A model generated the notes under the pieces. That model did no database searches. It was not told the DNA's origin and saw nothing but the letters and a program-made list of their open reading frames with translations. A DNA stretch of 64,000 nt from Mesotoga infera (lineage in GTDB: Bacteria; Thermotogota; Thermotogae; Petrotogales; Kosmotogaceae): positions 1,302,001-1,366,000 of the forward strand of contig NZ_LS974202.1 of NCBI RefSeq assembly GCF_900157305.1, given 5' to 3'. Of the stretch, positions 1 to 64,000 are shown piece by piece. The translations under genes and the position numbers were made by a program. Each line of letters opens with the position of its first letter. Position 1 is the first letter of the stretch.

Positions 1-306
1 CCCGAACCGTTCCAAGGAAAGGTTGATTTCTTCTCATGGCTTCCGGAAAGAAACGACGGCGAGGGCTTACCCTCAAACTATAATGAATTTTTTTCGCACA
101 TCCCCGGTAATACGAGGCTTGTGAGCTCCAGATACAGCATCGTAAACATAGGCGGGGTGGCGGTGAGGGATTTCACATACTCCCGGTGCAAGCTTTTTAG
201 CCCCCGGGGGCTGCCAGTAAGTTTTACCGATCCGTACAGCTTTTACACCGACCATGCGGAAAAGATCCCGCTCTGGTTCGCCGTTCAAAAGGAGGTGGCA
301 CAGTGA
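1..306 (+). CDS. Cas5-like protein, C-terminal part (5' end outside window)
   Basis: An open frame runs from the first base of the window to a TGA at 304-306, giving about 101 C-terminal residues. The stop overlaps the GTG start of the downstream cas3 by 4 bp, so the two are translationally coupled. Cas5 binds the crRNA 5' handle in type I Cascade, and cas5-cas3 adjacency is common in type I operons, including the second one in this window (16116-19180). No diagnostic Cas5 motif lies in the visible part, because the conserved RAMP N-terminus is off-window. The call therefore rests mainly on position. It could instead be another Cascade subunit. Confidence 0.5.
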   Translation, partial: PEPFQGKVDFFSWLPERNDGEGLPSNYNEFFSHIPGNTRLVSSRYSIVNIGGVAVRDFTYSRCKLFSPRGLPVSFTDPYSFYTDHAEKIPLWFAVQKEVAQ

Positions 307-2627
307 AAGCGGAAGAGTTTATGGCAAAGTCTTCTCCCGCAATAAGTCTTATAGATCACAGCAAGGATGTAGAAAGGATTGCGAGTGGCCTTGGCGAACC
401 AGCACTCAAACTTTTATCTTTGCTTCACGATGTGGGGAAGGTCTCGCCATCTTTTCAGAGAAAGCTGGGCAATGAGCGGTTCTCGGATATTGATCCGCGC
501 TTTCAGCTTGATGTGCCGCACAACATACTCTCGCTGTTCTATATAGACAAGCGCAGGCTATACGAGACATTTGCGCAGGACAGCCGACTGATACTCTCCG
601 CAATAGCCTTCCATCACTACAGGGAAAGCATGGGCCAGTACTTGTTAAGGCCTGGAAAACTGGCAGTTGCTGCTAAAGAAATGAAAGCTCACGAGGCGGA
701 GATAAATGAAGCTCTATCCGGTTTGGACAGAGAATTTGGCCTTGGCGGGCTCTTGAAAATTGACTCGCAGATGATTGAGAGTATAATCGGTGGGGCTTCC
801 TTGCTGGATATGGATATACTAATCCCCCCCTACAGGTTGGATTTCTCGATTATAAGGCAGGTTAAATCCATTGGGGCGACCCGCAGATTGGTCACACTCT
901 CTGGCTTCTTGAAATATTCGGACCATCTGGCCTCATTCCTCGAAGACGCCGGCCAGAGGGATTTCAAGATACCCGAGATCCCGGACAGATATCCGGCCGT
1001 TCTCTTGCAAATGAAAAACTCGGGAATTCCCGACAGCGATAATTGGCAGAAACGTAAAATGACAACCGGGAACACCATATTGCTCGCGGGAACTGGCAGC
1101 GGGAAGAGCCTCTTCGCGCTCATGTGGGCCGGAAACAGGCAAATGATTTTCACTCTTCCTCTCAGGGCGGCGGTTAATGCTATGTACGGAAACGTGTCCA
1201 AAATTCTTGGGAGTGATACTACCGGACTTCTACACTCTGACGCCAATCTGCAGACCGACCGAAATGACGAAGAGCTGAACGGGTTCACTCTCGATCTGGC
1301 AAGGCAGCTTTCCCTGCCAAATATAATCACCACCGGTGATCAAATATTCCCTTCGGCCTTGAAATATCCGGGATACGACAGGATCTACGCCATAGCCTCC
1401 AGAAGCGCGGTAGTGATAGATGAAGTTCAAGCTTACAGCCCCGTAGCATCTGCCGTGGTCGTAAAGCTGCTGGAAGACATATCCGCCATGGGAGGAAAAT
1501 TCCTTCTCATGACCGCCACACTCCCGCTTCATATAAAAGAGGAAATAGAGGCGAGGTGTACCCTGAACGGTGGCTTTGAATTTGTTGACATGTACGGTGA
1601 GCTCTTCGGAGGTACCAGGAAACACAGGATAGCGGTCGTTGGAAAGCCGTTGACAGAATCTGTGCCTGAGATCCTGGCCCGCTTGGGCGAGGGGAAAAAG
1701 GTCCTCGTAATAGCCAACACAGTCAAGCGGGCACAGGAGATATATCAAAAGCTCAAGGACGAAAATGGCGACACAAAAGAAAGCATCAGGCTTCTTCATT
1801 CAAGGCTGACTATGGAAGATAGGATGGAAAAGGAAAAAGAGGTTCTGGAAAAATTCCCTAACAGCCTGGAAGGCGAACCGGGAATACTCGTCTCCACGCA
1901 AGTGGTAGAGGCCTCGCTCGATTTATCTTTCGATTATCTATATACCGACATATCTCCAATAGACAGCCTTGTGCAAAGGATGGGAAGAGTCCTTCGGCAC
2001 ATACGCGAACCATTTGAGTACAAGGGCAGTGCCAATGTAATCATCCATGTGGCTCAAAATAAGGGAAAGATAGCAAACACAGAAGTCTATAACAATAGCT
2101 TGGTGGAATCCACCCTAAAAGCCCTTGCGAAATCTGCCGGAGTGGATAATTTTATACCCGAGCTCGGCGAAATGTACACTATTGAAGAGCCTCTAACCGA
2201 AGAAGACAAAAAAGAGCTGATCGAAACGGTTTTCTCAAGTTTGAAAGGAAGCGACTATCTAAACGAATTTGAAGAAGCGCTAAAGATTCTGGAGAGCGGC
2301 TGGTTGTCCGACAGGAAAGAAGAAGCACGTCGCATCTTCAGGGATATTTCTCAGACCGCTGTTATCCCGGAAACCCGTCTGAACGAAGCTGTGAAGTCGA
2401 TAAGAGAAATGATAGGAATGGCTGACTGGAAAGGGTTCAAGAAAAACATAGTGGCTAAATTTGTGGTGAATGTGAGCCAGAATTCCCTCTGGAAAAGGGA
2501 AAAAACGGAACTGGTGAAACTGCTGGAACGTAGTTTTGGTATTAGCGACAGAAAACTGCTCCGTTACGCTAAAGGGATATACGTTGTAAAAGGTTTTACA
2601 TACGACAGAGAGCTCGGCTTGAAATAA
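303..2627 (+). CDS. cas3: CRISPR-associated helicase/nuclease Cas3 (HD + DEAD-like helicase), first type I system
   Basis: This 774-aa protein is a full-length Cas3 that unwinds and degrades DNA recruited by Cascade. The N-terminal HD nuclease domain shows H42-D43 in LLHDVGK, a second His pair at 104-105 (AFHHYRE) and D207-H208 (KYSDHLAS). The SF2 helicase follows: Walker A GTGSGKS at 263-269, DEVQ at 373-376, MTATLP near 403-408, and the C-terminal VVEASLD and QRMGRVLRH motifs. The start is GTG at 303, with GGAGG at 291-295, 7 nt upstream. It overlaps the preceding cas5-like gene and is the last cas gene before array 1. No cas4/cas1/cas2 follows it, unlike the second cas3 here. It is clearly different in sequence from the Cas3 at 16835, so the two systems are not recent duplicates. 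Confidence 0.93.
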   Translation: MKAEEFMAKSSPAISLIDHSKDVERIASGLGEPALKLLSLLHDVGKVSPSFQRKLGNERFSDIDPRFQLDVPHNILSLFYIDKRRLYETFAQDSRLILSAIAFHHYRESMGQYLLRPGKLAVAAKEMKAHEAEINEALSGLDREFGLGGLLKIDSQMIESIIGGASLLDMDILIPPYRLDFSIIRQVKSIGATRRLVTLSGFLKYSDHLASFLEDAGQRDFKIPEIPDRYPAVLLQMKNSGIPDSDNWQKRKMTTGNTILLAGTGSGKSLFALMWAGNRQMIFTLPLRAAVNAMYGNVSKILGSDTTGLLHSDANLQTDRNDEELNGFTLDLARQLSLPNIITTGDQIFPSALKYPGYDRIYAIASRSAVVIDEVQAYSPVASAVVVKLLEDISAMGGKFLLMTATLPLHIKEEIEARCTLNGGFEFVDMYGELFGGTRKHRIAVVGKPLTESVPEILARLGEGKKVLVIANTVKRAQEIYQKLKDENGDTKESIRLLHSRLTMEDRMEKEKEVLEKFPNSLEGEPGILVSTQVVEASLDLSFDYLYTDISPIDSLVQRMGRVLRHIREPFEYKGSANVIIHVAQNKGKIANTEVYNNSLVESTLKALAKSAGVDNFIPELGEMYTIEEPLTEEDKKELIETVFSSLKGSDYLNEFEEALKILESGWLSDRKEEARRIFRDISQTAVIPETRLNEAVKSIREMIGMADWKGFKKNIVAKFVVNVSQNSLWKREKTELVKLLERSFGISDRKLLRYAKGIYVVKGFTYDRELGLK

Positions 2628-2905
2628 CGGCTGTGGTCTTTGACAATTCCGTCGACCTGAAAAGAGGGCAAAACGCCGGGGGATCGACGCAATGGCTGGT
2701 TTCATATTGCAGAGCCATTTTTCGCGATCAAACTCCCGGGAGAAGTGCGTTGAAACTTTGCCCGCCTGTGCAAAAAAAGCGAGGTTGACGAAATAAAACG
2801 CAACATTCCTCTGAAAAGCCTTCGCAAGGGACAATATGGCTGATTATGCGGCGACTTCTAAAACCACCGGTTCATAAGCTTTTTTATTATAATAATAGTA
2901 AATGG
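2628..2905 (+). promoter_or_regulatory. Leader of CRISPR array 1
   Basis: This non-coding stretch lies between the cas3 stop and the first repeat. It holds three things. First, a 41-nt element at 2648-2688 begins TCCGTCGACC and ends CCGGGGGATCGAC, with the ends forming a short imperfect hairpin. Second, the middle is mixed sequence. Third, an AT-rich end carries TATAAT at 2888-2893 and AATAGTAAATGG directly abutting the first repeat. The first and third elements recur in the leader of array 2 (29579-29752). The orientation is supported by degenerate repeats at the opposite (right) end of the array. Confidence 0.75.
2648..2688 (+). promoter_or_regulatory. Leader-upstream hairpin motif, copy 1
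   Basis: TCCGTCGACC is followed 12 nt later by AAAACGCCGGGGGATCGAC. CGTCGA pairs with TCGACG, extended by CC/GG around one bulged A. The same motif, with identical end-to-end length (41 nt) and different middle sequence, sits at 29587-29627 ahead of array 2. Both copies begin within about 21 nt of the last cas gene's stop codon. It could be a leader element read by the adaptation machinery or a terminator/processing hairpin for the cas transcript. No T-run follows it, so a simple intrinsic terminator is less likely. Confidence 0.6.
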
Positions 2906-5900
2906 GTTTCGAATCAACCAAAGAGGGATATAAACATTGCAGACGACTATGCACAACTAGACGTGATTAGAGTTTCGAATCAACCAAAGAGGGATATAAA
3001 CATGGTTGTAGTACCATCTGTATATACAAATTGGATTCTCGTTTCGAATCAACCAAAGAGGGATATAAACCCACACTTTATGACAATGTTTTCAGTTCCG
3101 TTCAGGGTTTCGAATCAACCAAAGAGGGATATAAACGCTTTACCTACGACCCTACTCTTGTAGAGGCCGTGTTTCGAATCAACCAAAGAGGGATATAAAC
3201 TAGTATTTTTCAAGCTCTTTCTTCACATCGTAGAGCGAGTTTCGAATCAACCAAAGAGGGATATAAACCTTCTCTCTTTTCCACGACGTTGCGCAAGCGA
3301 GCTGCGCCGTTTCGAATCAACCAAAGAGGGATATAAACACTGTGATTGAGAACTCTGGCAGATTGATTGTGTCGTTTCGAATCAACCAAAGAGGGATATA
3401 AACAACGAAAGAGCAACAGGAAGTTTTGAGTCTGGCGAGGTTTCGAATCAACCAAAGAGGGATATAAACTCAGGTGAGTTTCAATTTCGCCTGATAATAT
3501 TAGGGTTTCGAATCAACCAAAGAGGGATATAAACAAAATCAGTTCCCCGGCGGAGAGGCTTATACTTTTGATCGTTTCGAATCAACCAAAGAGGGATATA
3601 AACAAAGCTCGAACGTGAGCACGCCCGCACTCGGACTTCCGTTTCGAATCAACCAAAGAGGGATATAAACCGCGCCCCTCTATGAACTTCTTTCTGAGTG
3701 ACTTCAGTTTCGAATCAACCAAAGAGGGATATAAACCGACCGGCGGGATCCCCTCGAAAAACTCGACGATGTGTTTCGAATCAACCAAAGAGGGATATAA
3801 ACGTTCTATTGTCTTCGTGAATGCCGCGTCCGCTTCTTGTTTCGAATCAACCAAAGAGGGATATAAACTACTTCAATTGCCGAGAAGTGTGCGTGAAGGA
3901 TTCTGTTTCGAATCAACCAAAGAGGGATATAAACTTCAAACTGTCGTTTTCAGAGTCCGTCGGACACGTTTCGAATCAACCAAAGAGGTATATAAACACC
4001 GACACAGTCGGTACAAATGCAACTACCAGCTACGTTTCGAATCAACCAAAGAGGGATATAAACCTTCTCTTTTTTCGACGACATTTCGGAGGCGAGCTAC
4101 ACGTTTCGAATCAACCAAAGAGGGATATAAACGTTTGCGCTGATTCCGGCCCTCTCGGCCAGTTCTGTTTCGAATCAACCAAAGAGGGATATAAACCGTC
4201 ATCCCACCATTCGTGTCTTGTTGCAGAGACGGTTTCGAATCAACCAAAGAGGGATATAAACACAACATGAGGGACTACCCAAACATAATACTGTATTGCG
4301 TTTCGAATCAACCAAAGAGGGATATAAACTTGCACGAAGCGGTACACGCAATGTGTGACACATTTCAGTTTCGAATCAACCAAAGAGGGATATAAACTTG
4401 TGATATTTCCGGGGCCATAAAGATATATCCCCCGTTTCGAATCAACCAAAGAGGGATATAAACGCAAGCCGGCGACAATAAAGATAGACGGTCCGAGTTT
4501 CGAATCAACCAAAGAGGGATATAAACTCTTTGCCGAGATGTCTCTGGATGACATGCCCTGGCGTTTCGAATCAACCAAAGAGGGATATAAACAAGGTACA
4601 GATTTTTTACCTGAAGGAGAAGTGTCTGGTTTCGAATCAACCAAAGAGGGATATAAACATATAAAAATTTTTCGTCGTAACAATAGGTTTGTTAGCGTTT
4701 CGAATCAACCAAAGAGGGATATAAACATATACCAGTGCATTTCTAACTGGAATGATTTCTCGTTTCGAATCAACCAAAGAGGGATATAAACGTAGGCCCG
4801 TCTCCGATCTCGTTGATATAGAGAAAGTTTCGAATCAACCAAAGAGGGATATAAACTCTTCAAATGTCTGATAGAAAAGAAGCATCTGGTCGTTTCGAAT
4901 CAACCAAAGAGGGATATAAACCTCTCAACGACATCTCGGGATATGCCAGAAGCGGCGTTTCGAATCAACCAAAGAGGGATATAAACTACCTATTGATGAA
5001 GACTTCCCGAGTTTCGAGCAGGTTTCGAATCAACCAAAGAGGGATATAAACTCGGTCGAGTGATGTACTCCGTGCAGGCTGAGTGTTTCGAATCAACCAA
5101 AGAGGGATATAAACCTCTGACGAAAGCCTCTGAAAGTACGGGCGCTCCGTTTCGAATCAACCAAAGAGGGATATAAACTTCCGGCCCTCTCGGCCAATTC
5201 CTCTTGAGACAGTTTCGAATCAACCAAAGAGGGATATAAACCGAAACCGAGAAGCTCTCAAAAGCCAAAGACAATCGTTTCGAATCAACCAAAGAGGGAT
5301 ATAAACTATCTACGCACACCTCGAAAATCAATGGACTAGCGTGTTTCGAATCAACCAAAGAGGGATATAAACCCGGTATACCTATACGATCATTCAGGAA
5401 TTACCGTTTCGAATCAACCAAAGAGGGATATAAACTTCTCCGCGAGAGCCATGAAAACGCTTGCATACGCCCTTGTTTCGAATCAACCAAAGAGGGATAT
5501 AAACAGGAGAGGCTGGACTCAATAGGAAAATCCGAGAACGGTTTCGAATCAACCAAAGAGGGATATAAACTAACAATATAATCAGGATATTTATCTAGCT
5601 CCTCTAGTTTCGAATCAACCAAAGAGGGATATAAACCCGATCCAGCCTTGATATGATTGGCCTCTATGGCGTCAGCCGTTTCGAATCAACCAAAGAGGGA
5701 TATAAACAATGTCTATCTTTGTCATCTGCAAACTCTATATTGTTTCGAATCAACCAAAGAGGGATATAAACCCAAACAGCTTGATGAATTTCGAGCTGTG
5801 ATTGCTTTGTTTCGAATCAACCAAAGAGGGATATAAACCCCAGAACGAGGCGAAAGACTTGAAGAAGATTGCTCAGTTTCGAATCAACCAAAGAGGGATA

Positions 5901-6566
5901 TAAACTTCTCCGCGAGAGCCATGAAAACGCTTGCATACGCCCTTGTTTCGAATCAACCAAAGAGGGATATAAACTAACAATATAATCAGGATATTTATCT
6001 AGCTCCTCTAGTTTCGAATCAACCAAAGAGGGATATAAACCCGATCCAGCCTTGATATGATTGGCCTCTATGGCGTCAGCCGTTTCGAATCAACCAAAGA
6101 GGGATATAAACAATGTCTATCTTTGTCATCTGCAAACTCTATATTGTTTCGAATCAACCAAAGAGGGATATAAACTATCTATATATTCACGTTCTTTTGT
6201 AGGAGGGTATAGTTTCGAATCAACCAAAGAGGGATATAAACGTGAAGTGTTGTCGCTGTTCGCACAGGAAACACGCGAGTTTCGAATCAACCAAAGAGGG
6301 ATATAAACACATTCCGAATACCCCTGGATGATCGCAAACATCGAGTTTCGAATCAACCAAAGAGGGATATAAACTTGCTGGCTACCGCATGGATAGCCAG
6401 CGTAAAGCAGTTTCGAATCAACCAAAGAGGAATATAAACCTTCGATCTCTGTTTCTCGTAGGAGGCAAACATGGTTTCGAATCAACCAAAAAGGAATGTA
6501 AACTCCAAAGATAAACTTGAGCTGAAGATTATAACGTTTCGAATCAACCAAATAGGAATGATAAAC
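2906..6566 (+). CRISPR. CRISPR array 1: 56 repeats of 30 nt, 55 spacers (hand count)
   Basis: The repeat begins GTTTCGAATCAACCAAAGAG and ends GGGATATAAAC (30 nt). Spacers are about 33-41 nt. The first repeat starts at 2906, next to the leader. One internal variant at 3968 has a G-to-T change (GAGGTATATAAAC). The last three repeats, at 6410, 6474 and 6536, are progressively degenerate (GGAATATAAAC, GGAATGTAAAC, then a 31-nt GGAATGATAAAC), marking the old, leader-distal end. Spacers 39, 41, 42 and 43 recur exactly as spacers 46-49. The array follows the first cas3. Its repeat shares the ends and several internal positions with the array 2 repeat (ACC, GAGG, AAAC). All protein-like frames across this region are repeat read-through. 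Confidence 0.99.
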
Positions 6567-7246
6567 AGGCTTAAGAGACTTGAATTTTTCCTATGAAAGG
6601 CGTAGCAAACGTAACTTTCGGATGTTAGCATTAACCTTGGAATCATAATTATCAAATAGTGAATTTAAACGATGTAATTTTTATTTGCTGCGAATTATCC
6701 AACGAGGAGTTAGAGCCGGTTTGTCCGGCTCTTTCGCTTTCAATCATCCACGACACCAGGGTATGGAACTGCCGTTCGGAAGAGCGTCTCTTCGGTACAC
6801 GATTAAGAATAGGTCGATCTGCCCAGGGTACCTCTTTGATCATTCAAGACCCAAAAGCGGAAATTCGCTGACCTCGCTGTATCACTCTCCTTTCAAATGG
6901 TTTAGCTACAACAACTAAAAGACTGAAGCTGAAGATGAATAAGTCAGACTTTGAGATAAAAGAAAGATGCGAAAAAAAGCGTCCCATTTTGTATCCGAGA
7001 CACCCTACATAAAAACGAAGTCCTCGAGATAACTTAATTGATAGGTTGACAACGCGAAATCCTTTACAGGCTTGAGGTAAAAGCGACCTCTGGCTTTCTT
7101 GGAAATCCAGCAGAACAAACATCAACACGCTCACGACCTTCACAATCTCTATAAACTTTTCGGGTCTGTGGGCTCGTGCGTTTTGTCTTTTTATGTTGAG
7201 CTCGGGATGATAATATTGATATCATTACGGATATTCGAGGTGGGAT
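6567..7246. other. Intergenic region right of array 1
   Basis: No convincing gene is present. Short open frames exist but lack ribosome binding sites and recognisable content. The region contains one hairpin (listed separately at 6712-6740). Just before the next gene there is a possible weak promoter, TTGAGC at 7196-7201 and TATCAT at 7220-7225, spacing 18, which I rate as low confidence. The sequence 6740-6920 may be the remains of a decayed gene, but I cannot assign it. Confidence 0.4.
6712..6740 (+). terminator. Hairpin after array 1, possible transcription terminator
   Basis: AGAGCCGG at 6712-6719 is complementary to CCGGCTCT at 6725-6732, with a 5-nt loop, followed by TTCGCTTT. The stem is strong but the T-tract is interrupted. 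It lies about 145 nt beyond the last repeat on the array strand and could end the pre-crRNA transcript. Confidence 0.45.
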
Positions 7247-9409
7247 ATGGATAGAGAGACGGTAAGACTGACACTTCTGGCCGAAGCGCTGGAGCTGAGC
7301 CGGAAAGACCGTATTGAATATTACGCATTCGATGAGCTGGACGCTTTTTTCGATAGAAAGAAAGCATTTGAATTCGCCGGGGCTTTGAAGCGCGGATTTT
7401 TGTTGGATCAGCCTTTGGAAGCGATAATGGAGAATGGTTTCTTCAGAGGTTATTTCGCGGGGCTTATGCTCTCGAGTGACAGCCTTTCTTATGAGAAGAA
7501 AGAAGAGATGGCGAGAATTCTTATGGAGAGGTTTCTCGTTGATTTGAAGAAAGTGGATGATGCGTTGCCGGGTATGGAAGAGTTTTTCGATTCTGCGAAG
7601 CGTTTCGAGAAGCTTTTCTTTCCGTTTTATAAGGATAATTATCGCGAGCGGGCGAAGATGGATTTTAGAGATAACTTACTGATGTACTGGTGTTTCAAGA
7701 ATAGAGAATATTACATCCCTATAATCCTCTGGGGTAATGAACTGGCCTCGTTTCTTTGTGAGATCGCAGATAAGGAGAAGTTTGAAGGTGAGTGGGGAGA
7801 GAAGCTGAGAAAGATTTTGCCTCCGACCCTGGCCTATTATTCGATAGTCAAATTTGCTGGCTATAGTGTGGATATAAATCTTCCGAGGGCCGAAAGCATT
7901 ACAAGTTCGCTGTTCCCAATGCTGGTGCTTTTGGGTAATGAGAAGTTGACTTCGCGACAGCTGTCGGAGTTTATAATGAGCATTGCCCATTTTACAACGA
8001 TCGATGTTTTGCTTGTCCCGGTGGCAATGGTTGCCGGGGGAAGTGATGAAGAGAGGGCCAAGAGCATTGAGATTATCAACTGGATCTACACTTTGATGGA
8101 CGATTCGATGCTTGGTTTGGTATTAAGCCTTTCCAGCGGTGTGGCTAGAAATGGCTTTCTGTACGAGCTAGTGATGTCTAACGATTTCGCTAATCTCTTT
8201 GACAGGCTGAAGATTCTCCTGGAAGGTCTTAGTAAGGATAATTTATCCAGTGCGCTTGCGGCTATTGCGAGCGCCCTTGATGAGAAGGAGGAGCCTAGAG
8301 ATAGCGTTGAAAAGTTTATAGAGTATCTCATGACGCTTGAGCTTTCTTCGGGAGTCGAGGTTTCCGGGATTTTGCTCAGTAGAAAGTACGGGTTTGAGCA
8401 TGAGGAGTTCTTCAAGAAGGGTGTGAATGGCAATATATACGGTGGATTCGATTATTCATTCTTAAAGAAAATTGCGCGCCACACTTTCAGCTTTCTCGAT
8501 GAGCTCTACGAGCAGATGGTACTGGGTTATGAGAATAGATACAGGCCGGAATATATTATTACCAATGTTGAAGCGATGCTGGTACCCTCCTTTCTTTCAT
8601 GCGAAGATGAAGAGATCGAATACTCGAGAGCGCCGATGTACACGCTTATAAACTCTGTGATGGAGCTCGACGATGCCGACGAGGTTTTCAATGCTATCGT
8701 GGCTTATTGTAAGAAGTATCCCTACAACTTTGAATTTGTAAATGCCCTAATGCTTGTGTCTGCATTTGAGGTCGATAATGTGATTAAGCTTTTGTTCGAT
8801 GCCGCGGAAAGGGCTTATGGGATTCTGTCGAGGATCGTTGTTGACAAAGACGGGGATATATATCTCAAGGGTAGTGAAGAGAGCCCGTCCAATAAGGAGT
8901 TCGTGAATCTGATCGATAACTATGTGGACCAACTGGTCACGAAAAAGGATTATAGAAGGGTGCTGAAGGTTGCAGACACCGCCCTTCCACTTTTAAATTT
9001 GGAAGACTCAAAATCACTTCTCGCGAACTCTTTGATCGCTCACTGGAGGATGAAGGACTATAAGAGGTTGCCTGAATTGTTTGAAGAGGTCGATGACGAA
9101 AGCGACCCGAAAGCCCTGATGGTTATGGCTCTGATGAATTATGTCAATAAAGAGATAGACGACGCAGAAAGAATTATTCTGAATATTCTGGAGCAGTTTC
9201 CCCACTTCATCCAGTTTCTGCTCAGGAATGAAGAACCAACCAATGAAGACTTCGATAAAGAAGAAGAGTTTGACTATAAACACCAGAGAAAGATTGACGC
9301 ACTGTTTCTCGCCGAAGAGTTCAGAGAGGACTGGTTTAAGCTCAAGGGCGCTAAGGAATGGCTGAAGAAAGTTCAGAAGGTCTTTGATGAGGTCAACACG
9401 GAGTGGTGA
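7247..9409 (+). CDS. Hypothetical protein, 720 aa, with TPR-like C-terminal third
   Basis: I do not recognise this protein. It is large, acidic and apparently soluble: no signal peptide and no clear membrane segment. It is rich in helical Leu/Glu/Lys patterns. Roughly residues 560-690 show helix pairs that resemble TPR repeats (for example around DYKRLPELFEEVDDESDPKA and the following ALMNYVNKEIDDAERIILN), so a protein-interaction role is possible. No nuclease, ATPase or CARF motif is visible. The ATG at 7247 is preceded by GAGGTGGG. It stands alone between array 1 and a REP/group II intron block, on the same strand as both CRISPR loci. Whether it is linked to defence or is a housekeeping gene cannot be decided from sequence. 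Confidence 0.8.
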   Translation: MDRETVRLTLLAEALELSRKDRIEYYAFDELDAFFDRKKAFEFAGALKRGFLLDQPLEAIMENGFFRGYFAGLMLSSDSLSYEKKEEMARILMERFLVDLKKVDDALPGMEEFFDSAKRFEKLFFPFYKDNYRERAKMDFRDNLLMYWCFKNREYYIPIILWGNELASFLCEIADKEKFEGEWGEKLRKILPPTLAYYSIVKFAGYSVDINLPRAESITSSLFPMLVLLGNEKLTSRQLSEFIMSIAHFTTIDVLLVPVAMVAGGSDEERAKSIEIINWIYTLMDDSMLGLVLSLSSGVARNGFLYELVMSNDFANLFDRLKILLEGLSKDNLSSALAAIASALDEKEEPRDSVEKFIEYLMTLELSSGVEVSGILLSRKYGFEHEEFFKKGVNGNIYGGFDYSFLKKIARHTFSFLDELYEQMVLGYENRYRPEYIITNVEAMLVPSFLSCEDEEIEYSRAPMYTLINSVMELDDADEVFNAIVAYCKKYPYNFEFVNALMLVSAFEVDNVIKLLFDAAERAYGILSRIVVDKDGDIYLKGSEESPSNKEFVNLIDNYVDQLVTKKDYRRVLKVADTALPLLNLEDSKSLLANSLIAHWRMKDYKRLPELFEEVDDESDPKALMVMALMNYVNKEIDDAERIILNILEQFPHFIQFLLRNEEPTNEDFDKEEEFDYKHQRKIDALFLAEEFREDWFKLKGAKEWLKKVQKVFDEVNTEW

Positions 9410-9450
9410 GAGACGTTGTGAGTAGTAGGTCGCGAGCCGGCAAGAGCTAG

Positions 9451-9911
9451 ATGCCGGATCAGGTCCGGCATGACGGGAGGGGCTGTCATCCCGGGCTCCG
9501 ACCCGGGATCCACTCCTTAGAAAACCGTGATTCTGAGTCAAGCTCAGAATGACGGGAAGAAGGAAAGACCGGGATCCTGACTTGGAGCACGCCAGGATGA
9601 CCCGAAGGGGCCATCATCCCGTAGTGTGCCAATCCTGTCATCCCGTAGTGCCTGTCCTGATGAGCCTGCCCTGAAATGATCCTATTCAGGGATCTTATTC
9701 AGGGTCATCTCGTTAACGCCCCACTCATGTCATCCCGTAATGCTCTTATACGGGATCTCGCTCTTCTCGCTCTTTCGAAGGACCGGGATGCCGGATCAGG
9801 TCCGGCATGACGTGAAGGAGGAAGAACGTGATTCTGGCTAGGAACATGCCAGAATGACGTTAGGGGGCTGTCATCCCGGGCTCCGACCCGGGATCCACTC
9901 CTTAGAAAACC
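9451..9911. repeat. REP-like palindromic repeat block (left of intron)
   Basis: This is a mosaic of short palindromic modules found in four other blocks here. The modules include GATGCCGGATC..GTCCGGCATGAC, GTCATCCCGGGCTCC with its inverted partner CCCGGGATCC, GATTCTGAGTCAAGCTCAGAATGAC, and CGTAATGC..CGGGATC. The unit CCACTCCTTAGAAAACC followed by GTGATTCTGAGTC at about 9510-9545 is an uninterrupted copy. A second copy starting at about 9868 is cut after AAAACC by the group II intron. There is no coding content; the short open frames here are repeat read-through. Confidence 0.85.
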
Positions 9912-11846
9912 ATCGAGTAGGAGAGGGGCGGAGCCCCTCGTCCTCTCACAGAACCGTGCGTACGGGCCTCGTACACGGCTCATGGATCGAGTATCGGATA
10001 CTTCGACAGGGGATGATAGTACGATGTCATATCGAATAAGTTCATCTCTTCAAAGAACCTGTTGGGAATGGCGTAATTGACTGCTTTTGTGTGAGAAGAG
10101 CGCCATTTGTTCATTCTCAAATTGACTTTCTCTTCCCATCCAGCCCTTCTAAGGACTCTGTTCAGTTTCTTTGTGCTCTTCCACTGGTGTAGTATGATGG
10201 CTCTAAGCCTTCTCCTTATCCAGCTCAAAAGCCCTCTCAAGGTAGATTGTAAGTCTACTATCCTGAAATAGCTGGCAAATCCTCTCAACAGTGGATTTAG
10301 CTCTTTCACTATTTCCTTTACCGGTGTGCTCTGGTTCCTTCTTGTAAGTCCCTTGACCTTTCCCTTGAACCTTTTCAATCTGGATTTCTCTATCCCAACT
10401 CTCTCGCCTTTTATTTCGAAGCCAAGAAAGTGAAAGCCCTCCTCCAGTGTTGTGATTCTCGTCTTGTTTCTGTTGACCTTGAGCTTCATGTCAATCTCCA
10501 GTATGTTGATCGCGATTGCCAGAAACTCTCGGGCTTCTTCCTGGGTTTTCGAGAAGATTAATATGTCGTCTGCATATCTGACTATCCTTATTCCTCTGGC
10601 TTTCATCTTCTGGTCGAACTCGTCCAGGTAGATGTTCGCCAGCAGGGGACTTATTACACCACCCTGTGGACTGCCAGTTTCTGTTGCCTTCCAGACTCCA
10701 TCTTCCATTACTCCGCTCTTCAGCATTGCGCGTATGAGTTTGAGTATCTTTCCATCACTCACTCTCTCTGCTACGGAGTCTATTATCTTCTCATGATCCA
10801 GAGTGTCGAAACATTTGCTCAGGTCAAGTTCCACTACATTGCACAGACCGTATTTGGATGCAAAAGCTTTCGCCTTCTCCACCGCCTGCCAGGCATTTCT
10901 TCCCTTTCTGTAACCGTAACTGGAGGGATGGAATCTTTCCTCGAATATAGGTTCCAGTATCTCCTTGAGAGATTGTTGTACCACCCTGTCTCTCACAGTA
11001 GGTATTCCCAATTGCCTTGTTTTACCATCTGCTTTTGGGATTTCTACTCTCCTGAGTGGCATGGGCATGTACTCACCGCTCTTGATTTCTTCGGATAATC
11101 TCTCGATTTCTTCAAGGAGTTTCTCCCCGAATGATTTTACGGTTACTCCGTCTATCCCAGGAGCTCCTCTGTTGGAGTTTACCCTGTGATAGGCTTTCAA
11201 TAGGTTCTTCTTCGAATAGACTTTGTCGATTAGACTGTAATACTTCATCTCTTTCTCCTGCATGCTCCCTTCCAACAGCTCCAGCCTCAGATATTGTTGC
11301 GACAATTAATGACTGGCTTCTCTACCCTCCCGGGAATATGTACCTTGTCTTTAACTGTCTGACCTAAGTCTCTTCACTGTCTTCCGATCACATTTCTTCG
11401 ATCCTTCTCCCCTTCGCAAGTGATGGAGCCTTTCGACCTCCTCATCACCCCCTTGGCTTATAGCCAAGGTCCCTTCTCCTTTCGGAGAGGTTCTTCACTA
11501 CTACGGGTTCATCTGCCATCCTCCTGAGCTTTCCCTTAACTTGGATCTCCTCCTTGCTAACGGTTACCCCTTTCGGACTCATGAGGACTTCCCCGGGTAA
11601 GATACACCACTTTCATCCGAATCCTGCCATCCGAACCTTTACAGCTGGAGTCAGGGCTTTCCCTTATCTCGCAGGGTTACCCTCTGTAACGGCCATCTCT
11701 GGTTCACTTTCGTTCAGTTCCGGACTTTGCCTCGGGCTTCCTTCAGATTCACCGTTACCAGTGACACCCTTGCCTCTGGCTAATGCTTCTTTGACTCCCC
11801 ACATTCGGGTCTTTCACCCTATAGTTGTGTACCATGCCGGGCGCAC
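9912..11846 (-). mobile_element. Complete group II intron (with intron-encoded protein)
   Basis: On the minus strand the intron starts GTGCGCCCGGCATGG at 11846 and ends ..CCTACTCGAT at 9912. Domain V is visible at 9951-9981 (GAGCCGTGTACG, then CGTACGCACGGTTC) and domain VI at 9912-9950, a GC-rich hairpin. The boundaries are exact because the flanks rejoin to TCAGAATCAC|GGTTTTCTAAGG, which occurs uninterrupted elsewhere in the window (for example near 9520, 40680, 53640, 54020 and 54220). The insertion lies just after the ATTCTGAG/CTCAGAAT stem of a REP-like unit. Insertion downstream of a stem-loop and a short maturase without an endonuclease domain both suit a class C-type intron. The structural class is not proven. 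Confidence 0.93.
9980..11263 (-). CDS. ltrA: Group II intron-encoded reverse transcriptase/maturase
   Basis: This 427-aa protein reverse-transcribes and helps splice its host intron. RT motifs are visible in order: GAPGIDGVT, IPKADGKTRQLGIPTVRDRVVQ, SYGYRKGRNA, DLSKCFD, TGSPQGGVISPLLANI, the YADD box (VRYADDILIF), and FHFLGFE. A maturase domain follows (LLSWIRRRLRAIILHQWK). There is no HNH endonuclease domain at the C-terminus. The chosen ATG at 11263 is preceded by GGAAGGGAGC; an upstream TTG at 11305 would add 14 residues without a better RBS. The stop TGA at 9982-9980 overlaps the first bases of domain V. The frame is intact with all key motifs, so the intron could be active. Confidence 0.95.
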   Translation of the reverse strand: MQEKEMKYYSLIDKVYSKKNLLKAYHRVNSNRGAPGIDGVTVKSFGEKLLEEIERLSEEIKSGEYMPMPLRRVEIPKADGKTRQLGIPTVRDRVVQQSLKEILEPIFEERFHPSSYGYRKGRNAWQAVEKAKAFASKYGLCNVVELDLSKCFDTLDHEKIIDSVAERVSDGKILKLIRAMLKSGVMEDGVWKATETGSPQGGVISPLLANIYLDEFDQKMKARGIRIVRYADDILIFSKTQEEAREFLAIAINILEIDMKLKVNRNKTRITTLEEGFHFLGFEIKGERVGIEKSRLKRFKGKVKGLTRRNQSTPVKEIVKELNPLLRGFASYFRIVDLQSTLRGLLSWIRRRLRAIILHQWKSTKKLNRVLRRAGWEEKVNLRMNKWRSSHTKAVNYAIPNRFFEEMNLFDMTSYYHPLSKYPILDP

Positions 11847-12017
11847 GTGATTCTGAGTCAAGCTCAGAATGACGGGAAGAAGGAAAGATCGGGATCCTGA
11901 CCAGGAGCACGTCAGGATGACGTTAGGGGACTGTCATCCCGTGGAGCCTGTCCTGAAGAGCCTGCCCTGGAATGATCTTATTCAGGGATCAAATTCAGGA
12001 CTCTTATACGGGATCTC
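11847..12017. repeat. REP-like repeat block (right of intron)
   Basis: This continues the repeat unit cut by the intron: GTGATTCTGAGTCAAGCTCAGAATGAC at once after the intron 5' end, then modules GGATCCTGACC..GTCAGGATGAC and CTTATTCAGG..TTCAGG. The flank matches the neighbouring unbroken copy at 9522-9600 (GGGAAGAAGGAAAG), which shows the insertion caused no flank loss. Confidence 0.85.
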
Positions 12018-12632
12018 ATGTCGACATCAACAGTAAAACAAGAAAAACACCTGTAGAAAATGTGAAAAGCATCGATAGGAATAGGTGTGAAATCCCCCTC
12101 ATTATAAACTTCCGGACAAGTAAAAATATTCCTACAAAATGGAACTTGTGTATCTTTGGGCTTATACAAACTAAATCAAGAGTGCTATTCATATCTATTA
12201 GGACGCCTCCTGGCTTTTGATAGGTATGACTGCGTATTTATCTTAAGACAGGAGCATCCTTTTTCAATTTTTTCTCTTCATCTTTTTCTTGATAACTTGC
12301 TAACTTGGCACAGGTCCAGGATGAGGCACCATATACTAGAGAAAATGTAGAATTTGTAATTCTTTCATTCTTTGTCGAGAAATATATCAATAATCGCCTT
12401 TACTTCCCACTTAATGGGCGCAGAGGGCTTTCTTTTTCTTTGGAAGACGTGAAGAAATGCGATAAGATTAAGTGCGATTATATTTTGCTAATAATTTACA
12501 AACAATGTGAATACATAAGAAATATGTCTTTTTGACCTACGTCATAGCTCATATCATAAATAATGTTTCAATCGCTTCTATTTAATCTAAAAGGAACATC
12601 TATAACAATACTTGTATCATGGAGGATGTGTT
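12018..12632. promoter_or_regulatory. AT-rich region upstream of the type I-B cas operon
   Basis: No supported gene lies in this 615-bp stretch. It is markedly more AT-rich than its surroundings. A candidate promoter near its end has TTGACC at 12532-12537 and, 17 nt later, CATAAA/TAAAT at 12555-12562. From there it is about 70 nt to the cas6 start. A 76-codon open frame at 12305-12535 has no ribosome binding site and no recognisable content, so I leave it unannotated. The region could be a long regulatory leader or decayed sequence. Confidence 0.35.
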
Positions 12633-13367
12633 TTGAGACTAAGAGCTGTTTTCGACAACGAAAAAGGGATTTCTCTTCCCCTTAGTTATTCATATCTTCT
12701 TCAATCAGCGATATATGATGCACTTTCAAATTTGATTCCAGATAGTCATGATTTTGGATTGAATGTCAATGGAAGAATTTTGAGACCATTCACGTTCTCT
12801 CGGCTTGCCGGCCAAAGCCGACAGATTAAAGAGGGCTTTATAAGCTTTACTCCACCAATAAATCTGCATTTTTCATCGCCTCTTGAAGATTTCGCACAGG
12901 CCTTTGCAAACGGGCTGCTTAAAAACGGCGGAATGGAACTCAAAGGAGAAAAACTCGAACTGAAATCTATAGAAGTTGAGCCTGAACCACCTAATATAGG
13001 CTCTATAGATGCAAGAACAATCTCCCCTATCACAATTTATTCGACTCTTACAACACCCGATGGAAAAAAGAAGACTTACTTCTACAACCCGACAGAAAAG
13101 GACTTTACTGTTCAGCTCAAAGAAAATCTCAATAGAAAGGCAATCGCACTGGGTAGCCCTGTAAGAGCGGGAGAATCCTTCTCCTTCAAACTTGCTTCAA
13201 GACCAATTCAGCGTATTGTGAAATACAAAGACTTCGTCCAGATCGCCTGGGATTTCAGCTTCAAGTTGAATACAGATCCAGAACTGATAGCGATAGCTTT
13301 CGACTGGGGGTTGGGTTCAAAGAATGCGCAGGGTTTTGGAATGATAGAAATCGTAGAAAGGAGGTGA
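12633..13367 (+). CDS. cas6: CRISPR-associated endoribonuclease Cas6
   Basis: This 244-aa RAMP protein is expected to cut the pre-crRNA inside each repeat, leaving an 8-nt 5' handle (ATTGAAAC for array 2; ATATAAAC if it also serves array 1). The start chosen is TTG at 12633, because GGAGG at 12621-12625 lies 7 nt upstream; the longer open frame from 12612 would begin before that RBS. Evidence is the two-RAMP-fold size, the N-terminal RLRAVF strand, and the C-terminal glycine-rich loop GLGSKNAQGFGMIEI typical of Cas6. It is the first gene of the I-B operon. Its stop overlaps the Shine-Dalgarno sequence of cas8b. It is the only cas6 in the window. Confidence 0.92.
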   Translation: MRLRAVFDNEKGISLPLSYSYLLQSAIYDALSNLIPDSHDFGLNVNGRILRPFTFSRLAGQSRQIKEGFISFTPPINLHFSSPLEDFAQAFANGLLKNGGMELKGEKLELKSIEVEPEPPNIGSIDARTISPITIYSTLTTPDGKKKTYFYNPTEKDFTVQLKENLNRKAIALGSPVRAGESFSFKLASRPIQRIVKYKDFVQIAWDFSFKLNTDPELIAIAFDWGLGSKNAQGFGMIEIVERR

Positions 13368-13371
13368 CAAG

Positions 13372-15132
13372 GTGCTCAAATCGACCTATGACATTGGCCA
13401 AATAGTGGCCAAAGGAAAAGACGAAACACAAATGTACATAACTGATATTGGGGATGCTTACATTCACGAATTGGCCATAATACTCATAAAGAACGGAGAA
13501 ACACTCCAATATTCCGGTTGTGAAAAAAGAGAGAAGACGCGCCGCAACTATCTCTTCCGTGAGAAAAAGGGGAACATCAAAATTCCTATCTCCCTTACTC
13601 TAAGGGATGCCGGTAAAGGAGCAGAAGTAATTCTAGAAAAGTTCATCAATTTCGGCGAACACAACAAAACTCCTATTGCCAGCAAAGTGGCTAGCGCTCT
13701 TTTAGAGTCAAAAGTAGCTATCTGCACATCCCTCGATGAGATGGCAGGAAATCTTCCAAAAAAGGAGGGAAGATTCTACACAGTTGTAATAAGAGAAGCA
13801 GACAGGGAATTATACCCTGGAGATCTTGATGAATTCAAAGAAATCTTCCTGAGAAACATTGTCAGTATGCCAAGTGATAATACTGGAATCTGCTTTGTTT
13901 GTGGAGAGGAGAAAGGCATCGGAATGAAGGCGAGCGACATTTTCAAGTTCGCATCTTTCGACAAGCCCGGGTTTGCCCACGAGATGGACGACAAAAACTA
14001 CTATGTGAACATGCCTCTCTGTGAAGATTGCTTCTCAAAAATTTCTCTTGGTAAGAGAGTTCTAGATGAAGAACTTTCAATGAATTTCTACGCATCGAAG
14101 GTTTACATCATACCAAGGTTTCACTCTTCAGATAATGAACTGCTCGAGGAGAAGGTCAACGAAATAAGAGACATAAAGAGAATTTCTGATCTAAAAGATA
14201 CTGTGAGAAAGGACAATCCTTACAGAAATTTTGAAACCTACATGCTTTATGACATTTCTGAAGGGTCATACTCCACTTTGAATTTCATCTTCTATACGGT
14301 GAACAATCAGGAGATGAAAATAAACCTCAGCATCTTAGACGTTCCTCCAAGTCGTTTGCGTAATATGTCTAGAAAGATTTCAGATATTGAAGGAGAACTA
14401 CGGAATGTGTTTGGTACACAAGAATACTCGCCTTCCGTTCTATTTGGATCGATGTACGACGTCTTCAAAGACAACCGACTGAGAACCTTTTTCGATTACA
14501 TTGAAGCGCTATTTAAAAATCAACGGGTTTCGTTAACCCCTTTAAAGAGAGGAACACTTGAACTCATTGGTTCAAAAAAACTCAGGGGTGAACCTTACGC
14601 CACCAAAGCCAAGCAACTTATCACTATTGCTCTTTTCATAGAAAGGCTTCAGCAAAATGTGGAAGGAGGTATCCCTTTAATGGAAAAAGACAGAGAAGAC
14701 AGGATCAAGGAATTCTTCGAAAAGTATCCGGCCTTTTTCAGGACTGATGAAGAGAAATTCCTTTTCATCTTAGGCCAGATTCACTCGAGAATTGCGAGAT
14801 TCCAAAGAGAGAAAAATATCGCAAGCACTGTCGATCTTAAGCTTAAGGCTTATAACATGAGACCACTAGACTTCATGAATCACTTTAAGGATCTAAAATG
14901 GAAAACGACACAGTACTCTAACGAAATGGATTTTACCAGAGTGTACGGACCAATCATGAACCTCTTTCAGATAGCCGACAAATACCTTATTCCAAGCGGC
15001 TATGACTGGAAAGCTTCTATTGAAGATTTGAATTATGCCTTCTTGGCTGGAGAGCTAGCAACTGGAGTCTTCAGGAGAGAAACCGATCAACTTGAACTTG
15101 AAACAGATACAGTTCAGGAAATTGAACAATAG
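13372..15132 (+). CDS. cas8b: Type I-B large Cascade subunit Cas8b (TM1802/Csh1-like)
   Basis: At 586 aa this is the usual size of TM1802-type Cas8b, the large subunit that recognises the PAM and recruits Cas3. A zinc-binding pair is visible: CFVC at about residues 174-177 and CEDC near 216-219, with a conserved loop between. The GTG start at 13372 follows AGGAGGTGA with good spacing. The context (cas6 upstream, Csh2-like cas7 downstream) fixes subtype I-B. The C-terminal residues (ELETDTVQEIEQ) are acidic and probably disordered. No truncation or frameshift is visible. Confidence 0.9.
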   Translation: MLKSTYDIGQIVAKGKDETQMYITDIGDAYIHELAIILIKNGETLQYSGCEKREKTRRNYLFREKKGNIKIPISLTLRDAGKGAEVILEKFINFGEHNKTPIASKVASALLESKVAICTSLDEMAGNLPKKEGRFYTVVIREADRELYPGDLDEFKEIFLRNIVSMPSDNTGICFVCGEEKGIGMKASDIFKFASFDKPGFAHEMDDKNYYVNMPLCEDCFSKISLGKRVLDEELSMNFYASKVYIIPRFHSSDNELLEEKVNEIRDIKRISDLKDTVRKDNPYRNFETYMLYDISEGSYSTLNFIFYTVNNQEMKINLSILDVPPSRLRNMSRKISDIEGELRNVFGTQEYSPSVLFGSMYDVFKDNRLRTFFDYIEALFKNQRVSLTPLKRGTLELIGSKKLRGEPYATKAKQLITIALFIERLQQNVEGGIPLMEKDREDRIKEFFEKYPAFFRTDEEKFLFILGQIHSRIARFQREKNIASTVDLKLKAYNMRPLDFMNHFKDLKWKTTQYSNEMDFTRVYGPIMNLFQIADKYLIPSGYDWKASIEDLNYAFLAGELATGVFRRETDQLELETDTVQEIEQ

Positions 15133-15153
15133 AACTCTAAGGAGGAGATGAAA

Positions 15154-16104
15154 ATGTCAATTAAGAACCGTCACGAAATTTTGTTTATCTATGATGTGAA
15201 AGATGGAAATCCAAACGGAGATCCGATGGATAGCAATAAGCCTAGGATGGATGTAGCAACTGGTGTAAATATAGTTTCTGATGTTCGACTGAAGAGAACT
15301 ATTCGAGATCATCTAGCGGAAAAAGGCGAAGAGCTCTTTGTGTCAGGAGATCCAATAACCTCGGAGAAGAGGGCTTCTCTCTTGATAACTGATCTTACGG
15401 ATGAAACCTACAATAAAAAAGCGGTTGAAGAAGCCCTCAAATTGCATAAACGAGAAGGGGCATCGAAGCTTCTTCTTGAGAAATGTATAGACTTGCGACT
15501 CTTTGGTGGAACAGTACCATTGACAGGATTAAACATGTCAATCACAGGACCCGTTCAGTTTCGTTTTGGTAGATCACTGCACGTGGTCGATCCTGTATTC
15601 ACGCAAGGAACAGCCGCTTTTGTATCACAGGAAGGAAAGGAGCAAAGGAGCTTTAGGGAAGAGTGGACGCTCAACTATTCTTGTATAGCATTTTACGGAG
15701 TGATAAATCAGAATACAGCCCGGCATACGTTAATGAGTGATTTGGATCTCAATAAGATGCTTGATGCCATATGGAATGGCACTAGGGATCTCATCACTCG
15801 CTCCAAGATGGAGCAGCTCCCACGATTGCTCCTAGATGTTGTGTATAACGAGGGAGCCAACTTCCATATTGGAGAGCTCGACAAAGGAATCAAGTTTCAA
15901 TCAGAAATAATGGAAGAGAAAGTCAGAGGCGTATCTGATTTCAAACTGGAGATATCAGGTCTCAAAGAGATGATTACTAAATACCACAGCAGAATACAGG
16001 AGATAAGATATAAGGTTGATCCCAGACTGAAGTTGGTGGAAAACGGTTCACCCTTCGATCTAGAAAATCTGCTCGAAGGAAAAATGAAACAATTGGCAGA
16101 GTGA
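15154..16104 (+). CDS. cas7: Type I-B Cascade backbone subunit Cas7 (Csh2-like)
   Basis: This protein of about 316 aa forms the helical backbone of Cascade along the crRNA spacer. It begins with the characteristic Csh2 motif EILFIYDVKDGNPNGDP, then DVRLKRTIRDHL. A mid-region GTVPLTGLNMSITGPVQFRFG and a stretch DPVFTQGTAAF are also typical of the family. Two ATG codons, at 15148 and 15154, are in frame; GGAGG at 15141-15145 lies 8 nt from the second and too close to the first, so 15154 is preferred. It follows cas8b by about 20 nt and precedes cas5 by 11 nt. Confidence 0.95.
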   Translation: MSIKNRHEILFIYDVKDGNPNGDPMDSNKPRMDVATGVNIVSDVRLKRTIRDHLAEKGEELFVSGDPITSEKRASLLITDLTDETYNKKAVEEALKLHKREGASKLLLEKCIDLRLFGGTVPLTGLNMSITGPVQFRFGRSLHVVDPVFTQGTAAFVSQEGKEQRSFREEWTLNYSCIAFYGVINQNTARHTLMSDLDLNKMLDAIWNGTRDLITRSKMEQLPRLLLDVVYNEGANFHIGELDKGIKFQSEIMEEKVRGVSDFKLEISGLKEMITKYHSRIQEIRYKVDPRLKLVENGSPFDLENLLEGKMKQLAE

Positions 16105-16115
16105 GGTGAGGCCTT

Positions 16116-16838
16116 ATGAAGGTCCTCGCTTTTGATATTTCGAGCGACTATGCCCATTTTCGACAACCATACTCGACAACATCCTCTTTGACGTATGCGA
16201 TTCCTCCCAGAACAGCAGCTCTGGGTATAGTAGGAGCAATAGTTGGTATAGACAGTGGTGGCTTTGGTCAGAGTAAACACATTGCCGAGCTTGAAAAGGC
16301 AAATACAAAAATCGGCGTGCGGTTAATGAGAAAGGTCGAAAAGACACGCTTCAGTATTAACTATTCATATACAAAAGCTGATGCCTCGACCAAAAATGTA
16401 CAGCATATCCAAGTCCCTGTTGAAATGGTAAAAGACCCAGTGTATAGATTCTATGTAACTGCAGATGTCAAACTTCTGGAAAAACTTGAAGACATGACGA
16501 TCAATTCTGAATGCTATTACACTCCATATCTCGGAATAAGCGAATTCATAGCCCAAGTAAAGTATGTTGGAACTTACAGCGCTGAAGTAGAAACAGCAGA
16601 CAAAATCTACACAGCTGTTCAAATGGCGAAGAGAACTAATCTTCTTTTCTCTAATGGTCAAAAGATATTCATGGAAACTCACGCAGCATCCATGAACAGT
16701 GAAAGGAGAGTTACCAAATACGTAGAAGTAGCTTATGAAGAGGAGGGTAATCCTTTGAAGCTGAGGTCTGTTGATCCTGATTCTCTGGTAGTGAAGATCT
16801 TTACAGAAACTGGCGAAGAGGCAGTGATGCTCTGGTGA
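16116..16838 (+). CDS. cas5: Type I-B Cascade subunit Cas5
   Basis: This 240-aa protein has the Cas5 N-terminal signature: MKVLAFDISSDYAHFRQPYS, then the glycine/proline loop YAIPPRTAALGIVGAIVGID. Cas5 holds the crRNA 5' handle at the foot of Cascade. GAGGTGAGG precedes the ATG. The stop TGA overlaps the GTG start of cas3 by 4 bp, the same arrangement as cas5-cas3 at the left window edge. Confidence 0.94.
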   Translation: MKVLAFDISSDYAHFRQPYSTTSSLTYAIPPRTAALGIVGAIVGIDSGGFGQSKHIAELEKANTKIGVRLMRKVEKTRFSINYSYTKADASTKNVQHIQVPVEMVKDPVYRFYVTADVKLLEKLEDMTINSECYYTPYLGISEFIAQVKYVGTYSAEVETADKIYTAVQMAKRTNLLFSNGQKIFMETHAASMNSERRVTKYVEVAYEEEGNPLKLRSVDPDSLVVKIFTETGEEAVMLW

Positions 16839-19180
16839 GTACCGTAAGATCTCACCAGGAAAGGCTTCTGGAACACCATACACTTGGCGTATTAACTTTG
16901 ATGGCTGAAGAAGTCGAAATCACCAGTAGATTCATTGACTATGAAAACTTCTTCGGTATTACCCGATCAGAGCTCAATACTCTCGTCAAGGGAATTTCCC
17001 TTTTCCACGACCTAGGAAAAGCGAGTAGCTACTTCCAGAAACATCTCTCTGGAATGAAAGTTGATAACGGGTTATCTCAACATGCAGTAATTGGGTCAAT
17101 AGCTTTAGGACATTATCTTGATGGCAAAATACCTGATGAATTGGGAGCGACCATCTTGGTAGCGATGACAGTCGTAAAACATCATCATGGTAAAGCTAGG
17201 CCCCTTGAATCACTTATAGAATCCTTTGATGATAATCAAGGAGAGATAGAAAAAATTATCGGCACACTTAATAACGCATATCTTGATTGGATGGAGAAAT
17301 CAATAGGGGAAAGGGTGAACCTAGATATGCCCTCCCTGGTTCCGAAGATAATAAAGTGGAAGAGAAACTATAGAAAGTTTAGAGAGAAAGCCGGTATCAG
17401 AAATTATGTGCTGTTCGAATACCTGTTTTCTTTACTCACATGGGCCGACAGAGTGGATGCAGCGTTCAATGACAATTACAACCACGAAAGGCAACATATT
17501 TCGCCGAATATTGTGGACATTTTCAGAACCTCAGAAGGATTTGATGAACCAAATACAGATATAGATCTGTTGAGAAACGCTTTCTATGAGGAAGCTATCT
17601 CGAATCTTGAATTCACTGTTGGTTCAATTAAAGGAAGGACTGGAATTGGTAAGACGCTAGCCACACTCTCTCTGGCACTCAAGAAGAGAGAGAGAACTCA
17701 GAAAGAAAAAGGCTACATTCCCCGAATTCTTTACTGTTTACCCTTTCTAAGCATAATTGACCAAACTTACGAAACTATCTCAAAAGTCCTCAAAACATCT
17801 GGAATTATAGAAACGTCGGACATATTGATGCAACAACATCATCTAACAGACCTTTCATATTCGAAGCAAATAAATGGAGGTGAGACCGAAGACTATGATA
17901 CTTATCTCGCAGATATACTTCTCAATTCCTGGGATAGTGAAATTGTCATAACAACTTTCGTGAGTATTTTCCATTCGATGCTTACAGAAAAACGAAATAC
18001 ACGCTTCTTCAGACTTCCTGGTTCTATTATCATACTGGATGAAATCCAGGCTGTCCCTCCAAAATACTGGAAAGTAATTAGCGAAGTACTTGAACACCTT
18101 GCGAAATGGGGAGGCACAAAGATAATTTTCTCAAGCGCAACGATTCCACAGCCATTCTTCGTTTCTTCTCTTCCTCTGGTGCGTAGAGAGTACAGCCTTG
18201 ACAGGTATGACGTGAAATACCTCGGAAAGATGAGCATGGAAGAATTTAAATACAGCATTCTTGAAGAAGCTGTCTCCGCAGCAATTAATAAGAAGAAAGC
18301 CTTGATGGTAGTCGCAAACACAATAAACTGCTGCAAAGAGTTATACGAATATCTAAAGGACTCAAGAAATATCAGCGATGAGAAAATCCACTGTTTATCA
18401 TCGAATTTGCCACCCGCAGTCAGAAAAAACGTAATTAAAAATATAAAGAGAAAGAAAGGTTTTCAAGTCCTTGTGACTACTCAACTGATCGAGGCAGGTG
18501 TGGATATCAGTTTTGACTATTGTATAAGAGACCTCGGGCCTCTCGACAGCATTCTTCAAGTTGCAGGACGAGTGAATCGTTCGTGCGAAAAGAAGCGTGG
18601 TGAACTGTTGATTGTAGATCTTGTGAAGGAAGATTCAGGAAGATCTTTCTCCTGGATCTACAATAGCACGATAATATGGGCAACTCGAGATATTTTGAGC
18701 AATTTGGGGGCTTCTGTAGATGAACCGAAGATATACGAACTGGGAGATAAGTACTTCACTCAATTGGTGAACAAAGGACTTGAAAACGAATCTCTTGAGC
18801 TTTTGGAAGCTCTTGTCAATCTGGATTTTGACAAAATATCTGACTTCAGCCTGATTGAACAGATAAAAGGCTCTGTTACCATCCCGGTTTTTTTGGAAAT
18901 CAATAATGACGCAAAACATTTCTGGAAAACTTATTGCGAAGTTCTAAGTGAAATACCCCCCAAAGAAAACAAATACCAATATCTAGCGCGAAAAAAGCAG
19001 GCTATAAGAAACTTGGCACCCTATGTAGTTAACCTTAGAGTCTTCTACTATCCCGGAGCAAAAACCTATGCTCTACCAGATATTCAACACGGCTTCAGCT
19101 ATGTATCCTCAGATGACTTGAAATATTACTACGATCCTAAAACCGGCCTGAAATCAGATGATGGGAGTTTGTTCCTGTGA
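16835..19180 (+). CDS. cas3: CRISPR-associated helicase/nuclease Cas3, type I-B
   Basis: This 781-aa protein carries an N-terminal HD nuclease (H14/H15, H58-D59 in FHDLGKA, H83, KHHHGK at 115-120, D205 in TWADRVD) and an SF2 helicase. The helicase motifs are Walker A GRTGIGKT at 267-274, DEIQ at 402-405, FSSATIP, QLIEAGVDISFD and QVAGRVNRS. It degrades DNA bound by the I-B Cascade. The GTG start is inside the end of cas5 (4-bp overlap) and the stop overlaps the cas4 GTG start, consistent with one transcript. All active-site motifs are present. Confidence 0.95.
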   Translation: MSTVRSHQERLLEHHTLGVLTLMAEEVEITSRFIDYENFFGITRSELNTLVKGISLFHDLGKASSYFQKHLSGMKVDNGLSQHAVIGSIALGHYLDGKIPDELGATILVAMTVVKHHHGKARPLESLIESFDDNQGEIEKIIGTLNNAYLDWMEKSIGERVNLDMPSLVPKIIKWKRNYRKFREKAGIRNYVLFEYLFSLLTWADRVDAAFNDNYNHERQHISPNIVDIFRTSEGFDEPNTDIDLLRNAFYEEAISNLEFTVGSIKGRTGIGKTLATLSLALKKRERTQKEKGYIPRILYCLPFLSIIDQTYETISKVLKTSGIIETSDILMQQHHLTDLSYSKQINGGETEDYDTYLADILLNSWDSEIVITTFVSIFHSMLTEKRNTRFFRLPGSIIILDEIQAVPPKYWKVISEVLEHLAKWGGTKIIFSSATIPQPFFVSSLPLVRREYSLDRYDVKYLGKMSMEEFKYSILEEAVSAAINKKKALMVVANTINCCKELYEYLKDSRNISDEKIHCLSSNLPPAVRKNVIKNIKRKKGFQVLVTTQLIEAGVDISFDYCIRDLGPLDSILQVAGRVNRSCEKKRGELLIVDLVKEDSGRSFSWIYNSTIIWATRDILSNLGASVDEPKIYELGDKYFTQLVNKGLENESLELLEALVNLDFDKISDFSLIEQIKGSVTIPVFLEINNDAKHFWKTYCEVLSEIPPKENKYQYLARKKQAIRNLAPYVVNLRVFYYPGAKTYALPDIQHGFSYVSSDDLKYYYDPKTGLKSDDGSLFL

Positions 19181-19674
19181 TTGAGATCAATGGAAGTCTC
19201 ATACTCTCGTACTCTAATTGCTATAGAGAAGCCTGGCTAATGGCTCACAGAATTATTCCGGAACAGGATAACACGTTCATTGCCCTGGGTCGTCTCATTC
19301 ACGAAACCTCCTACGAAAACAGAGGAGAGAAAGATATCGCCATAGATAACATTCGGCTGGACATGGTCGAAGAAAAAAAGGGAAGAACTATCGTCAGCGA
19401 GGTAAAGAAGTCTAAATACTCCCTTGAAGGAGCCAGAGATCAGTTGCTTTTCTACCTGCTGCGCCTGAAAGAAATGGGAGTCGAAGCTAATGGCCTGTTA
19501 CTAGTTCCAAAAGAGAAAAAGAAAATCGAAGTTAGCCTTAACCCGGATGAAGAAACCAGGCTGAAGAAAATGTGCGAAGAGATTCAGGATCTTGTTGAGG
19601 GGCCAATACCGCCTCTCGAAAGACCGCAAAACAAGTGCCAGAACTGCGCATACTACACTTATTGTTGGGTGTGA
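19177..19674 (+). CDS. cas4: CRISPR-associated exonuclease Cas4
   Basis: Cas4 trims prespacers and helps select PAM-containing ends with Cas1-Cas2. This 165-aa protein has the RecB-like nuclease residues H42, D62 and E75-x-K77 (SEVKKSK), the GARDQLLFYL helix, and four Fe-S cluster cysteines: C15 and C154/C157/C163 (CQNCAYYTYC). The start is a GTG overlapping the cas3 stop. Its presence fits the inference, from spacer overlaps in this window, that protospacer 5' ends are PAM-anchored. It lies 4 nt upstream of cas1. Confidence 0.95.
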   Translation: MIEINGSLILSYSNCYREAWLMAHRIIPEQDNTFIALGRLIHETSYENRGEKDIAIDNIRLDMVEEKKGRTIVSEVKKSKYSLEGARDQLLFYLLRLKEMGVEANGLLLVPKEKKKIEVSLNPDEETRLKKMCEEIQDLVEGPIPPLERPQNKCQNCAYYTYCWV

Positions 19675-19678
19675 TGAC

Positions 19679-20668
19679 ATGAAGCGAATGTTGTACCTCT
19701 TCACTTCGGGAAAGCTTTTGAGGATGAACAACACTCTTGTCTTCGAGAAAGAAGATGGAAAGAAGGTCCACCTTCCAGTCGAGCAGACGGATTCCATATG
19801 CGCTTTTGGAGAGTTGGATCTCAACAAAAGAGTATTGGAATTTCTGACCCAAAAACAGATCCCTCTCCACTTTTTCAATCGATACGACTACTATTCAGGG
19901 ACATACTATCCAAGGGAGCACCTCAATTCCGGCTTCCTGATACTTCAGCAGGTTAATTTCTACAACGATCCGGAGAAACGGCTTGACCTTGCGAAGAAAT
20001 TTGTCAGCGCCTCGATGACCAACATGCTTAATGTTCTGGCATACTACAATCGACGAGGAAAAGACCTGGAAAACGCGATCGAGAGCCTGAATTCATTGAA
20101 AGACCGACTGGTAGAAACTGCAAGCATCGACGAATCAATGGCCATAGAGGGCAACTTCAGAGATCTCTATTACAAGTGCTTTGATGCAATAATTGACAAC
20201 TCCAGCTTCGAGTTCGTTTCAAGAACAAGACAACCACCCCTGAATAGACTCAACGCCCTAATAAGCTTTGGAAACACGATGCTCTACACTACAGTTCTAG
20301 GAGAGATCTATCGCACCCATCTCGATCCGAGAATTGGATACCTTCACACAACGAATTTCCGTAGCTTCTCTCTGAACCTGGATGTCGCTGAGGTCTTCAA
20401 ACCGATTCTCGTAGACCGTCTGATCTTCTCCCTGATAAACAAAAAACAGATTCAGGCCAAACACTTTGCGAAGCACCTTGAAGGCATTTATATGAACGAT
20501 GCCGGTAAGGAGACGTTCGTGAAGGAATATGACGAAAAGCTGAAGACAACGATCAAACACCCTGGGCTGAAGAGAAACGTCTCGTATCGCTATCTTATCC
20601 GTCTAGAGCTGTACAAAATAGAAAAGCACATCACAGGAGAGAAAGAGTATGTCCCATGGAAAGGATGA
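19679..20668 (+). CDS. cas1: CRISPR integrase Cas1
   Basis: This 329-aa protein has the N-terminal beta domain (RMLYLFTSGKL) and the catalytic helical domain with E157 (AIEGNFRDLYY), H223 (RIGYLHTTNFRSFSL) and D235/E238 (LDVAEVFKP). It integrates spacers at the leader-repeat junction with Cas2. The ATG at 19679 is preferred: the frame extends 29 codons upstream, but those overlap the Cas4 coding end out of frame and do not look like Cas1. It is the only cas1 in the window, so it is the best candidate to serve both arrays. Confidence 0.97.
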   Translation: MKRMLYLFTSGKLLRMNNTLVFEKEDGKKVHLPVEQTDSICAFGELDLNKRVLEFLTQKQIPLHFFNRYDYYSGTYYPREHLNSGFLILQQVNFYNDPEKRLDLAKKFVSASMTNMLNVLAYYNRRGKDLENAIESLNSLKDRLVETASIDESMAIEGNFRDLYYKCFDAIIDNSSFEFVSRTRQPPLNRLNALISFGNTMLYTTVLGEIYRTHLDPRIGYLHTTNFRSFSLNLDVAEVFKPILVDRLIFSLINKKQIQAKHFAKHLEGIYMNDAGKETFVKEYDEKLKTTIKHPGLKRNVSYRYLIRLELYKIEKHITGEKEYVPWKG

Positions 20669-20671
20669 AGG

Positions 20672-20941
20672 ATGTACGTGCTTCTAGTTTATGATATCGG
20701 CGAAAAACGCGTAAACAAAGTGCTGAAAATATGCAGGCAATACCTCGACTGGGTACAGAACTCTGTACTTGAAGGCGAATTGACAAAAGCAAGCCTGGAA
20801 ACGCTCAAAAAACGCATTGAAAGAATTATGAACAAAGAAGAAGACTCGGTGCGGATTTACAAACTGAGGACGCAAGACGACCTGACGCTCGAAATATTGG
20901 GGATAGACAAAAAGCAAGTAGCCGACGATGGAATTATCTGA
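20672..20941 (+). CDS. cas2: CRISPR-associated protein Cas2
   Basis: This 89-aa protein has the Cas2 ferredoxin-like start MYVLLVYDIGEKRVNKV with D8, the QNSVLEGELT strand and a short C-terminal tail. It forms the dimeric core of the integration complex and sets spacer length. It starts 3 nt after the cas1 stop. A plausible RBS (AAAGGATGAAGG) lies inside the end of cas1. Confidence 0.96.
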   Translation: MYVLLVYDIGEKRVNKVLKICRQYLDWVQNSVLEGELTKASLETLKKRIERIMNKEEDSVRIYKLRTQDDLTLEILGIDKKQVADDGII

Positions 20942-20958
20942 AAAGAGAGGTGCTAAAA

Positions 20959-22017
20959 GTGGGGAATGAACCAATCACATTTAGAATCAAAACCCTGACA
21001 CCGCTATGGACCGGTGGGGCAGATGGAAAGATGGACAGAATCCACGAAACGGGAATTATCGGAAGTATCAGGTGGTGGTATGAAGTCATTGCTAGAGGGC
21101 TCGGCTATTACATTTGCGATCCGATTTCTGACAATCGCTGCAAACTATCCGGCAAAGAAAAAGACGGTGAAGAAAGGATTTCGAAGCTTTGTCCCGCCTG
21201 CTATCTGTTTGGAACTACAGGTTGGAAGAGAATGTTCAATTTGCCTGTAACGATCGATGGCAAACATACAATTAAAGGTAATGAACCCTTTTCACAGGCT
21301 ACAACCAACAGCATCAACAAGAGCTGGTTAAGTAAGGTCTTTGAGAAGAACCGTTATGATATGAACTACTTCGGTTCGCTTGAGCTTAAAGTTCTTCCAA
21401 GGTGCGATAGACATCAAATTGTAGAGCAGCTTAAGGCTGTCCTTTCAATTATGAGCAACTTTGGTTCTCTTGGGGCTAAGCCTCAATTTGGTTACGGCCT
21501 CTTTAAACTCGCTGATCATACGGAAGAAACAAAAGAATCACTTCGGATGATCAACAGATTCCTTAAGGAAAATTGCTTTATCAAAAGAAGTGATGATAAG
21601 AAAGGCTTTTCGCTGAAGAACTACTGGAAAATCGAAACAGAAGTTGGAAAGTCTCTACCACCAGCGAACCTGGAGTATCTGGGCAAGAAAGGTAAGGATG
21701 TGTATATTCCGATGTCTTTTGAAGTGAGATATATGTTGCGAAAAGAATACCTTGAAAAATGCGGATCAAAAAAAGCCACAGCAGAGATCTTTGGAGGGAC
21801 AAAAGGAGATAAATGGGCCAGTAAAGTCTTTGTTAGCAGTTTCTACAAAGAGGACCAGAAAAATGAGAAATATAAGTTGCGCATTTGGGGATTCACAGCA
21901 AGAGCTGTTTCGGAAATTGTTCGCGAAGCAATTGAAAGAGATTATGAGACTAATAACGATAGAGAGATTTTCTCTTTTGATGAAATGCTAAGTGAGGTGA
22001 CACAAATTGATTCTTGA
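20959..22017 (+). CDS. cmr1: Type III RAMP protein Cmr1-like (Cas7 group)
   Basis: This protein of about 352 aa opens with the Cmr1 signature: FRIKTLTPLWTGGADGK, then ETGIIGSIRWWYEVIARGLG. It contains a cysteine cluster and CPACYLFGTTGWKR, the usual Cmr1 loop. It caps the spacer 3' end of a Cmr-like complex. GTG at 20959 is preferred over GTG at 20950 because AGAGAGG at 20944-20950 lies 8 nt upstream of it. It begins just after cas2 and overlaps the next gene by 11 bp, so the type III module is probably in the same transcript as the I-B genes. Confidence 0.9.
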   Translation: MGNEPITFRIKTLTPLWTGGADGKMDRIHETGIIGSIRWWYEVIARGLGYYICDPISDNRCKLSGKEKDGEERISKLCPACYLFGTTGWKRMFNLPVTIDGKHTIKGNEPFSQATTNSINKSWLSKVFEKNRYDMNYFGSLELKVLPRCDRHQIVEQLKAVLSIMSNFGSLGAKPQFGYGLFKLADHTEETKESLRMINRFLKENCFIKRSDDKKGFSLKNYWKIETEVGKSLPPANLEYLGKKGKDVYIPMSFEVRYMLRKEYLEKCGSKKATAEIFGGTKGDKWASKVFVSSFYKEDQKNEKYKLRIWGFTARAVSEIVREAIERDYETNNDREIFSFDEMLSEVTQIDS

Positions 22018-22703
22018 CTGTAGTTCCAGCACCCTCTCTAAAATCAAGGAAGAAAGCATCATAAACCAACTCAAGGATAAACTCCAGAAAGACAAATCAG
22101 AAGAGAATGTGATTGCGGAAATTCTTAAAAAACTAAACGACTCAGAACTCTTGATTACTTTCAAATACCTCGAAGCCACAGGGAATTCCGATGGAGAAAA
22201 CTACGTAAAACAGGTTTATGCGAAGAGAAGGAAAAGTGCGAACTGCGGAAGCTCTTTCGCTGATGAAACATTCCATAAAGTCGATGCGACAGCCATGGAT
22301 ATTCTCCCTCCATACTCATTCATTATCGAGTTTGCTTTTACTCTTGAAAAGCCTTACATCTCCAAGGATGATGAGAATTTCACGATTATTGAAAACTCCA
22401 TAAAGCGAGAAAAGATTCTCGGTTGCCCATATATTCCAGGATCTACGTGGAAAGGCTGCCTTCGTTCAGCACTCTGGCATGAAGGTATGAAAGAAGATGA
22501 CGAGCAAATCACTCGAATCTTCGGAAATGAGAGACAGAATAATGAAAGCTTTCGACAGGGCCGTCTTCACTTCTTTCCATCGTTCTTCGATAGAGTAGAC
22601 TACGAAATCATAAATCCTCATAACAGGCAAACTCGTACCGGGACAAATCCAATACTCATCGAATGTATTCCTGCCAATGAAACCAGTAACTTCTCACTCC
22701 TGT

Positions 22704-23912
22704 CTCAACTTATGCACTTCGAGTTAACAAAGCGAGGAAGAAGGAAGTGGATAGAAGAGTCGCTAGCGGAAGAGCTTCGAGCTAATTGGAAGAAGTAATC
22801 GAATTTGATCAGTTCAAGGAAATCCCTGAGAGAGACCTGGTCTTTGACAGAGCGATAGAAGTTGGCGATCATCCATGTAGTGAAGGCAAGCTGGACAAGC
22901 TCTACATGCTTCTGAAAACTGGTAGAGGAGAAGACCTGAGCCTTGAGACCGAAGTTCTGCTTGACTGCTTTGAAGTAGGTCTCGATGTAGTTTCTCTTCC
23001 TATAATGCTCAAGGATCTCCCAATCGGTCAGAGAAGTATCGCTTGAGAGGATGATTCTGTTCTCTTGGTCTGTGTTATGAAAGACAAGCTTGACAGTGGC
23101 ATTGTTGTATTTGGGTATCTTCACAATGATAGAAGAGAGACCGCGAGTTTTGTCTCTCAATTTGGACAGATGGAGCTTGCGCCCCTGAAAGATAACATTC
23201 AGTACAGGATTGAGTCTTCCGATTACTGTGAAACCCATTTCCATAGCCTTCAGAAATATCTCCGAGCAGAGTATTCCTCCATCCATCATGAGGATAGTAT
23301 CTTTGAAGGGGATTCTCTCGAGCATTCGAATGAACTGGTCTGTGAGATTCTCTTCGTCTCTCAAAGAGGAGAAGAGAGGGAAGTAGAGTTTATCTTTCAC
23401 CCAGCCTATAGCGCTCAAGAGAGAGACTCCACTCACGATTCTATTCTCTATGGTTGAGTAGAAGCTCCCGAGATTCTCGATTCTCTTTCCTCTCCTCTTC
23501 ATGACAGTCTCGTCCAGAATGATGTACTTGAACTCGAGAAAATTCTCCTGGAGGAATCTAGAGATGTAATCTACTCTCGCGTATGAAAGGTCTCTTGTGG
23601 AGAGTGACTGAGAGCTCAACATTCTCGAGATGGATGACTGAGAAGAAGAACAGAAGGGGGCCAGTCTGCTGGTGTTCTTATGAGCGGACAGGAAGAGGGC
23701 ACAGGAATACCCTTCAACAAACCTTCTCTGCTCTATACGTAGGAAGCGAACTGAACCGATGACATCCGAGATAATCTGTGATATATTCGTTGTGGGCATG
23801 AAATCATCCTTTCGTAAGGTTTCGTCACCACGAATATACGATGATTTCATGCCTTTTTCAATGACCCTGTCCTATTTCCTTCTTTTGGTTAAGTCAAAAT
23901 GCATAAGTTGAG
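22704..23912 (-). mobile_element. IS4-like insertion sequence, 1209 bp, with CCTGT target duplication
   Basis: The terminal inverted repeats start CTCAACTTATGCACTTCGAG on the left and CTCAACTTATGCATTTTGAC on the right (read inward). The first 13 bases are identical and further matches follow (TTAAC, AGAAGG-like). The 5-bp direct repeat CCTGT flanks the element at 22699-22703 and 23913-23917. It holds one intact transposase gene on the minus strand, opposite to the interrupted gene. Confidence 0.93.
22705..23799 (-). CDS. IS4-like DDE transposase
   Basis: This protein of about 364 aa carries the DDE residues in IILDETVMKRRG, LMMDGGILCSEIF and YRKRNYIETYFKAVK. The last matches the Y-x2-R-x3-E-x6-K signature of the IS4 superfamily in spirit, though exact spacing varies. 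The ATG at 23799 has AAAGGATG upstream; the longer frame starting at 23850 adds 17 residues with no RBS. The stop codon lies within the left terminal inverted repeat. The frame is intact, so the element may be mobile and the insertion may be recent. Confidence 0.92.
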   Translation of the reverse strand: MPTTNISQIISDVIGSVRFLRIEQRRFVEGYSCALFLSAHKNTSRLAPFCSSSQSSISRMLSSQSLSTRDLSYARVDYISRFLQENFLEFKYIILDETVMKRRGKRIENLGSFYSTIENRIVSGVSLLSAIGWVKDKLYFPLFSSLRDEENLTDQFIRMLERIPFKDTILMMDGGILCSEIFLKAMEMGFTVIGRLNPVLNVIFQGRKLHLSKLRDKTRGLSSIIVKIPKYNNATVKLVFHNTDQENRIILSSDTSLTDWEILEHYRKRNYIETYFKAVKQNFGLKAQVFSSTSFQKHVELVQLAFTTWMIANFYRSVKDQVSLRDFLELIKFDYFFQLARSSSASDSSIHFLLPRFVNSKCIS

Positions 23913-24454
23913 CCTGTATGTTCCCTTTGATCTTGTTGGAAAAGAATCAGTAGAGATCAAAAAGCAAATGCTTGAAGATCTAAAACTTGTTGTTGAAGGA
24001 CTCGAAGCGATGTTCACAGTATATGGATTTGGTGCAAAGACCTCAAGCGGATATGGAATTGCCAGCAACAATATAAAAAACGGGAAAGTCTACACTGACA
24101 TGTCTGTAAAGATAGAGCAAGAAAGCAAGGCAATGAAACTACCCGAGAATTTCCGGAAATACCTCAACGAAAACGGAACTGTAAAAGGCGAACTGATTGA
24201 CAATTCAACAGGAACCCTGCTCAGCAATAAAAATTTTCAAAAGCAGAAGACAGAGCACGGTTTTCTGAGTGGTGATGAATTCTCAAAATTTAAACGCTGG
24301 TATGAGGAAAATGGTGAATCTTACATGAAATCATTGAGTGTCAAACACTCTCAACAAAACGCGGGAGAATTCGCGAGCTTTACTGAGCTTATAGACTTAA
24401 CAAGGGCAATAGCCGATATGAACGCTCAACCAGATACAACGGGAGGTAATCCTG

Positions 24455-27433
24455 ATGAGTAAAGACTTGACTGTCCTTGCAGAAAACAGAGACGTTTTGC
24501 TTACTGCTGAAATTGCATGCTGGTTGCACATGATAGGGAAGTATCACGAAGACTTCATAAGCGAAAAAAACAGGAAGCTAGATGCTATGGTTCCCTCCGA
24601 AATCATTGTGAATCCCATGATGAGTAAGCTTTTCGTGGATGATCTCACTTACGGAGCCTCAGAAAAGGTGGCTGATAAATGGGGAAATGACAGATCAATT
24701 GTCAAGAAAACAATAATCAAGGAGTTTATTGAAACTCACAAAGGAAAACCCCAAAATCCCTATCTGAGCTTGAATCGAGATGCGCATGGAAGGGGCTCGG
24801 GAACAGAAAAAGGGATTCTTGATGACGAAGCATATGAAGACCAAAAAAATAGGGCTAATGCTATCATATACCCATCTACCGCATTTGGTTTTGAAAATAA
24901 CTACATGAACATTGACGAAATAGCTTCCGAAAGACATATTTTGTACAACTTTATACAACAAAAGCTAGATGCAGTTCGAAAACTGGCTGGGCAGAATAGT
25001 GCAGAGGACCTAAAAGTATGGAAGGTACTTAGACAGGAGTTTATCAGCACACTTCAGAGGCATTTCAGTAAAGCAATAGGAGACACTAGAAGACCTATAA
25101 ATGACGTTACTCTTTGGGACCAGACAATATCTTCGGTAGCTTTTTTCAAAGCAGAGCTTGCAGAATCCTTGATCAATGGATATAAAGACCCTTTTGATAA
25201 AGACAAATACACTTTCAGGTACCTTCACGTGACTTTTGACGGTGAAAGCTATGTGGCAAAAGGAACTGGTATTGGCGACACAATAACTCGAAGAAAGCTT
25301 ATCGACGAAGCATTTGATTCAGCAAAATTATTAATCGAGGTGGAGTATCCTCTCGGTTTAGAAATATACAGAGACACAAACGGGATAACTTTCTTAATTC
25401 CAGAGCTAAGTGAAAAACTGACGATTGATGACTTAGTTGTGAAGAAAGGGGTCAGTCTAAAGCAGACAATCTCAGAAAAGATCACTGCTTCAACTAACTG
25501 GGAAGTCACTCCGTTCTTCCATATCAGCGAAAGACCTTCAAGAAGTCTCTATAATTTGGGCTCTATGATATCAAAAAGGCCTGATGGCAATATTCCTTAT
25601 CTGAAACTCAAAGAACTCTGGACCGAAAAAGCAGAGTTATGCTCTTCCTGCAATATAAGACCTATTGAAGCTAGCTCTCGAAAACGAGGGATTAAGTTTT
25701 GTGAAGAATGCTACAAGAGAATCACTGGCCGTGGAAAACAGTGGGTGGAAAACAGGAATAATCAAACCGTATGGATAGATGAAATCGCAGACTCAACGGG
25801 AAAAATCGCACTGCTTAGCTTTGGCTTCAGTTTGAACAGTTGGATCAATAAAGCACATAATCTTTCAACATTCGGAAACCTTAAGAAGACGGTTGGTTTC
25901 TCCTTCAAGGAACTCACGGAAGAGCTTTCAACATCAAACAAGCTAGATTGTATGCCAAATCTGAAGAGTATTGGAAAAAAACACGTCTTAAATGATCTTA
26001 AAACAGTTGATGGCCTTTATGACTTCATGGTGGGTTCTGAGGACCTCGAAGATAACAAAGCGCTCACAAAAAATGAAAAGCTGGCACTCGCAATTTGGCG
26101 GAAACCTCCTTCATTCGCAAGGGTTCGGAGAGTCTGGGAAACGACGAGTAAGTTCTGGGATGAGGCTCTTGTAGAAATCAAAGCAGTTATAAGTCCAATA
26201 ACTGAAAGGATTGTTCTGAAAGTTCGGACAAATAATCTAAACCTCCCACCAAATAATGCCTATGAAGCCAAAGTCAATGAAACCAAATTCACTGTATTCT
26301 ACGAGAACAAGAATCCTAAAGGCGCTGATGGACTTGAAAACTTCGTGATAATTGAGAATCTTGATCTACTAGCTAAGAAGCTCGGTGTAGAAATAAAGAA
26401 AGGCAGTCGAAAGGATTTAATTGATGAATTAATCAAAGAGTTTAAAGACAAGAACATAGACTTTTTCAGCTCCAACACTCCTTTAGAAGTACTCGCAAGT
26501 TCAAGAATCGAAGGCATCGAAATCGAATCGTGTAATTACTCCCCGGTAATCGAAATAACAAAAGACCCGGAAAGATTCATGGTTCTTGTGCCGGCTGATA
26601 AGGCTCTTGAAGCTGCTAAAAAGATAAAGGAAAAATATGAAAAGGAAATGGGAAAAGTCAGAAACCGCTTGCCCATGAATCTTGGGATCGTGTACGCGGG
26701 ATATCATACGGCTCTTCCTGCCATCATGGATGCCGGGCGCAGGCTAATACAGATTGACAACAAAGAAAAAGAATGGATACTAACAAAGCAACCCGAAGAA
26801 TACTCCAACTACTTCAAACTGTATTTTGAAGATCAGGTTTGGAAAATCCCCTCAAAGATGGGAGACTGTTCAGAAGATGTATGGTATCCGTATTTCTATG
26901 TTGATAATCTGGATAAAGTTGAACGGGAAAAAAGATGCCTTTCTTTCAAAGGCCCATCTGGTAATTGGCTAGTTCATGTTTCTCAGCTCAAAGAGGGGGA
27001 TAAAGTTCTAGTCACACCTTCTTATTTTGATTTTGAGTATCTTTCTTCTGCTTCTCAGAGATTCGAAATCAGCTATAACGGCGAGAGTAGAAGGCGTTCA
27101 AAGGACAGAAAGCATCGTCCATACTATCTTGACGACCTGGATAAGATCGAAAGAGTATGGGTTATTCTCTCAACGAGACTTTCGAACAGCCAAATAAAGA
27201 AGCTGAACACTCTCGTTGAAGAAAAACGAAGAGATTGGACCGATTCACTTGGAGAAAAGGACGAAACTTTCAAGAGTTATGTAGAGAACGTCATTGACAA
27301 TCTTAGATGGAAGCAATCCCTCGCAAAAGATGAGAAAGATACACTCGTTGACTTCTGTGTGAGCAGGAAACTAGCAGATGTGCTGGAAATTCACATGAGC
27401 ATATTGAAGGATAAATCGGAGGTGGCGGAATGA
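24455..27433 (+). CDS. csx11: Cas10-family large subunit, Csx11-like (type III-C)
   Basis: At 992 aa this has the size and layout of Csx11, the divergent Cas10 of subtype III-C. Residues 1-35 hold an HD-like segment reading WLHMIGKYHEDF, with Met (26) where HD proteins have Asp. CSSC near 395-398 and CEEC near 417-420 form a zinc site. A degenerate first palm follows (GKIALLSFGFSLNSWI). The second palm shows EITKDPERFMVLVPADKALE near residue 703, where active Cas10 has a GGDD motif. The following EKEMGKVRNRLPMNLG and IMDAGRRL are typical of Csx11. Loss of GGDD is a known trait of III-C; the HD change is specific to what I see here. It starts at GGAGGTAATCCTGATG and overlaps its neighbours on both sides. 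Confidence 0.88.
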   Translation: MSKDLTVLAENRDVLLTAEIACWLHMIGKYHEDFISEKNRKLDAMVPSEIIVNPMMSKLFVDDLTYGASEKVADKWGNDRSIVKKTIIKEFIETHKGKPQNPYLSLNRDAHGRGSGTEKGILDDEAYEDQKNRANAIIYPSTAFGFENNYMNIDEIASERHILYNFIQQKLDAVRKLAGQNSAEDLKVWKVLRQEFISTLQRHFSKAIGDTRRPINDVTLWDQTISSVAFFKAELAESLINGYKDPFDKDKYTFRYLHVTFDGESYVAKGTGIGDTITRRKLIDEAFDSAKLLIEVEYPLGLEIYRDTNGITFLIPELSEKLTIDDLVVKKGVSLKQTISEKITASTNWEVTPFFHISERPSRSLYNLGSMISKRPDGNIPYLKLKELWTEKAELCSSCNIRPIEASSRKRGIKFCEECYKRITGRGKQWVENRNNQTVWIDEIADSTGKIALLSFGFSLNSWINKAHNLSTFGNLKKTVGFSFKELTEELSTSNKLDCMPNLKSIGKKHVLNDLKTVDGLYDFMVGSEDLEDNKALTKNEKLALAIWRKPPSFARVRRVWETTSKFWDEALVEIKAVISPITERIVLKVRTNNLNLPPNNAYEAKVNETKFTVFYENKNPKGADGLENFVIIENLDLLAKKLGVEIKKGSRKDLIDELIKEFKDKNIDFFSSNTPLEVLASSRIEGIEIESCNYSPVIEITKDPERFMVLVPADKALEAAKKIKEKYEKEMGKVRNRLPMNLGIVYAGYHTALPAIMDAGRRLIQIDNKEKEWILTKQPEEYSNYFKLYFEDQVWKIPSKMGDCSEDVWYPYFYVDNLDKVEREKRCLSFKGPSGNWLVHVSQLKEGDKVLVTPSYFDFEYLSSASQRFEISYNGESRRRSKDRKHRPYYLDDLDKIERVWVILSTRLSNSQIKKLNTLVEEKRRDWTDSLGEKDETFKSYVENVIDNLRWKQSLAKDEKDTLVDFCVSRKLADVLEIHMSILKDKSEVAE

Positions 27434-28356
27434 ACAATGAACTTTATAAGGAGGAAAAATTCGTTTTTATGACTCTTGACCCGATTCACATAGGAACGGG
27501 TGGGACTAATCTGGGTATAGTAGACAACACGATAGTGAGAGAAGCTGGCTCAAACATACCGATAATTCCAGGGACAAGCCTTTCAGGTGCGGCAAAGATG
27601 TTCGCTGCGATGCTTATGGGAGATCTGGACGCTGCCGGCAACAAAAAGCCCAAGAGTACTGAGAATCCAGTATCATACACTTTTGGGTATATAAATGGAA
27701 ATGGTTCTGAACAGTCAAGCAAAGCTGGCGTTGTAAGCTTTTCCGATGCAAGAATAGTTCTTTTCCCGGTCTATTCATCCGAAGGAACGATCTGGGTTAC
27801 GACCAAAGCTATGCTAAACGAAATTGGAATAGATGTGAAAAAACTAGATCTGGTTGAAGAAAAAGCTTATCACCTGGGTGGAGCAGGTGAGAACGGTAAA
27901 ATCAAAATCGGCTGGCTATATATTGATGTAGAAAACTTAGCAGTAGAAAAGCCCAAACTTGATGGCTTGGCAGGAAAAAGCGAATGGCAGCTTATCGAAC
28001 AGAAGATCTACATGGTATCAGACAAACTGTTCACGCAAATAGTCAATGACAACCTCGAAACAAGAACTTCCGTAGCGATCAATTCTGAAACCGGGGCTGC
28101 CGAAGATCAAGCTCTTTTCACATATGAAGCAATTCCAAGAGCCACATGGTTGATATCTAAGGTAATTCAGGATGACTTTAGATCGAACGGATTCGAAACC
28201 GCAAAGAATTGCCAAGTGAATGACAGAGTAAAAGACTGGAAATCCCCAATGGATGTCGTAAAAGCCGGCTTCAAAGTCATAGAATACCTTGGCATCGGAG
28301 GAATGACCACAAGGGGCTTCGGCAGAATGAAGATTATCTCTGGTGGTGAAAACTAA
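27430..28356 (+). CDS. cmr4: Type III RAMP backbone protein Cmr4-like (Cas7 group)
   Basis: This 308-aa protein starts FVFMTLDPIHIGTGGTNLG, then GIVDNTIVREAGSNIPIIPG, and ends with the G-rich loop GIGGMTTRGFGRMKI. In Cmr4, an aspartate in the GVVD-x-PIxRE segment cleaves target RNA at 6-nt intervals; the matching residue here is D32 (GIVDNTIVRE), which is intact. This suggests that guide-directed RNA cutting could persist even if the Cas10 subunit is catalytically dead. GGAGGTGGCGGA precedes the ATG, which overlaps the csx11 stop. Confidence 0.92.
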   Translation: MNNELYKEEKFVFMTLDPIHIGTGGTNLGIVDNTIVREAGSNIPIIPGTSLSGAAKMFAAMLMGDLDAAGNKKPKSTENPVSYTFGYINGNGSEQSSKAGVVSFSDARIVLFPVYSSEGTIWVTTKAMLNEIGIDVKKLDLVEEKAYHLGGAGENGKIKIGWLYIDVENLAVEKPKLDGLAGKSEWQLIEQKIYMVSDKLFTQIVNDNLETRTSVAINSETGAAEDQALFTYEAIPRATWLISKVIQDDFRSNGFETAKNCQVNDRVKDWKSPMDVVKAGFKVIEYLGIGGMTTRGFGRMKIISGGEN

Positions 28357-28754
28357 TGAAGAACCTTGATTACATTGCAGCGAAATCAGGGCAAAATGTC
28401 TTAGCTGCTCTAAATAGCATGGATAAAAAAGAACTCGAGAAACTCATTAATGATGTTCTTTTGGTACTCCACGGCAACGGTGTTTACGCCTGTATCCTCT
28501 ATCTCTATGCGAGAGAAAAGAAAAAAAGCGAAACAGCAGAGGAATTAGCAAAAGAATTACTGTGTTCTGCCAGAGAATCGTTGGGAATAGACTTCGAAAA
28601 TTTGGATGAGAAGATGAAAAATCCAGAAAGCGTGCTCAGTCTGGTTAACGAAAAGATCTGCAACAACACCGATTCTCTCTTTCTTGTAAAGGACTTATGG
28701 GAAAGGACTCTCGTTTACGCCAGATATGGGGCCAAAGCGAAGGTGAAGAAATAA
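28356..28754 (+). CDS. cmr5: Type III small subunit Cmr5-like (Cas11)
   Basis: This 132-aa, largely helical protein (NLDYIAAKSGQNVLAALN.., VYACILYLYAREKKK) matches the size and pattern of Cmr5/Cas11 small subunits that line the type III filament. It starts within the end of cmr4 (ATG sharing the TAATG junction) and its own stop overlaps the next ATG by 1 nt. Assignment is by position and size more than by motif. Confidence 0.85.
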   Translation: MKNLDYIAAKSGQNVLAALNSMDKKELEKLINDVLLVLHGNGVYACILYLYAREKKKSETAEELAKELLCSARESLGIDFENLDEKMKNPESVLSLVNEKICNNTDSLFLVKDLWERTLVYARYGAKAKVKK

Positions 28755-29578
28755 TGGGTTGGAATTTACATAGAGTATTCCTTAAACTTCTTTCTCCGAT
28801 GCATATAGGCTGGAGAAAAATTGGAAACCTTCAACAAACAAGATACTATGTTCCCGGTAGAACCCTCTGGGGAGCCTTGACCGCCAGGATTGCTAGAGAC
28901 TGCGGAGAATTTAGCTACATGAAGACTGGCATAGATGTCGATAAATTTCTCAGATTCAGCTACTTCTACCCATCTGATAATGAAGAGAAAATCGACCTTT
29001 TCCCATGGACAGGAAAAGATGAGTTCGAATGGAAATTCATTGGAAGCACGGTAAACACTGCGCTAGATCTGGGTAAAAAAACAGCTGACGAGGGTAGTCT
29101 ACATGAAACAGAGTATATAGCTCCAAAAACAAGAGATAGGAAACAAGTCTATCTAATTGGATATGTTTTTGAACATAAAGACTGCGGATTGAATTGGAAA
29201 GCTGCTCTAACAAAGTTACAAATAGGTGGTGAAAGAACATATGGCTGGGGTCGAGTAGGGATTGATGAATCGAAAGGCTGCGCTCGAGTTGCTGAAATTG
29301 ATCTCGATGGATATGATATTGAACTCGACGGTGAATTTCCTATGATAAAACTCTCAGCCTCTCGTTCTGTAATCTCCCATGTACTCGCGGACAATCAAAT
29401 AGATAACTTTGCATCAAGTGGCAACATAGAACCTCTGATTGGACTTGAGACAACTAAAGAAGAAAGATTCGGAGCAGAAATCTCAGCAGCACAAATATGC
29501 TGGACACCTGGAACTAAATTCAGTAAAGATCATACTTTTCTGATAGGCGAAAAGGGAATCTGGAAATCCAAATCATAA
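28754..29578 (+). CDS. Type III RAMP protein, Cmr3/Cas5-group-like
   Basis: This 274-aa protein starts with a RAMP strand and loop: FLKLLSPMHIGWRKIGNLQQ, then YYVPGRTLWGALTARIARD. It has an internal glycine-rich motif GGERTYGWGRVGID. By elimination in the six-gene module (Cmr1, Cmr6-like, Csx11, Cmr4, Cmr5) it should be the Cas5-group subunit that holds the crRNA 5' handle, equivalent to Cmr3. It is shorter than typical Cmr3, so Csx10-like or a III-C-specific form are alternatives. It is the last gene before the array 2 leader; its stop is 8 nt from the leader hairpin motif. Confidence 0.8.
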   Translation: MGWNLHRVFLKLLSPMHIGWRKIGNLQQTRYYVPGRTLWGALTARIARDCGEFSYMKTGIDVDKFLRFSYFYPSDNEEKIDLFPWTGKDEFEWKFIGSTVNTALDLGKKTADEGSLHETEYIAPKTRDRKQVYLIGYVFEHKDCGLNWKAALTKLQIGGERTYGWGRVGIDESKGCARVAEIDLDGYDIELDGEFPMIKLSASRSVISHVLADNQIDNFASSGNIEPLIGLETTKEERFGAEISAAQICWTPGTKFSKDHTFLIGEKGIWKSKS

Positions 29579-29752
29579 TTTACTCCTCCGTCGACCCCTG
29601 ATGCATGGAAAACACCGGGGGATCGACAGAAGTACTTGAATTCAATTCTTTTACTGTGGATAAGATTTACAAGAAATCGGTCTTTGAAAAACAGGCATGA
29701 ACTGAATTTGCCTCAAAACACTGAAAATACTTTATAATCTATATAGTAACGG
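29579..29752 (+). promoter_or_regulatory. Leader of CRISPR array 2
   Basis: This non-coding stretch holds the 41-nt hairpin motif at 29587-29627 shared with the array 1 leader. A segment beginning AGAAGTACTTGAA resembles AGAAGTGCGTTGAA in leader 1. The AT-rich end contains TATAAT at 29733-29738 and TATAGTAACGG abutting the first repeat. TATAAT may be the -10 box of the pre-crRNA promoter; no clear -35 was found. It is shorter than leader 1 by about 100 nt. Confidence 0.75.
29587..29627 (+). promoter_or_regulatory. Leader-upstream hairpin motif, copy 2
   Basis: TCCGTCGACC is followed 12 nt later by AAAACACCGGGGGATCGAC. GTCGA pairs with TCGAC, and CCCC with GGGG around a bulge. It is the same length and has the same conserved ends as copy 1 at 2648-2688, while the intervening 12 nt differ. 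It lies 8 nt after the last type III gene. Confidence 0.6.
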
Positions 29753-32700
29753 GCTTCCAGACTACCTATGAGGAATTGAAACACATTCGTGTACGCCGCT
29801 AATGAAGCGGAGATGACTAGCTTCCAGACTACCTATGAGGAATTGAAACACAAACTTTTCAACTTTGACGAGCATGAGAAGCTCGCTTCCAGACTACCTA
29901 TGAGGAATTGAAACAGGAACGCAAGCTGTCTATTGACGTTCTCTATCTTGCCGCTTCCAGACTACCTATGAGGAATTGAAACTAGTCGGCCCACTCGAAA
30001 CCTTCCAGTTTTTGAAGCTTCCAGACTACCTATGAGGAATTGAAACCTCCATACGTCTGAATATGCCTTGTACGAGTCGTTCCGCTTCCAGACTACCTAT
30101 GAGGAATTGAAACTCTCTAATCAGTTGTAATCGCTGAAATCTAGCTAAGCTTCCAGACTACCTATGAGGAATTGAAACCTCGGATACCAATAATCCCTAA
30201 AATACCCTTCCGGCTTCCAGACTACCTATGAGGAATTGAAACTGATGAAACTAACGCTTTTCCATATAAGAGCAAAGGCACGCTTCCAGACTACCTATGA
30301 GGAATTGAAACTTTCTACGCCTTCCACAGCCCTACGAAGGACTGCTCCTGCTTCCAGACTACCTATGAGGAATTGAAACTCGCGGCGGTCGAAGCCGAGA
30401 TCAAGGGTATCGCTTCCAGACTACCTATGAGGAATTGAAACGTCCACTTCTTGAGCGCTTCGTATCCGAGAATTATCTTTGCTTCCAGACTACCTATGAG
30501 GAATTGAAACCTGGATTCTGATCCATATATAAGGGAGTGGTGACGCTTCCAGACTACCTATGAGGAATTGAAACGCTTCTCTGCTATGTCAGTCACGGGC
30601 TTGGCTATGGCTTCCAGACTACCTATGAGGAATTGAAACACTTCTCCGTTTGTTTTGTTCCTACATATGACCTGCTTCCAGACTACCTATGAGGAATTGA
30701 AACCAGGCTTGCAAACTACGACATACGGTACAGAGACCGCTTCCAGACTACCTATGAGGAATTGAAACGCCAACGCTTCTTTGTCTTGCTTTTCCCATGC
30801 TGGCTTCCAGACTACCTATGAGGAATTGAAACTCTCGCCAGTCAACGTAGAGTTCGCCAGTCGTGTGCTTCCAGACTACCTATGAGGAATTGAAACTGAG
30901 CCATCTGATATTTCCAGACAGCTTCTTCACGCTTCCAGACTACCTATGAGGAATTGAAACACCAGCGCATAGAAAGCGCTGCTAAGTCTCTCTATCTCGC
31001 TTCCAGACTACCTATGAGGAATTGAAACATGTTGTATCAATGGTTGTAGTACCATCTGTATAGCTTCCAGACTACCTATGAGGAATTGAAACTAGTCAAA
31101 TTGAAGACCGAACCCAGGTACGAGACGGCTTCCAGACTACCTATGAGGAATTGAAACTCCGCTTCTGCCAGTCTGTCCACGAAAGCCATAGCCTCGCTTC
31201 CAGACTACCTATGAGGAATTGAAACACATTCGTGTACGCCGCTAACGAAGCTGAAATGACTAGCTTCCAGACTACCTATGAGGAATTGAAACTAAATTTT
31301 TTAGTAGGGGTAACGGTTTGGTTTGGCTTCCAGACTACCTATGAGGAATTGAAACCTATCATGAATACGAAACTGCTGGAGACTACGATGTTCAGCTTCC
31401 AGACTACCTATGAGGAATTGAAACAGTTCAACCCTGCCGACGAATGGGCCGTTCCTGCCGCTTCCAGACTACCTATGAGGAATTGAAACCCGTACAAGTC
31501 AAGACCATCGTTTCTATCATCGCGCTTCCAGACTACCTATGAGGAATTGAAACGCACCTCACAGGTGTGGGGAATGAAACATATCAGGCTTCCAGACTAC
31601 CTATGAGGAATTGAAACTCAGCTCCTGGAGAACTCGGGTATAAAGTCTCAGAGCTTCCAGACTACCTATGAGGAATTGAAACACGGCTTTGACACGGTAC
31701 TTGTATTTTCGCCACGCTTCCAGACTACCTATGAGGAATTGAAACTCGTGTTGACTTCTTTGAGCTTCCTTTGGTACTGCTTCCAGACTACCTATGAGGA
31801 ATTGAAACTCTTTTCTCCGGTCCATTTCAAACCGAGCCAGCCTAGAGCTTCCAGACTACCTATGAGGAATTGAAACACGAGAGCCGGGATTGTTTCGCTA
31901 GTTCCTGATGCATCCAGCTTCCAGACTACCTATGAGGAATTGAAACTCCAATTAGCTAGAAACGCTATTCCCATCGCAGCAGCTTCCAGACTACCTATGA
32001 GGAATTGAAACTTGAACCATTCATTGAGCGCGTACTTGTTGCTAGCGCTTCCAGACTACCTATGAGGAATTGAAACCCCAGAACCTCTCCAACATCACCG
32101 AGTGCTGACCAGAATGCTTCCAGACTACCTATGAGGAATTGAAACGAAAGAAACACGTGACCATCGAGCTGTTTGATGGCGCTTCCAGACTACCTATGAG
32201 GAATTGAAACTGCTCAAACGACAACAATACCGAGGAGAGGTCAAGCTTCCAGACTACCTATGAGGAATTGAAACATCGACCCGACCACCTCCTTTCTCCA
32301 CAGGCCCCCAGGCTTCCAGACTACCTATGAGGAATTGAAACGCACAAAGTATTCTCCGGAGATTCAGAAGCAGACGCGCTTCCAGACTACCTATGAGGAA
32401 TTGAAACCGGGCTTGGCTATGAACAGCACTGTCTCAAGCGTCGCTTCCAGACTACCTATGAGGAATTGAAACATCACAGCAGGGAGGACATTGTCCTTAG
32501 CCCACGCTTCCAGACTACCTATGAGGAATTGAAACGCTTGAGAATCTTTTCGGCTGCACGAATCGAGAGAGCTTCCAGACTACCTATGAGGAATTGAAAC
32601 CGTCGCTCGGGTCGGAGCTGACGAAGCTAATTTCACCGCTTCCAGACTACCTATGAGGAATTGAAACTCCCATACCAACCATTCAGGCATAGTCAAATTA

Positions 32701-35700
32701 AAGCTTCCAGACTACCTATGAGGAATTGAAACTCCGCTGGTAGACGTTCACCTTCGATGAAGATATACAAGCTTCCAGACTACCTATGAGGAATTGAAAC
32801 ACATTGACTGCCCTGTTTGCTGAAACTTTCCAGCATCGCGCTTCCAGACTACCTATGAGGAATTGAAACTGAATCTGCCGCTTCGGTTATTTCACCGAGT
32901 ATAAGGCTTCCAGACTACCTATGAGGAATTGAAACTTTCCCATTCTTGTTCCCTCCTTATGAAATTGTTCTGCTTCCAGACTACCTATGAGGAATTGAAA
33001 CTCAGTAGTGTATCAACATCTGCAATTGTTACCAACGCTTCCAGACTACCTATGAGGAATTGAAACCCAAAGTCTGGTTCAATCCTGCAAGCATCCAGTT
33101 TTCAGCTTCCAGACTACCTATGAGGAATTGAAACATTCCTGCCAATTTCAACCCGTCTCTTCGCATTTCAGCTTCCAGACTACCTATGAGGAATTGAAAC
33201 TACCTATCAATAATACCATCGCTTAAAATCGATTTTAAGGCTTCCAGACTACCTATGAGGAATTGAAACATCGGAGGCGGCGCGGAGGCCGGTGCCGCTT
33301 TCTCGCTTCCAGACTACCTATGAGGAATTGAAACTGGCTGCGAATTGTCGCTCCCAGGACACGGTTATGCTTCCAGACTACCTATGAGGAATTGAAACGC
33401 CTCTATTGCTGGCCGATATCCCCTTACGAAGCAAGCTTCCAGACTACCTATGAGGAATTGAAACTAGAGATTGATAATTATCTTTGTGATCTCCATAGGG
33501 CTTCCAGACTACCTATGAGGAATTGAAACTCAAGCCGCAGGTAATATGGTCGCCCGTGTCGGGCTTCCAGACTACCTATGAGGAATTGAAACACACTTGG
33601 TCTTTCGTTTATAATACTGATGACATTGCTTCCAGACTACCTATGAGGAATTGAAACTTTTTCAAGTGGTGAGTATCTTAATCACGTAGTATGGCTTCCA
33701 GACTACCTATGAGGAATTGAAACGTCTTTTTCATTGCGGCTATTCCCAATTCTTCCCGCTTCCAGACTACCTATGAGGAATTGAAACTTGTATTGGCGCT
33801 TGATGTATTCCGTAATACGGCTTCCAGACTACCTATGAGGAATTGAAACACTATTCTCTGAGCGACTCTTCGAGCGTCGTCTATGCTTCCAGACTACCTA
33901 TGAGGAATTGAAACTCCCGAACTAATGTGTGAACCCAGTAACGGTGTTGCTTCCAGACTACCTATGAGGAATTGAAACCCAACCTCCTTTTAGGTTTGTC
34001 AATCATTTGTTTTTTGCTTCCAGACTACCTATGAGGAATTGAAACGCTTCGATATCCACTCTTCCAACGCGTTCCCAAGGCGCTTCCAGACTACCTATGA
34101 GGAATTGAAACCTGTCAAAGACACGGATCTGGGGATAAACGACTCTCTCGCTTCCAGACTACCTATGAGGAATTGAAACATACACAACTAACCTGAAAAA
34201 CACCAGAAGTCAAGCTTCCAGACTACCTATGAGGAATTGAAACAGAGAAGCCGATATCTAATCTCCTCGACCAGGTTAGCTGCTTCCAGACTACCTATGA
34301 GGAATTGAAACTGAAAAAAATACAACCGTATACCTTTTCAAACGATCGAGCTTCCAGACTACCTATGAGGAATTGAAACTGGTATTTATTTAAGATGAGA
34401 TGATGGACTCGGTGATCGCTTCCAGACTACCTATGAGGAATTGAAACACGTGTTCTATAAACAATAGATTACTATAGATATATGCTTCCAGACTACCTAT
34501 GAGGAATTGAAACTTGATCGATACGCTAACATGTATCGGTCAGGAGACCCGCTTCCAGACTACCTATGAGGAATTGAAACACGGGTGTTGCGTGATGGTC
34601 TCCTTGGCAGGTCTAAGCTTCCAGACTACCTATGAGGAATTGAAACGTGTTAACGAGCCAGCCTTACCACTAGCAGGAGGAGCTTCCAGACTACCTATGA
34701 GGAATTGAAACCCCCCGGGGACCTTGACCTCCAGCTCGAAGCGCCGCCCGGCTTCCAGACTACCTATGAGGAATTGAAACCTCAAGTCACAGGAATGGAC
34801 CTGAACTCTGCAAGCTTCCAGACTACCTATGAGGAATTGAAACAGTGCCGAGTTCGTAGTATCAAGGTACTTCTGAGAGGCTTCCAGACTACCTATGAGG
34901 AATTGAAACGAATATGAGCGGTTCGGCAGGGGACTACCCGGCAAGCTTCCAGACTACCTATGAGGAATTGAAACATATATCAAAATGATACAACTAATAC
35001 TTGACAAAGTCGCGCTTCCAGACTACCTATGAGGAATTGAAACCTAGATCAAAATTCCATGCATCAGTTACCCCAGTTTCCGCTTCCAGACTACCTATGA
35101 GGAATTGAAACCATCCGTGGCTTTAGTAAGTTCTTCCCACGAAGCCTTGGCTTCCAGACTACCTATGAGGAATTGAAACAGAAACTCCAGGAGTACACTC
35201 CGGACGATATTATCTTGCTTCCAGACTACCTATGAGGAATTGAAACACGGTGGGGACGTGATGGTCTCCTATCTACGGTCTAGTGCTTCCAGACTACCTA
35301 TGAGGAATTGAAACAGATGATTCCCGAGTTGCTTACATCTATGCAGAATTTAGGCTTCCAGACTACCTATGAGGAATTGAAACATGAAAAGTTCCGCTAT
35401 TTTCGGCCTCCCGAGGGCGCGAGCTTCCAGACTACCTATGAGGAATTGAAACGTAGCATATCCGGCCTCTTTCAGTTCATCGAAGAAGATCGCTTCCAGA
35501 CTACCTATGAGGAATTGAAACATAGCTTCTCCGTTTCTGAGCTGCTCCTGAGTCAGTTCTGCTTCCAGACTACCTATGAGGAATTGAAACGTTCCGCGCC
35601 CGCGATTGACTTTATTTTGAATAAACGCTTCCAGACTACCTATGAGGAATTGAAACTACGAAGTGCCTTCGCGGTTGACCCGCCAGGCTATGCTTCCAGA

Positions 35701-38427
35701 CTACCTATGAGGAATTGAAACCTGCAAGTTTCTGAGCCTTGATTTGAGCCTGTTCTACCGCTTCCAGACTACCTATGAGGAATTGAAACCACATTATCGA
35801 ACCACGAAGATTTTGACGCCTCGGCTTCCAGACTACCTATGAGGAATTGAAACGGATGTCGCCATTGGATAAGCGGATAAACTTCCGCACCGCTTCCAGA
35901 CTACCTATGAGGAATTGAAACGCCAGCCAATTTTCAAATATTGCCTAATCTTGTTTTTCGCTTCCAGACTACCTATGAGGAATTGAAACTCAGGAACACA
36001 ACAAAGATACCGATAAGCATAGGGCTTCCAGACTACCTATGAGGAATTGAAACTTCGTTGGTACTCCGCCTGTCTTGCAGCTTCGCCGCTTCCAGACTAC
36101 CTATGAGGAATTGAAACTCAAAGAACACACAATACACGCAACTACCACACTACGCTTCCAGACTACCTATGAGGAATTGAAACCGCTTTGACTGGTGTAC
36201 TTTGGCAATTTCTGGAGATTTGGCTTCCAGACTACCTATGAGGAATTGAAACCGCAGCATACGCAGTGCTAGGGGTGTAGAACTATGGCTTCCAGACTAC
36301 CTATGAGGAATTGAAACCCCCATCCAGTTTCGAGAGCAGCCTGAACCAAAAGCTTCCAGACTACCTATGAGGAATTGAAACTTGGATGAAGCTCACGTGT
36401 GGTTTTTCTCAAGACAATGGCTTCCAGACTACCTATGAGGAATTGAAACAGAAACTCCAGGAGTACACTCCGGACGATATTATCTTTCGCTTCCAGACTA
36501 CCTATGAGGAATTGAAACTTTGATCAAATACAATCGAAGAATCCATATTATAGAGCTTCCAGACTACCTATGAGGAATTGAAACTGTAACTTAAGACAAG
36601 CCCATGTATCAGAATCAAGCTTCCAGACTACCTATGAGGAATTGAAACACGGCGGGAGCGGCTCGTTCAACATTAACACTGTCCCGCTTCCAGACTACCT
36701 ATGAGGAATTGAAACCAGAGCTCATCAAGTGACTGAATTCTAATATAGCATGCTTCCAGACTACCTATGAGGAATTGAAACGTTTGTCGTTCATGGTTTC
36801 ACCTCCAGAATTTTGCTTCCAGACTACCTATGAGGAATTGAAACCAGGGCTTAAATACATTCAGGCCGGGCCGGACGAGCTTCCAGACTACCTATGAGGA
36901 ATTGAAACCAACGATGAAGACGTTGTTCAGGGCGATCGCGTCGGCTTCCAGACTACCTATGAGGAATTGAAACTCTGTATCTTCACTTCTTTTAACTCTG
37001 AACCTTTTTTCGCTTCCAGACTACCTATGAGGAATTGAAACTTTGAGTCATCATCTCTAAAAGCAAACATATTGCCGCTTCCAGACTACCTATGAGGAAT
37101 TGAAACTCTTCACGTGGCCGGGATCGGATTCGATGGATTCGCTTCCAGACTACCTATGAGGAATTGAAACTCCTCGCCTCTATCTGCCTTCTGAAGTCCA
37201 GCCCCGCAGGCTTCCAGACTACCTATGAGGAATTGAAACCTGGGGCTGCCGAGTACACTGCCTTTCACGACGCCGCTTCCAGACTACCTATGAGGAATTG
37301 AAACTCGAAGTGTTGAGAAATGAAGAATACGACATTGTTGCTTCCAGACTACCTATGAGGAATTGAAACATTGACTTCGGGCAAGGGCTTGATACTACAA
37401 GCCGCTTCCAGACTACCTATGAGGAATTGAAACTCGTCAAAACCAAGATTGAATGTGTCGCACATTGCGGCTTCCAGACTACCTATGAGGAATTGAAACC
37501 CCACTCGCCATCAAACTCGGTAGTCGTAGCCTCCACAGCTTCCAGACTACCTATGAGGAATTGAAACTGATAATTGGGTCGACCACCCACGAATAGGCCC
37601 ACGCTTCCAGACTACCTATGAGGAATTGAAACAGCCTAGGCTTGGCTATTCCGCGTTCGTATTTGCGCTTCCAGACTACCTATGAGGAATTGAAACTATT
37701 CAGACGGTGGAGGAAGAGACACCTCCGGAAGAACGCTTCCAGACTACCTATGAGGAATTGAAACATCTCCATCATGGAGGCTGAAGAAGCGAGAAGAATC
37801 ATGGCTTCCAGACTACCTATGAGGAATTGAAACCCCCATCCAGTTTCGAGAGCAGCCTGAACCAAAAGCGAGCTTCCAGACTACCTATGAGGAATTGAAA
37901 CGATCCTTCTTCCAGCCGTTGTTCAGATCATGAAAACCGCTTCCAGACTACCTATGAGGAATTGAAACTGCGGACGGTTCGATTCCGTCCCTTGCCACCA
38001 GAGTGCTTCCAGACTACCTATGAGGAATTGAAACCTTTCTAATTTCATGCTGTCTGCTACTCTTTCGCTTCCAGACTACCTATGAGGAATTGAAACTTTC
38101 GACGCCGCAAAGAAGGCAAGGGAGCTGGTAGAGCTTCCAGACTACCTATGAGGAATTGAAACAGCACAAACCGCTAACAAACGGCCTTGAATATGCCGCT
38201 TCCAGACTACCTATGAGGAATTGAAACCCAAAGTCTGGTTCAATCCTGCAAGCATCCAGTTTTCAGAGCTTCCAGACTACCTATGAGGAATTGAAACTTT
38301 CAGAAATTCACTAAGTTCTTTTTCTGACGCGCTTCCAGACTACCTATGAGGAATTGAAACATTCTCGAAGGCTCAGGACGGACACAGAGGATTATATGCT
38401 TCCAGACTACCTATGAGGAATTGAAAC
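29753..38427 (+). CRISPR. CRISPR array 2: 132 repeats of 30 nt, 131 spacers (hand count)
   Basis: The repeat begins GCTTCCAGACTACCTATGAG and ends GAATTGAAAC (30 nt). Spacers are 32-40 nt. Every repeat I read is identical, including the last at 38398-38427, which is unusual for a leader-distal end. The array directly follows the I-B/III-C cas genes. Three spacers occur twice with identical 5' ends but different lengths, one pair differs by three synonymous changes, one spacer overlaps a spacer of array 1, and one (37969-38004) is the 3' end of a tRNA gene. All protein-like frames here are repeat read-through. Confidence 0.99.
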
Positions 38428-39049
38428 TCCATTACGCACACAAACCAGAACGCGGTGTAAAAGGTAAATTGAAAGTAGACCACTTAGAAGAAGAACATGA
38501 TTCTGAGTCAAGCTCAGAATGATTGGAAGGGAGGAAAGACCGGGATACCGAACACCGATCTGGCATCTCCGCTCATTCGAAATGGTAAGAACGAGATCCC
38601 GTATAGGATCATTACGGGATGACAGTATTGGTGTACTGCGGGATGACAGCCCCTTCCCGTCATGCCGGACCTGATCCGGCATCTCCGCTCTTTCCTCTGT
38701 CTTGAACCAGGAACGAGGAACCCGGACTCGCAGCGTCGGAACGAGAAACTGCTCTTCCAAGGACGGGTCCATGATCTGGGACGAACAACGAAGGACGGCT
38801 CTTCTGAGCGAGAACCATAGTGGGATGATAGGAGCGGTTGTTGGTTGTTCGTTGTTGGTTCCTGGTAAGAACGAGATCCCGTATAGGAGCATTACGGGAT
38901 GACAGTACGGGGACACCACGGGACGACCCTGAATAGGAACATTTCAGGGCAGGCTCATCAGGGCAGGCTCTCCCTTCAGGTCATCCTGACATGCTCCTAG
39001 TTAGGATCCCGGACTTCGCGACCGGTTTTTCGATATCGGAGATAATAAG
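38428..39049. repeat. Array 2 trailer and REP-like repeat block
   Basis: After the last repeat, about 70 nt of unique sequence leads to REP-like modules from about 38498 to 39020: GATTCTGAGTCAAGCTCAGAATGA, GATCCCGTATAGGA..TTACGGGATGAC, GTCATGCCGGACC..GATCCGGCATC, and CCTGAATAGG..CAGGGCAGGCTC. No gene is present. A short stretch near 38446-38474 (CCAGAACG..AGG..AATTGAAAG) faintly resembles the array repeat, but too weakly to call. Confidence 0.75.
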
Positions 39050-39268
39050 ATGCTTAGAACCGCTAGACCATCATCACAAACGCTGAATCTTCTGAATATT
39101 CTTGAAAGCAAATTCCCCGATTTTTATCTTGCAGAGGGCACAGCTCTGGCGATGTACTGTGAACCCCGTGTGAGCTATTATCTGGATTTCTTTACAGCTG
39201 AGTCTTTCAGGCCAGTAGTGATGCTGGGGTATTTGAAGCGCCCACGATCCGGAATCTGGTTTTGATCA
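39050..39268 (+). pseudogene. AbiEii-like nucleotidyltransferase fragment
   Basis: The start of this 71-codon frame (LNILESKFPDFYLAEGTALAMYCEPRVSYYLDFFT) matches the N-terminus of AbiEii/AbiGii-type nucleotidyltransferase toxins, where a G-G-T/S-A-L loop and a D-x-D-F-F/L-T motif are expected. Here the loop reads EGTALA and the acidic motif has become YYLDFFT, missing the first Asp. The frame stops at 39265 without the rest of the domain (normally well over 200 residues). Following sequence shows no continuing domain. It is a decayed remnant next to a REP block; no partner AbiEi antitoxin is seen. Confidence 0.6.
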
Positions 39269-39454
39269 TATTGGGGATGGAGTTTTTGTTTGCAGAAGGT
39301 AAATGCAGAACTCCACTTCACAGCGTTCATGTTTCGTAAGAAGCGGGTCTTTCAACGATCACTGGGTGAAATATGGGAACAAGTGAAACCTGGAAACTTT
39401 TTATTCGGGTTCTTTCTGTGTGATTTGATTGAAATTCCCGTGCCTGTCTTGAGT

Positions 39455-39949
39455 TCAGGATTCAGTTCGAAAGCCCAGGAATTTTCTGAGAAAATCTGAG
39501 GGTGTGACAATTGCAATTCCTTCAATTTCCTTTAGATCAAGCAGATGATGATCTCCAGATACAATGTATTTTGCACCCGCCTGAACTGCACATGTAATGA
39601 ATTTAGTATCATCAGGGTCTTCGATACTGATTTTGATATCTTCAGGGCAGTCAATTACGATCGAGCTCAACCTCAGGTAAGATACCAACCTATCCAGCTG
39701 ATCTTTATTGATCCCGGTGATGCGTAACAGTTTCGGTCGCGACAGGACATCTATCAGCTCTTGTAGAGTTTCTTCAGAGAAAGCAAGCTCAAAAACACCC
39801 TCTCTCCAGAGATCAAGGATTCTTGCAGGAGAACTCTTGCTGGATATGATTGCAGATATCAGAACATTGGTGTCTAGTACGACTCTTTCAATTTTTTGGT
39901 CACTTTTCTCTTCTCGACTCTTCGAGAGCTGTACGGATTTCTTCTTCAA
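39455..39949 (-). CDS. PIN-domain toxin (VapC-like ribonuclease)
   Basis: This 164-aa protein has the PIN-domain acidic residues in VVLDTNVLISAI, FSEETLQELIDVL, and the DPDDTKFITCAVQAGAKYIVSGDHHLL block, which matches the family often annotated as a putative toxin of the COG1569 type. It is expected to cleave RNA when free of its antitoxin. The coding start (ATG at 39949) overlaps the end of the antitoxin gene by 50 bp, with no other in-frame ATG before the PIN core, so the first 20 or so residues are uncertain. It is probably co-translated with the antitoxin upstream. Confidence 0.85.
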   Translation of the reverse strand: MKKKSVQLSKSREEKSDQKIERVVLDTNVLISAIISSKSSPARILDLWREGVFELAFSEETLQELIDVLSRPKLLRITGINKDQLDRLVSYLRLSSIVIDCPEDIKISIEDPDDTKFITCAVQAGAKYIVSGDHHLLDLKEIEGIAIVTPSDFLRKFLGFRTES

Positions 39950-40172
39950 TTTCCTCTTCGGTGAAAGCCTGGGCGTTCGTCCTCACCTTCTGAACCAACT
40001 GAAAAAATTCGGACTTTGCCTTTTCTTTGTTAATCACGGCAACAGGCGTAAGCACGATTCTGCCGCCTTCTACTTCGACCTGTACATAGTCGCCTTCCTT
40101 CAGTCCAAGAGAATCGAATATCTGTTTTGGTATCGTGACCTGCCTGCTTCTTCCAGCTTTTACTAATTCCAT
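39900..40172 (-). CDS. AbrB/MazE-type antitoxin
   Basis: This 90-aa protein begins with a swapped-hairpin AbrB DNA-binding domain: MELVKAGRSRQVTIPKQIFD, then LGLKEGDYVQVEVEGGRIVLTPV. A helical, Glu-rich C-terminal tail follows (TEEEIEEEIRTALEESRREK), likely to bind the PIN toxin. It is the first gene of the pair and probably represses its own promoter. The ATG at 40172 is preceded by AAAAGGTGAT on the minus strand. Confidence 0.88.
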   Translation of the reverse strand: MELVKAGRSRQVTIPKQIFDSLGLKEGDYVQVEVEGGRIVLTPVAVINKEKAKSEFFQLVQKVRTNAQAFTEEEIEEEIRTALEESRREK

Positions 40173-40254
40173 ATAATCACCTTTTCATATATTACTTTAT
40201 TAGTATTATAGCATCTTGCACTTGTATATGCGAAAACGAGACCCCTGGAACTGG

Positions 40255-40795
40255 TCAGTTTCCATTTTCGCCGGAGCCATTCAGCCTTTGAAAGGGCAAG
40301 AACGGGATCCCGTATAGGAGCACTACGGGATGACGGTACGGGGACACCACGGGATGACCCTGAATAGGAACATTCCAGGGCAGGCTCCACGGGATGACAG
40401 TCCCCTCCCGTCATGCCGGACTCACTTGACGTCATTCTGAGCTTGACTCAGAATCACGGTTTTCTAAGGAGTGGATCCCGGGTCGGAGCCCGGGATGACA
40501 GTATAGGTTAATTGCGGAATGACAGCCCCCTTCCCGTCATGCCGGACATTGATCCGGCATCTCCGCTCCTTCGAAAGAGCGGGAGAACGGGATCCCGTAT
40601 AAGAGCATTACGGTATGACAGTCTCTTCCCGTCATGCCGGACTCACTTGACGTCATTCTGAGCTTGACTCAGAATCACGGTTTTCTAAGGAGTGGATCCC
40701 GGGTCGGAGCCCGGGATGACAGTATAGGTTCACTACGGGATGACATGAGGGGGAGCACAACGGGATAACGGTGTGGGAGACGGGGTTAAGGTTTA
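40255..40795. repeat. REP-like repeat block
   Basis: This holds modules GATCCCGTATAGGAGCAC..TACGGGATGAC, CCCTGAATAGG..CCAGGGCAGGCTC and GTCATGCCGGAC. It also holds two nearly identical long units, CACTTGACGTCATTCTGAGC then TTGACTCAGAATCACGG then TTTTCTAAGGAGTGGATCCC, near 40428-40500 and 40648-40720. These are uninterrupted versions of the group II intron target. No gene is present. Confidence 0.85.
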
Positions 40796-40805
40796 AGATA
40801 CACTT

Positions 40806-42290
40806 CTATTTCTCCTGCGAGAAATATATGACTTTATCCATGAGTATTTCCTCGTACGCTGCACTTACGGCCAGTTTTGGGTTTATATACGCTCTAAAGG
40901 CTACAAAAAGTTCGTTGTAGGTGATCCTCTCATAATTAGGTTCAGGCACTATGACGCAGTAATCCTCGTTATCCGGGTTAGTTCTGGCTATCTTCCAAAC
41001 ATAAAAAAGGTCGGCATTTGGGTCGTCTGGAAGGAACTGCTTCGCGCTTCCCTTAAGGCCGAGCTTGCTTTCCTCGCTCATTTGGCTGTTCACACTCAAG
41101 AAACCGAGCATTATCCTCGACTGCAGGGGTAGCAGGTCCTTCACGATATCGCCGGTGTAGAGTATAAAGCTCGAGTAGATGGATTTCCCGGTAAGGGAGT
41201 GTATTGGGCCATAAACGATAACAAAATCTTCGCCAGACTCAGAGAGTTCGAAGGTGTCGGTACGGAAGTAAACGGTATCTCTGGTCTCGCCGAATACATC
41301 CGTTATTGTCTGTATGCCGTGATAGCTCTCTTCGAACCACCTGTAGCTCTTCAGCTCGCTGAATTGCAGGCCTTCGTACTCCTTCAGGATGGCCTCACGC
41401 AACCTATCCATCGTCTTCGCCAGTTCGAGTTCGGAGGTGTCACCCGTAGCCCTTATCCTGAGAGGTGGAATCGGGAATGGATCGCTCTTGAGATCTTCCG
41501 GGGGTGTTACTCTGAAGACCCAGCCTCTGAAGTTGCTCTGATATGGTGGTTTCACGAGTATCTCTTTGTAGCCGACGAGCGGTGGATCGCTGGTATAAAA
41601 CTCTCTATCGGCTTCATTTTCGAAGAAAGCTGCTCTGAAAAGGAAGGTCAACTCGTCATCATCGCGTTCCAACCCGAGTCTCAACAGGGCTGAAGGAAGT
41701 ACTTCCGTATTTACTATTCCAACATCGAAACCAGCCCTGGCTATTTCGGCTCTCAGAACGGCGTCGGTATTCCTGTCTGGCGTGCTGATTATTATTGTTG
41801 GAGCGTTGAATTTCGTGCCTTTTGTTTCTTCCTTTATCGATTCGCCAGTGTTTATTGTGGAAATATTGATAGTGTCCCCGAGATTTCCGAATATCCTGTG
41901 AAATGCATCGTTATAGAATCTACCGGCGATAAAGGTCTGGTAACTGAAATAAACCAAAGGTGGTGGTGTCCAGCCGAGATAGATTATTGCCTCGTTCTCT
42001 TTCAGTTTGTAGGTCCAGGGGTACTTGTTGGGACTCACCTGACCCGGCCCTTCGGGAATAAGGTAGACGGCGTACGGAGAATCGGCGTTATTGCAAAAAC
42101 AGCTGGGCAGTATATAGTTACCGAACAGGTCGGCCGGATTAAACAGGTACAGGCTACCTTCCTGAACTGTGAAACCCTGGTCCTCCAGTAGGTTTTTGAA
42201 GTGTTCGACGCTTTCCTGTGTGAAGTAATTATCGCTGGAAAAAAGGAATACGGCCAAGGACAAGATAAAAAGAATTGAGATTTTTCTCAT
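40806..42290 (-). CDS. Secreted protein of unknown function
   Basis: This protein of about 494 aa starts at ATG 42290 with GAGGAGGTAGG just upstream; a longer open frame exists but lacks an RBS. The N-terminus MRKISILFILSLAVFLFSSD is a clear signal peptide, so the protein is exported. The mature part shows no motif I recognise. It includes a segment INISTINTGESIKEETKG, then TIIISTPDRNTDAVLRAEIA, that may form a Rossmann-like or sugar-binding core. The terminal region is rich in aromatic residues. It stands alone between REP sequence and a convergently unrelated ATPase gene. Confidence 0.8.
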   Translation of the reverse strand: MRKISILFILSLAVFLFSSDNYFTQESVEHFKNLLEDQGFTVQEGSLYLFNPADLFGNYILPSCFCNNADSPYAVYLIPEGPGQVSPNKYPWTYKLKENEAIIYLGWTPPPLVYFSYQTFIAGRFYNDAFHRIFGNLGDTINISTINTGESIKEETKGTKFNAPTIIISTPDRNTDAVLRAEIARAGFDVGIVNTEVLPSALLRLGLERDDDELTFLFRAAFFENEADREFYTSDPPLVGYKEILVKPPYQSNFRGWVFRVTPPEDLKSDPFPIPPLRIRATGDTSELELAKTMDRLREAILKEYEGLQFSELKSYRWFEESYHGIQTITDVFGETRDTVYFRTDTFELSESGEDFVIVYGPIHSLTGKSIYSSFILYTGDIVKDLLPLQSRIMLGFLSVNSQMSEESKLGLKGSAKQFLPDDPNADLFYVWKIARTNPDNEDYCVIVPEPNYERITYNELFVAFRAYINPKLAVSAAYEEILMDKVIYFSQEK

Positions 42291-42582
42291 TTTCCTACCT
42301 CCTCGGTTATCGGATTCTGTTTCGCTTGCTTGTGGAAAGCTCTTTATTGGACACATGATTATACAATACGTTATATGAATGTCTAGCATTTTAAATAGCG
42401 TGAATAACACCATAGCCTTTACCAAGAAAAGGCTTCGGTAAACCCGAGTCCAACAGCAACTCGGATTACTCTACAGGAAATCCCAGGTAAGGGTTCTTTG
42501 ACTCTGGATTTAGAAACTCCTCCGGTTCTGGAAGCGCCTTGAACAGTTCAGATACTACATATCTTGATAAGCGTCATCTCCG

Positions 42583-43929
42583 TCATCCGGTTGATTCTTC
42601 TAGATCGCGCAAGTCTATTAGCAGAACTTCTTTCGGCATGTTCGCTTTGAAACCAGACTTGCTTATAATAACCGGTACTTTGACCCTCTTGTCAGGGATG
42701 TACTGCATCTTCTCTATCAGCTCTTCTGCTACTTCAGGTCCAACCGGAGCCTTTCTCCATTTGCACTCGAATACCAGAATTCTGTCGCTCGACTCTCCGA
42801 TGAGATCTATCTCATAGGTCTTGTCCCTTGTGCCCGGAATTTTGCCCCAGTGTTTGCCGACTCTCTCGGGTAGAAAAGGGATTTTTTCGGCCCTGTAGAG
42901 ATCCGGGACGAGTGACTTCACTGTTGATTCAAATGTTCTGCCAATATACTCTTCGAGATTCTCAATAGTATATGTTAGGGCCTGTTCGAAATCAAATTCA
43001 ACGGCGTTCTGTCTTGAATAGATATACTTCATCCAGAATGAAAGGAAGTTGTCCTGAATAGTGTATCTCAGACCGCGTTTCGATCTTGAAAGGAGATTTT
43101 CTACCCGCTCGATTATTCCGTAGCTGTTTGTGAGCTCGGAAAGGTATTTCATCGCCTTTGTACGTTCCATACCCGTTCTGTCGACAATCTCGCCGGCATC
43201 TCTGTCAAAATAACCGATCGCCTCAAGCACGGAGAAGTAGCCCGGATGCTCCGTTCCGAACTCGCCAATAAGAAGGTTTTTACCCTCCTCCCGAAGGGGC
43301 GAGAATCTATCAAAGAAGAGTTCCCGAATCTTCTTCTCGAAAGAAGTCCTTTCTTCGAGAAGCCACAGATATTGAGGAATACCGCCGAGAACCGAGTACC
43401 ATTCCAAAGCCTCTTCAAATGAATAACCGAAGCTCCGCATCATCTCCAGAGCATCCCTGAAGCGGAACTGGTTCAGCTCAACTTTGTAATCGCATCTTCC
43501 GAAGAGCGGTGCCTTATCGTCCAGAAAGATTCGCTTCATCATCCCTACATATGATCCACAGAGAATCAGCAAACCTCTTCCTGAATTCTCGTCCCATACT
43601 TTCTGAAGGACCGAAAAGACCGATTGATCAACTCTCATGAAGTTCTGAAATTCGTCGAAAATCACCACTTCTTGAAGCCGAAACAATGCCCTGAAGAAGC
43701 CTTCCCAATTGTCAAAGCTTCCTTCGAATATCTGTGAAGAGAAGTCTTTCAGCAAAGTCTCGGAAGAGCGGGTGTCAACAAAAAAGTATCGCGCGTCCGG
43801 ATAGACCTTCTTCAGAAGAGTCGTCTTACCGATCCTCCTGCGCCCGAAGAGCGCGACCATTGTTTTCGACTTCCTCTTCGTGAGTTTCTCGAAAAACGCC
43901 ATTTCATCGGCACGGTCAAAGAATTCCAT
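42583..43929 (-). CDS. ATP-binding protein of the archaeal ATPase/DUF234 type
   Basis: This 448-aa protein has a P-loop ATPase domain with Walker A GRRRIGKTTLL near residues 30-40 and Walker B EVVIFDEFQNF near 90. It has a sensor-like LILCGSYVGMM, a winged-helix middle region, and a C-terminal PD-(D/E)XK-like nuclease fold with DKTYEIDLIGE and ILVFECKWRK (DUF234). The E-x-K signature suggests the nuclease residues are kept. The role of this widespread family is unknown; a defence or plasmid-like origin is possible. ATG 43929 follows GGAGG by 6 nt. A perfect 9-bp inverted repeat lies just upstream (43943-43979) and may be an operator. Confidence 0.85.
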   Translation of the reverse strand: MEFFDRADEMAFFEKLTKRKSKTMVALFGRRRIGKTTLLKKVYPDARYFFVDTRSSETLLKDFSSQIFEGSFDNWEGFFRALFRLQEVVIFDEFQNFMRVDQSVFSVLQKVWDENSGRGLLILCGSYVGMMKRIFLDDKAPLFGRCDYKVELNQFRFRDALEMMRSFGYSFEEALEWYSVLGGIPQYLWLLEERTSFEKKIRELFFDRFSPLREEGKNLLIGEFGTEHPGYFSVLEAIGYFDRDAGEIVDRTGMERTKAMKYLSELTNSYGIIERVENLLSRSKRGLRYTIQDNFLSFWMKYIYSRQNAVEFDFEQALTYTIENLEEYIGRTFESTVKSLVPDLYRAEKIPFLPERVGKHWGKIPGTRDKTYEIDLIGESSDRILVFECKWRKAPVGPEVAEELIEKMQYIPDKRVKVPVIISKSGFKANMPKEVLLIDLRDLEESTG

Positions 43930-43942
43930 CTTTGCCTCCAAT

Positions 43943-43979
43943 TTGTATACTGGCCAGTAACTTACTGTATAGTATACAA
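43943..43979 (-). promoter_or_regulatory. Inverted repeat upstream of DUF234 ATPase gene
   Basis: TTGTATACT at 43943-43951 and AGTATACAA at 43971-43979 are exact inverted repeats separated by 19 nt. They lie 14 nt upstream of the ATPase start codon. The spacing places the arms about two to three helical turns apart, which would suit a dimeric repressor. On the minus strand the distal arm includes TATACT, a possible -10 box. Confidence 0.45.
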
Positions 43980-44297
43980 TTTTTGCGGTGGCTTTGACAA
44001 GACTTCTCTTGATACACTCACTTCACCAGCTCACGAATAACCAATAACCGCAATAACCACCGGGACTCACTCTTTTCGTTTTGTTTTTCTCATACAAAAA
44101 ACATTCTAAATGGAGTTGAGTCCCTTTTCTTTTGCCTTATTTCCTTCCTCGCCTATTTATTGGATACGGTCCTACAATTATACGGTGAAACTGATAAAGA
44201 GTTAGTGTTCTCAAAAGTCTTTGACAGGCATGGCAATTATTGGTGTAATTATCAGACTCCTTTTTCCGTGCCTGACTCTTGCACGAAGTTGCCTCAG
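43980..44297. other. Intergenic sequence without recognised feature
   Basis: About 300 nt of AT-rich sequence separate the ATPase gene and the 57-aa membrane protein gene. It has no gene, no REP module and no clear terminator. The stretch from 44276 begins the segment duplicated at 53355. Confidence 0.4.
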
Positions 44298-44507
44298 TTA
44301 TCCCTTCATTTCTGGATGGCTCCTCAGATCAACAACTGACTGGATGATGAAAAGGCCGAGCATAATGACACCCCACATCAAAGAGGTCTTCCACGGCATC
44401 GCCACAAATCCGTAGTTCATCGCGCAATAGAGACCCAGGTAGGGCACTACCCACTTCAAGTTCTGCTTCATGTTTTCGCGAAAATGAGTCCCCATTTTCG
44501 CGCAGGA
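44276..44507. repeat. Duplicated segment carrying the 57-aa gene, copy 1
   Basis: About 230 bp beginning TCTTGCACGAAGTTGCCTCA and ending CCCCATTTTCGCG recurs at 53355-53583 with only a handful of substitutions. Both copies are followed on the right by REP-like modules, so the gene and adjoining repeats may move or duplicate as one unit. Confidence 0.85.
44298..44471 (-). CDS. 57-aa membrane protein, copy 1
   Basis: Starting MKQNLKWVVPYLGLYCAMNY and ending SVVDLRSHPEMKG, this small protein has two predicted membrane segments (WVVPYLGLYCAMNYGFVA and SLMWGVIMLGLFIIQSVV). An almost identical copy lies at 53378-53551. The differences inside the frame (CCA/CCC, TAC/TAT, GTG/GTA) are all synonymous, which supports real coding sequence. 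No strong ribosome binding site is visible before the ATG, and the frame continues upstream into repeat sequence, so the start is uncertain. Function unknown. Confidence 0.6.
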   Translation of the reverse strand: MKQNLKWVVPYLGLYCAMNYGFVAMPWKTSLMWGVIMLGLFIIQSVVDLRSHPEMKG

Positions 44508-45295
44508 TGACAGCCCCCTCATGTCATGCCGGATTCACTTGACGTCATTCTGAGCTTGACTCAGAATCAAGGTTTTCTAAGGAGTGGATCCCGGGTCGGA
44601 GCCCGGGATAACAGCCCCCTCATGTCATGCCGGACCCCGATCCGGCATCTCCGCTCCTTCGAAAGAGCAGGAGCGAGATCCCGTATAGGATCACTACGGG
44701 ATGACTGGATGGGGGAGCATTTCAGGGCAGGCTCATCAGGATAGGCTCCGCGGGCATCAACGGGATTACGGGATTGGTGCACTACGCGATGACAGTTCCC
44801 TCACGTCATCCTGGCGTGCTCCCAGCCAGGATCCCGGTCTTCGCGAAAAACGGGACAGACGTCAAAAGCCCGTCAGTCCCTATTTTCGCGGTCTTTCCTC
44901 CCCTCACATCATGCCGGACTCACTTGACGTCATTCTGAGCTTGACTCAGAATCTGCTCTTTCAACCGTAAGGAACGGGATCCCGTATAAGAACACTACGG
45001 GATGACAGGATGGGGCACGGGATGACAGCCCCCTTCCCGTCATGCCGGACATTGATCCGGCATCCTCTTCGTAAGAGCAAAAGAGCGGGATCCCGTATAG
45101 GAGCACTACGGGATGACAGGATGGAGGCGTTCTGGATGCGTAATGTCGAGGAAATGCCCCTAACGCTCTCACGAAGGACGGGTCCATGATCTTGGACGAA
45201 CAACGAAGGATGGCTCTTCTGAGCGGGATCCCGAGCAGCACTACGGGATTACGGGATTGGTGCACTATGTGATAACGGGATCGAAGCCGGGATTT
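44508..45295. repeat. REP-like repeat block
   Basis: This block holds several palindromic modules, including the GACGTCATTCTGAGC..TTGACTCAGAATC unit twice, GTCATGCCGGAC..GATCCGGCATC, repeated GATCCCGTATAGGA..CACTACGGGATGAC, and CGTCATCCTGGCGTGCTCCC. No gene is present; short open frames are repeat read-through. Confidence 0.85.
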
Positions 45296-45305
45296 ACTAA
45301 AAGGC

Positions 45306-45337
45306 GGAAAAGAAAAGAGCCGACATCGGTCGGCTCT
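45306..45337 (-). terminator. Intrinsic terminator of the kinase-aldolase operon
   Basis: On the minus strand, AGAGCCGAC at 45337-45329 pairs perfectly with GTCGGCTCT at 45324-45316 around a 4-nt loop. It is followed by TTTTCTTTT. It lies 34 nt after the aldolase stop, the expected place for the operon terminator. Confidence 0.88.
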
Positions 45338-45370
45338 CGGCGATAATTCGATCGGTGTAAGGTTTAGGCT

Positions 45371-46015
45371 TCATTTCTGCCCGTAGTGATTCCTCACGAA
45401 GTCCTGCATCTTAAGACACTCTTCGTGGGATATCACCTGAGGGGTTCCTATGATTGTCGCCATGATAATCGTTTTTGCCGACTTCTCAAGTACCTCGGCC
45501 ACCTTGAAGGCGTCTCCCAAGGTGCTTCCCACACAGACCGCTCCGTGGTTCGCGAGAAGCACCGCGTTATTGTTTCCGAGAGCTTCCACGGCGTTAATGG
45601 CCAGTTCCTCGGTTCCGGGAAGCGCATACTTTGCACACTTCACGCCTTCTCCGATTATTTGCACGAGTTCCTCCGAAACCGCGGGGACATCTTTTCTCGC
45701 TATGGCGAATGCCGTTGAGTACTGAGGATGAGTGTGAATAACCGCTCCCACATCCGGTCTATATTTATAGATCATTCTGTGAAGACCGTGCTCGATGCTC
45801 GGCTTTCGCTTGCTGTCGATGACAAAGCCTTTCATATCCGCCAGAACAATGTCCTCGGTCTTCAAGCAACCATAGCTCATACCGCTCGGAGTTATCAGGA
45901 AGCTTTCATTGTCAATTCTGACACTTATATTTCCCCAGGTTCCTACCGTCATACCCCGTTCTTCCATTCTTCTGCAGGCATCCAGCACCAGACCGGCAAA
46001 GTCTTCTCTATTCAT
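45371..46015 (-). CDS. Class II aldolase (fuculose/ribulose-phosphate aldolase-like)
   Basis: This protein of about 214 aa belongs to the AraD/FucA zinc-dependent family. It shows the phosphate-binding GTWGNISVR, the ITPSGMSYG segment, the zinc-binding HTHPQYS pair with a further His in NHGAVCVG, and the acidic residue in SIEHGLH. It should split a phosphorylated deoxyhexose or pentose into dihydroxyacetone phosphate and an aldehyde, or epimerise a pentulose phosphate. ATG 46015 is preferred over 46021 because of spacing to GGAGG. It overlaps the end of the FGGY kinase, so the two act in series: kinase then aldolase. Confidence 0.88.
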   Translation of the reverse strand: MNREDFAGLVLDACRRMEERGMTVGTWGNISVRIDNESFLITPSGMSYGCLKTEDIVLADMKGFVIDSKRKPSIEHGLHRMIYKYRPDVGAVIHTHPQYSTAFAIARKDVPAVSEELVQIIGEGVKCAKYALPGTEELAINAVEALGNNNAVLLANHGAVCVGSTLGDAFKVAEVLEKSAKTIIMATIIGTPQVISHEECLKMQDFVRNHYGQK

Positions 46016-47519
46016 CCGCATACGCCTCCAATTCTGCCATCATTGAATGTGTTCTATCGTAGATTCGCTTGTATATACCAAATAAGTTCTCGTATTTTTC
46101 TGCCCTAGCTGGATCGGGATCGACCGTCTCGACACGCCTCACGAGACGGGCTGCCTCCAGGGGATCGCGTATCTCCTTCATTGCGAGAAGGGTGAGTATC
46201 AGGTTGCCTATCGAGCCGGTGTCCTGGGTTTCGAGCGTCATGACTTTCTTTCCATAGACATCGGACTGGATTCTTCTCCAAACAGGGCTCTTGCTTCCTC
46301 CACCCATGACATTCACGCCGTCGAAACTCACACCCAGCTCTTCAATGACCTTCATGCAATCTTTTATTGAAAAGGAGACCCCTTCCATTATTGCCCGAAC
46401 CATGTGGGCTTTGGAGTGTTTGATTGTGAGTCCGAAGAATACACCGCGAGCCTTTGAGTCCCAGAGAGGAGTTCTCTCTCCCATGAGGTAGGGGAGGAAG
46501 ACCAGTCCCTCTGATCCGGGAGAGACTTTTTCGGCCATCGAGGAGTATTCGTCGAAGACTTCGTTGCTTCTGTCTTTGTCGAATGTGTTTCTGAACCACG
46601 TTAAGCTGGAAGCAGCGGTTTGAGTTATTCCCAGAATGTCCCAGTAGCCTTCCAGGGGATAGCTCCAGCACATAACTCTCTTTTTCGGGTCGATAACGGG
46701 TGTAGAAGTGCACGCCGCCACGACTCCGGCGGTGCCAACTATGCAGGACACTTCTCCTTCGCCGAGAAGACCGGAGCCTAATTCGGCTACGGAGTGATCC
46801 GAGCCTCCGTTGACAACCGGGGTTCCTTCCAGAAGACCGGTTTCCTTCCCCGCCCTGTCCGTTATGTGGCCCATTATTCTTGCCGAAGGCATTACGTCGG
46901 AAAGGAGATGACCGTCAAGGCCTATCAGGTCAAGGGCTTCGGGGCTCCATTTGTTGGTTCTTATGTCGAAAACGGCTGTCCCGGACGCATCGGACGGATC
47001 GGTGATTTTGTTGCCGGTCAACAGGTACTTTATGTAGTCCTTGGCGATCATTATCGACTTCGTTTTTGCGAAGACCTGTGGCCTGTGTCTTTTCACCCAG
47101 CAAATCTGCGGCGCCGCATATGTAGTTGTAGGAAAGTTCCATGTGAGTTCGAAGAGCCTGTCTGCCCTTCCATCCCTGTTCCATTCCTCTATTATTTCGC
47201 TGCTTCTCTGATCGAGCCAGGTAATCGAAGGGCCTATGGGGTTATCTTCAGAGTCGAGATAGACGTGTGTGTGCATCTGACCGCAGATCGAAATCGCATT
47301 TACAAGTTTGGGAAGACGGACGTCATGAGACTCGAGCTCTTTTATGCAATCGATGATCCCCTTCCACCAGAGCGCAGGATCCTGCTCGGCCTGTCCCGGT
47401 TGTTCAGAAATTATCGGATACTCGGCATAAGCGGATCGCTGAATCTCCCCATTCATGGAAACAAGAGTGACCTTGACTCCCATCGTTCCCAGATCGATCG
47501 ACAGAATCCCTTCCTTCAT
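46008..47519 (-). CDS. FGGY-family sugar kinase (xylulokinase-like)
   Basis: This 503-aa protein begins GILSIDLGTMGVKVTLVSMN, the ATPase phosphate-1 motif of FGGY kinases. It has WWKGIIDCIKEL, an ISICGQMH segment, the conserved ITWLDQRS, GGSDHSVAELGSGLL and the C-terminal VMGGGSKSPVWRRI. It phosphorylates a ketose before aldol cleavage. ATG 47519 follows AGGAGGCAGTA; upstream codons in frame lack an RBS. Sugar specificity cannot be read from sequence. The partner aldolase and the AI-2/ribose-type importer suggest a pentulose, a deoxy-ketohexose or an LsrK-like substrate. Confidence 0.9.
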   Translation of the reverse strand: MKEGILSIDLGTMGVKVTLVSMNGEIQRSAYAEYPIISEQPGQAEQDPALWWKGIIDCIKELESHDVRLPKLVNAISICGQMHTHVYLDSEDNPIGPSITWLDQRSSEIIEEWNRDGRADRLFELTWNFPTTTYAAPQICWVKRHRPQVFAKTKSIMIAKDYIKYLLTGNKITDPSDASGTAVFDIRTNKWSPEALDLIGLDGHLLSDVMPSARIMGHITDRAGKETGLLEGTPVVNGGSDHSVAELGSGLLGEGEVSCIVGTAGVVAACTSTPVIDPKKRVMCWSYPLEGYWDILGITQTAASSLTWFRNTFDKDRSNEVFDEYSSMAEKVSPGSEGLVFLPYLMGERTPLWDSKARGVFFGLTIKHSKAHMVRAIMEGVSFSIKDCMKVIEELGVSFDGVNVMGGGSKSPVWRRIQSDVYGKKVMTLETQDTGSIGNLILTLLAMKEIRDPLEAARLVRRVETVDPDPARAEKYENLFGIYKRIYDRTHSMMAELEAYADE

Positions 47520-48029
47520 TACTGCCTCCTGATATTCCATCTGTACCTGTGACCAATACTTTACCTATCGACATTGTGAGTAAAATGGATCAACAAGGTG
47601 ATTACTTCATATCATCTATACTTATAAAGCTTACCAAAAAACTCGAGCGATGTGAAATCGGATTAGAGACAAGTAAGGATAGGCTCCTGCGATTACGACT
47701 GATACGGGTCAAAAACGAGCGTCGATCGCTATCTTAAAAAGCATTTTAGAAGCGACTTCAGTTACTGGAGCCCTGTTCATAATCGTTTTGAAAACTCGTT
47801 GTTTCTCTTGGGGAGTAACTACGGCCGATATCATACAAGAATCGAAACTATCGAAGGCTACCTGTCCTTGATCGGCCATAAGTCTCGATAATCAGATGTC
47901 TTCGGGTATGGATTTGAAAGAATGAATTGATAAAATGAGTTTGATCACAAGTTATCAGGTCAATGCTTCGAGTGTTTTCCACTGTTTATGATGGGCCGGT
48001 CAACCGGTCACATAGAAGGAGGGATGCGA
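47520..48029. promoter_or_regulatory. Divergent control region of the sugar operons
   Basis: This 510-bp region separates the minus-strand kinase gene and plus-strand transporter operon. A candidate operator is the arms TGATAA (47928-47933) and TTATCA (47952-47957), a 6-bp inverted repeat around a central palindrome TGATCA (47942-47947). It lies about 75-100 nt upstream of the binding-protein start and could be the site of the DeoR regulator encoded at 52557. No unambiguous -35/-10 pair was found. A 62-codon frame at 47549-47737 has no RBS and is not annotated. Confidence 0.4.
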
Positions 48030-49034
48030 ATGAATAAGAAAATTCTGATGCTCCTGCTCTGTGTCTTGTTTGCAGTTGCCGTCTTAGCAACCAACTACGA
48101 AATCGCGGTTGTTGTTAAGATCGGTGGAATTCCCTGGTTCAACAGAATGGAAGTCGGTGTCAAAGATGCCGCTTCAAAACTCGGGGTGAACGCTTACCAG
48201 ATAGGGCCTTCAGACGCAGATCCTGCTCAGCAGGTGAAGATAGTTGAAGATCTTATCGCAAAGGGAGTCGACGCCATCTGTGTAGTTCCTAACGACGCGA
48301 AAGCGCTCGAGCCTGTCTTTGAGAAGGCCAGGGCGAACGGCATCATTATCATCACTCATGAGTCGCCCGATCAAAAGGGTGGCGACTGGGACGTTGAAAC
48401 GATAGACAACGTCAAGTTCGGAGAGGCGAACTTCGAAAGGCTCGCGCAGCTGATGGGTGGAGAAGGGGAGTTCGCGGTGTTTGTCGGCGGGCTCACGGTT
48501 CCGCTTCATAACTTCTGGGCAGATGTAGGTCTTGCTTACGTTGCAGAGAAGTATCCGAACATGAAGTTAGTGACTGAGAGAATCCCCTGTGGCGAAAGCG
48601 TGGAGCTCTCTTACCAGAAGACACTCGAGCTTCTCAATGCCTACCCGAACTTGAAGGGTATAGTCGGTTTCGGTTCTCTAGGCCCGATCGGTGCCTCGCA
48701 GGCTCTCAACGCAAGGAACATGAAGGGAAAGGTTAAGATTGTAGGTACGGTAATTCCGAGTCACGCAGATCCTTACCTGAAGCAGGGTTTGATGCAGTGG
48801 GGTTACCTGTGGGATCCAAAGGATGCAGGATTCGCACAGGTTTATCTCGCGAAAACACTGCTGGACGCTAAGAACGCTCTTGCGAAGGCCGGAATTCCGG
48901 CGGGTATTGTGCCGGCGGTCGTCGATGGCTTCGAGATACCCGGTCTTGGGAAGGCAACTATCGAAGGAAACATTGTCAAATTTGACGCGCAAGTCGATAT
49001 AACTGCTGAGAACGCTCTTTCTTACGGGTTCTGA
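48030..49034 (+). CDS. Sugar ABC transporter substrate-binding protein (ribose/AI-2/rhamnose type)
   Basis: This 334-aa exported protein has the signal sequence MNKKILMLLLCVLFAVAVLA and a periplasmic-binding-protein fold of the PBP1/RbsB-LsrB class: VVVKIGGIPWFNRMEVGVKD, GVDAICVVPNDAKALEPV, IIIITHESPD and LKGIVGFGSLGP. ATG 48030 is chosen from AGAAGGAGGG at 48014-48023; the in-frame ATG at 48024 and one at 47988 are less well placed. It captures the sugar for the importer encoded by the next three genes. A strong hairpin follows the stop, which probably raises its expression relative to downstream genes. Confidence 0.9.
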   Translation: MNKKILMLLLCVLFAVAVLATNYEIAVVVKIGGIPWFNRMEVGVKDAASKLGVNAYQIGPSDADPAQQVKIVEDLIAKGVDAICVVPNDAKALEPVFEKARANGIIIITHESPDQKGGDWDVETIDNVKFGEANFERLAQLMGGEGEFAVFVGGLTVPLHNFWADVGLAYVAEKYPNMKLVTERIPCGESVELSYQKTLELLNAYPNLKGIVGFGSLGPIGASQALNARNMKGKVKIVGTVIPSHADPYLKQGLMQWGYLWDPKDAGFAQVYLAKTLLDAKNALAKAGIPAGIVPAVVDGFEIPGLGKATIEGNIVKFDAQVDITAENALSYGF

Positions 49035-49038
49035 TTTC

Positions 49039-49064
49039 GAGAGGGGGTCCGCCCCCTCTCTTTC
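49039..49064 (+). terminator. Hairpin between binding-protein and ATPase genes
   Basis: GAGAGGGGG at 49039-49047 pairs with CCCCCTCTC at 49052-49060 around TCCG, followed by TTTCC. It sits directly after the binding-protein stop. Such hairpins typically act as partial terminators or stabilise the upstream mRNA, giving more binding protein than transporter. Confidence 0.8.
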
Positions 49065-49077
49065 CGGTGATGTAATT

Positions 49078-50568
49078 ATGGCTGAGAAATTGTTGGAGTT
49101 GAGGAATATTTCGAAGAGATTCGGAGGCGTACTTGCCCTCGATTCAGTCGATTTCGAAATAGAGAAGGGAGAGGTCCATTGCCTGGTCGGTGAGAACGGT
49201 TCGGGAAAAAGCACTCTGATAAAGATAATCTCGGGCATTCATTCGCCCGATCCCGGCGGCGAGATATGTGTTGACGGCAGGAGAATAAGCCACCAGAAAT
49301 CTTCAAATAGCGTAAGGGAAGGTATTCAGGTAATATATCAGGATCTGTCGCTCTTCCCGAATTTGACCGTGGCCGAAAATATCGCCATCTCTTCCAGAGT
49401 AGAAACTGGAAAACGCCTGATGAACTGGAAAGAGACCGAAGAAGAGGCCGTCAGAACTATGAAGAAGATCGGAGTTTCTCTCGATACTCGCAGGGAAGTC
49501 AGCCAGCTATCCATTGCAGAAAGACAAATAGTCGCTATCTGCAGGGCAATAAACGCGAACGCGCGGCTGGTGATTATGGACGAGCCGACCGCTTCTCTCA
49601 GTAAGAATGAAGTCCAGTCTCTAATTAAGGTGATCAACGAGCTTCAGAACAGAGAGATAGCCACGCTTTTCGTAAGCCACAAACTTGATGAAATAATGGC
49701 CGTGGCCCAACGAGTTACGGTTCTTCGCGACGGAAAGAAAGTCGGAGTCTTTGACGCTTCCGAGCTTACGAGGCAGAAGCTCTCATATCTCATGACGGGT
49801 AAAGAGTTCGAATACACGAAGCTTCCTCCATATTCCGGCGACGAAATCGTTCTTGAAGTGAGAAAGCTTTCCAGAACCGGCAATTACAAAGAGATCGATC
49901 TAAAGGTTCATAAGGGAGAGATAGTCTGTATTACTGGGCTGATGGGCTCGGGAAGAACCGAACTGGTGCTATCGCTCTTCGGAATGAACCCTCCCGACGA
50001 AGGAGAAATCTTCGTATGCGGGAGGAAGATCAATCCCACCGGCGCTGTGGATGCAATACGCGCGGGGATCGCGTACGTGCCCGAAGATCGACTGCAACAT
50101 GGGCTTGTGATGAATCAGCCTGTGGGGAAAAACATAGTGCTTACGGTTCTCAAGAGAATTCTATCCAGAATCAGATTCATAAGCAAAGCAAAGGAAAGTA
50201 TGGAAGTGAAGCGATGGATCGAAGAGCTCTCGATAAAGGTTCCGTCCGTCGATTCTCCCGTGAATACTCTTTCCGGCGGCAACCAGCAGAGAGTCGTGAT
50301 CGCCAAGTGGCTTGCAATAAACCCGAAGGTTTTGATCCTCGATTCGCCGACGGTGGGAATAGATGTCGCCGCAAAAGACAGCATATATAGGATAATAAGA
50401 GAACTGGCAGCGGAAGGCATTTCAATTATCATGATAACCGATGAAGCCGAAGAAGCCATATACCATTCAAATACGACATACATAATGAGTGCGGGCAGAA
50501 TAATCGGCAAATATAATTCCAGCGAGCTTACGGAGAAAGAGCTGTATGAGAAGATCAACAAGATCTAA
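49078..50568 (+). CDS. Sugar ABC transporter ATP-binding protein (RbsA-like, two domains)
   Basis: This 496-aa protein has two fused ABC domains. The first has Walker A GENGSGKST, an unusual signature QLSIAERQIVAICRAI and Walker B LVIMDEPTASLS. The second has a degenerate Walker A region (TGLMGSGRTELVLSLFG), the signature TLSGGNQQRVVIAKWL and LILDSPTVGID. This arrangement is standard for RbsA/XylG/LsrA ATPases. It energises import through the two permeases that follow. Its 3' end overlaps the first permease start by 23 bp. Confidence 0.95.
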   Translation: MAEKLLELRNISKRFGGVLALDSVDFEIEKGEVHCLVGENGSGKSTLIKIISGIHSPDPGGEICVDGRRISHQKSSNSVREGIQVIYQDLSLFPNLTVAENIAISSRVETGKRLMNWKETEEEAVRTMKKIGVSLDTRREVSQLSIAERQIVAICRAINANARLVIMDEPTASLSKNEVQSLIKVINELQNREIATLFVSHKLDEIMAVAQRVTVLRDGKKVGVFDASELTRQKLSYLMTGKEFEYTKLPPYSGDEIVLEVRKLSRTGNYKEIDLKVHKGEIVCITGLMGSGRTELVLSLFGMNPPDEGEIFVCGRKINPTGAVDAIRAGIAYVPEDRLQHGLVMNQPVGKNIVLTVLKRILSRIRFISKAKESMEVKRWIEELSIKVPSVDSPVNTLSGGNQQRVVIAKWLAINPKVLILDSPTVGIDVAAKDSIYRIIRELAAEGISIIMITDEAEEAIYHSNTTYIMSAGRIIGKYNSSELTEKELYEKINKI

Positions 50569-51553
50569 TTCAGGATTGAGAAAGATATTTGTCAAGAGCG
50601 AATTCTACCTCTTGCTTGTGATAGTCGCAGTGTCTCTGCTTTTCACCATTATGAAGCCGAGCTTTCTGACCTTCACCAATATCTACGGAATGGTGGAAAG
50701 CAATTCCTTCCTTGCAATAATGGCCGCGGGTGTACTCGTTGTGCTGATCTCCGGAGGGATTGACATTTCCTTCACCGCAATCGCCACTGTCGCACAGTAT
50801 GTGATGGCTACGATTGTCATTCGTTGGGGAGGGAATATGTTCCTGGCCTTTGCGATAGGTGGCGCTGTCGGTATAGGCCTCGGTTTAGTCAACGCTCTGC
50901 TCATATACTTTCTGAGGACTCCGTCGATAATCGTGACGATTGCAACCATGAACCTGTTCTACGGTCTTCTCATATTCATTAGCGGCGGAACCTGGATCTA
51001 TGGCTTTCCCATGTGGTTCATGGAGAGAAATCTTGTGAGATTTGGTGACAATCCCGGAATAACCATTCCGATTCTTGTTCTGGTGCTCTCTTTCATTCTC
51101 ACATGGCTGATACTGAAGTACACCGCTTTAGGCAGAAACATCTACGCGGTGGGTGGCAACCAGGAAGCGGCGCGAAGAGTAGGTATAAGCGTTCTGAAGA
51201 CGCAGCTTTTCGTTTACTGTTACATGGGCTTTCTAGCGGGGATAGCTTCTACGGTACAGGCGAATATGATGCTCACCGTGGCTCCCAATGCGCTTATGGG
51301 AAGGGAGCTCGAAGTTCTGGCCGCGGTGGTGCTCGGAGGCGCGAGTTTGGCCGGAGGTACTGGGAGCATCCTCGGGACGATTCTGGGATTCGGTCTAATA
51401 ATCATCGTTCAGAACGGGTTGACGTTGTTAGGAATCTCTTCTTACTGGCACAAGGTCTTCGTTGGGGCCATAATTGTCATCAGCGTGGGAATAACGGCTT
51501 ACCAGAGGAAACTGCGCGAGAGAAAAGGGGCGATAATCAATGTCGAAGAGTGA
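50546..51553 (+). CDS. Sugar ABC transporter permease 1 (RbsC-like)
   Basis: This 335-aa integral membrane protein has about 8-10 hydrophobic segments and the BPD_transp_2 family pattern: GIDISFTAIATVAQYV, TPSIIVTIATMNLFYGLLIF, the cytoplasmic loop GRNIYAVGGNQEAARRVGI and LAAVVLGGASLAGGTGS. The start overlaps the ATPase gene; a later start is possible since the first 15 residues are polar and basic. It pairs with the second permease to form a heterodimer. Confidence 0.92.
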   Translation: MRRSTRSNSGLRKIFVKSEFYLLLVIVAVSLLFTIMKPSFLTFTNIYGMVESNSFLAIMAAGVLVVLISGGIDISFTAIATVAQYVMATIVIRWGGNMFLAFAIGGAVGIGLGLVNALLIYFLRTPSIIVTIATMNLFYGLLIFISGGTWIYGFPMWFMERNLVRFGDNPGITIPILVLVLSFILTWLILKYTALGRNIYAVGGNQEAARRVGISVLKTQLFVYCYMGFLAGIASTVQANMMLTVAPNALMGRELEVLAAVVLGGASLAGGTGSILGTILGFGLIIIVQNGLTLLGISSYWHKVFVGAIIVISVGITAYQRKLRERKGAIINVEE

Positions 51554-52532
51554 CAATAAGAGAGGAATACTCTCGAAGAATTCCGAGATTCTCTCCCTGG
51601 GAGTGATTCTTGCGGTTCTCATCCTGCTGTTTTCACTCGCTCTCCCCGGCAAGTTCCTCAGACCCAGCAACCTTCAGTCTATGGCCTTCCAGCTTCCCGA
51701 ACTGGGAGTGCTTGCCTTCGCGATGATGATAACGATGCTTACGGGCGGGATAAACCTATCCATAATAAGCTCGGCGAATCTCTCGGGAATAATCATGGCG
51801 ATGATTCTGACTAGGAATGTGACTCCCAACATGGGAGGCGGTGACCTTGGCTGGATAATATTTCTGGCGATTCTCGCCGGAATGTCCATTTCGCTAGCGG
51901 TGGGTCTTGTGAACGGAATGATAATAGCGTATATAGGGATCTCTCCAATTCTTGCGACACTCGGTACGATGACGCTTCTAGAAGGAATAAGCCTCGTAAT
52001 AACAAGGGGGTACGTGATTTCGGGCCTTCCCAGGAGCCTTCTGGTAATCGGCAACGGTACATTTCTGGGAGTTCCCGTCCCTCTGTTCATTCTGATAGCG
52101 GTCGCGATAGCGGTGGCGATATTGCTGAACAAGACGCGTCTGGGTCTATCCACTTACATGATTGGTTCGAACATCAAGGCGACCGGTTTCTCGGGTATAA
52201 ACACGAACAAAGTGACTATTCTCGTATATATGATATCCGGTCTTCTTGCGGGTATCGCATCGCTTATAATGATAGCCAGATTCAACTCTGCAAAGGCCGG
52301 CTACGGTTCCTCTTATCTTCTGGTCACTGTGCTCGTTTCTGTCCTCGGGGGGATCAATCCGAACGGAGGCTTCGGCAAGGTTTCCGGCGTCTTTATCGGT
52401 CTCATCTTACTGCAGGTTATCTCAAGTGGATTGAACCTCCTCGGAATCAGTCAGTTCCTGACACTTGCATTGTGGGGAGCTTTGCTTCTCGGAGTCGAAA
52501 CCCTGAGACTTGCAAAGAGAAGAGTCAGATGA
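51540..52532 (+). CDS. Sugar ABC transporter permease 2 (RbsC-like)
   Basis: This 330-aa membrane protein is a diverged paralogue of permease 1, with GGINLSIISSANLSGIIMAM, SPILATLGTMTLLEGISLVI, a loop STYMIGSNIKATGFSGI and LVSVLGGINPNGGFGKVSG. The ATG at 51540 overlaps the end of permease 1 by 14 bp, preceded by AAAGGGGCG. Two distinct permeases in one operon is the arrangement of Lsr- and Rha-type importers and of unlike RbsC pairs in Thermotogota. Confidence 0.92.
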   Translation: MSKSDNKRGILSKNSEILSLGVILAVLILLFSLALPGKFLRPSNLQSMAFQLPELGVLAFAMMITMLTGGINLSIISSANLSGIIMAMILTRNVTPNMGGGDLGWIIFLAILAGMSISLAVGLVNGMIIAYIGISPILATLGTMTLLEGISLVITRGYVISGLPRSLLVIGNGTFLGVPVPLFILIAVAIAVAILLNKTRLGLSTYMIGSNIKATGFSGINTNKVTILVYMISGLLAGIASLIMIARFNSAKAGYGSSYLLVTVLVSVLGGINPNGGFGKVSGVFIGLILLQVISSGLNLLGISQFLTLALWGALLLGVETLRLAKRRVR

Positions 52533-52556
52533 GCGAGGTATGCTGGAGATGATTAG

Positions 52557-53297
52557 ATGGCTTTAAAGAAGGAAGACAGAAGGCAGAACATCCTTAGCAT
52601 TCTTGCCGAGAGAGAATCGGTCAACACTCAGGAACTCGCAAAACTCCTGGATATTTCTCTGATTACGCTCAGGAGGGACTTGAGGGATCTGCAGAAATCG
52701 GGTCTTGTGATCAACGGGTATGGAGTAGTAAGGGCGGTCAATCAGGAAACCGATCCCAGCAGCTTCTTCCTGAAAAGGCTCAGGGTAGAGAGAGAATCAA
52801 AGGAGATAATTGCCTCGAAAGCCATAGAATATGTTGAAGAAAACGATGTCCTCTTCATTGATGAAAGCACCACCTGCTATGTTTTTGCGTTGAGATTATC
52901 GAGAAAGTTCAAGAAACTGCACATAATAACCAATGGTATCAACATCCTGCTCGCCCTGTCTAAAGTACAGGGGTTTTCGGTTGAATCGAGCGGCGGAAGC
53001 CTCCAGTACGGATTCGATTCGCTTATTGGACCTAGAGCCGAAAGTCTCGTGAGCTCGATATACGCGAACAAGTTCTTCTTTTCGGCGGCCTCGTTCAGAA
53101 GCGATATAGGTACCTTCGAACTCAGCCCCTTTTCCGCCAGCATAAAGAGAAAGATGCTTCTGAATTCGAGCGAGAGAATACTTCTGATAGACAGCAGCAA
53201 ATTCGATGTTATTGCCCCCTTCAAGATGGCCGAAGTTGGAGAAATAAACAGAATCATCACTGAAGAGAAAGATTTCATACCTTCACTTCATAGTTGA
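52557..53297 (+). CDS. DeoR-family transcriptional regulator
   Basis: This 246-aa protein has an N-terminal winged helix-turn-helix (RRQNILSILAERESVNTQEL, then AKLLDISLITLRRDLRDLQKSG), the DeoR signature. A C-terminal sugar-phosphate sensor domain follows (VLFIDESTTCYVFALRL, the ITNGINILLALS strand, and LLIDSSKFD). DeoR proteins usually repress sugar operons and are released by a phosphorylated sugar, here perhaps the product of the FGGY kinase. It is the last gene of the transporter operon, 24 nt after permease 2, and probably controls both divergent operons. Confidence 0.93.
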   Translation: MALKKEDRRQNILSILAERESVNTQELAKLLDISLITLRRDLRDLQKSGLVINGYGVVRAVNQETDPSSFFLKRLRVERESKEIIASKAIEYVEENDVLFIDESTTCYVFALRLSRKFKKLHIITNGINILLALSKVQGFSVESSGGSLQYGFDSLIGPRAESLVSSIYANKFFFSAASFRSDIGTFELSPFSASIKRKMLLNSSERILLIDSSKFDVIAPFKMAEVGEINRIITEEKDFIPSLHS

Positions 53298-53354
53298 AGA
53301 ATCTTCTATCGGAATGGTAAATAGGGACCCCCTTTTAACAAGCAAATAAACGCG

Positions 53355-53583
53355 ACTCTTGCACGAAGTTACCTCAGTTATCCCTTCATTTCGGGATGGC
53401 TCCTCAGATCAACAACTGACTGGATGATGAAAAGGCCGAGCATAATGACACCCCACATCAAAGAGGTCTTCCACGGCATCGCCACAAATCCATAGTTCAT
53501 CGCGCAATAGAGACCCAGGTAGGGTACTACCCACTTCAAGTTCTGCTTCATATTTTCGCGAAAATGAGTCCCCATTTTCGCGG
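53355..53583. repeat. Duplicated segment carrying the 57-aa gene, copy 2
   Basis: This is the second copy of the approximately 230-bp segment at 44276-44507, differing at a few positions. It begins in the tail after the DeoR gene and ends at CCCCATTTTCGCGG, where REP modules begin. Confidence 0.85.
53378..53551 (-). CDS. 57-aa membrane protein, copy 2
   Basis: The predicted protein is identical to the one at 44298-44471, with two membrane segments and a short charged C-terminus (RSHPEMKG). Nucleotide differences are synonymous, so selection on the protein is likely. It ends 80 nt after the convergent DeoR gene. Function unknown; no ribosome binding site is evident. Confidence 0.6.
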   Translation of the reverse strand: MKQNLKWVVPYLGLYCAMNYGFVAMPWKTSLMWGVIMLGLFIIQSVVDLRSHPEMKG

Positions 53584-54300
53584 TCTTTCCTCCTTCCCGT
53601 CATGCCGGACTCACTTGACGTCATTCTGAGCTTGACTCAGAATCACGGTTTTCTAAGGGGTGGATCCCAGGTCGGAGCCCGGGATGACAGTCTCTTCCCG
53701 TCATGCCGGACACCGATCCGGCATCTCCGCTCCTTCGAAAGAGTAAGAACGAGATCCCGTATAGGAGTCCTGAATTTGATCATATCAGGACAGGCTCCAC
53801 GGGATGACAGGATGGGGACACCACGGAATGACCCTGAATAGGAGCATTTCAGGGCAGGCTCTCCCCTCACGTCATCCTGGCGTGCTCCCAGCCAGGATCC
53901 CGGTCTTCGCGAAAAACGGGACAGACGTCAGGAGCCCGTCAGTCCCCATTTTCGCGGTCTTTCCTCCCCTCACGTCATGCCGGATTCACTTGACGTCATT
54001 CTGAGCTTGACTCAGAATCACGGTTTTCTAAGGAGTGGATCCCGGGTCGGAGCCCGGGATGACAGGATGGGAGTGCCGAAGAGCGAGATCCCGTATAGGT
54101 TCATTACGGGATGACAGGATGGGGGAGCATTTCAGGGCAGGCTCCACGGGGGCGCTGCGGTATGACAGTCTCTTCCCGTCATGCCGGACTCACTTGACGT
54201 CATTCTGAGCTTGACTCAGAATCACGGTTTTCTAAGGAGTGGATCCCGGGTCGGAGCCCGGGATGACAGTATAGGTTCACTACGGGATGACGGCGCAGGG
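53584..54300. repeat. REP-like repeat block
   Basis: At least three copies of the GACGTCATTCTGAGC..TTGACTCAGAATCACGG..TTTTCTAAGGAGTGG unit lie near 53617, 53990 and 54195, the first with GGGGTGG. Between them are GATCCCGTATAGGA..ACGGGATGAC, CCTGAATAGGAGC..CAGGGCAGGCTC, and CGTCATCCTGGCGTGC modules. They are empty group II intron target sites. No gene is present. Confidence 0.87.
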
Positions 54301-54337
54301 CACTGTTCACACTCCGGGGCTGGACGCTGGACGGCTC

Positions 54338-55531
54338 TTACGACCGCCGCGAGAAGCCCAGTCTTTCGAGGCCGGTTTTTATGTATTGGCTACCCATGGT
54401 CAGTTCCCAGATCATTCCGCTTCTGTAGTTTTCGATCATGAGCAGCGTTATTCCCTTGTCTATGCCGATGACCCTGTCAGAGACCCAGTTTCTGTCGAGG
54501 TTGTAGGCATCCAGAAATCCGTACTCGCTCCAGAGTTCCGGCACGTTTTCGAAGTAGTGTTTCACCGTCTCTTCGACTATCCCGGGGACGAAGACGATCG
54601 AGCCGAGCGCTCCGCAGGGCGGCACGGTTCCGTCGGTTCTGTGCGCGGTGTTGGATTTGGCCGAAGGCGGCGCTCCGAAATCCCCCCTGTAACCGTCCGG
54701 AGAGTCGCAGGCGGTGAGTCCCCACGATCTTTCGTGCAGGGTTCTGTAGTTTTTTTCCTCGCCTGAGCAGTACTTCCAGTTGGCCAGAGAGGCCCTTACG
54801 GAGTTTTCGAACCAGTCGATGCCGTCCCTGTCGCGTATTTTTCGGAAATCTATCCAGGCGTGGCTGAACTGGTAGGTGAAGAGCGAGCCTGTGTATGTGT
54901 GGATCAATTCCAGATCTTCGTAGGTTCCCCTGTCTCTGGCGAAGGAGTAGTAGAGCGATGGGTCCGTCGGGTAAGTCGGAGAGGCGGCGCCCAGCACGTA
55001 CATGATTATCTGCTCGGCGTAGCGGTCCCACCCTCCCCAGAAGCCGCGTTCGTAGTTGTAGCCCATATAGAAGCAGTTTCTCTCTCCGTTCACGTACCAG
55101 GGGAAGTTCACGCGCCCGTATATGGTCCGGAAAAGCTCCGACGTCTCTCCGCCGAAATATTCGGCCGCGACGAGACCGCCCATGAGAAAGATCGCGGTGT
55201 CGATCACCGAGACTTCCGATCTGTAGGCCCTCCTGCCTTCGATCATATCTATGAAATGCACGAAGAAGCCTTCTTTCGATTCAACGTTGTTCAGGAAGCT
55301 TTTCAGTGTCTTTACAGCTCTCTCTTCGCCGCTCTTTCTGGTTATCCAGCCCCTTTCGACACCGGCCGGCAGGGCCGAGAGGCCGAAGCCCACCGAGGCG
55401 ATGCTCGCCACGCTCCTGTCTTTCGTGTTGTCCCTTATCAGGCCGTAACCCCTGTCGGAAAGGGAGACCTCCTTCCAGAAAAAGTCGAACGACGATCTCT
55501 CTTCGAGATCCAGTATCTCTTCAAACTTCAC
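54338..55531 (-). CDS. Glycoamylase-family (GH144-like) protein, no signal peptide
   Basis: This 397-aa protein belongs to the family annotated as glycoamylase (PF10091/COG5368), which includes GH144 endo-beta-1,2-glucanases. Family features visible are the aromatic SFDFFWKEVS start, GYGLIRDN, IASVGFGLSALPAGVERGWI, FFVHFID, SEVSVIDTAIFLMGG, YQFSHAWIDFR, WGLTACDSPDGYRGDFGAPPS, and IGIDKGITLLMIENYRSG. There is no signal peptide, so it is likely cytoplasmic and acts on imported oligosaccharide. It overlaps the end of its paralogue by 4 bp and is the last gene of the operon. The reaction is inferred, not proven. Confidence 0.8.
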   Translation of the reverse strand: MKFEEILDLEERSSFDFFWKEVSLSDRGYGLIRDNTKDRSVASIASVGFGLSALPAGVERGWITRKSGEERAVKTLKSFLNNVESKEGFFVHFIDMIEGRRAYRSEVSVIDTAIFLMGGLVAAEYFGGETSELFRTIYGRVNFPWYVNGERNCFYMGYNYERGFWGGWDRYAEQIIMYVLGAASPTYPTDPSLYYSFARDRGTYEDLELIHTYTGSLFTYQFSHAWIDFRKIRDRDGIDWFENSVRASLANWKYCSGEEKNYRTLHERSWGLTACDSPDGYRGDFGAPPSAKSNTAHRTDGTVPPCGALGSIVFVPGIVEETVKHYFENVPELWSEYGFLDAYNLDRNWVSDRVIGIDKGITLLMIENYRSGMIWELTMGSQYIKTGLERLGFSRRS

Positions 55532-56784
55532 CTTCGCTCCACCTCGAAACCAAGCCTGTCGAGCCCGTCGATTATGTATTCGCTCTCCATAAGTATATTC
55601 CAGACCAGATCGTTTCTGTAATTGGAGATCATGAGCAGCGTTATCCCCTTGTCTATGCCTATATAATCGGAGGCGAACCAGTCGAGGTCGAGGTTGAACG
55701 AGTCCTTCAGGCCGTACCTGCCCACCAGCTCCGGCAGTTCGTAATAGGCTTCGAGGGCCTCGATGGCCCTGTCCGGTAAAAAGACTATCGATCCCAGCGC
55801 GCCGGCCGGGGCGAGCGTGCCATCGACTCTGTGGGCGGTGTCGTTGTTTCCCGAGGGCGGCGTTCCGAGGAGTCCGTCGTATCCGCCCGGCCCGTCGCAG
55901 GCCGTGACCCCCCAGCCGATAGCGAAGCCGGCGAATCGATCGGCGTTGTCTTTGCAGTAGTTATAGCTGGCCAGAGAGGCCCTGACGGAGTTTTCGAACC
56001 AGTTGACGCCTCTTCCGTCGGTGAGATCTCTGAAATCTATCCAGGCGTGGCTGAACTGGTATGTGAAGAGCGAGCCGAACCAGGAGTGTATGAACCGCTC
56101 GCCTTTGTAAGAGCCCTGGTACCTTTTGAAAGAGTAGTAAACGACCGGATCGATCCTGTATTTCGGATTGGGGGCTCCGGCCGCCAGGACATAGAGCATG
56201 AGCTGCTCGGCGTAGAAGTCCCAGAATCCCTGAAAGCCCTTCTCCGGGTAGTAGGCCATGTAGAAGTAGTTGTTGCGGTAATCGATCATACCGTTCCAGT
56301 TGACCCTTTCGTACAGGGCCGAGGCCTTTTTGGCGACATCTCCGCCGAAGTACTCACCGGCCGTAAGGGCGCCGCAGAGGAAAATAGCCGTGTCGATCGT
56401 CGATATTTCGCAGTTCCAGGCCCTCTCGCCTTTATTGAAGTCGAGAAAGTGAAAGAAGAAGCCGTGGAAATTCTCCAGCTTCAGGAAGGTGTCCAGAGTT
56501 CTCGAGGCCCTTTCAAAGCCGTCCTCGTAACCGATCCAGCCCTCCTCGACACCGATCGGTATCGCGGTCAGCCCGAAACCCACGGCCGCGATGCTGGCTA
56601 TCGACGGATTACCGGGAAACCTGTCTCGAACCAGTCCGTAGCCGGGAGAATCGTCGAGAGTGTTTGTCTGCTCCCAGAAATAAAGGAAAGAAGCTTCGTA
56701 CTCCCTCTCGAGGTTCTGAGAACCCGCGGCGAAGACGCACAGTATGATTATAAGGGCGGTGAAGCAGTTTTTCAGGTTTTTCAT
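55528..56784 (-). CDS. Glycoamylase-family (GH144-like) protein, exported
   Basis: This 418-aa paralogue of the downstream protein has the same ordered motifs: GYGLVRDRFPG, IASIAAVGFGLTAIPIGVEEGW, FFFHFLDF, CEISTIDTAIFLCGALTAGE, YQFSHAWIDFRDL, GWGVTACDGPGGYDGLLGTPPS, YIGIDKGITLLMISNYRND. It adds an N-terminal signal peptide (NCFTALIIILCVFAAGSQ), so it is exported to the periplasm or beyond. With the cytoplasmic paralogue this suggests two-step breakdown: outside cutting, import, inside cutting. It follows the permease gene closely on the same strand. Confidence 0.82.
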   Translation of the reverse strand: MKNLKNCFTALIIILCVFAAGSQNLEREYEASFLYFWEQTNTLDDSPGYGLVRDRFPGNPSIASIAAVGFGLTAIPIGVEEGWIGYEDGFERASRTLDTFLKLENFHGFFFHFLDFNKGERAWNCEISTIDTAIFLCGALTAGEYFGGDVAKKASALYERVNWNGMIDYRNNYFYMAYYPEKGFQGFWDFYAEQLMLYVLAAGAPNPKYRIDPVVYYSFKRYQGSYKGERFIHSWFGSLFTYQFSHAWIDFRDLTDGRGVNWFENSVRASLASYNYCKDNADRFAGFAIGWGVTACDGPGGYDGLLGTPPSGNNDTAHRVDGTLAPAGALGSIVFLPDRAIEALEAYYELPELVGRYGLKDSFNLDLDWFASDYIGIDKGITLLMISNYRNDLVWNILMESEYIIDGLDRLGFEVERR

Positions 56785-56788
56785 TCGA

Positions 56789-57694
56789 TCACTCCCCGGT
56801 TATGCCGGTTCTGTCTATGCTTTCGACGAACCAGCTCTGCGTGAAGAAATATATCATGAGCAGCGGGATCAGGGTCAGGAAGGTTCCGGCCATCACTATC
56901 GCTTCGTTGAGGTTCTTGCCCACCACCGAGTAGGGATCGGCCGGGTAGAGCCTCCTGAAAGTGACGGCGAAATTCTGGAGCTTCAGCGGCAGCGTGGCCC
57001 ATTTCTCTCCGAGGTAGAGGGCCGTGAGCGTCGTTTCGTTCCAGTACCAGACGAGCGAGAAGAGAAAGGCTATTATGTACGCCGGGGTAGCCGAAGGCAC
57101 GGCGATCCGGTAGAAGATCTTGAAAGTCGAGGCCCCGTCTATCTTGGCCGCCTCCTCGAGCGAGCGCGGGAGCATGTTGAAAAACTGGTAGAAGATCAGC
57201 ACGAATATGGCGCTCCTGATCCCCTGCGTGAAGGTCGCCGGGAGTATGAAGGCCCAGATCGTCTCGAGGAGTTTAAGATCGCGGAACATAAGGAACTGGG
57301 GGATCATGGTAACCTGCGGGGGGATTATGAAGGTCGCCAGTAACGCCGCGAGCATTATCTTCTTTCCGGGAAAGCGGAAGCGCGAGAAGCCGTACCCGAC
57401 GATCGAGGCCGAGATGGTCTGGAGGATCGAGGGCAGGACGGTCACGATGAGCGTCTTGATCAGGGTGGCCGCGAAATCCAGCACGCTGGCGGCCTCGCTG
57501 AAATTCCCGATGTAGAGCTTTGTCGGCAGCCATCTCACCAACGGGTTGACGAGATCCTCGGTGTCCATGAAGCTGTAGGATATTATGTATATCACCGGAT
57601 ATATGAAGACGAAGCCGATCAGCAGCAGGGTGAAATAGACCGAGGCCATGCCGGCCGCCGTCTTCACCTTCCTGTTCAGTCGTGGAACGTTCAA
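56789..57694 (-). CDS. Sugar ABC transporter permease, MalG-type (second pair)
   Basis: This membrane protein of about 301 aa has six hydrophobic segments and the EAA loop LEEAAKIDGASTFKIFYRIA(VP) that contacts the ATPase. TTG 57694 is chosen because it overlaps the stop of the preceding permease in a TTGA junction, with GAGAGG just upstream; the longer frame to 57781 would lie inside the neighbouring gene. It pairs with the permease at 57691-58560. No ATPase is encoded here; a shared MsmK-like ATPase elsewhere would be needed. Confidence 0.9.
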   Translation of the reverse strand: MNVPRLNRKVKTAAGMASVYFTLLLIGFVFIYPVIYIISYSFMDTEDLVNPLVRWLPTKLYIGNFSEAASVLDFAATLIKTLIVTVLPSILQTISASIVGYGFSRFRFPGKKIMLAALLATFIIPPQVTMIPQFLMFRDLKLLETIWAFILPATFTQGIRSAIFVLIFYQFFNMLPRSLEEAAKIDGASTFKIFYRIAVPSATPAYIIAFLFSLVWYWNETTLTALYLGEKWATLPLKLQNFAVTFRRLYPADPYSVVGKNLNEAIVMAGTFLTLIPLLMIYFFTQSWFVESIDRTGITGE

Positions 57695-58560
57695 GACCTC
57701 TCGCCCCCTTTCTTTCTGTATATCACGTTGATCAGAACAAATAACCCGATGATCGCGAGCATAACCAGAAAGTAGATCCACGAAAGGGCCGAGGCGTAAC
57801 CCAGCCCCCTTTCAGGTCTGTACATGTCCGTCTGTATCTTCTGGATCACGGCGTTCGTGGAGAAGGTGGAGACTGTCACTATCGTATATACGATGTTTAT
57901 GAATGTTATAGGGATGAGAGAGGGGATCGTCAGCTTCCAGAGGATCTGCCAGCCCGATGCACCGTCGATCCTGGCCGCTTCGTACATGGACCTGTCGATC
58001 TTCTGGAGCGAGGCCAGGTAGATGAGGATCTGCACGCCCGAGAACCAGAGGATCACGATGAAAGAGCCTACGGCGAAGGCCAGCAGTCTGGCGATCGACG
58101 GCGGCAGGGTAGTCTGGAGGTTTACGAGAAAATCGAGTTTCGTGAGTCCCTCGAAGGTCATCGCGCCTTTGTCGGCCAGTTCGGCCAGGACCGGACCGCT
58201 GGAGATAATCACGGGGAGGAAGAAGATCGTCCTGAAGAGGCCCTGTCCCCTGATTTTCAGATTCAGCAGAAGCGCCACGGCCATGGAGAAGGAGATGATG
58301 ACCGGTATATAGACGGCCATCTGAAGGGCGTAGTCGATCAACATTCCCGAAAACGTCACATCGGTCAGGAAGGCGTCCTTGTAATTTTTGAGTTCCACGA
58401 AGAAGGTGCGGATCCCGCCGGCCGTAACCCTGACTTCGTTGAGGCTCAGCCAGAAAGTCCTCACCAGCGGTACGAGCGTGAAGATCAGAAAACCTATGAG
58501 CCAGGGCGATATGAAGGCCAACCCCTGGAGCGCCTCTCTGGTCCTTATTTTCATTCTCAT
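57691..58560 (-). CDS. Sugar ABC transporter permease, MalF-type (second pair)
   Basis: This 289-aa protein has six membrane segments (ISPWLIGFLIFTLVPLVRTF at the start) and the EAA loop MYEAARIDGASGWQILWKLT. The ATG overlaps the DUF5696 gene stop in an ATGA junction, with GAGGTG upstream. With the MalG-type partner it forms the translocation channel for an oligosaccharide. The binding protein is not in the window. Confidence 0.92.
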   Translation of the reverse strand: MRMKIRTREALQGLAFISPWLIGFLIFTLVPLVRTFWLSLNEVRVTAGGIRTFFVELKNYKDAFLTDVTFSGMLIDYALQMAVYIPVIISFSMAVALLLNLKIRGQGLFRTIFFLPVIISSGPVLAELADKGAMTFEGLTKLDFLVNLQTTLPPSIARLLAFAVGSFIVILWFSGVQILIYLASLQKIDRSMYEAARIDGASGWQILWKLTIPSLIPITFINIVYTIVTVSTFSTNAVIQKIQTDMYRPERGLGYASALSWIYFLVMLAIIGLFVLINVIYRKKGGERS

Positions 58561-60686
58561 CTGTTCACCTCGACAACGTAGGAGAGAGGCTCTATCTCGA
58601 GATCTCCCGCTCTCGCCGGGTTTTCATTGTAGTTCAGCGTTATGGACGTTCCGTTGTCGTAGGTGTTTCTGAAGAGACCGGCAGCCACCTCGACGCGTTC
58701 GACGAGCCGCGAGTTGAGGGTATTTTCGAGGGCCTTCGATACGAAGTCGTAGGCGAACTCGATCTTCTCCCTCCAGTTTTCGTACTCTGTGGAGAAGAGG
58801 TCGGACGAGGCGGTCTCCACGAGTTTCATCGAACTCTCCGAAGTTATGTAAAAACTGGGGAAGAGCCCGTAATCGACGGCCCTGAGCAGTTCGCGCCTGA
58901 AATCGGACGTGAGGTTTACCGGACCGGTGAAGAGCCAGAAGGACTCCCTCAACACCGCCGGCAGAAGCGGGACGACGCTGTCTTCTATGAGGTAACCCGA
59001 ATTCGAGACGGGGATGTCGGATATGTGTGAGGCCCGGGAGATCATGTAAAGGTTGGGGTTGTACAGTATCGGCCCGTCGAAGAGCGAGACCGTCTCCAGA
59101 AGGGCCTCCACGTTCTCAGTTCTGTTACTGTCCCTGGTAGAGAAGGCCAGTTCGGCGAGGTGGGCGAGGGCGAATTTTTCGATCCCGAGTTTCGAGAAGC
59201 TCTCGAGTTCTTCGAGTGCGAAAGAGACGGTCTCCCGCGGATCGATGATGAATCTCGGACCTTCGATCATTATCTGTTCCGATCTGTTCTGCGCGTAGCG
59301 GGCCCTCGATACGCCCCCCGATCCTTCATGAGCCGTCAGATAGTCCACGTAGAAATAGAATTCGCTCAGCCTTGAGATGTCCTCTATCGCTTTCCTCTCC
59401 AGGGGCAGGTGATCGGGCGAGGAGGTGGAGAGCCCCCCGGAGGTGTAGCCCCTCAAAACGACTACCGTCCGTTGAGAGTATTTGCCGACTTCGGCCAGTA
59501 TTCGCTCCAGCTCACTCTGCGGAGTCATTATATGGACCTTTCTGCCGAAGGTGGTTTTTTCGCTTTCCGCTACCAGGAACTCCAGCTTCAGCGGGACGAC
59601 CGGCTCGAGCCGCCGCGAGGGGATCAGTCCCCTAAGCAGGAAATCCTCCCTCGCTTTTGCGGCTATCCCCGACGGGGACGAGTTCGAGCCGTCGAGGAAG
59701 TAGAATCTCAACGCCGGAGATACGGGATTTCTCTGCGCCTGAGGTATGCTGACGCCCTCGCCCTTTTTGTTCAGGAGCTTTCTGTACATCTGCCTGTATA
59801 TGAATCTTGTGGTTATCCAGTTGAAAGGGGTGACTATGCCTGATTTGTAGGCCTGTACCTCGGCGTAGAGATCGCCGCCCGTTATCACTCCGAGTAAGGC
59901 AGCCTCGCCCGTCGTTACCGCGTAGAAGGGCAGGGTTATTCTCTCTGGATCGGCCACAGTATCCAGGCTTAAGGTCGTCGGGATGTCGACGAAGCCTTTG
60001 TCCAGTCCATACACCCTCGCGACGAAGGGCGAATTTGCGATCGTCTTTTTCGAGAGGTCGAGCTCGGCGCCAATGCCGTCGGGGATGAGGAAGCTTCCGG
60101 GCACCGTTCCTTTCGATGCGCCCATGAAGGGGTACAGGTAGAGGGAGGTCAATTTGATCGCGCCCTCTTCGACACCCGTGACCGATATATCCAGAAAATC
60201 GACCCCGAGGGTATATTTGACCTCGATGACGGCCCCGACATCGGGGAAGGCGATGGCCACGCTGAAGTGATCGGAAGAGACGTCTACAAAGCTGGTTTCG
60301 CCGTCCCTGGCCGAGTTAAGCCGTCTGACGGTGTTCCTGCCGTCTATGTGTTCGAGCGTTACGCCCGAGCTGAAGAAGGCCTGCCAGACGTTGTTGATCG
60401 ATCTGTCGGCCTCCTCCAGAACCGAATGCCAGGTTTTGCCGTTCCTCAGATCGACGAGCTTTATTCCGGCCGATTTTCTGTCGAAGTACAGCTCGAGATT
60501 GTCGTTCGCGAGAACCTTTTCGAAGGCCGGCCTCTCGAAGGTGTAAGGCCTCTGGACGAAAACCGCCGGGGGCGTTCCCGACGATTGGCCGGGTTTGTAG
60601 CCGAGCAGAAGTCCCAGAAGGACAGTCGCCAGCACCAGAAGCGCTATCTTTATCGCGTAACCGACCACGGCCCTGTTAACCCGCAT
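58557..60686 (-). CDS. DUF5696-like protein of a sugar-uptake operon
   Basis: This 709-aa protein has an N-terminal membrane anchor or signal (VVGYAIKIALLVLATVLLGLL). Its large ectodomain contains NDNLELYFDRKSAGIKLVDL near the start and mid-region beta-rich sequence (FYAVTTGEAALLGVITGGD). The C-terminal half may form a TIM-barrel-like fold (VVVLRGYTSGG, FYFYVDYLTAHEG, KFALAHLAELAFS, GPILYNPNLYM). The overall pattern matches proteins annotated DUF5696, which often sit beside MalFG-type transporters and YIP1 proteins. A glycoside hydrolase-like role is plausible but undemonstrated. It overlaps the NHL/YIP1 gene by 11 bp and the MalF gene by 4 bp. Confidence 0.78.
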   Translation of the reverse strand: MRVNRAVVGYAIKIALLVLATVLLGLLLGYKPGQSSGTPPAVFVQRPYTFERPAFEKVLANDNLELYFDRKSAGIKLVDLRNGKTWHSVLEEADRSINNVWQAFFSSGVTLEHIDGRNTVRRLNSARDGETSFVDVSSDHFSVAIAFPDVGAVIEVKYTLGVDFLDISVTGVEEGAIKLTSLYLYPFMGASKGTVPGSFLIPDGIGAELDLSKKTIANSPFVARVYGLDKGFVDIPTTLSLDTVADPERITLPFYAVTTGEAALLGVITGGDLYAEVQAYKSGIVTPFNWITTRFIYRQMYRKLLNKKGEGVSIPQAQRNPVSPALRFYFLDGSNSSPSGIAAKAREDFLLRGLIPSRRLEPVVPLKLEFLVAESEKTTFGRKVHIMTPQSELERILAEVGKYSQRTVVVLRGYTSGGLSTSSPDHLPLERKAIEDISRLSEFYFYVDYLTAHEGSGGVSRARYAQNRSEQIMIEGPRFIIDPRETVSFALEELESFSKLGIEKFALAHLAELAFSTRDSNRTENVEALLETVSLFDGPILYNPNLYMISRASHISDIPVSNSGYLIEDSVVPLLPAVLRESFWLFTGPVNLTSDFRRELLRAVDYGLFPSFYITSESSMKLVETASSDLFSTEYENWREKIEFAYDFVSKALENTLNSRLVERVEVAAGLFRNTYDNGTSITLNYNENPARAGDLEIEPLSYVVEVNR

Positions 60687-62658
60687 GGAAGATCAGCTCC
60701 TGGACGATCGAGACGAAGAAATCGATCTCCTCGCGCAGAAGTATGAGCACGAGGAAGATAAGCAGCGCGAGAAGAAGCATCGCGAAGAGCGTCAGCAGAA
60801 CGTTTTTCACCGTCTCGCCGAAGGTGAAGTTGTGAACCTGGGAAATCACGATCAGGAGCATAACGAGCGACCAGACGTTCAGGGCCTGCATCGAAAAGGT
60901 GTATATGAAGGCCTCGTTGAGCGTCAACAGGTTGGTCACGAGCGCCAGAGGCAGGGAGAAGAGCAGGATAGGCAGGAAGGCTTCGATCGTGCCTATGTAT
61001 ATGTGTTTGAAAGTTCCCTCGCCCTCGGAGATCTCGCTCACCAGAAAGTTTCCAACTATCCAGAGAAAGAGCAGCCTGTAAGTGTCGTAGAAGAGCGCCA
61101 GAAAATCGATGTTGCGTGCCCTGAAACCCACAAAGAGTGGCGATGCCAGATAGAGGATCAATACGTTCTGAACGTACATCCATATGTAAAGCAACGTCGC
61201 GGTAGAGAAGGAGACCGCCCCGTTTCTCTTCATCTCGTAAACGGCGTCGAAGGGGTTCTTCAGGAATTTCAGTGAAGCCTTCAACTCCCTCAACAGTCTG
61301 AACTTCATCTCTCCGCCTGCCCTGGCGCGCGGCTTTATCTTCCCCTGTCGCTTGAGGACCGAACGGACGAGATCGAAAACGGCCAGCGCCACCAGCGCCA
61401 CGAAGAGAAGGCCGACGACCTTCTGGAGCCAGTCGTTCCTGAGATGCCAGAAGGCCTCCGAATAGCCCCGCATATCCTGCGCCAGCGAGAAATAGTCGAA
61501 GGCCTGCCCGTAGTTGTCCCTCTTGAACTCTATGTTGCCCAGTACTTTGTAAGTCAGGAGAAAACCGCTGTTCAGCTTCTGTATTTCCCGCCAGATAGCC
61601 TCTCCCTCCAGATACATCCCCTGGTTGTAATAACTTACACCTTTCAGCACCAGGCTGCCGAAGGCCGTGGGCGAGAAAACAGTGATCGTTCCGTCCTCTT
61701 TGTCTAGAACGTATATCCTGCCGTCCTCGGCCACGTCGATCGCCACGGGAGACCTGAGCAGTCCCCTCCTGTTTTCGTAGTAGCTCTGGCCGCCGAAAAG
61801 AAAGAGTAGATTCCCGTACGAGTCGTAGATGAAGATCAGGCCGTTCGAGCTCAGGGCGTACACGTTCCCGAACGCGTCTATGTCTAGATCGATGAAATCG
61901 GAGCTGGAGAAGTCTAGCTCGCCGTATATGTTCGTGCCGGCTACGTTGAACCTCTTTATTGCTTTGTCCGTGAGGCCGGTGGTAACCGTCCAGACAAGGC
62001 CGGAGTCGTCCACCACCAGATTGCCCGGCGAGGGCGGCTTTATGCGAAGAAGCTGCTCTTTTTGAGTCTGTGTGAAGAGTAACCTCTGGAGGATCATCCT
62101 CAGCGTTACGTCGGGTTCGTTCGCCCCGAAGAAACTGACGAACTTTCCGTCCCTGTTGAAAACGACCAGTCCGTTCGTGACTCCCTGGCTGAGAACATAG
62201 ACGTTCCCGCGCCTGTCCGCCGCCACCTTCAGCGGGATGAAGTCGTTGCTCTTGCCGTAAAGCGGCGAGTCGGGTCTGGTCAGCACGCCGGTTTGTACTC
62301 CCCGTCCGTCGTATTTGTAAACCTTTCTGGCCCAGGAGTCTGCGATGTAGATCGTCCCGGACTCATCCACGTAGATCCCCTGCGGGTTCAGCACCTCCCA
62401 TTCGGCCAGGTAGCTAACTTCTTTGCCGTCCAGCACGGCTATCCGGGAGTTGCCGGAATCGGCCACGTACAGCTTACCGTCCCTGACGAAGAGGTCCTCC
62501 GGAGAGAGGAACTCCCCGTACAGCACTTCGGTCGGCTCGAAGGCCTCCTGAGATTTAACCAGGAACCGGCCGATCCCGACGGTGTACGTGTTATAGGAGA
62601 CATTTCCGCAGAGCGCCGCCGCGGCCATAAGGAAGACGAGAGTGATCAGCCTCTTCAT
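60676..62658 (-). CDS. NHL-repeat/YIP1 family membrane protein
   Basis: This protein of about 660 aa starts with a signal peptide (RLITLVFLMAAAALCGNV). A beta-propeller of NHL-type repeats follows (for example LSPEDLFVRDGKLYVADSGN, LNPQGIYVDESGTIYIADSW, SPVAIDVAEDGRIYVLDKED). Then come a TPR-like helical stretch (YNQGMYLEGEAIWREIQKLN, GNIEFKRDNYGQAFDYFSLA), a membrane helix, and a C-terminal five-helix YIP1-like domain. The layout suggests an envelope sensor or scaffold linked to the transporter. ATG 62658 has GTGAGG upstream; a GTG at 62670 overlapping the permease stop is the alternative. The role is unknown. Confidence 0.8.
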   Translation of the reverse strand: MKRLITLVFLMAAAALCGNVSYNTYTVGIGRFLVKSQEAFEPTEVLYGEFLSPEDLFVRDGKLYVADSGNSRIAVLDGKEVSYLAEWEVLNPQGIYVDESGTIYIADSWARKVYKYDGRGVQTGVLTRPDSPLYGKSNDFIPLKVAADRRGNVYVLSQGVTNGLVVFNRDGKFVSFFGANEPDVTLRMILQRLLFTQTQKEQLLRIKPPSPGNLVVDDSGLVWTVTTGLTDKAIKRFNVAGTNIYGELDFSSSDFIDLDIDAFGNVYALSSNGLIFIYDSYGNLLFLFGGQSYYENRRGLLRSPVAIDVAEDGRIYVLDKEDGTITVFSPTAFGSLVLKGVSYYNQGMYLEGEAIWREIQKLNSGFLLTYKVLGNIEFKRDNYGQAFDYFSLAQDMRGYSEAFWHLRNDWLQKVVGLLFVALVALAVFDLVRSVLKRQGKIKPRARAGGEMKFRLLRELKASLKFLKNPFDAVYEMKRNGAVSFSTATLLYIWMYVQNVLILYLASPLFVGFRARNIDFLALFYDTYRLLFLWIVGNFLVSEISEGEGTFKHIYIGTIEAFLPILLFSLPLALVTNLLTLNEAFIYTFSMQALNVWSLVMLLIVISQVHNFTFGETVKNVLLTLFAMLLLALLIFLVLILLREEIDFFVSIVQELIFHAG

Positions 62659-62666
62659 CGCGGGCC

Positions 62667-63536
62667 TCACTTTATACCGGAATGGGCCATGGTGTTCATC
62701 ACCTTGCTCTGGGTGAATATGAAGATGACGAGGCTGGGCAGGAACATTATGAGACCGGCCGCCGCCGCTACTCCCTGTCCGGCCACCGCGCTGGTGGAGC
62801 TGGTTAGCGTTGACATATAATAGGCGAAGTTCTTCAGGCTCTCCTGGTTTATGTAGAAATTGGAGGCCTCCACGGAGCTCCAGGCCGTCTGGAAGGAGAG
62901 TATGGCGATCGTCGCGATCGCGGGTTTGGTGAGGGGCAGTATGATCTTGACGTATATGAACCAGTCGTTGGCGCCGTCGAGTTTCGCCGCCTCTATGAGC
63001 GAGTCGGGTATCTGATCTATGAACTGCTTCACCAGGAAGAGGCCGACGGGCATGGCGAGGTTGGGAAGTATGTGAACCAGAAAGTTGTCCACCAGCCCGG
63101 TCCTGGCTATTATTATGTAGCGCGGTATCATTACGGCGATCGGCACGAACATGAGCGCCAGCGTGTTGATTTCAAAAAGCAGTTTCTTGAGTCTGAACTG
63201 CTTCTTGGACAACACGTAACCGGCCGCCGTTCCCACCAGGATAGTCGCCAGGACCGTGAGGAGAGAGATCAGCAGACTGTTGAAGAGGTATCTGCTAACC
63301 GGTATGCCCGACTGGGTGACCGCGTTGAAAAGCGCCTTGAAGTTGTCCCAGGTGGGGTTCCTCACGAAGATTCTCGGCGGGAAGGCGAAGAGTTCGTTCG
63401 GCGGCTTGAAGGCGTTCATGAAGATGAAGATTATCGGCAGCGACATGAAGACGGCCAGGGGTATGAGGATCGCGTAAAACTTTATCTGGCTCCTGTGAAA
63501 CCTCTGCGGGTTTATCTTCGTACCCTGAAAGGCCAT
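62667..63536 (-). CDS. Sugar ABC transporter permease, MalG-type (first pair)
   Basis: This 289-aa protein has six membrane segments and the EAA loop [35 protein letters not shown] lies upstream of the ATG, which starts 4 nt after the preceding permease stop. It is clearly different in sequence from the MalG-type permease at 56789, so the operon carries two separate permease pairs rather than a duplication. Confidence 0.92.
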
Positions 63537-63540
63537 CTTT

Positions 63541-64000
63541 TCACTCCCTTTCTCCGAAGATCGACCATACGAACTTCGAAGAGATCCATATCATGAGCAG
63601 AAGCATGACCGATATCGAGGCGGCGTAGCCCATCTCGTATCTTAAAAAGCCATAGTCTTCTATATGGTTTACTATGAGCTGACCGGCGTACTGGGGCGTC
63701 GGGTTGGAACCGGAAAGCAGAACGCCTATGTAACCGGCCTGGAAGGTCGAGACGACCGACATCACCGCCCCGAAAAGCATCTGGGGCTTCATGAGCGGTA
63801 CGGTTATGTAGAAGATCTCCTGCCAGCGTTTTGAGATTCCATCGACGTAACCGGCCTCGTAAAGCTCCGGGTCGGTGTTGAGCACGCCGGCGAGCATGGC
63901 GAGAAAGCCGACGCCCATACTGCTCCAGAGGGTCACTATTATCATCGTGATCATGAGGTACTGCGGCGACTGGAGCCACTGCACCGGCTGGTTTATGAGA
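63541..64000 (-). CDS. Sugar ABC transporter permease, MalF-type (first pair), N-terminus outside window
   Basis: The frame is open to the right window edge; the visible part is about 152 C-terminal residues. It contains membrane segments ([37 protein letters not shown]) and the EAA loop [20 protein letters not shown]. It is the partner of the MalG-type protein downstream. The upstream part of the operon, probably including a binding protein, is outside the window. Confidence 0.9.

What the first reader, a model, noticed from the sequence alone, without database searches (positions are those of the whole stretch)
4133..5211. PAM read from within the window: TCA (or TNA) 5' of the protospacer
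When two spacers overlap head to tail, the upstream one shows the 5' flank of the other. Spacer 3002's flank from 31029 is GTATCA; spacer 32408's flank from 30575 is CAGTCA; spacer 5179's flank from 4133 is GCGCTGA. This gives TCA, TCA, TGA. Type I PAMs lie at this side, and the two arrays agree, which supports one shared PAM-selecting adaptation complex (Cas4-Cas1-Cas2).
Basis: partly seen in the sequence, partly recalled or inferred. Interest (0 to 1): 0.7.

Follow-up and report, generated by a model that had tools for sequence, protein, structure and literature searches.

The report
PAM of two CRISPR arrays: TYA

Summary
The three overlaps are real (23/23, 21/23 and 14/14 bases) and the flanks read as stated. 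I mapped all spacers to IMG/VR phage contigs. 41 distinct window protospacers (at most 16% mismatch) give a 5' motif T-Y-A: TTA 14, TCA 13, TTG 4, TCG 2, others 8. Information is 1.34, 0.49 and 1.08 bits at -3, -2 and -1, and about 0 elsewhere, including the whole 3' side. T-N-A is found in 23/31 for array B (1.8 expected) and 6/10 for array A (0.5 expected). The arrays do not differ detectably, but array A has only ten sites. 'TCA' alone is too narrow. The genome has one cas1 (window 19.7-20.65 kb) and array A's operon has no cas1, cas2 or cas4, so shared adaptation is likely. PAM agreement by itself is weak proof of it. Three related Mesotoga genomes carry the same or nearly the same repeat but use other PAMs (TTA; TTG; TTG after TCA). 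The -1 base follows a recombined block (cas8b-cas7-cas5-cas3 plus the first ~48 codons of cas4), not cas1, cas2 or the repeat. In one relative, old spacers have TCA/TTA and new ones TTG, so that array appears to record a PAM change.

The parts
2906..6565 (+). CRISPR array A, repeat GTTTCGAATCAACCAAAGAGGGATATAAAC, 55 spacers (51 unique); degenerate repeats at the 3' end, so the leader is at the 2906 side
3002..3040 (+). spacer A3002; 5' flank GTATCA read from spacer B31029
4133..4166 (+). spacer A4133; exposes the 5' flank (CGCTGA) of spacer A5179
5179..5211 (+). spacer A5179
4857..4891 (+). spacer A4857; perfect protospacers in two phage contigs, PAM TTA and TTG
303..2627 (+). cas3 of the array-A operon (preceded outside the window by cas6, cas8b1/cst1-like, cas7/cst2-like and cas5); no cas1, cas2 or cas4
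12612..13367 (+). cas6 of the array-B operon; its 3' end is the left edge of the block that differs between relatives
13372..15132 (+). cas8b (TM1802/Csh1 family), the expected PAM reader in interference
15148..19180 (+). cas7, cas5, cas3 of the array-B type I-B operon
19177..19674 (+). cas4; codons 1 to about 48 belong to the swapped block in relatives, the rest to the conserved adaptation block
19679..20668 (+). cas1, the only cas1 in the genome
20672..20941 (+). cas2
29753..38427 (+). CRISPR array B, repeat GCTTCCAGACTACCTATGAGGAATTGAAAC, 131 spacers; leader at the 29753 side
30575..30609 (+). spacer B30575; exposes the 5' flank (CAGTCA) of spacer B32408
31029..31062 (+). spacer B31029; exposes the 5' flank of spacer A3002
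32408..32442 (+). spacer B32408
33067..33104 (+). spacer B33067; same 5' start as B38228 but a different 3' end; protospacer PAM TTA

Best explanation
The flanks are a genuine 5'-TYA-3' protospacer adjacent motif (T at -3, pyrimidine at -2, A at -1) used by both arrays. Shown: enrichment of the motif at -3..-1 only, a fixed 5' spacer boundary with a variable 3' end, no detectable difference between arrays, a single cas1 in the genome, and no adaptation genes in array A's operon. Inferred: the Cas4-Cas1-Cas2 encoded at 19177-20941 cuts and orients prespacers at TYA and inserts them into both arrays, whose leaders share ATAGTAA.GG next to the repeat. The I-B Cascades, through Cas8b, then read TYA in the target but not the AAC at the repeat end, so the arrays are not attacked. 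The -1 preference is set by the block cas8b-cas7-cas5-cas3 plus the Cas4 N-terminus, not by Cas1, Cas2 or the repeat.
For: Protospacer flanks against random positions in the same contigs: array B T-N-A 23/31 (1.76 expected, P=1e-22) and T-Y-A 21/31 (0.84 expected); array A T-N-A 6/10 (0.51 expected, P=3e-6), and 5/5 at no more than 6% mismatch. Bits at -3/-2/-1 are 1.34/0.49/1.08, and no more than 0.07 at any other position on either side, n=41. Reversed-spacer control: no hit below 0.24 mismatch fraction, against about 110 real spacers below it. Same-start pairs 30/51. Arrays A and B do not differ (Fisher P=0.44 for T-N-A, 0.65 for -1 A). One cas1 in the genome. Array A's operon is cas6-cas8-cas7-cas5-cas3 only. 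Leader ends alike. T. maritima I-B Cascade reads YYD (PMC13199841).
Against: Array A rests on 10 distinct protospacers, and its three flanks that are not TYR (ATA, CGA, CTA) are in diverged homologues (4-5 mismatches). Logos show retained spacers, so acquisition and later selection by interference cannot be told apart. TTG/TCG occur in 6/41, so A at -1 is a preference, not a rule. The phage set came from protein-guided searches and is not an unbiased sample.
Confidence: 0.9

Rival explanations
1. The motif agreement reflects the targets' base composition or chance, not a PAM.
Against: Random positions in the same contigs predict 1.76 T-N-A of 31, against 23 seen. Other flank positions carry no information. 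Spacer starts coincide while 3' ends do not.
Confidence: 0.01
2. Each array was filled by its own adaptation machinery and the two happen to share a compatible PAM; array A's own cas1, cas2 and cas4 were lost.
For: Array A has a different repeat and a different Cas8/Cas7 family, and many type I-B systems have PAMs of the T-Y-A kind (Table 1 of PMC13199841).
Against: Only one cas1 in a complete genome. The arrays sample the same phages, and even overlapping positions (A3002/B31029, A4330/B37434). Leader ends are alike.
Confidence: 0.1
3. The PAM in the logos is set by interference or primed adaptation (Cas8b) rather than by the Cas4-Cas1-Cas2 complex.
For: G001 and G005 have 98% identical Cas1 and Cas2 and the same repeat but PAMs TTA and TTG (-1 A 24/27 against 4/43, P=1.3e-11). 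What differs is the effector block (Cas8b 36%).
Against: The swapped block also holds the first ~48 residues of Cas4, so Cas4 could carry the change. Array A has a different Cas8 and yet the same PAM as array B.
Confidence: 0.45

Closest known systems
Thermotoga maritima type I-B1 Cascade (PMC13199841)
   Same: Same Cas8b family (TM1802); its PAM YYD contains TYA and TYG; repeat end AAC, as here
   Different: That PAM was measured by binding and cleavage in vitro; here it is inferred from protospacers and is narrower (TYA)
Hungateiclostridium thermocellum and Parageobacillus thermoglucosidasius type I-B (PAM TTN/TNA and TTA, Table 1 of PMC13199841)
   Same: Almost the same motif, with the repeat ending in AAC
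   Different: Other hosts; one effector system considered per entry there, whereas two I-B effector operons here appear to share one adaptation module
Co-occurring CRISPR systems sharing adaptation machinery (PMC8482600)
   Same: One adaptation module serving arrays of several effectors, and PAM agreement used as evidence
   Different: The sharing described there is type I with type III; here two type I-B operons with different Cas8/Cas7 families, plus a type III operon with Csx11, in one genome

Membership tests
Type I-B CRISPR-Cas (array B operon) | cas6-cas8b-cas7-cas5-cas3-cas4-cas1-cas2 with Cas8b/Csh-type proteins | tested here: met
   NCBIfam hits above cut-off for each gene
Type I-B CRISPR-Cas (array B operon) | PAM 5' of the protospacer, three bases, -2 a pyrimidine | tested here: met
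   table of I-B PAMs
Type I-B CRISPR-Cas (array A operon) | cas6, cas8b, cas7, cas5 and cas3 of I-B type | tested here: met
   Cas6, Cas8b1/Cst1 (weak, 28.6 bits), Cas7/Cst2-DevR, and Cas3 above cut-off; the Cas5b model was below its cut-off but the general Cas5 model above it
Type I-B CRISPR-Cas (array A operon) | own adaptation genes | tested here: not met
   none in the operon; one cas1 in the genome
PAM-selecting Cas4-Cas1-Cas2 adaptation complex | spacer 5' boundary fixed at the PAM | tested here: met
   30 of 51 overlapping pairs share the 5' start while 3' ends vary
PAM-selecting Cas4-Cas1-Cas2 adaptation complex | Cas4, not the effector, chooses the PAM | tested here: inconclusive
   the -1 base tracks a block holding both Cas8b and the Cas4 N-terminus
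PAM-selecting Cas4-Cas1-Cas2 adaptation complex | acquisition activity | not testable with these tools
   needs an adaptation assay

The most novel reading that the evidence does not exclude
Within one genus, the PAM was switched by homologous recombination of one cassette, cas8b-cas7-cas5-cas3 plus the first ~48 codons of cas4, between systems that keep the same repeat (identical in three genomes, one base different in G004), Cas6, Cas1 and Cas2. Effector and the PAM-reading end of Cas4 would thus move together, keeping acquisition and interference matched. The array of relative G004 appears to record the switch: its old half has -1 A (11/12, mostly TCA, as in the window) and its new half has -1 G (10/13, mostly TTG, as in G005).
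Probability: 0.6. Interest if true: 0.8.

Novelty: new member of a known kind. Interest (0 to 1): 0.55.

Why it matters
It fixes the targeting rule of this organism's CRISPR systems (5'-TYA) and shows that spacer-against-spacer overlaps can reveal a PAM before any virus is known. The comparison with relatives bears on an open question: how acquisition and interference stay on the same PAM when effector genes are exchanged. PAMs are often assigned from the repeat (PMC8482600); here the same repeat goes with three PAM preferences. The relatives form a natural allele-swap series that points at Cas8b or the Cas4 N-terminus and away from Cas1, Cas2 and the repeat, and one array may timestamp the change.

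Tried and rejected
blastn of both arrays against the GenBank phage collection gave nothing. Two spacer-derived pattern scans of IMG/VR gave nothing; the route that worked was phage proteins, then whole contigs, then mapping every spacer. I first thought that C at -2 follows the Cas1/Cas4-C-terminal lineage (window and G004 against G001 and G005). Splitting the G004 array by age removed this: C at -2 is in 6/12 of old spacers and 1/13 of new ones. I considered that the G004 pattern reflects different phages in each half and rejected it: on one phage record, -1 A is 0/13 in new and 12/15 in old spacers (the split was chosen from the data, so the changepoint permutation P=0.0007 is the fair figure). 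A shift of -2 along the window's own array B is weak (P=0.02 only at lax mismatch) and is not claimed. A PDB sequence search with Cas4 found no relative, so I could not place the swapped N-terminus on a structure. Two literature searches aimed at a PAM switch by effector exchange returned no paper whose title or abstract describes it; the library is incomplete, so this is weak evidence of novelty.

Full report
Observation. The window lies in a complete 2.97 Mb genome. Nine other genomes of its genus are held. One of them, G001, has a 2,974,229 bp chromosome, which I recall as the length of Mesotoga prima MesG1.Ag.4.2 (memory, not tested), so I call the genus Mesotoga. Array A (2906-6565) has 55 spacers and array B (29753-38427) has 131, together the 186 of the finding. 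All three overlaps are real, with the flanks as written. The 14-base overlap is the weakest, with about 0.006 expected by chance over all comparisons. One further overlap (B31093 in B32668, 12/13) is at chance level and was not used.

Spacers that sample the same target share their first base far more often than any other alignment: 30 of 51 same-strand pairs have offset 0, while 3' ends differ by -7 to +6. Window examples are B33067/B38228, B35180/B36450, B36318/B37834, B29783/B31226 and A3269/A4064. This shows without any virus that the 5' boundary is set by sequence and the 3' end is not.

Protospacers. Searching the genus with concatenated spacers found a few targets. Proteins of those phages pulled related IMG/VR contigs, most of which I fetched whole. 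I then mapped all window spacers and 511 spacers from relatives with the same repeat type. The reversed-spacer control has no hit below 0.24 mismatch fraction, while about 110 real spacers have one. With at most 16% mismatch and one vote per protospacer, 41 distinct window sites give TTA 14, TCA 13, TTG 4, TCG 2 and others 8. Information is 1.34, 0.49 and 1.08 bits at -3, -2 and -1, and not above 0.07 at any other position on either side. Against random positions in the same contigs, T-N-A is 23/31 (1.76 expected) for array B and 6/10 (0.51 expected) for array A. At no more than 6% mismatch it is 12/14 and 5/5. The arrays do not differ (Fisher 0.44 for T-N-A, 0.65 for -1 A), though ten sites for array A give little power. 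The repeat ends in AAC, which differs from TYA at all three positions.

Who chooses the PAM. The genome has one cas1. Array A follows an operon cas6, cas8b1/cst1-like, cas7/cst2-like, cas5, cas3 with no adaptation genes. Array B follows cas6-8b-7-5-3-4-1-2 and a type III operon with Csx11. Both leaders share ATAGTAA.GG next to the repeat. Co-occurring systems that share adaptation are known (PMC8482600).

What the relatives add. Three other genomes carry B-type arrays: G001 and G005 with the identical repeat, G004 with one base different. Their PAMs differ: window TCA 11 and TTA 10 of 31; G001 TTA 19 of 27 and no TCA; G005 TTG 30 of 43, with -1 A in only 4; G004 TTG 8 and TCA 6 of 25. This holds on single phage records: on L137-L139 G001 has TTA 15 of 17 while G004 has TTG 10, TCA 4 and TTA 3 of 22; on L219-L220 the window has mostly TCA/TTA and G005 has TTG 30 of 42. 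So target composition is not the cause.

Which genes go with the difference. Cas8b is 81% identical between window and G001 and 89% between G004 and G005, but 35-36% across; Cas5 and Cas3 follow the same split (43-51% across), as does Cas7 (67-69%). Cas1 groups the other way: 97% for window and G004, 98% for G001 and G005. Between G001 and G005, DNA identity is 90-94% in most of cas6, falls to about 42-72% from the end of cas6 to the start of cas4, and is 88-98% from codon ~50 of cas4 through cas2. Cas4 itself is a mosaic: residues 1-48 are 45/48 identical between G004 and G005 and 39/48 between window and G001, against 32-36/48 across; residues 49-165 are 113/117 identical between G001 and G005. 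So -1 A against -1 G follows the block cas8b-cas7-cas5-cas3 plus the Cas4 N-terminus (24/27 against 4/43 for G001 and G005, P=1.3e-11). Cas1, Cas2, most of Cas4, Cas6 and the repeat are not the determinant. Within the block the data cannot separate Cas8b from the Cas4 N-terminus.

A recorded switch. In G004 the order of spacers matters. Leader-proximal (new) spacers have -1 A in 2/13 and leader-distal (old) ones in 11/12; changepoint permutation P=0.0007, or 0.00035 with lax mismatches. On one phage record it is 0/13 against 12/15 (split chosen from the data). The old half resembles the window (Fisher 0.41 for -1 A, 1.0 for -2 C) and the new half resembles G005 (0.68 for -1 G). The simplest account is that G004's ancestor had a window-like system, exchanged the effector block, and has since acquired TTG spacers. 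Joining of two array halves by recombination is not excluded. The other arrays show no such change in -1.

Known against new. A TYA-type PAM is ordinary for type I-B: T. maritima reads YYD, H. thermocellum TTN/TNA, P. thermoglucosidasius TTA (Table 1 of PMC13199841). What I did not find described is a PAM difference under an identical repeat that maps to an exchanged effector block with a Cas4 end, and an array that changes PAM part-way. The literature check was limited.

Limits. Logos show retained spacers, so selection by interference is included. The phage set was gathered through a few protein families. Array A has ten distinct sites. Relatives are anonymous genomes except by inference.

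Noticed in passing
L131 (G004:C28:60001-80000), array at about 8939-17722, minus strand: PAM changes along the array: new half TTG, old half TCA/TTA, boundary between spacers 15182 and 14266.
   Followed up: yes
window 13290-19360 compared with L044, L047, L131 and L227: Block cas8b-cas7-cas5-cas3 plus the 5' end of cas4 is swapped between Mesotoga relatives; edges in the end of cas6 and at about codon 50 of cas4.
   Followed up: yes
window 37969-38004: Spacer B37969 matches the 3' end of the genome's own tRNA-Phe gene with 2 mismatches (L157:8626-8661); flank GTG is not a PAM. Probably taken from a phage attachment site that copies the tRNA end.
   Followed up: partly
window 5436-6145: Four spacers of array A (5436, 5571, 5637, 5708) recur as 5906, 5975, 6041, 6112: a duplicated segment of the array lacking the spacers at 5505, 5772 and 5839.
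   Followed up: no
window 22705-23850: IS4/IS701-type transposase on the minus strand lies inside the type III (Cmr-like, Csx11) operon and may interrupt a RAMP gene.
   Followed up: no
window 9912-11764: Group II intron with reverse transcriptase/maturase (9980-11305, minus strand) between array A and the array-B cas operon.
   Followed up: no
L038, L040 (G001:C1:1700001-1760000): G001 has a further array with another repeat (ending ...CATAGTATGGAAAC); two of its spacers overlap window spacers B33979 and B34581 and expose the flanks TA and TTA.
   Followed up: partly
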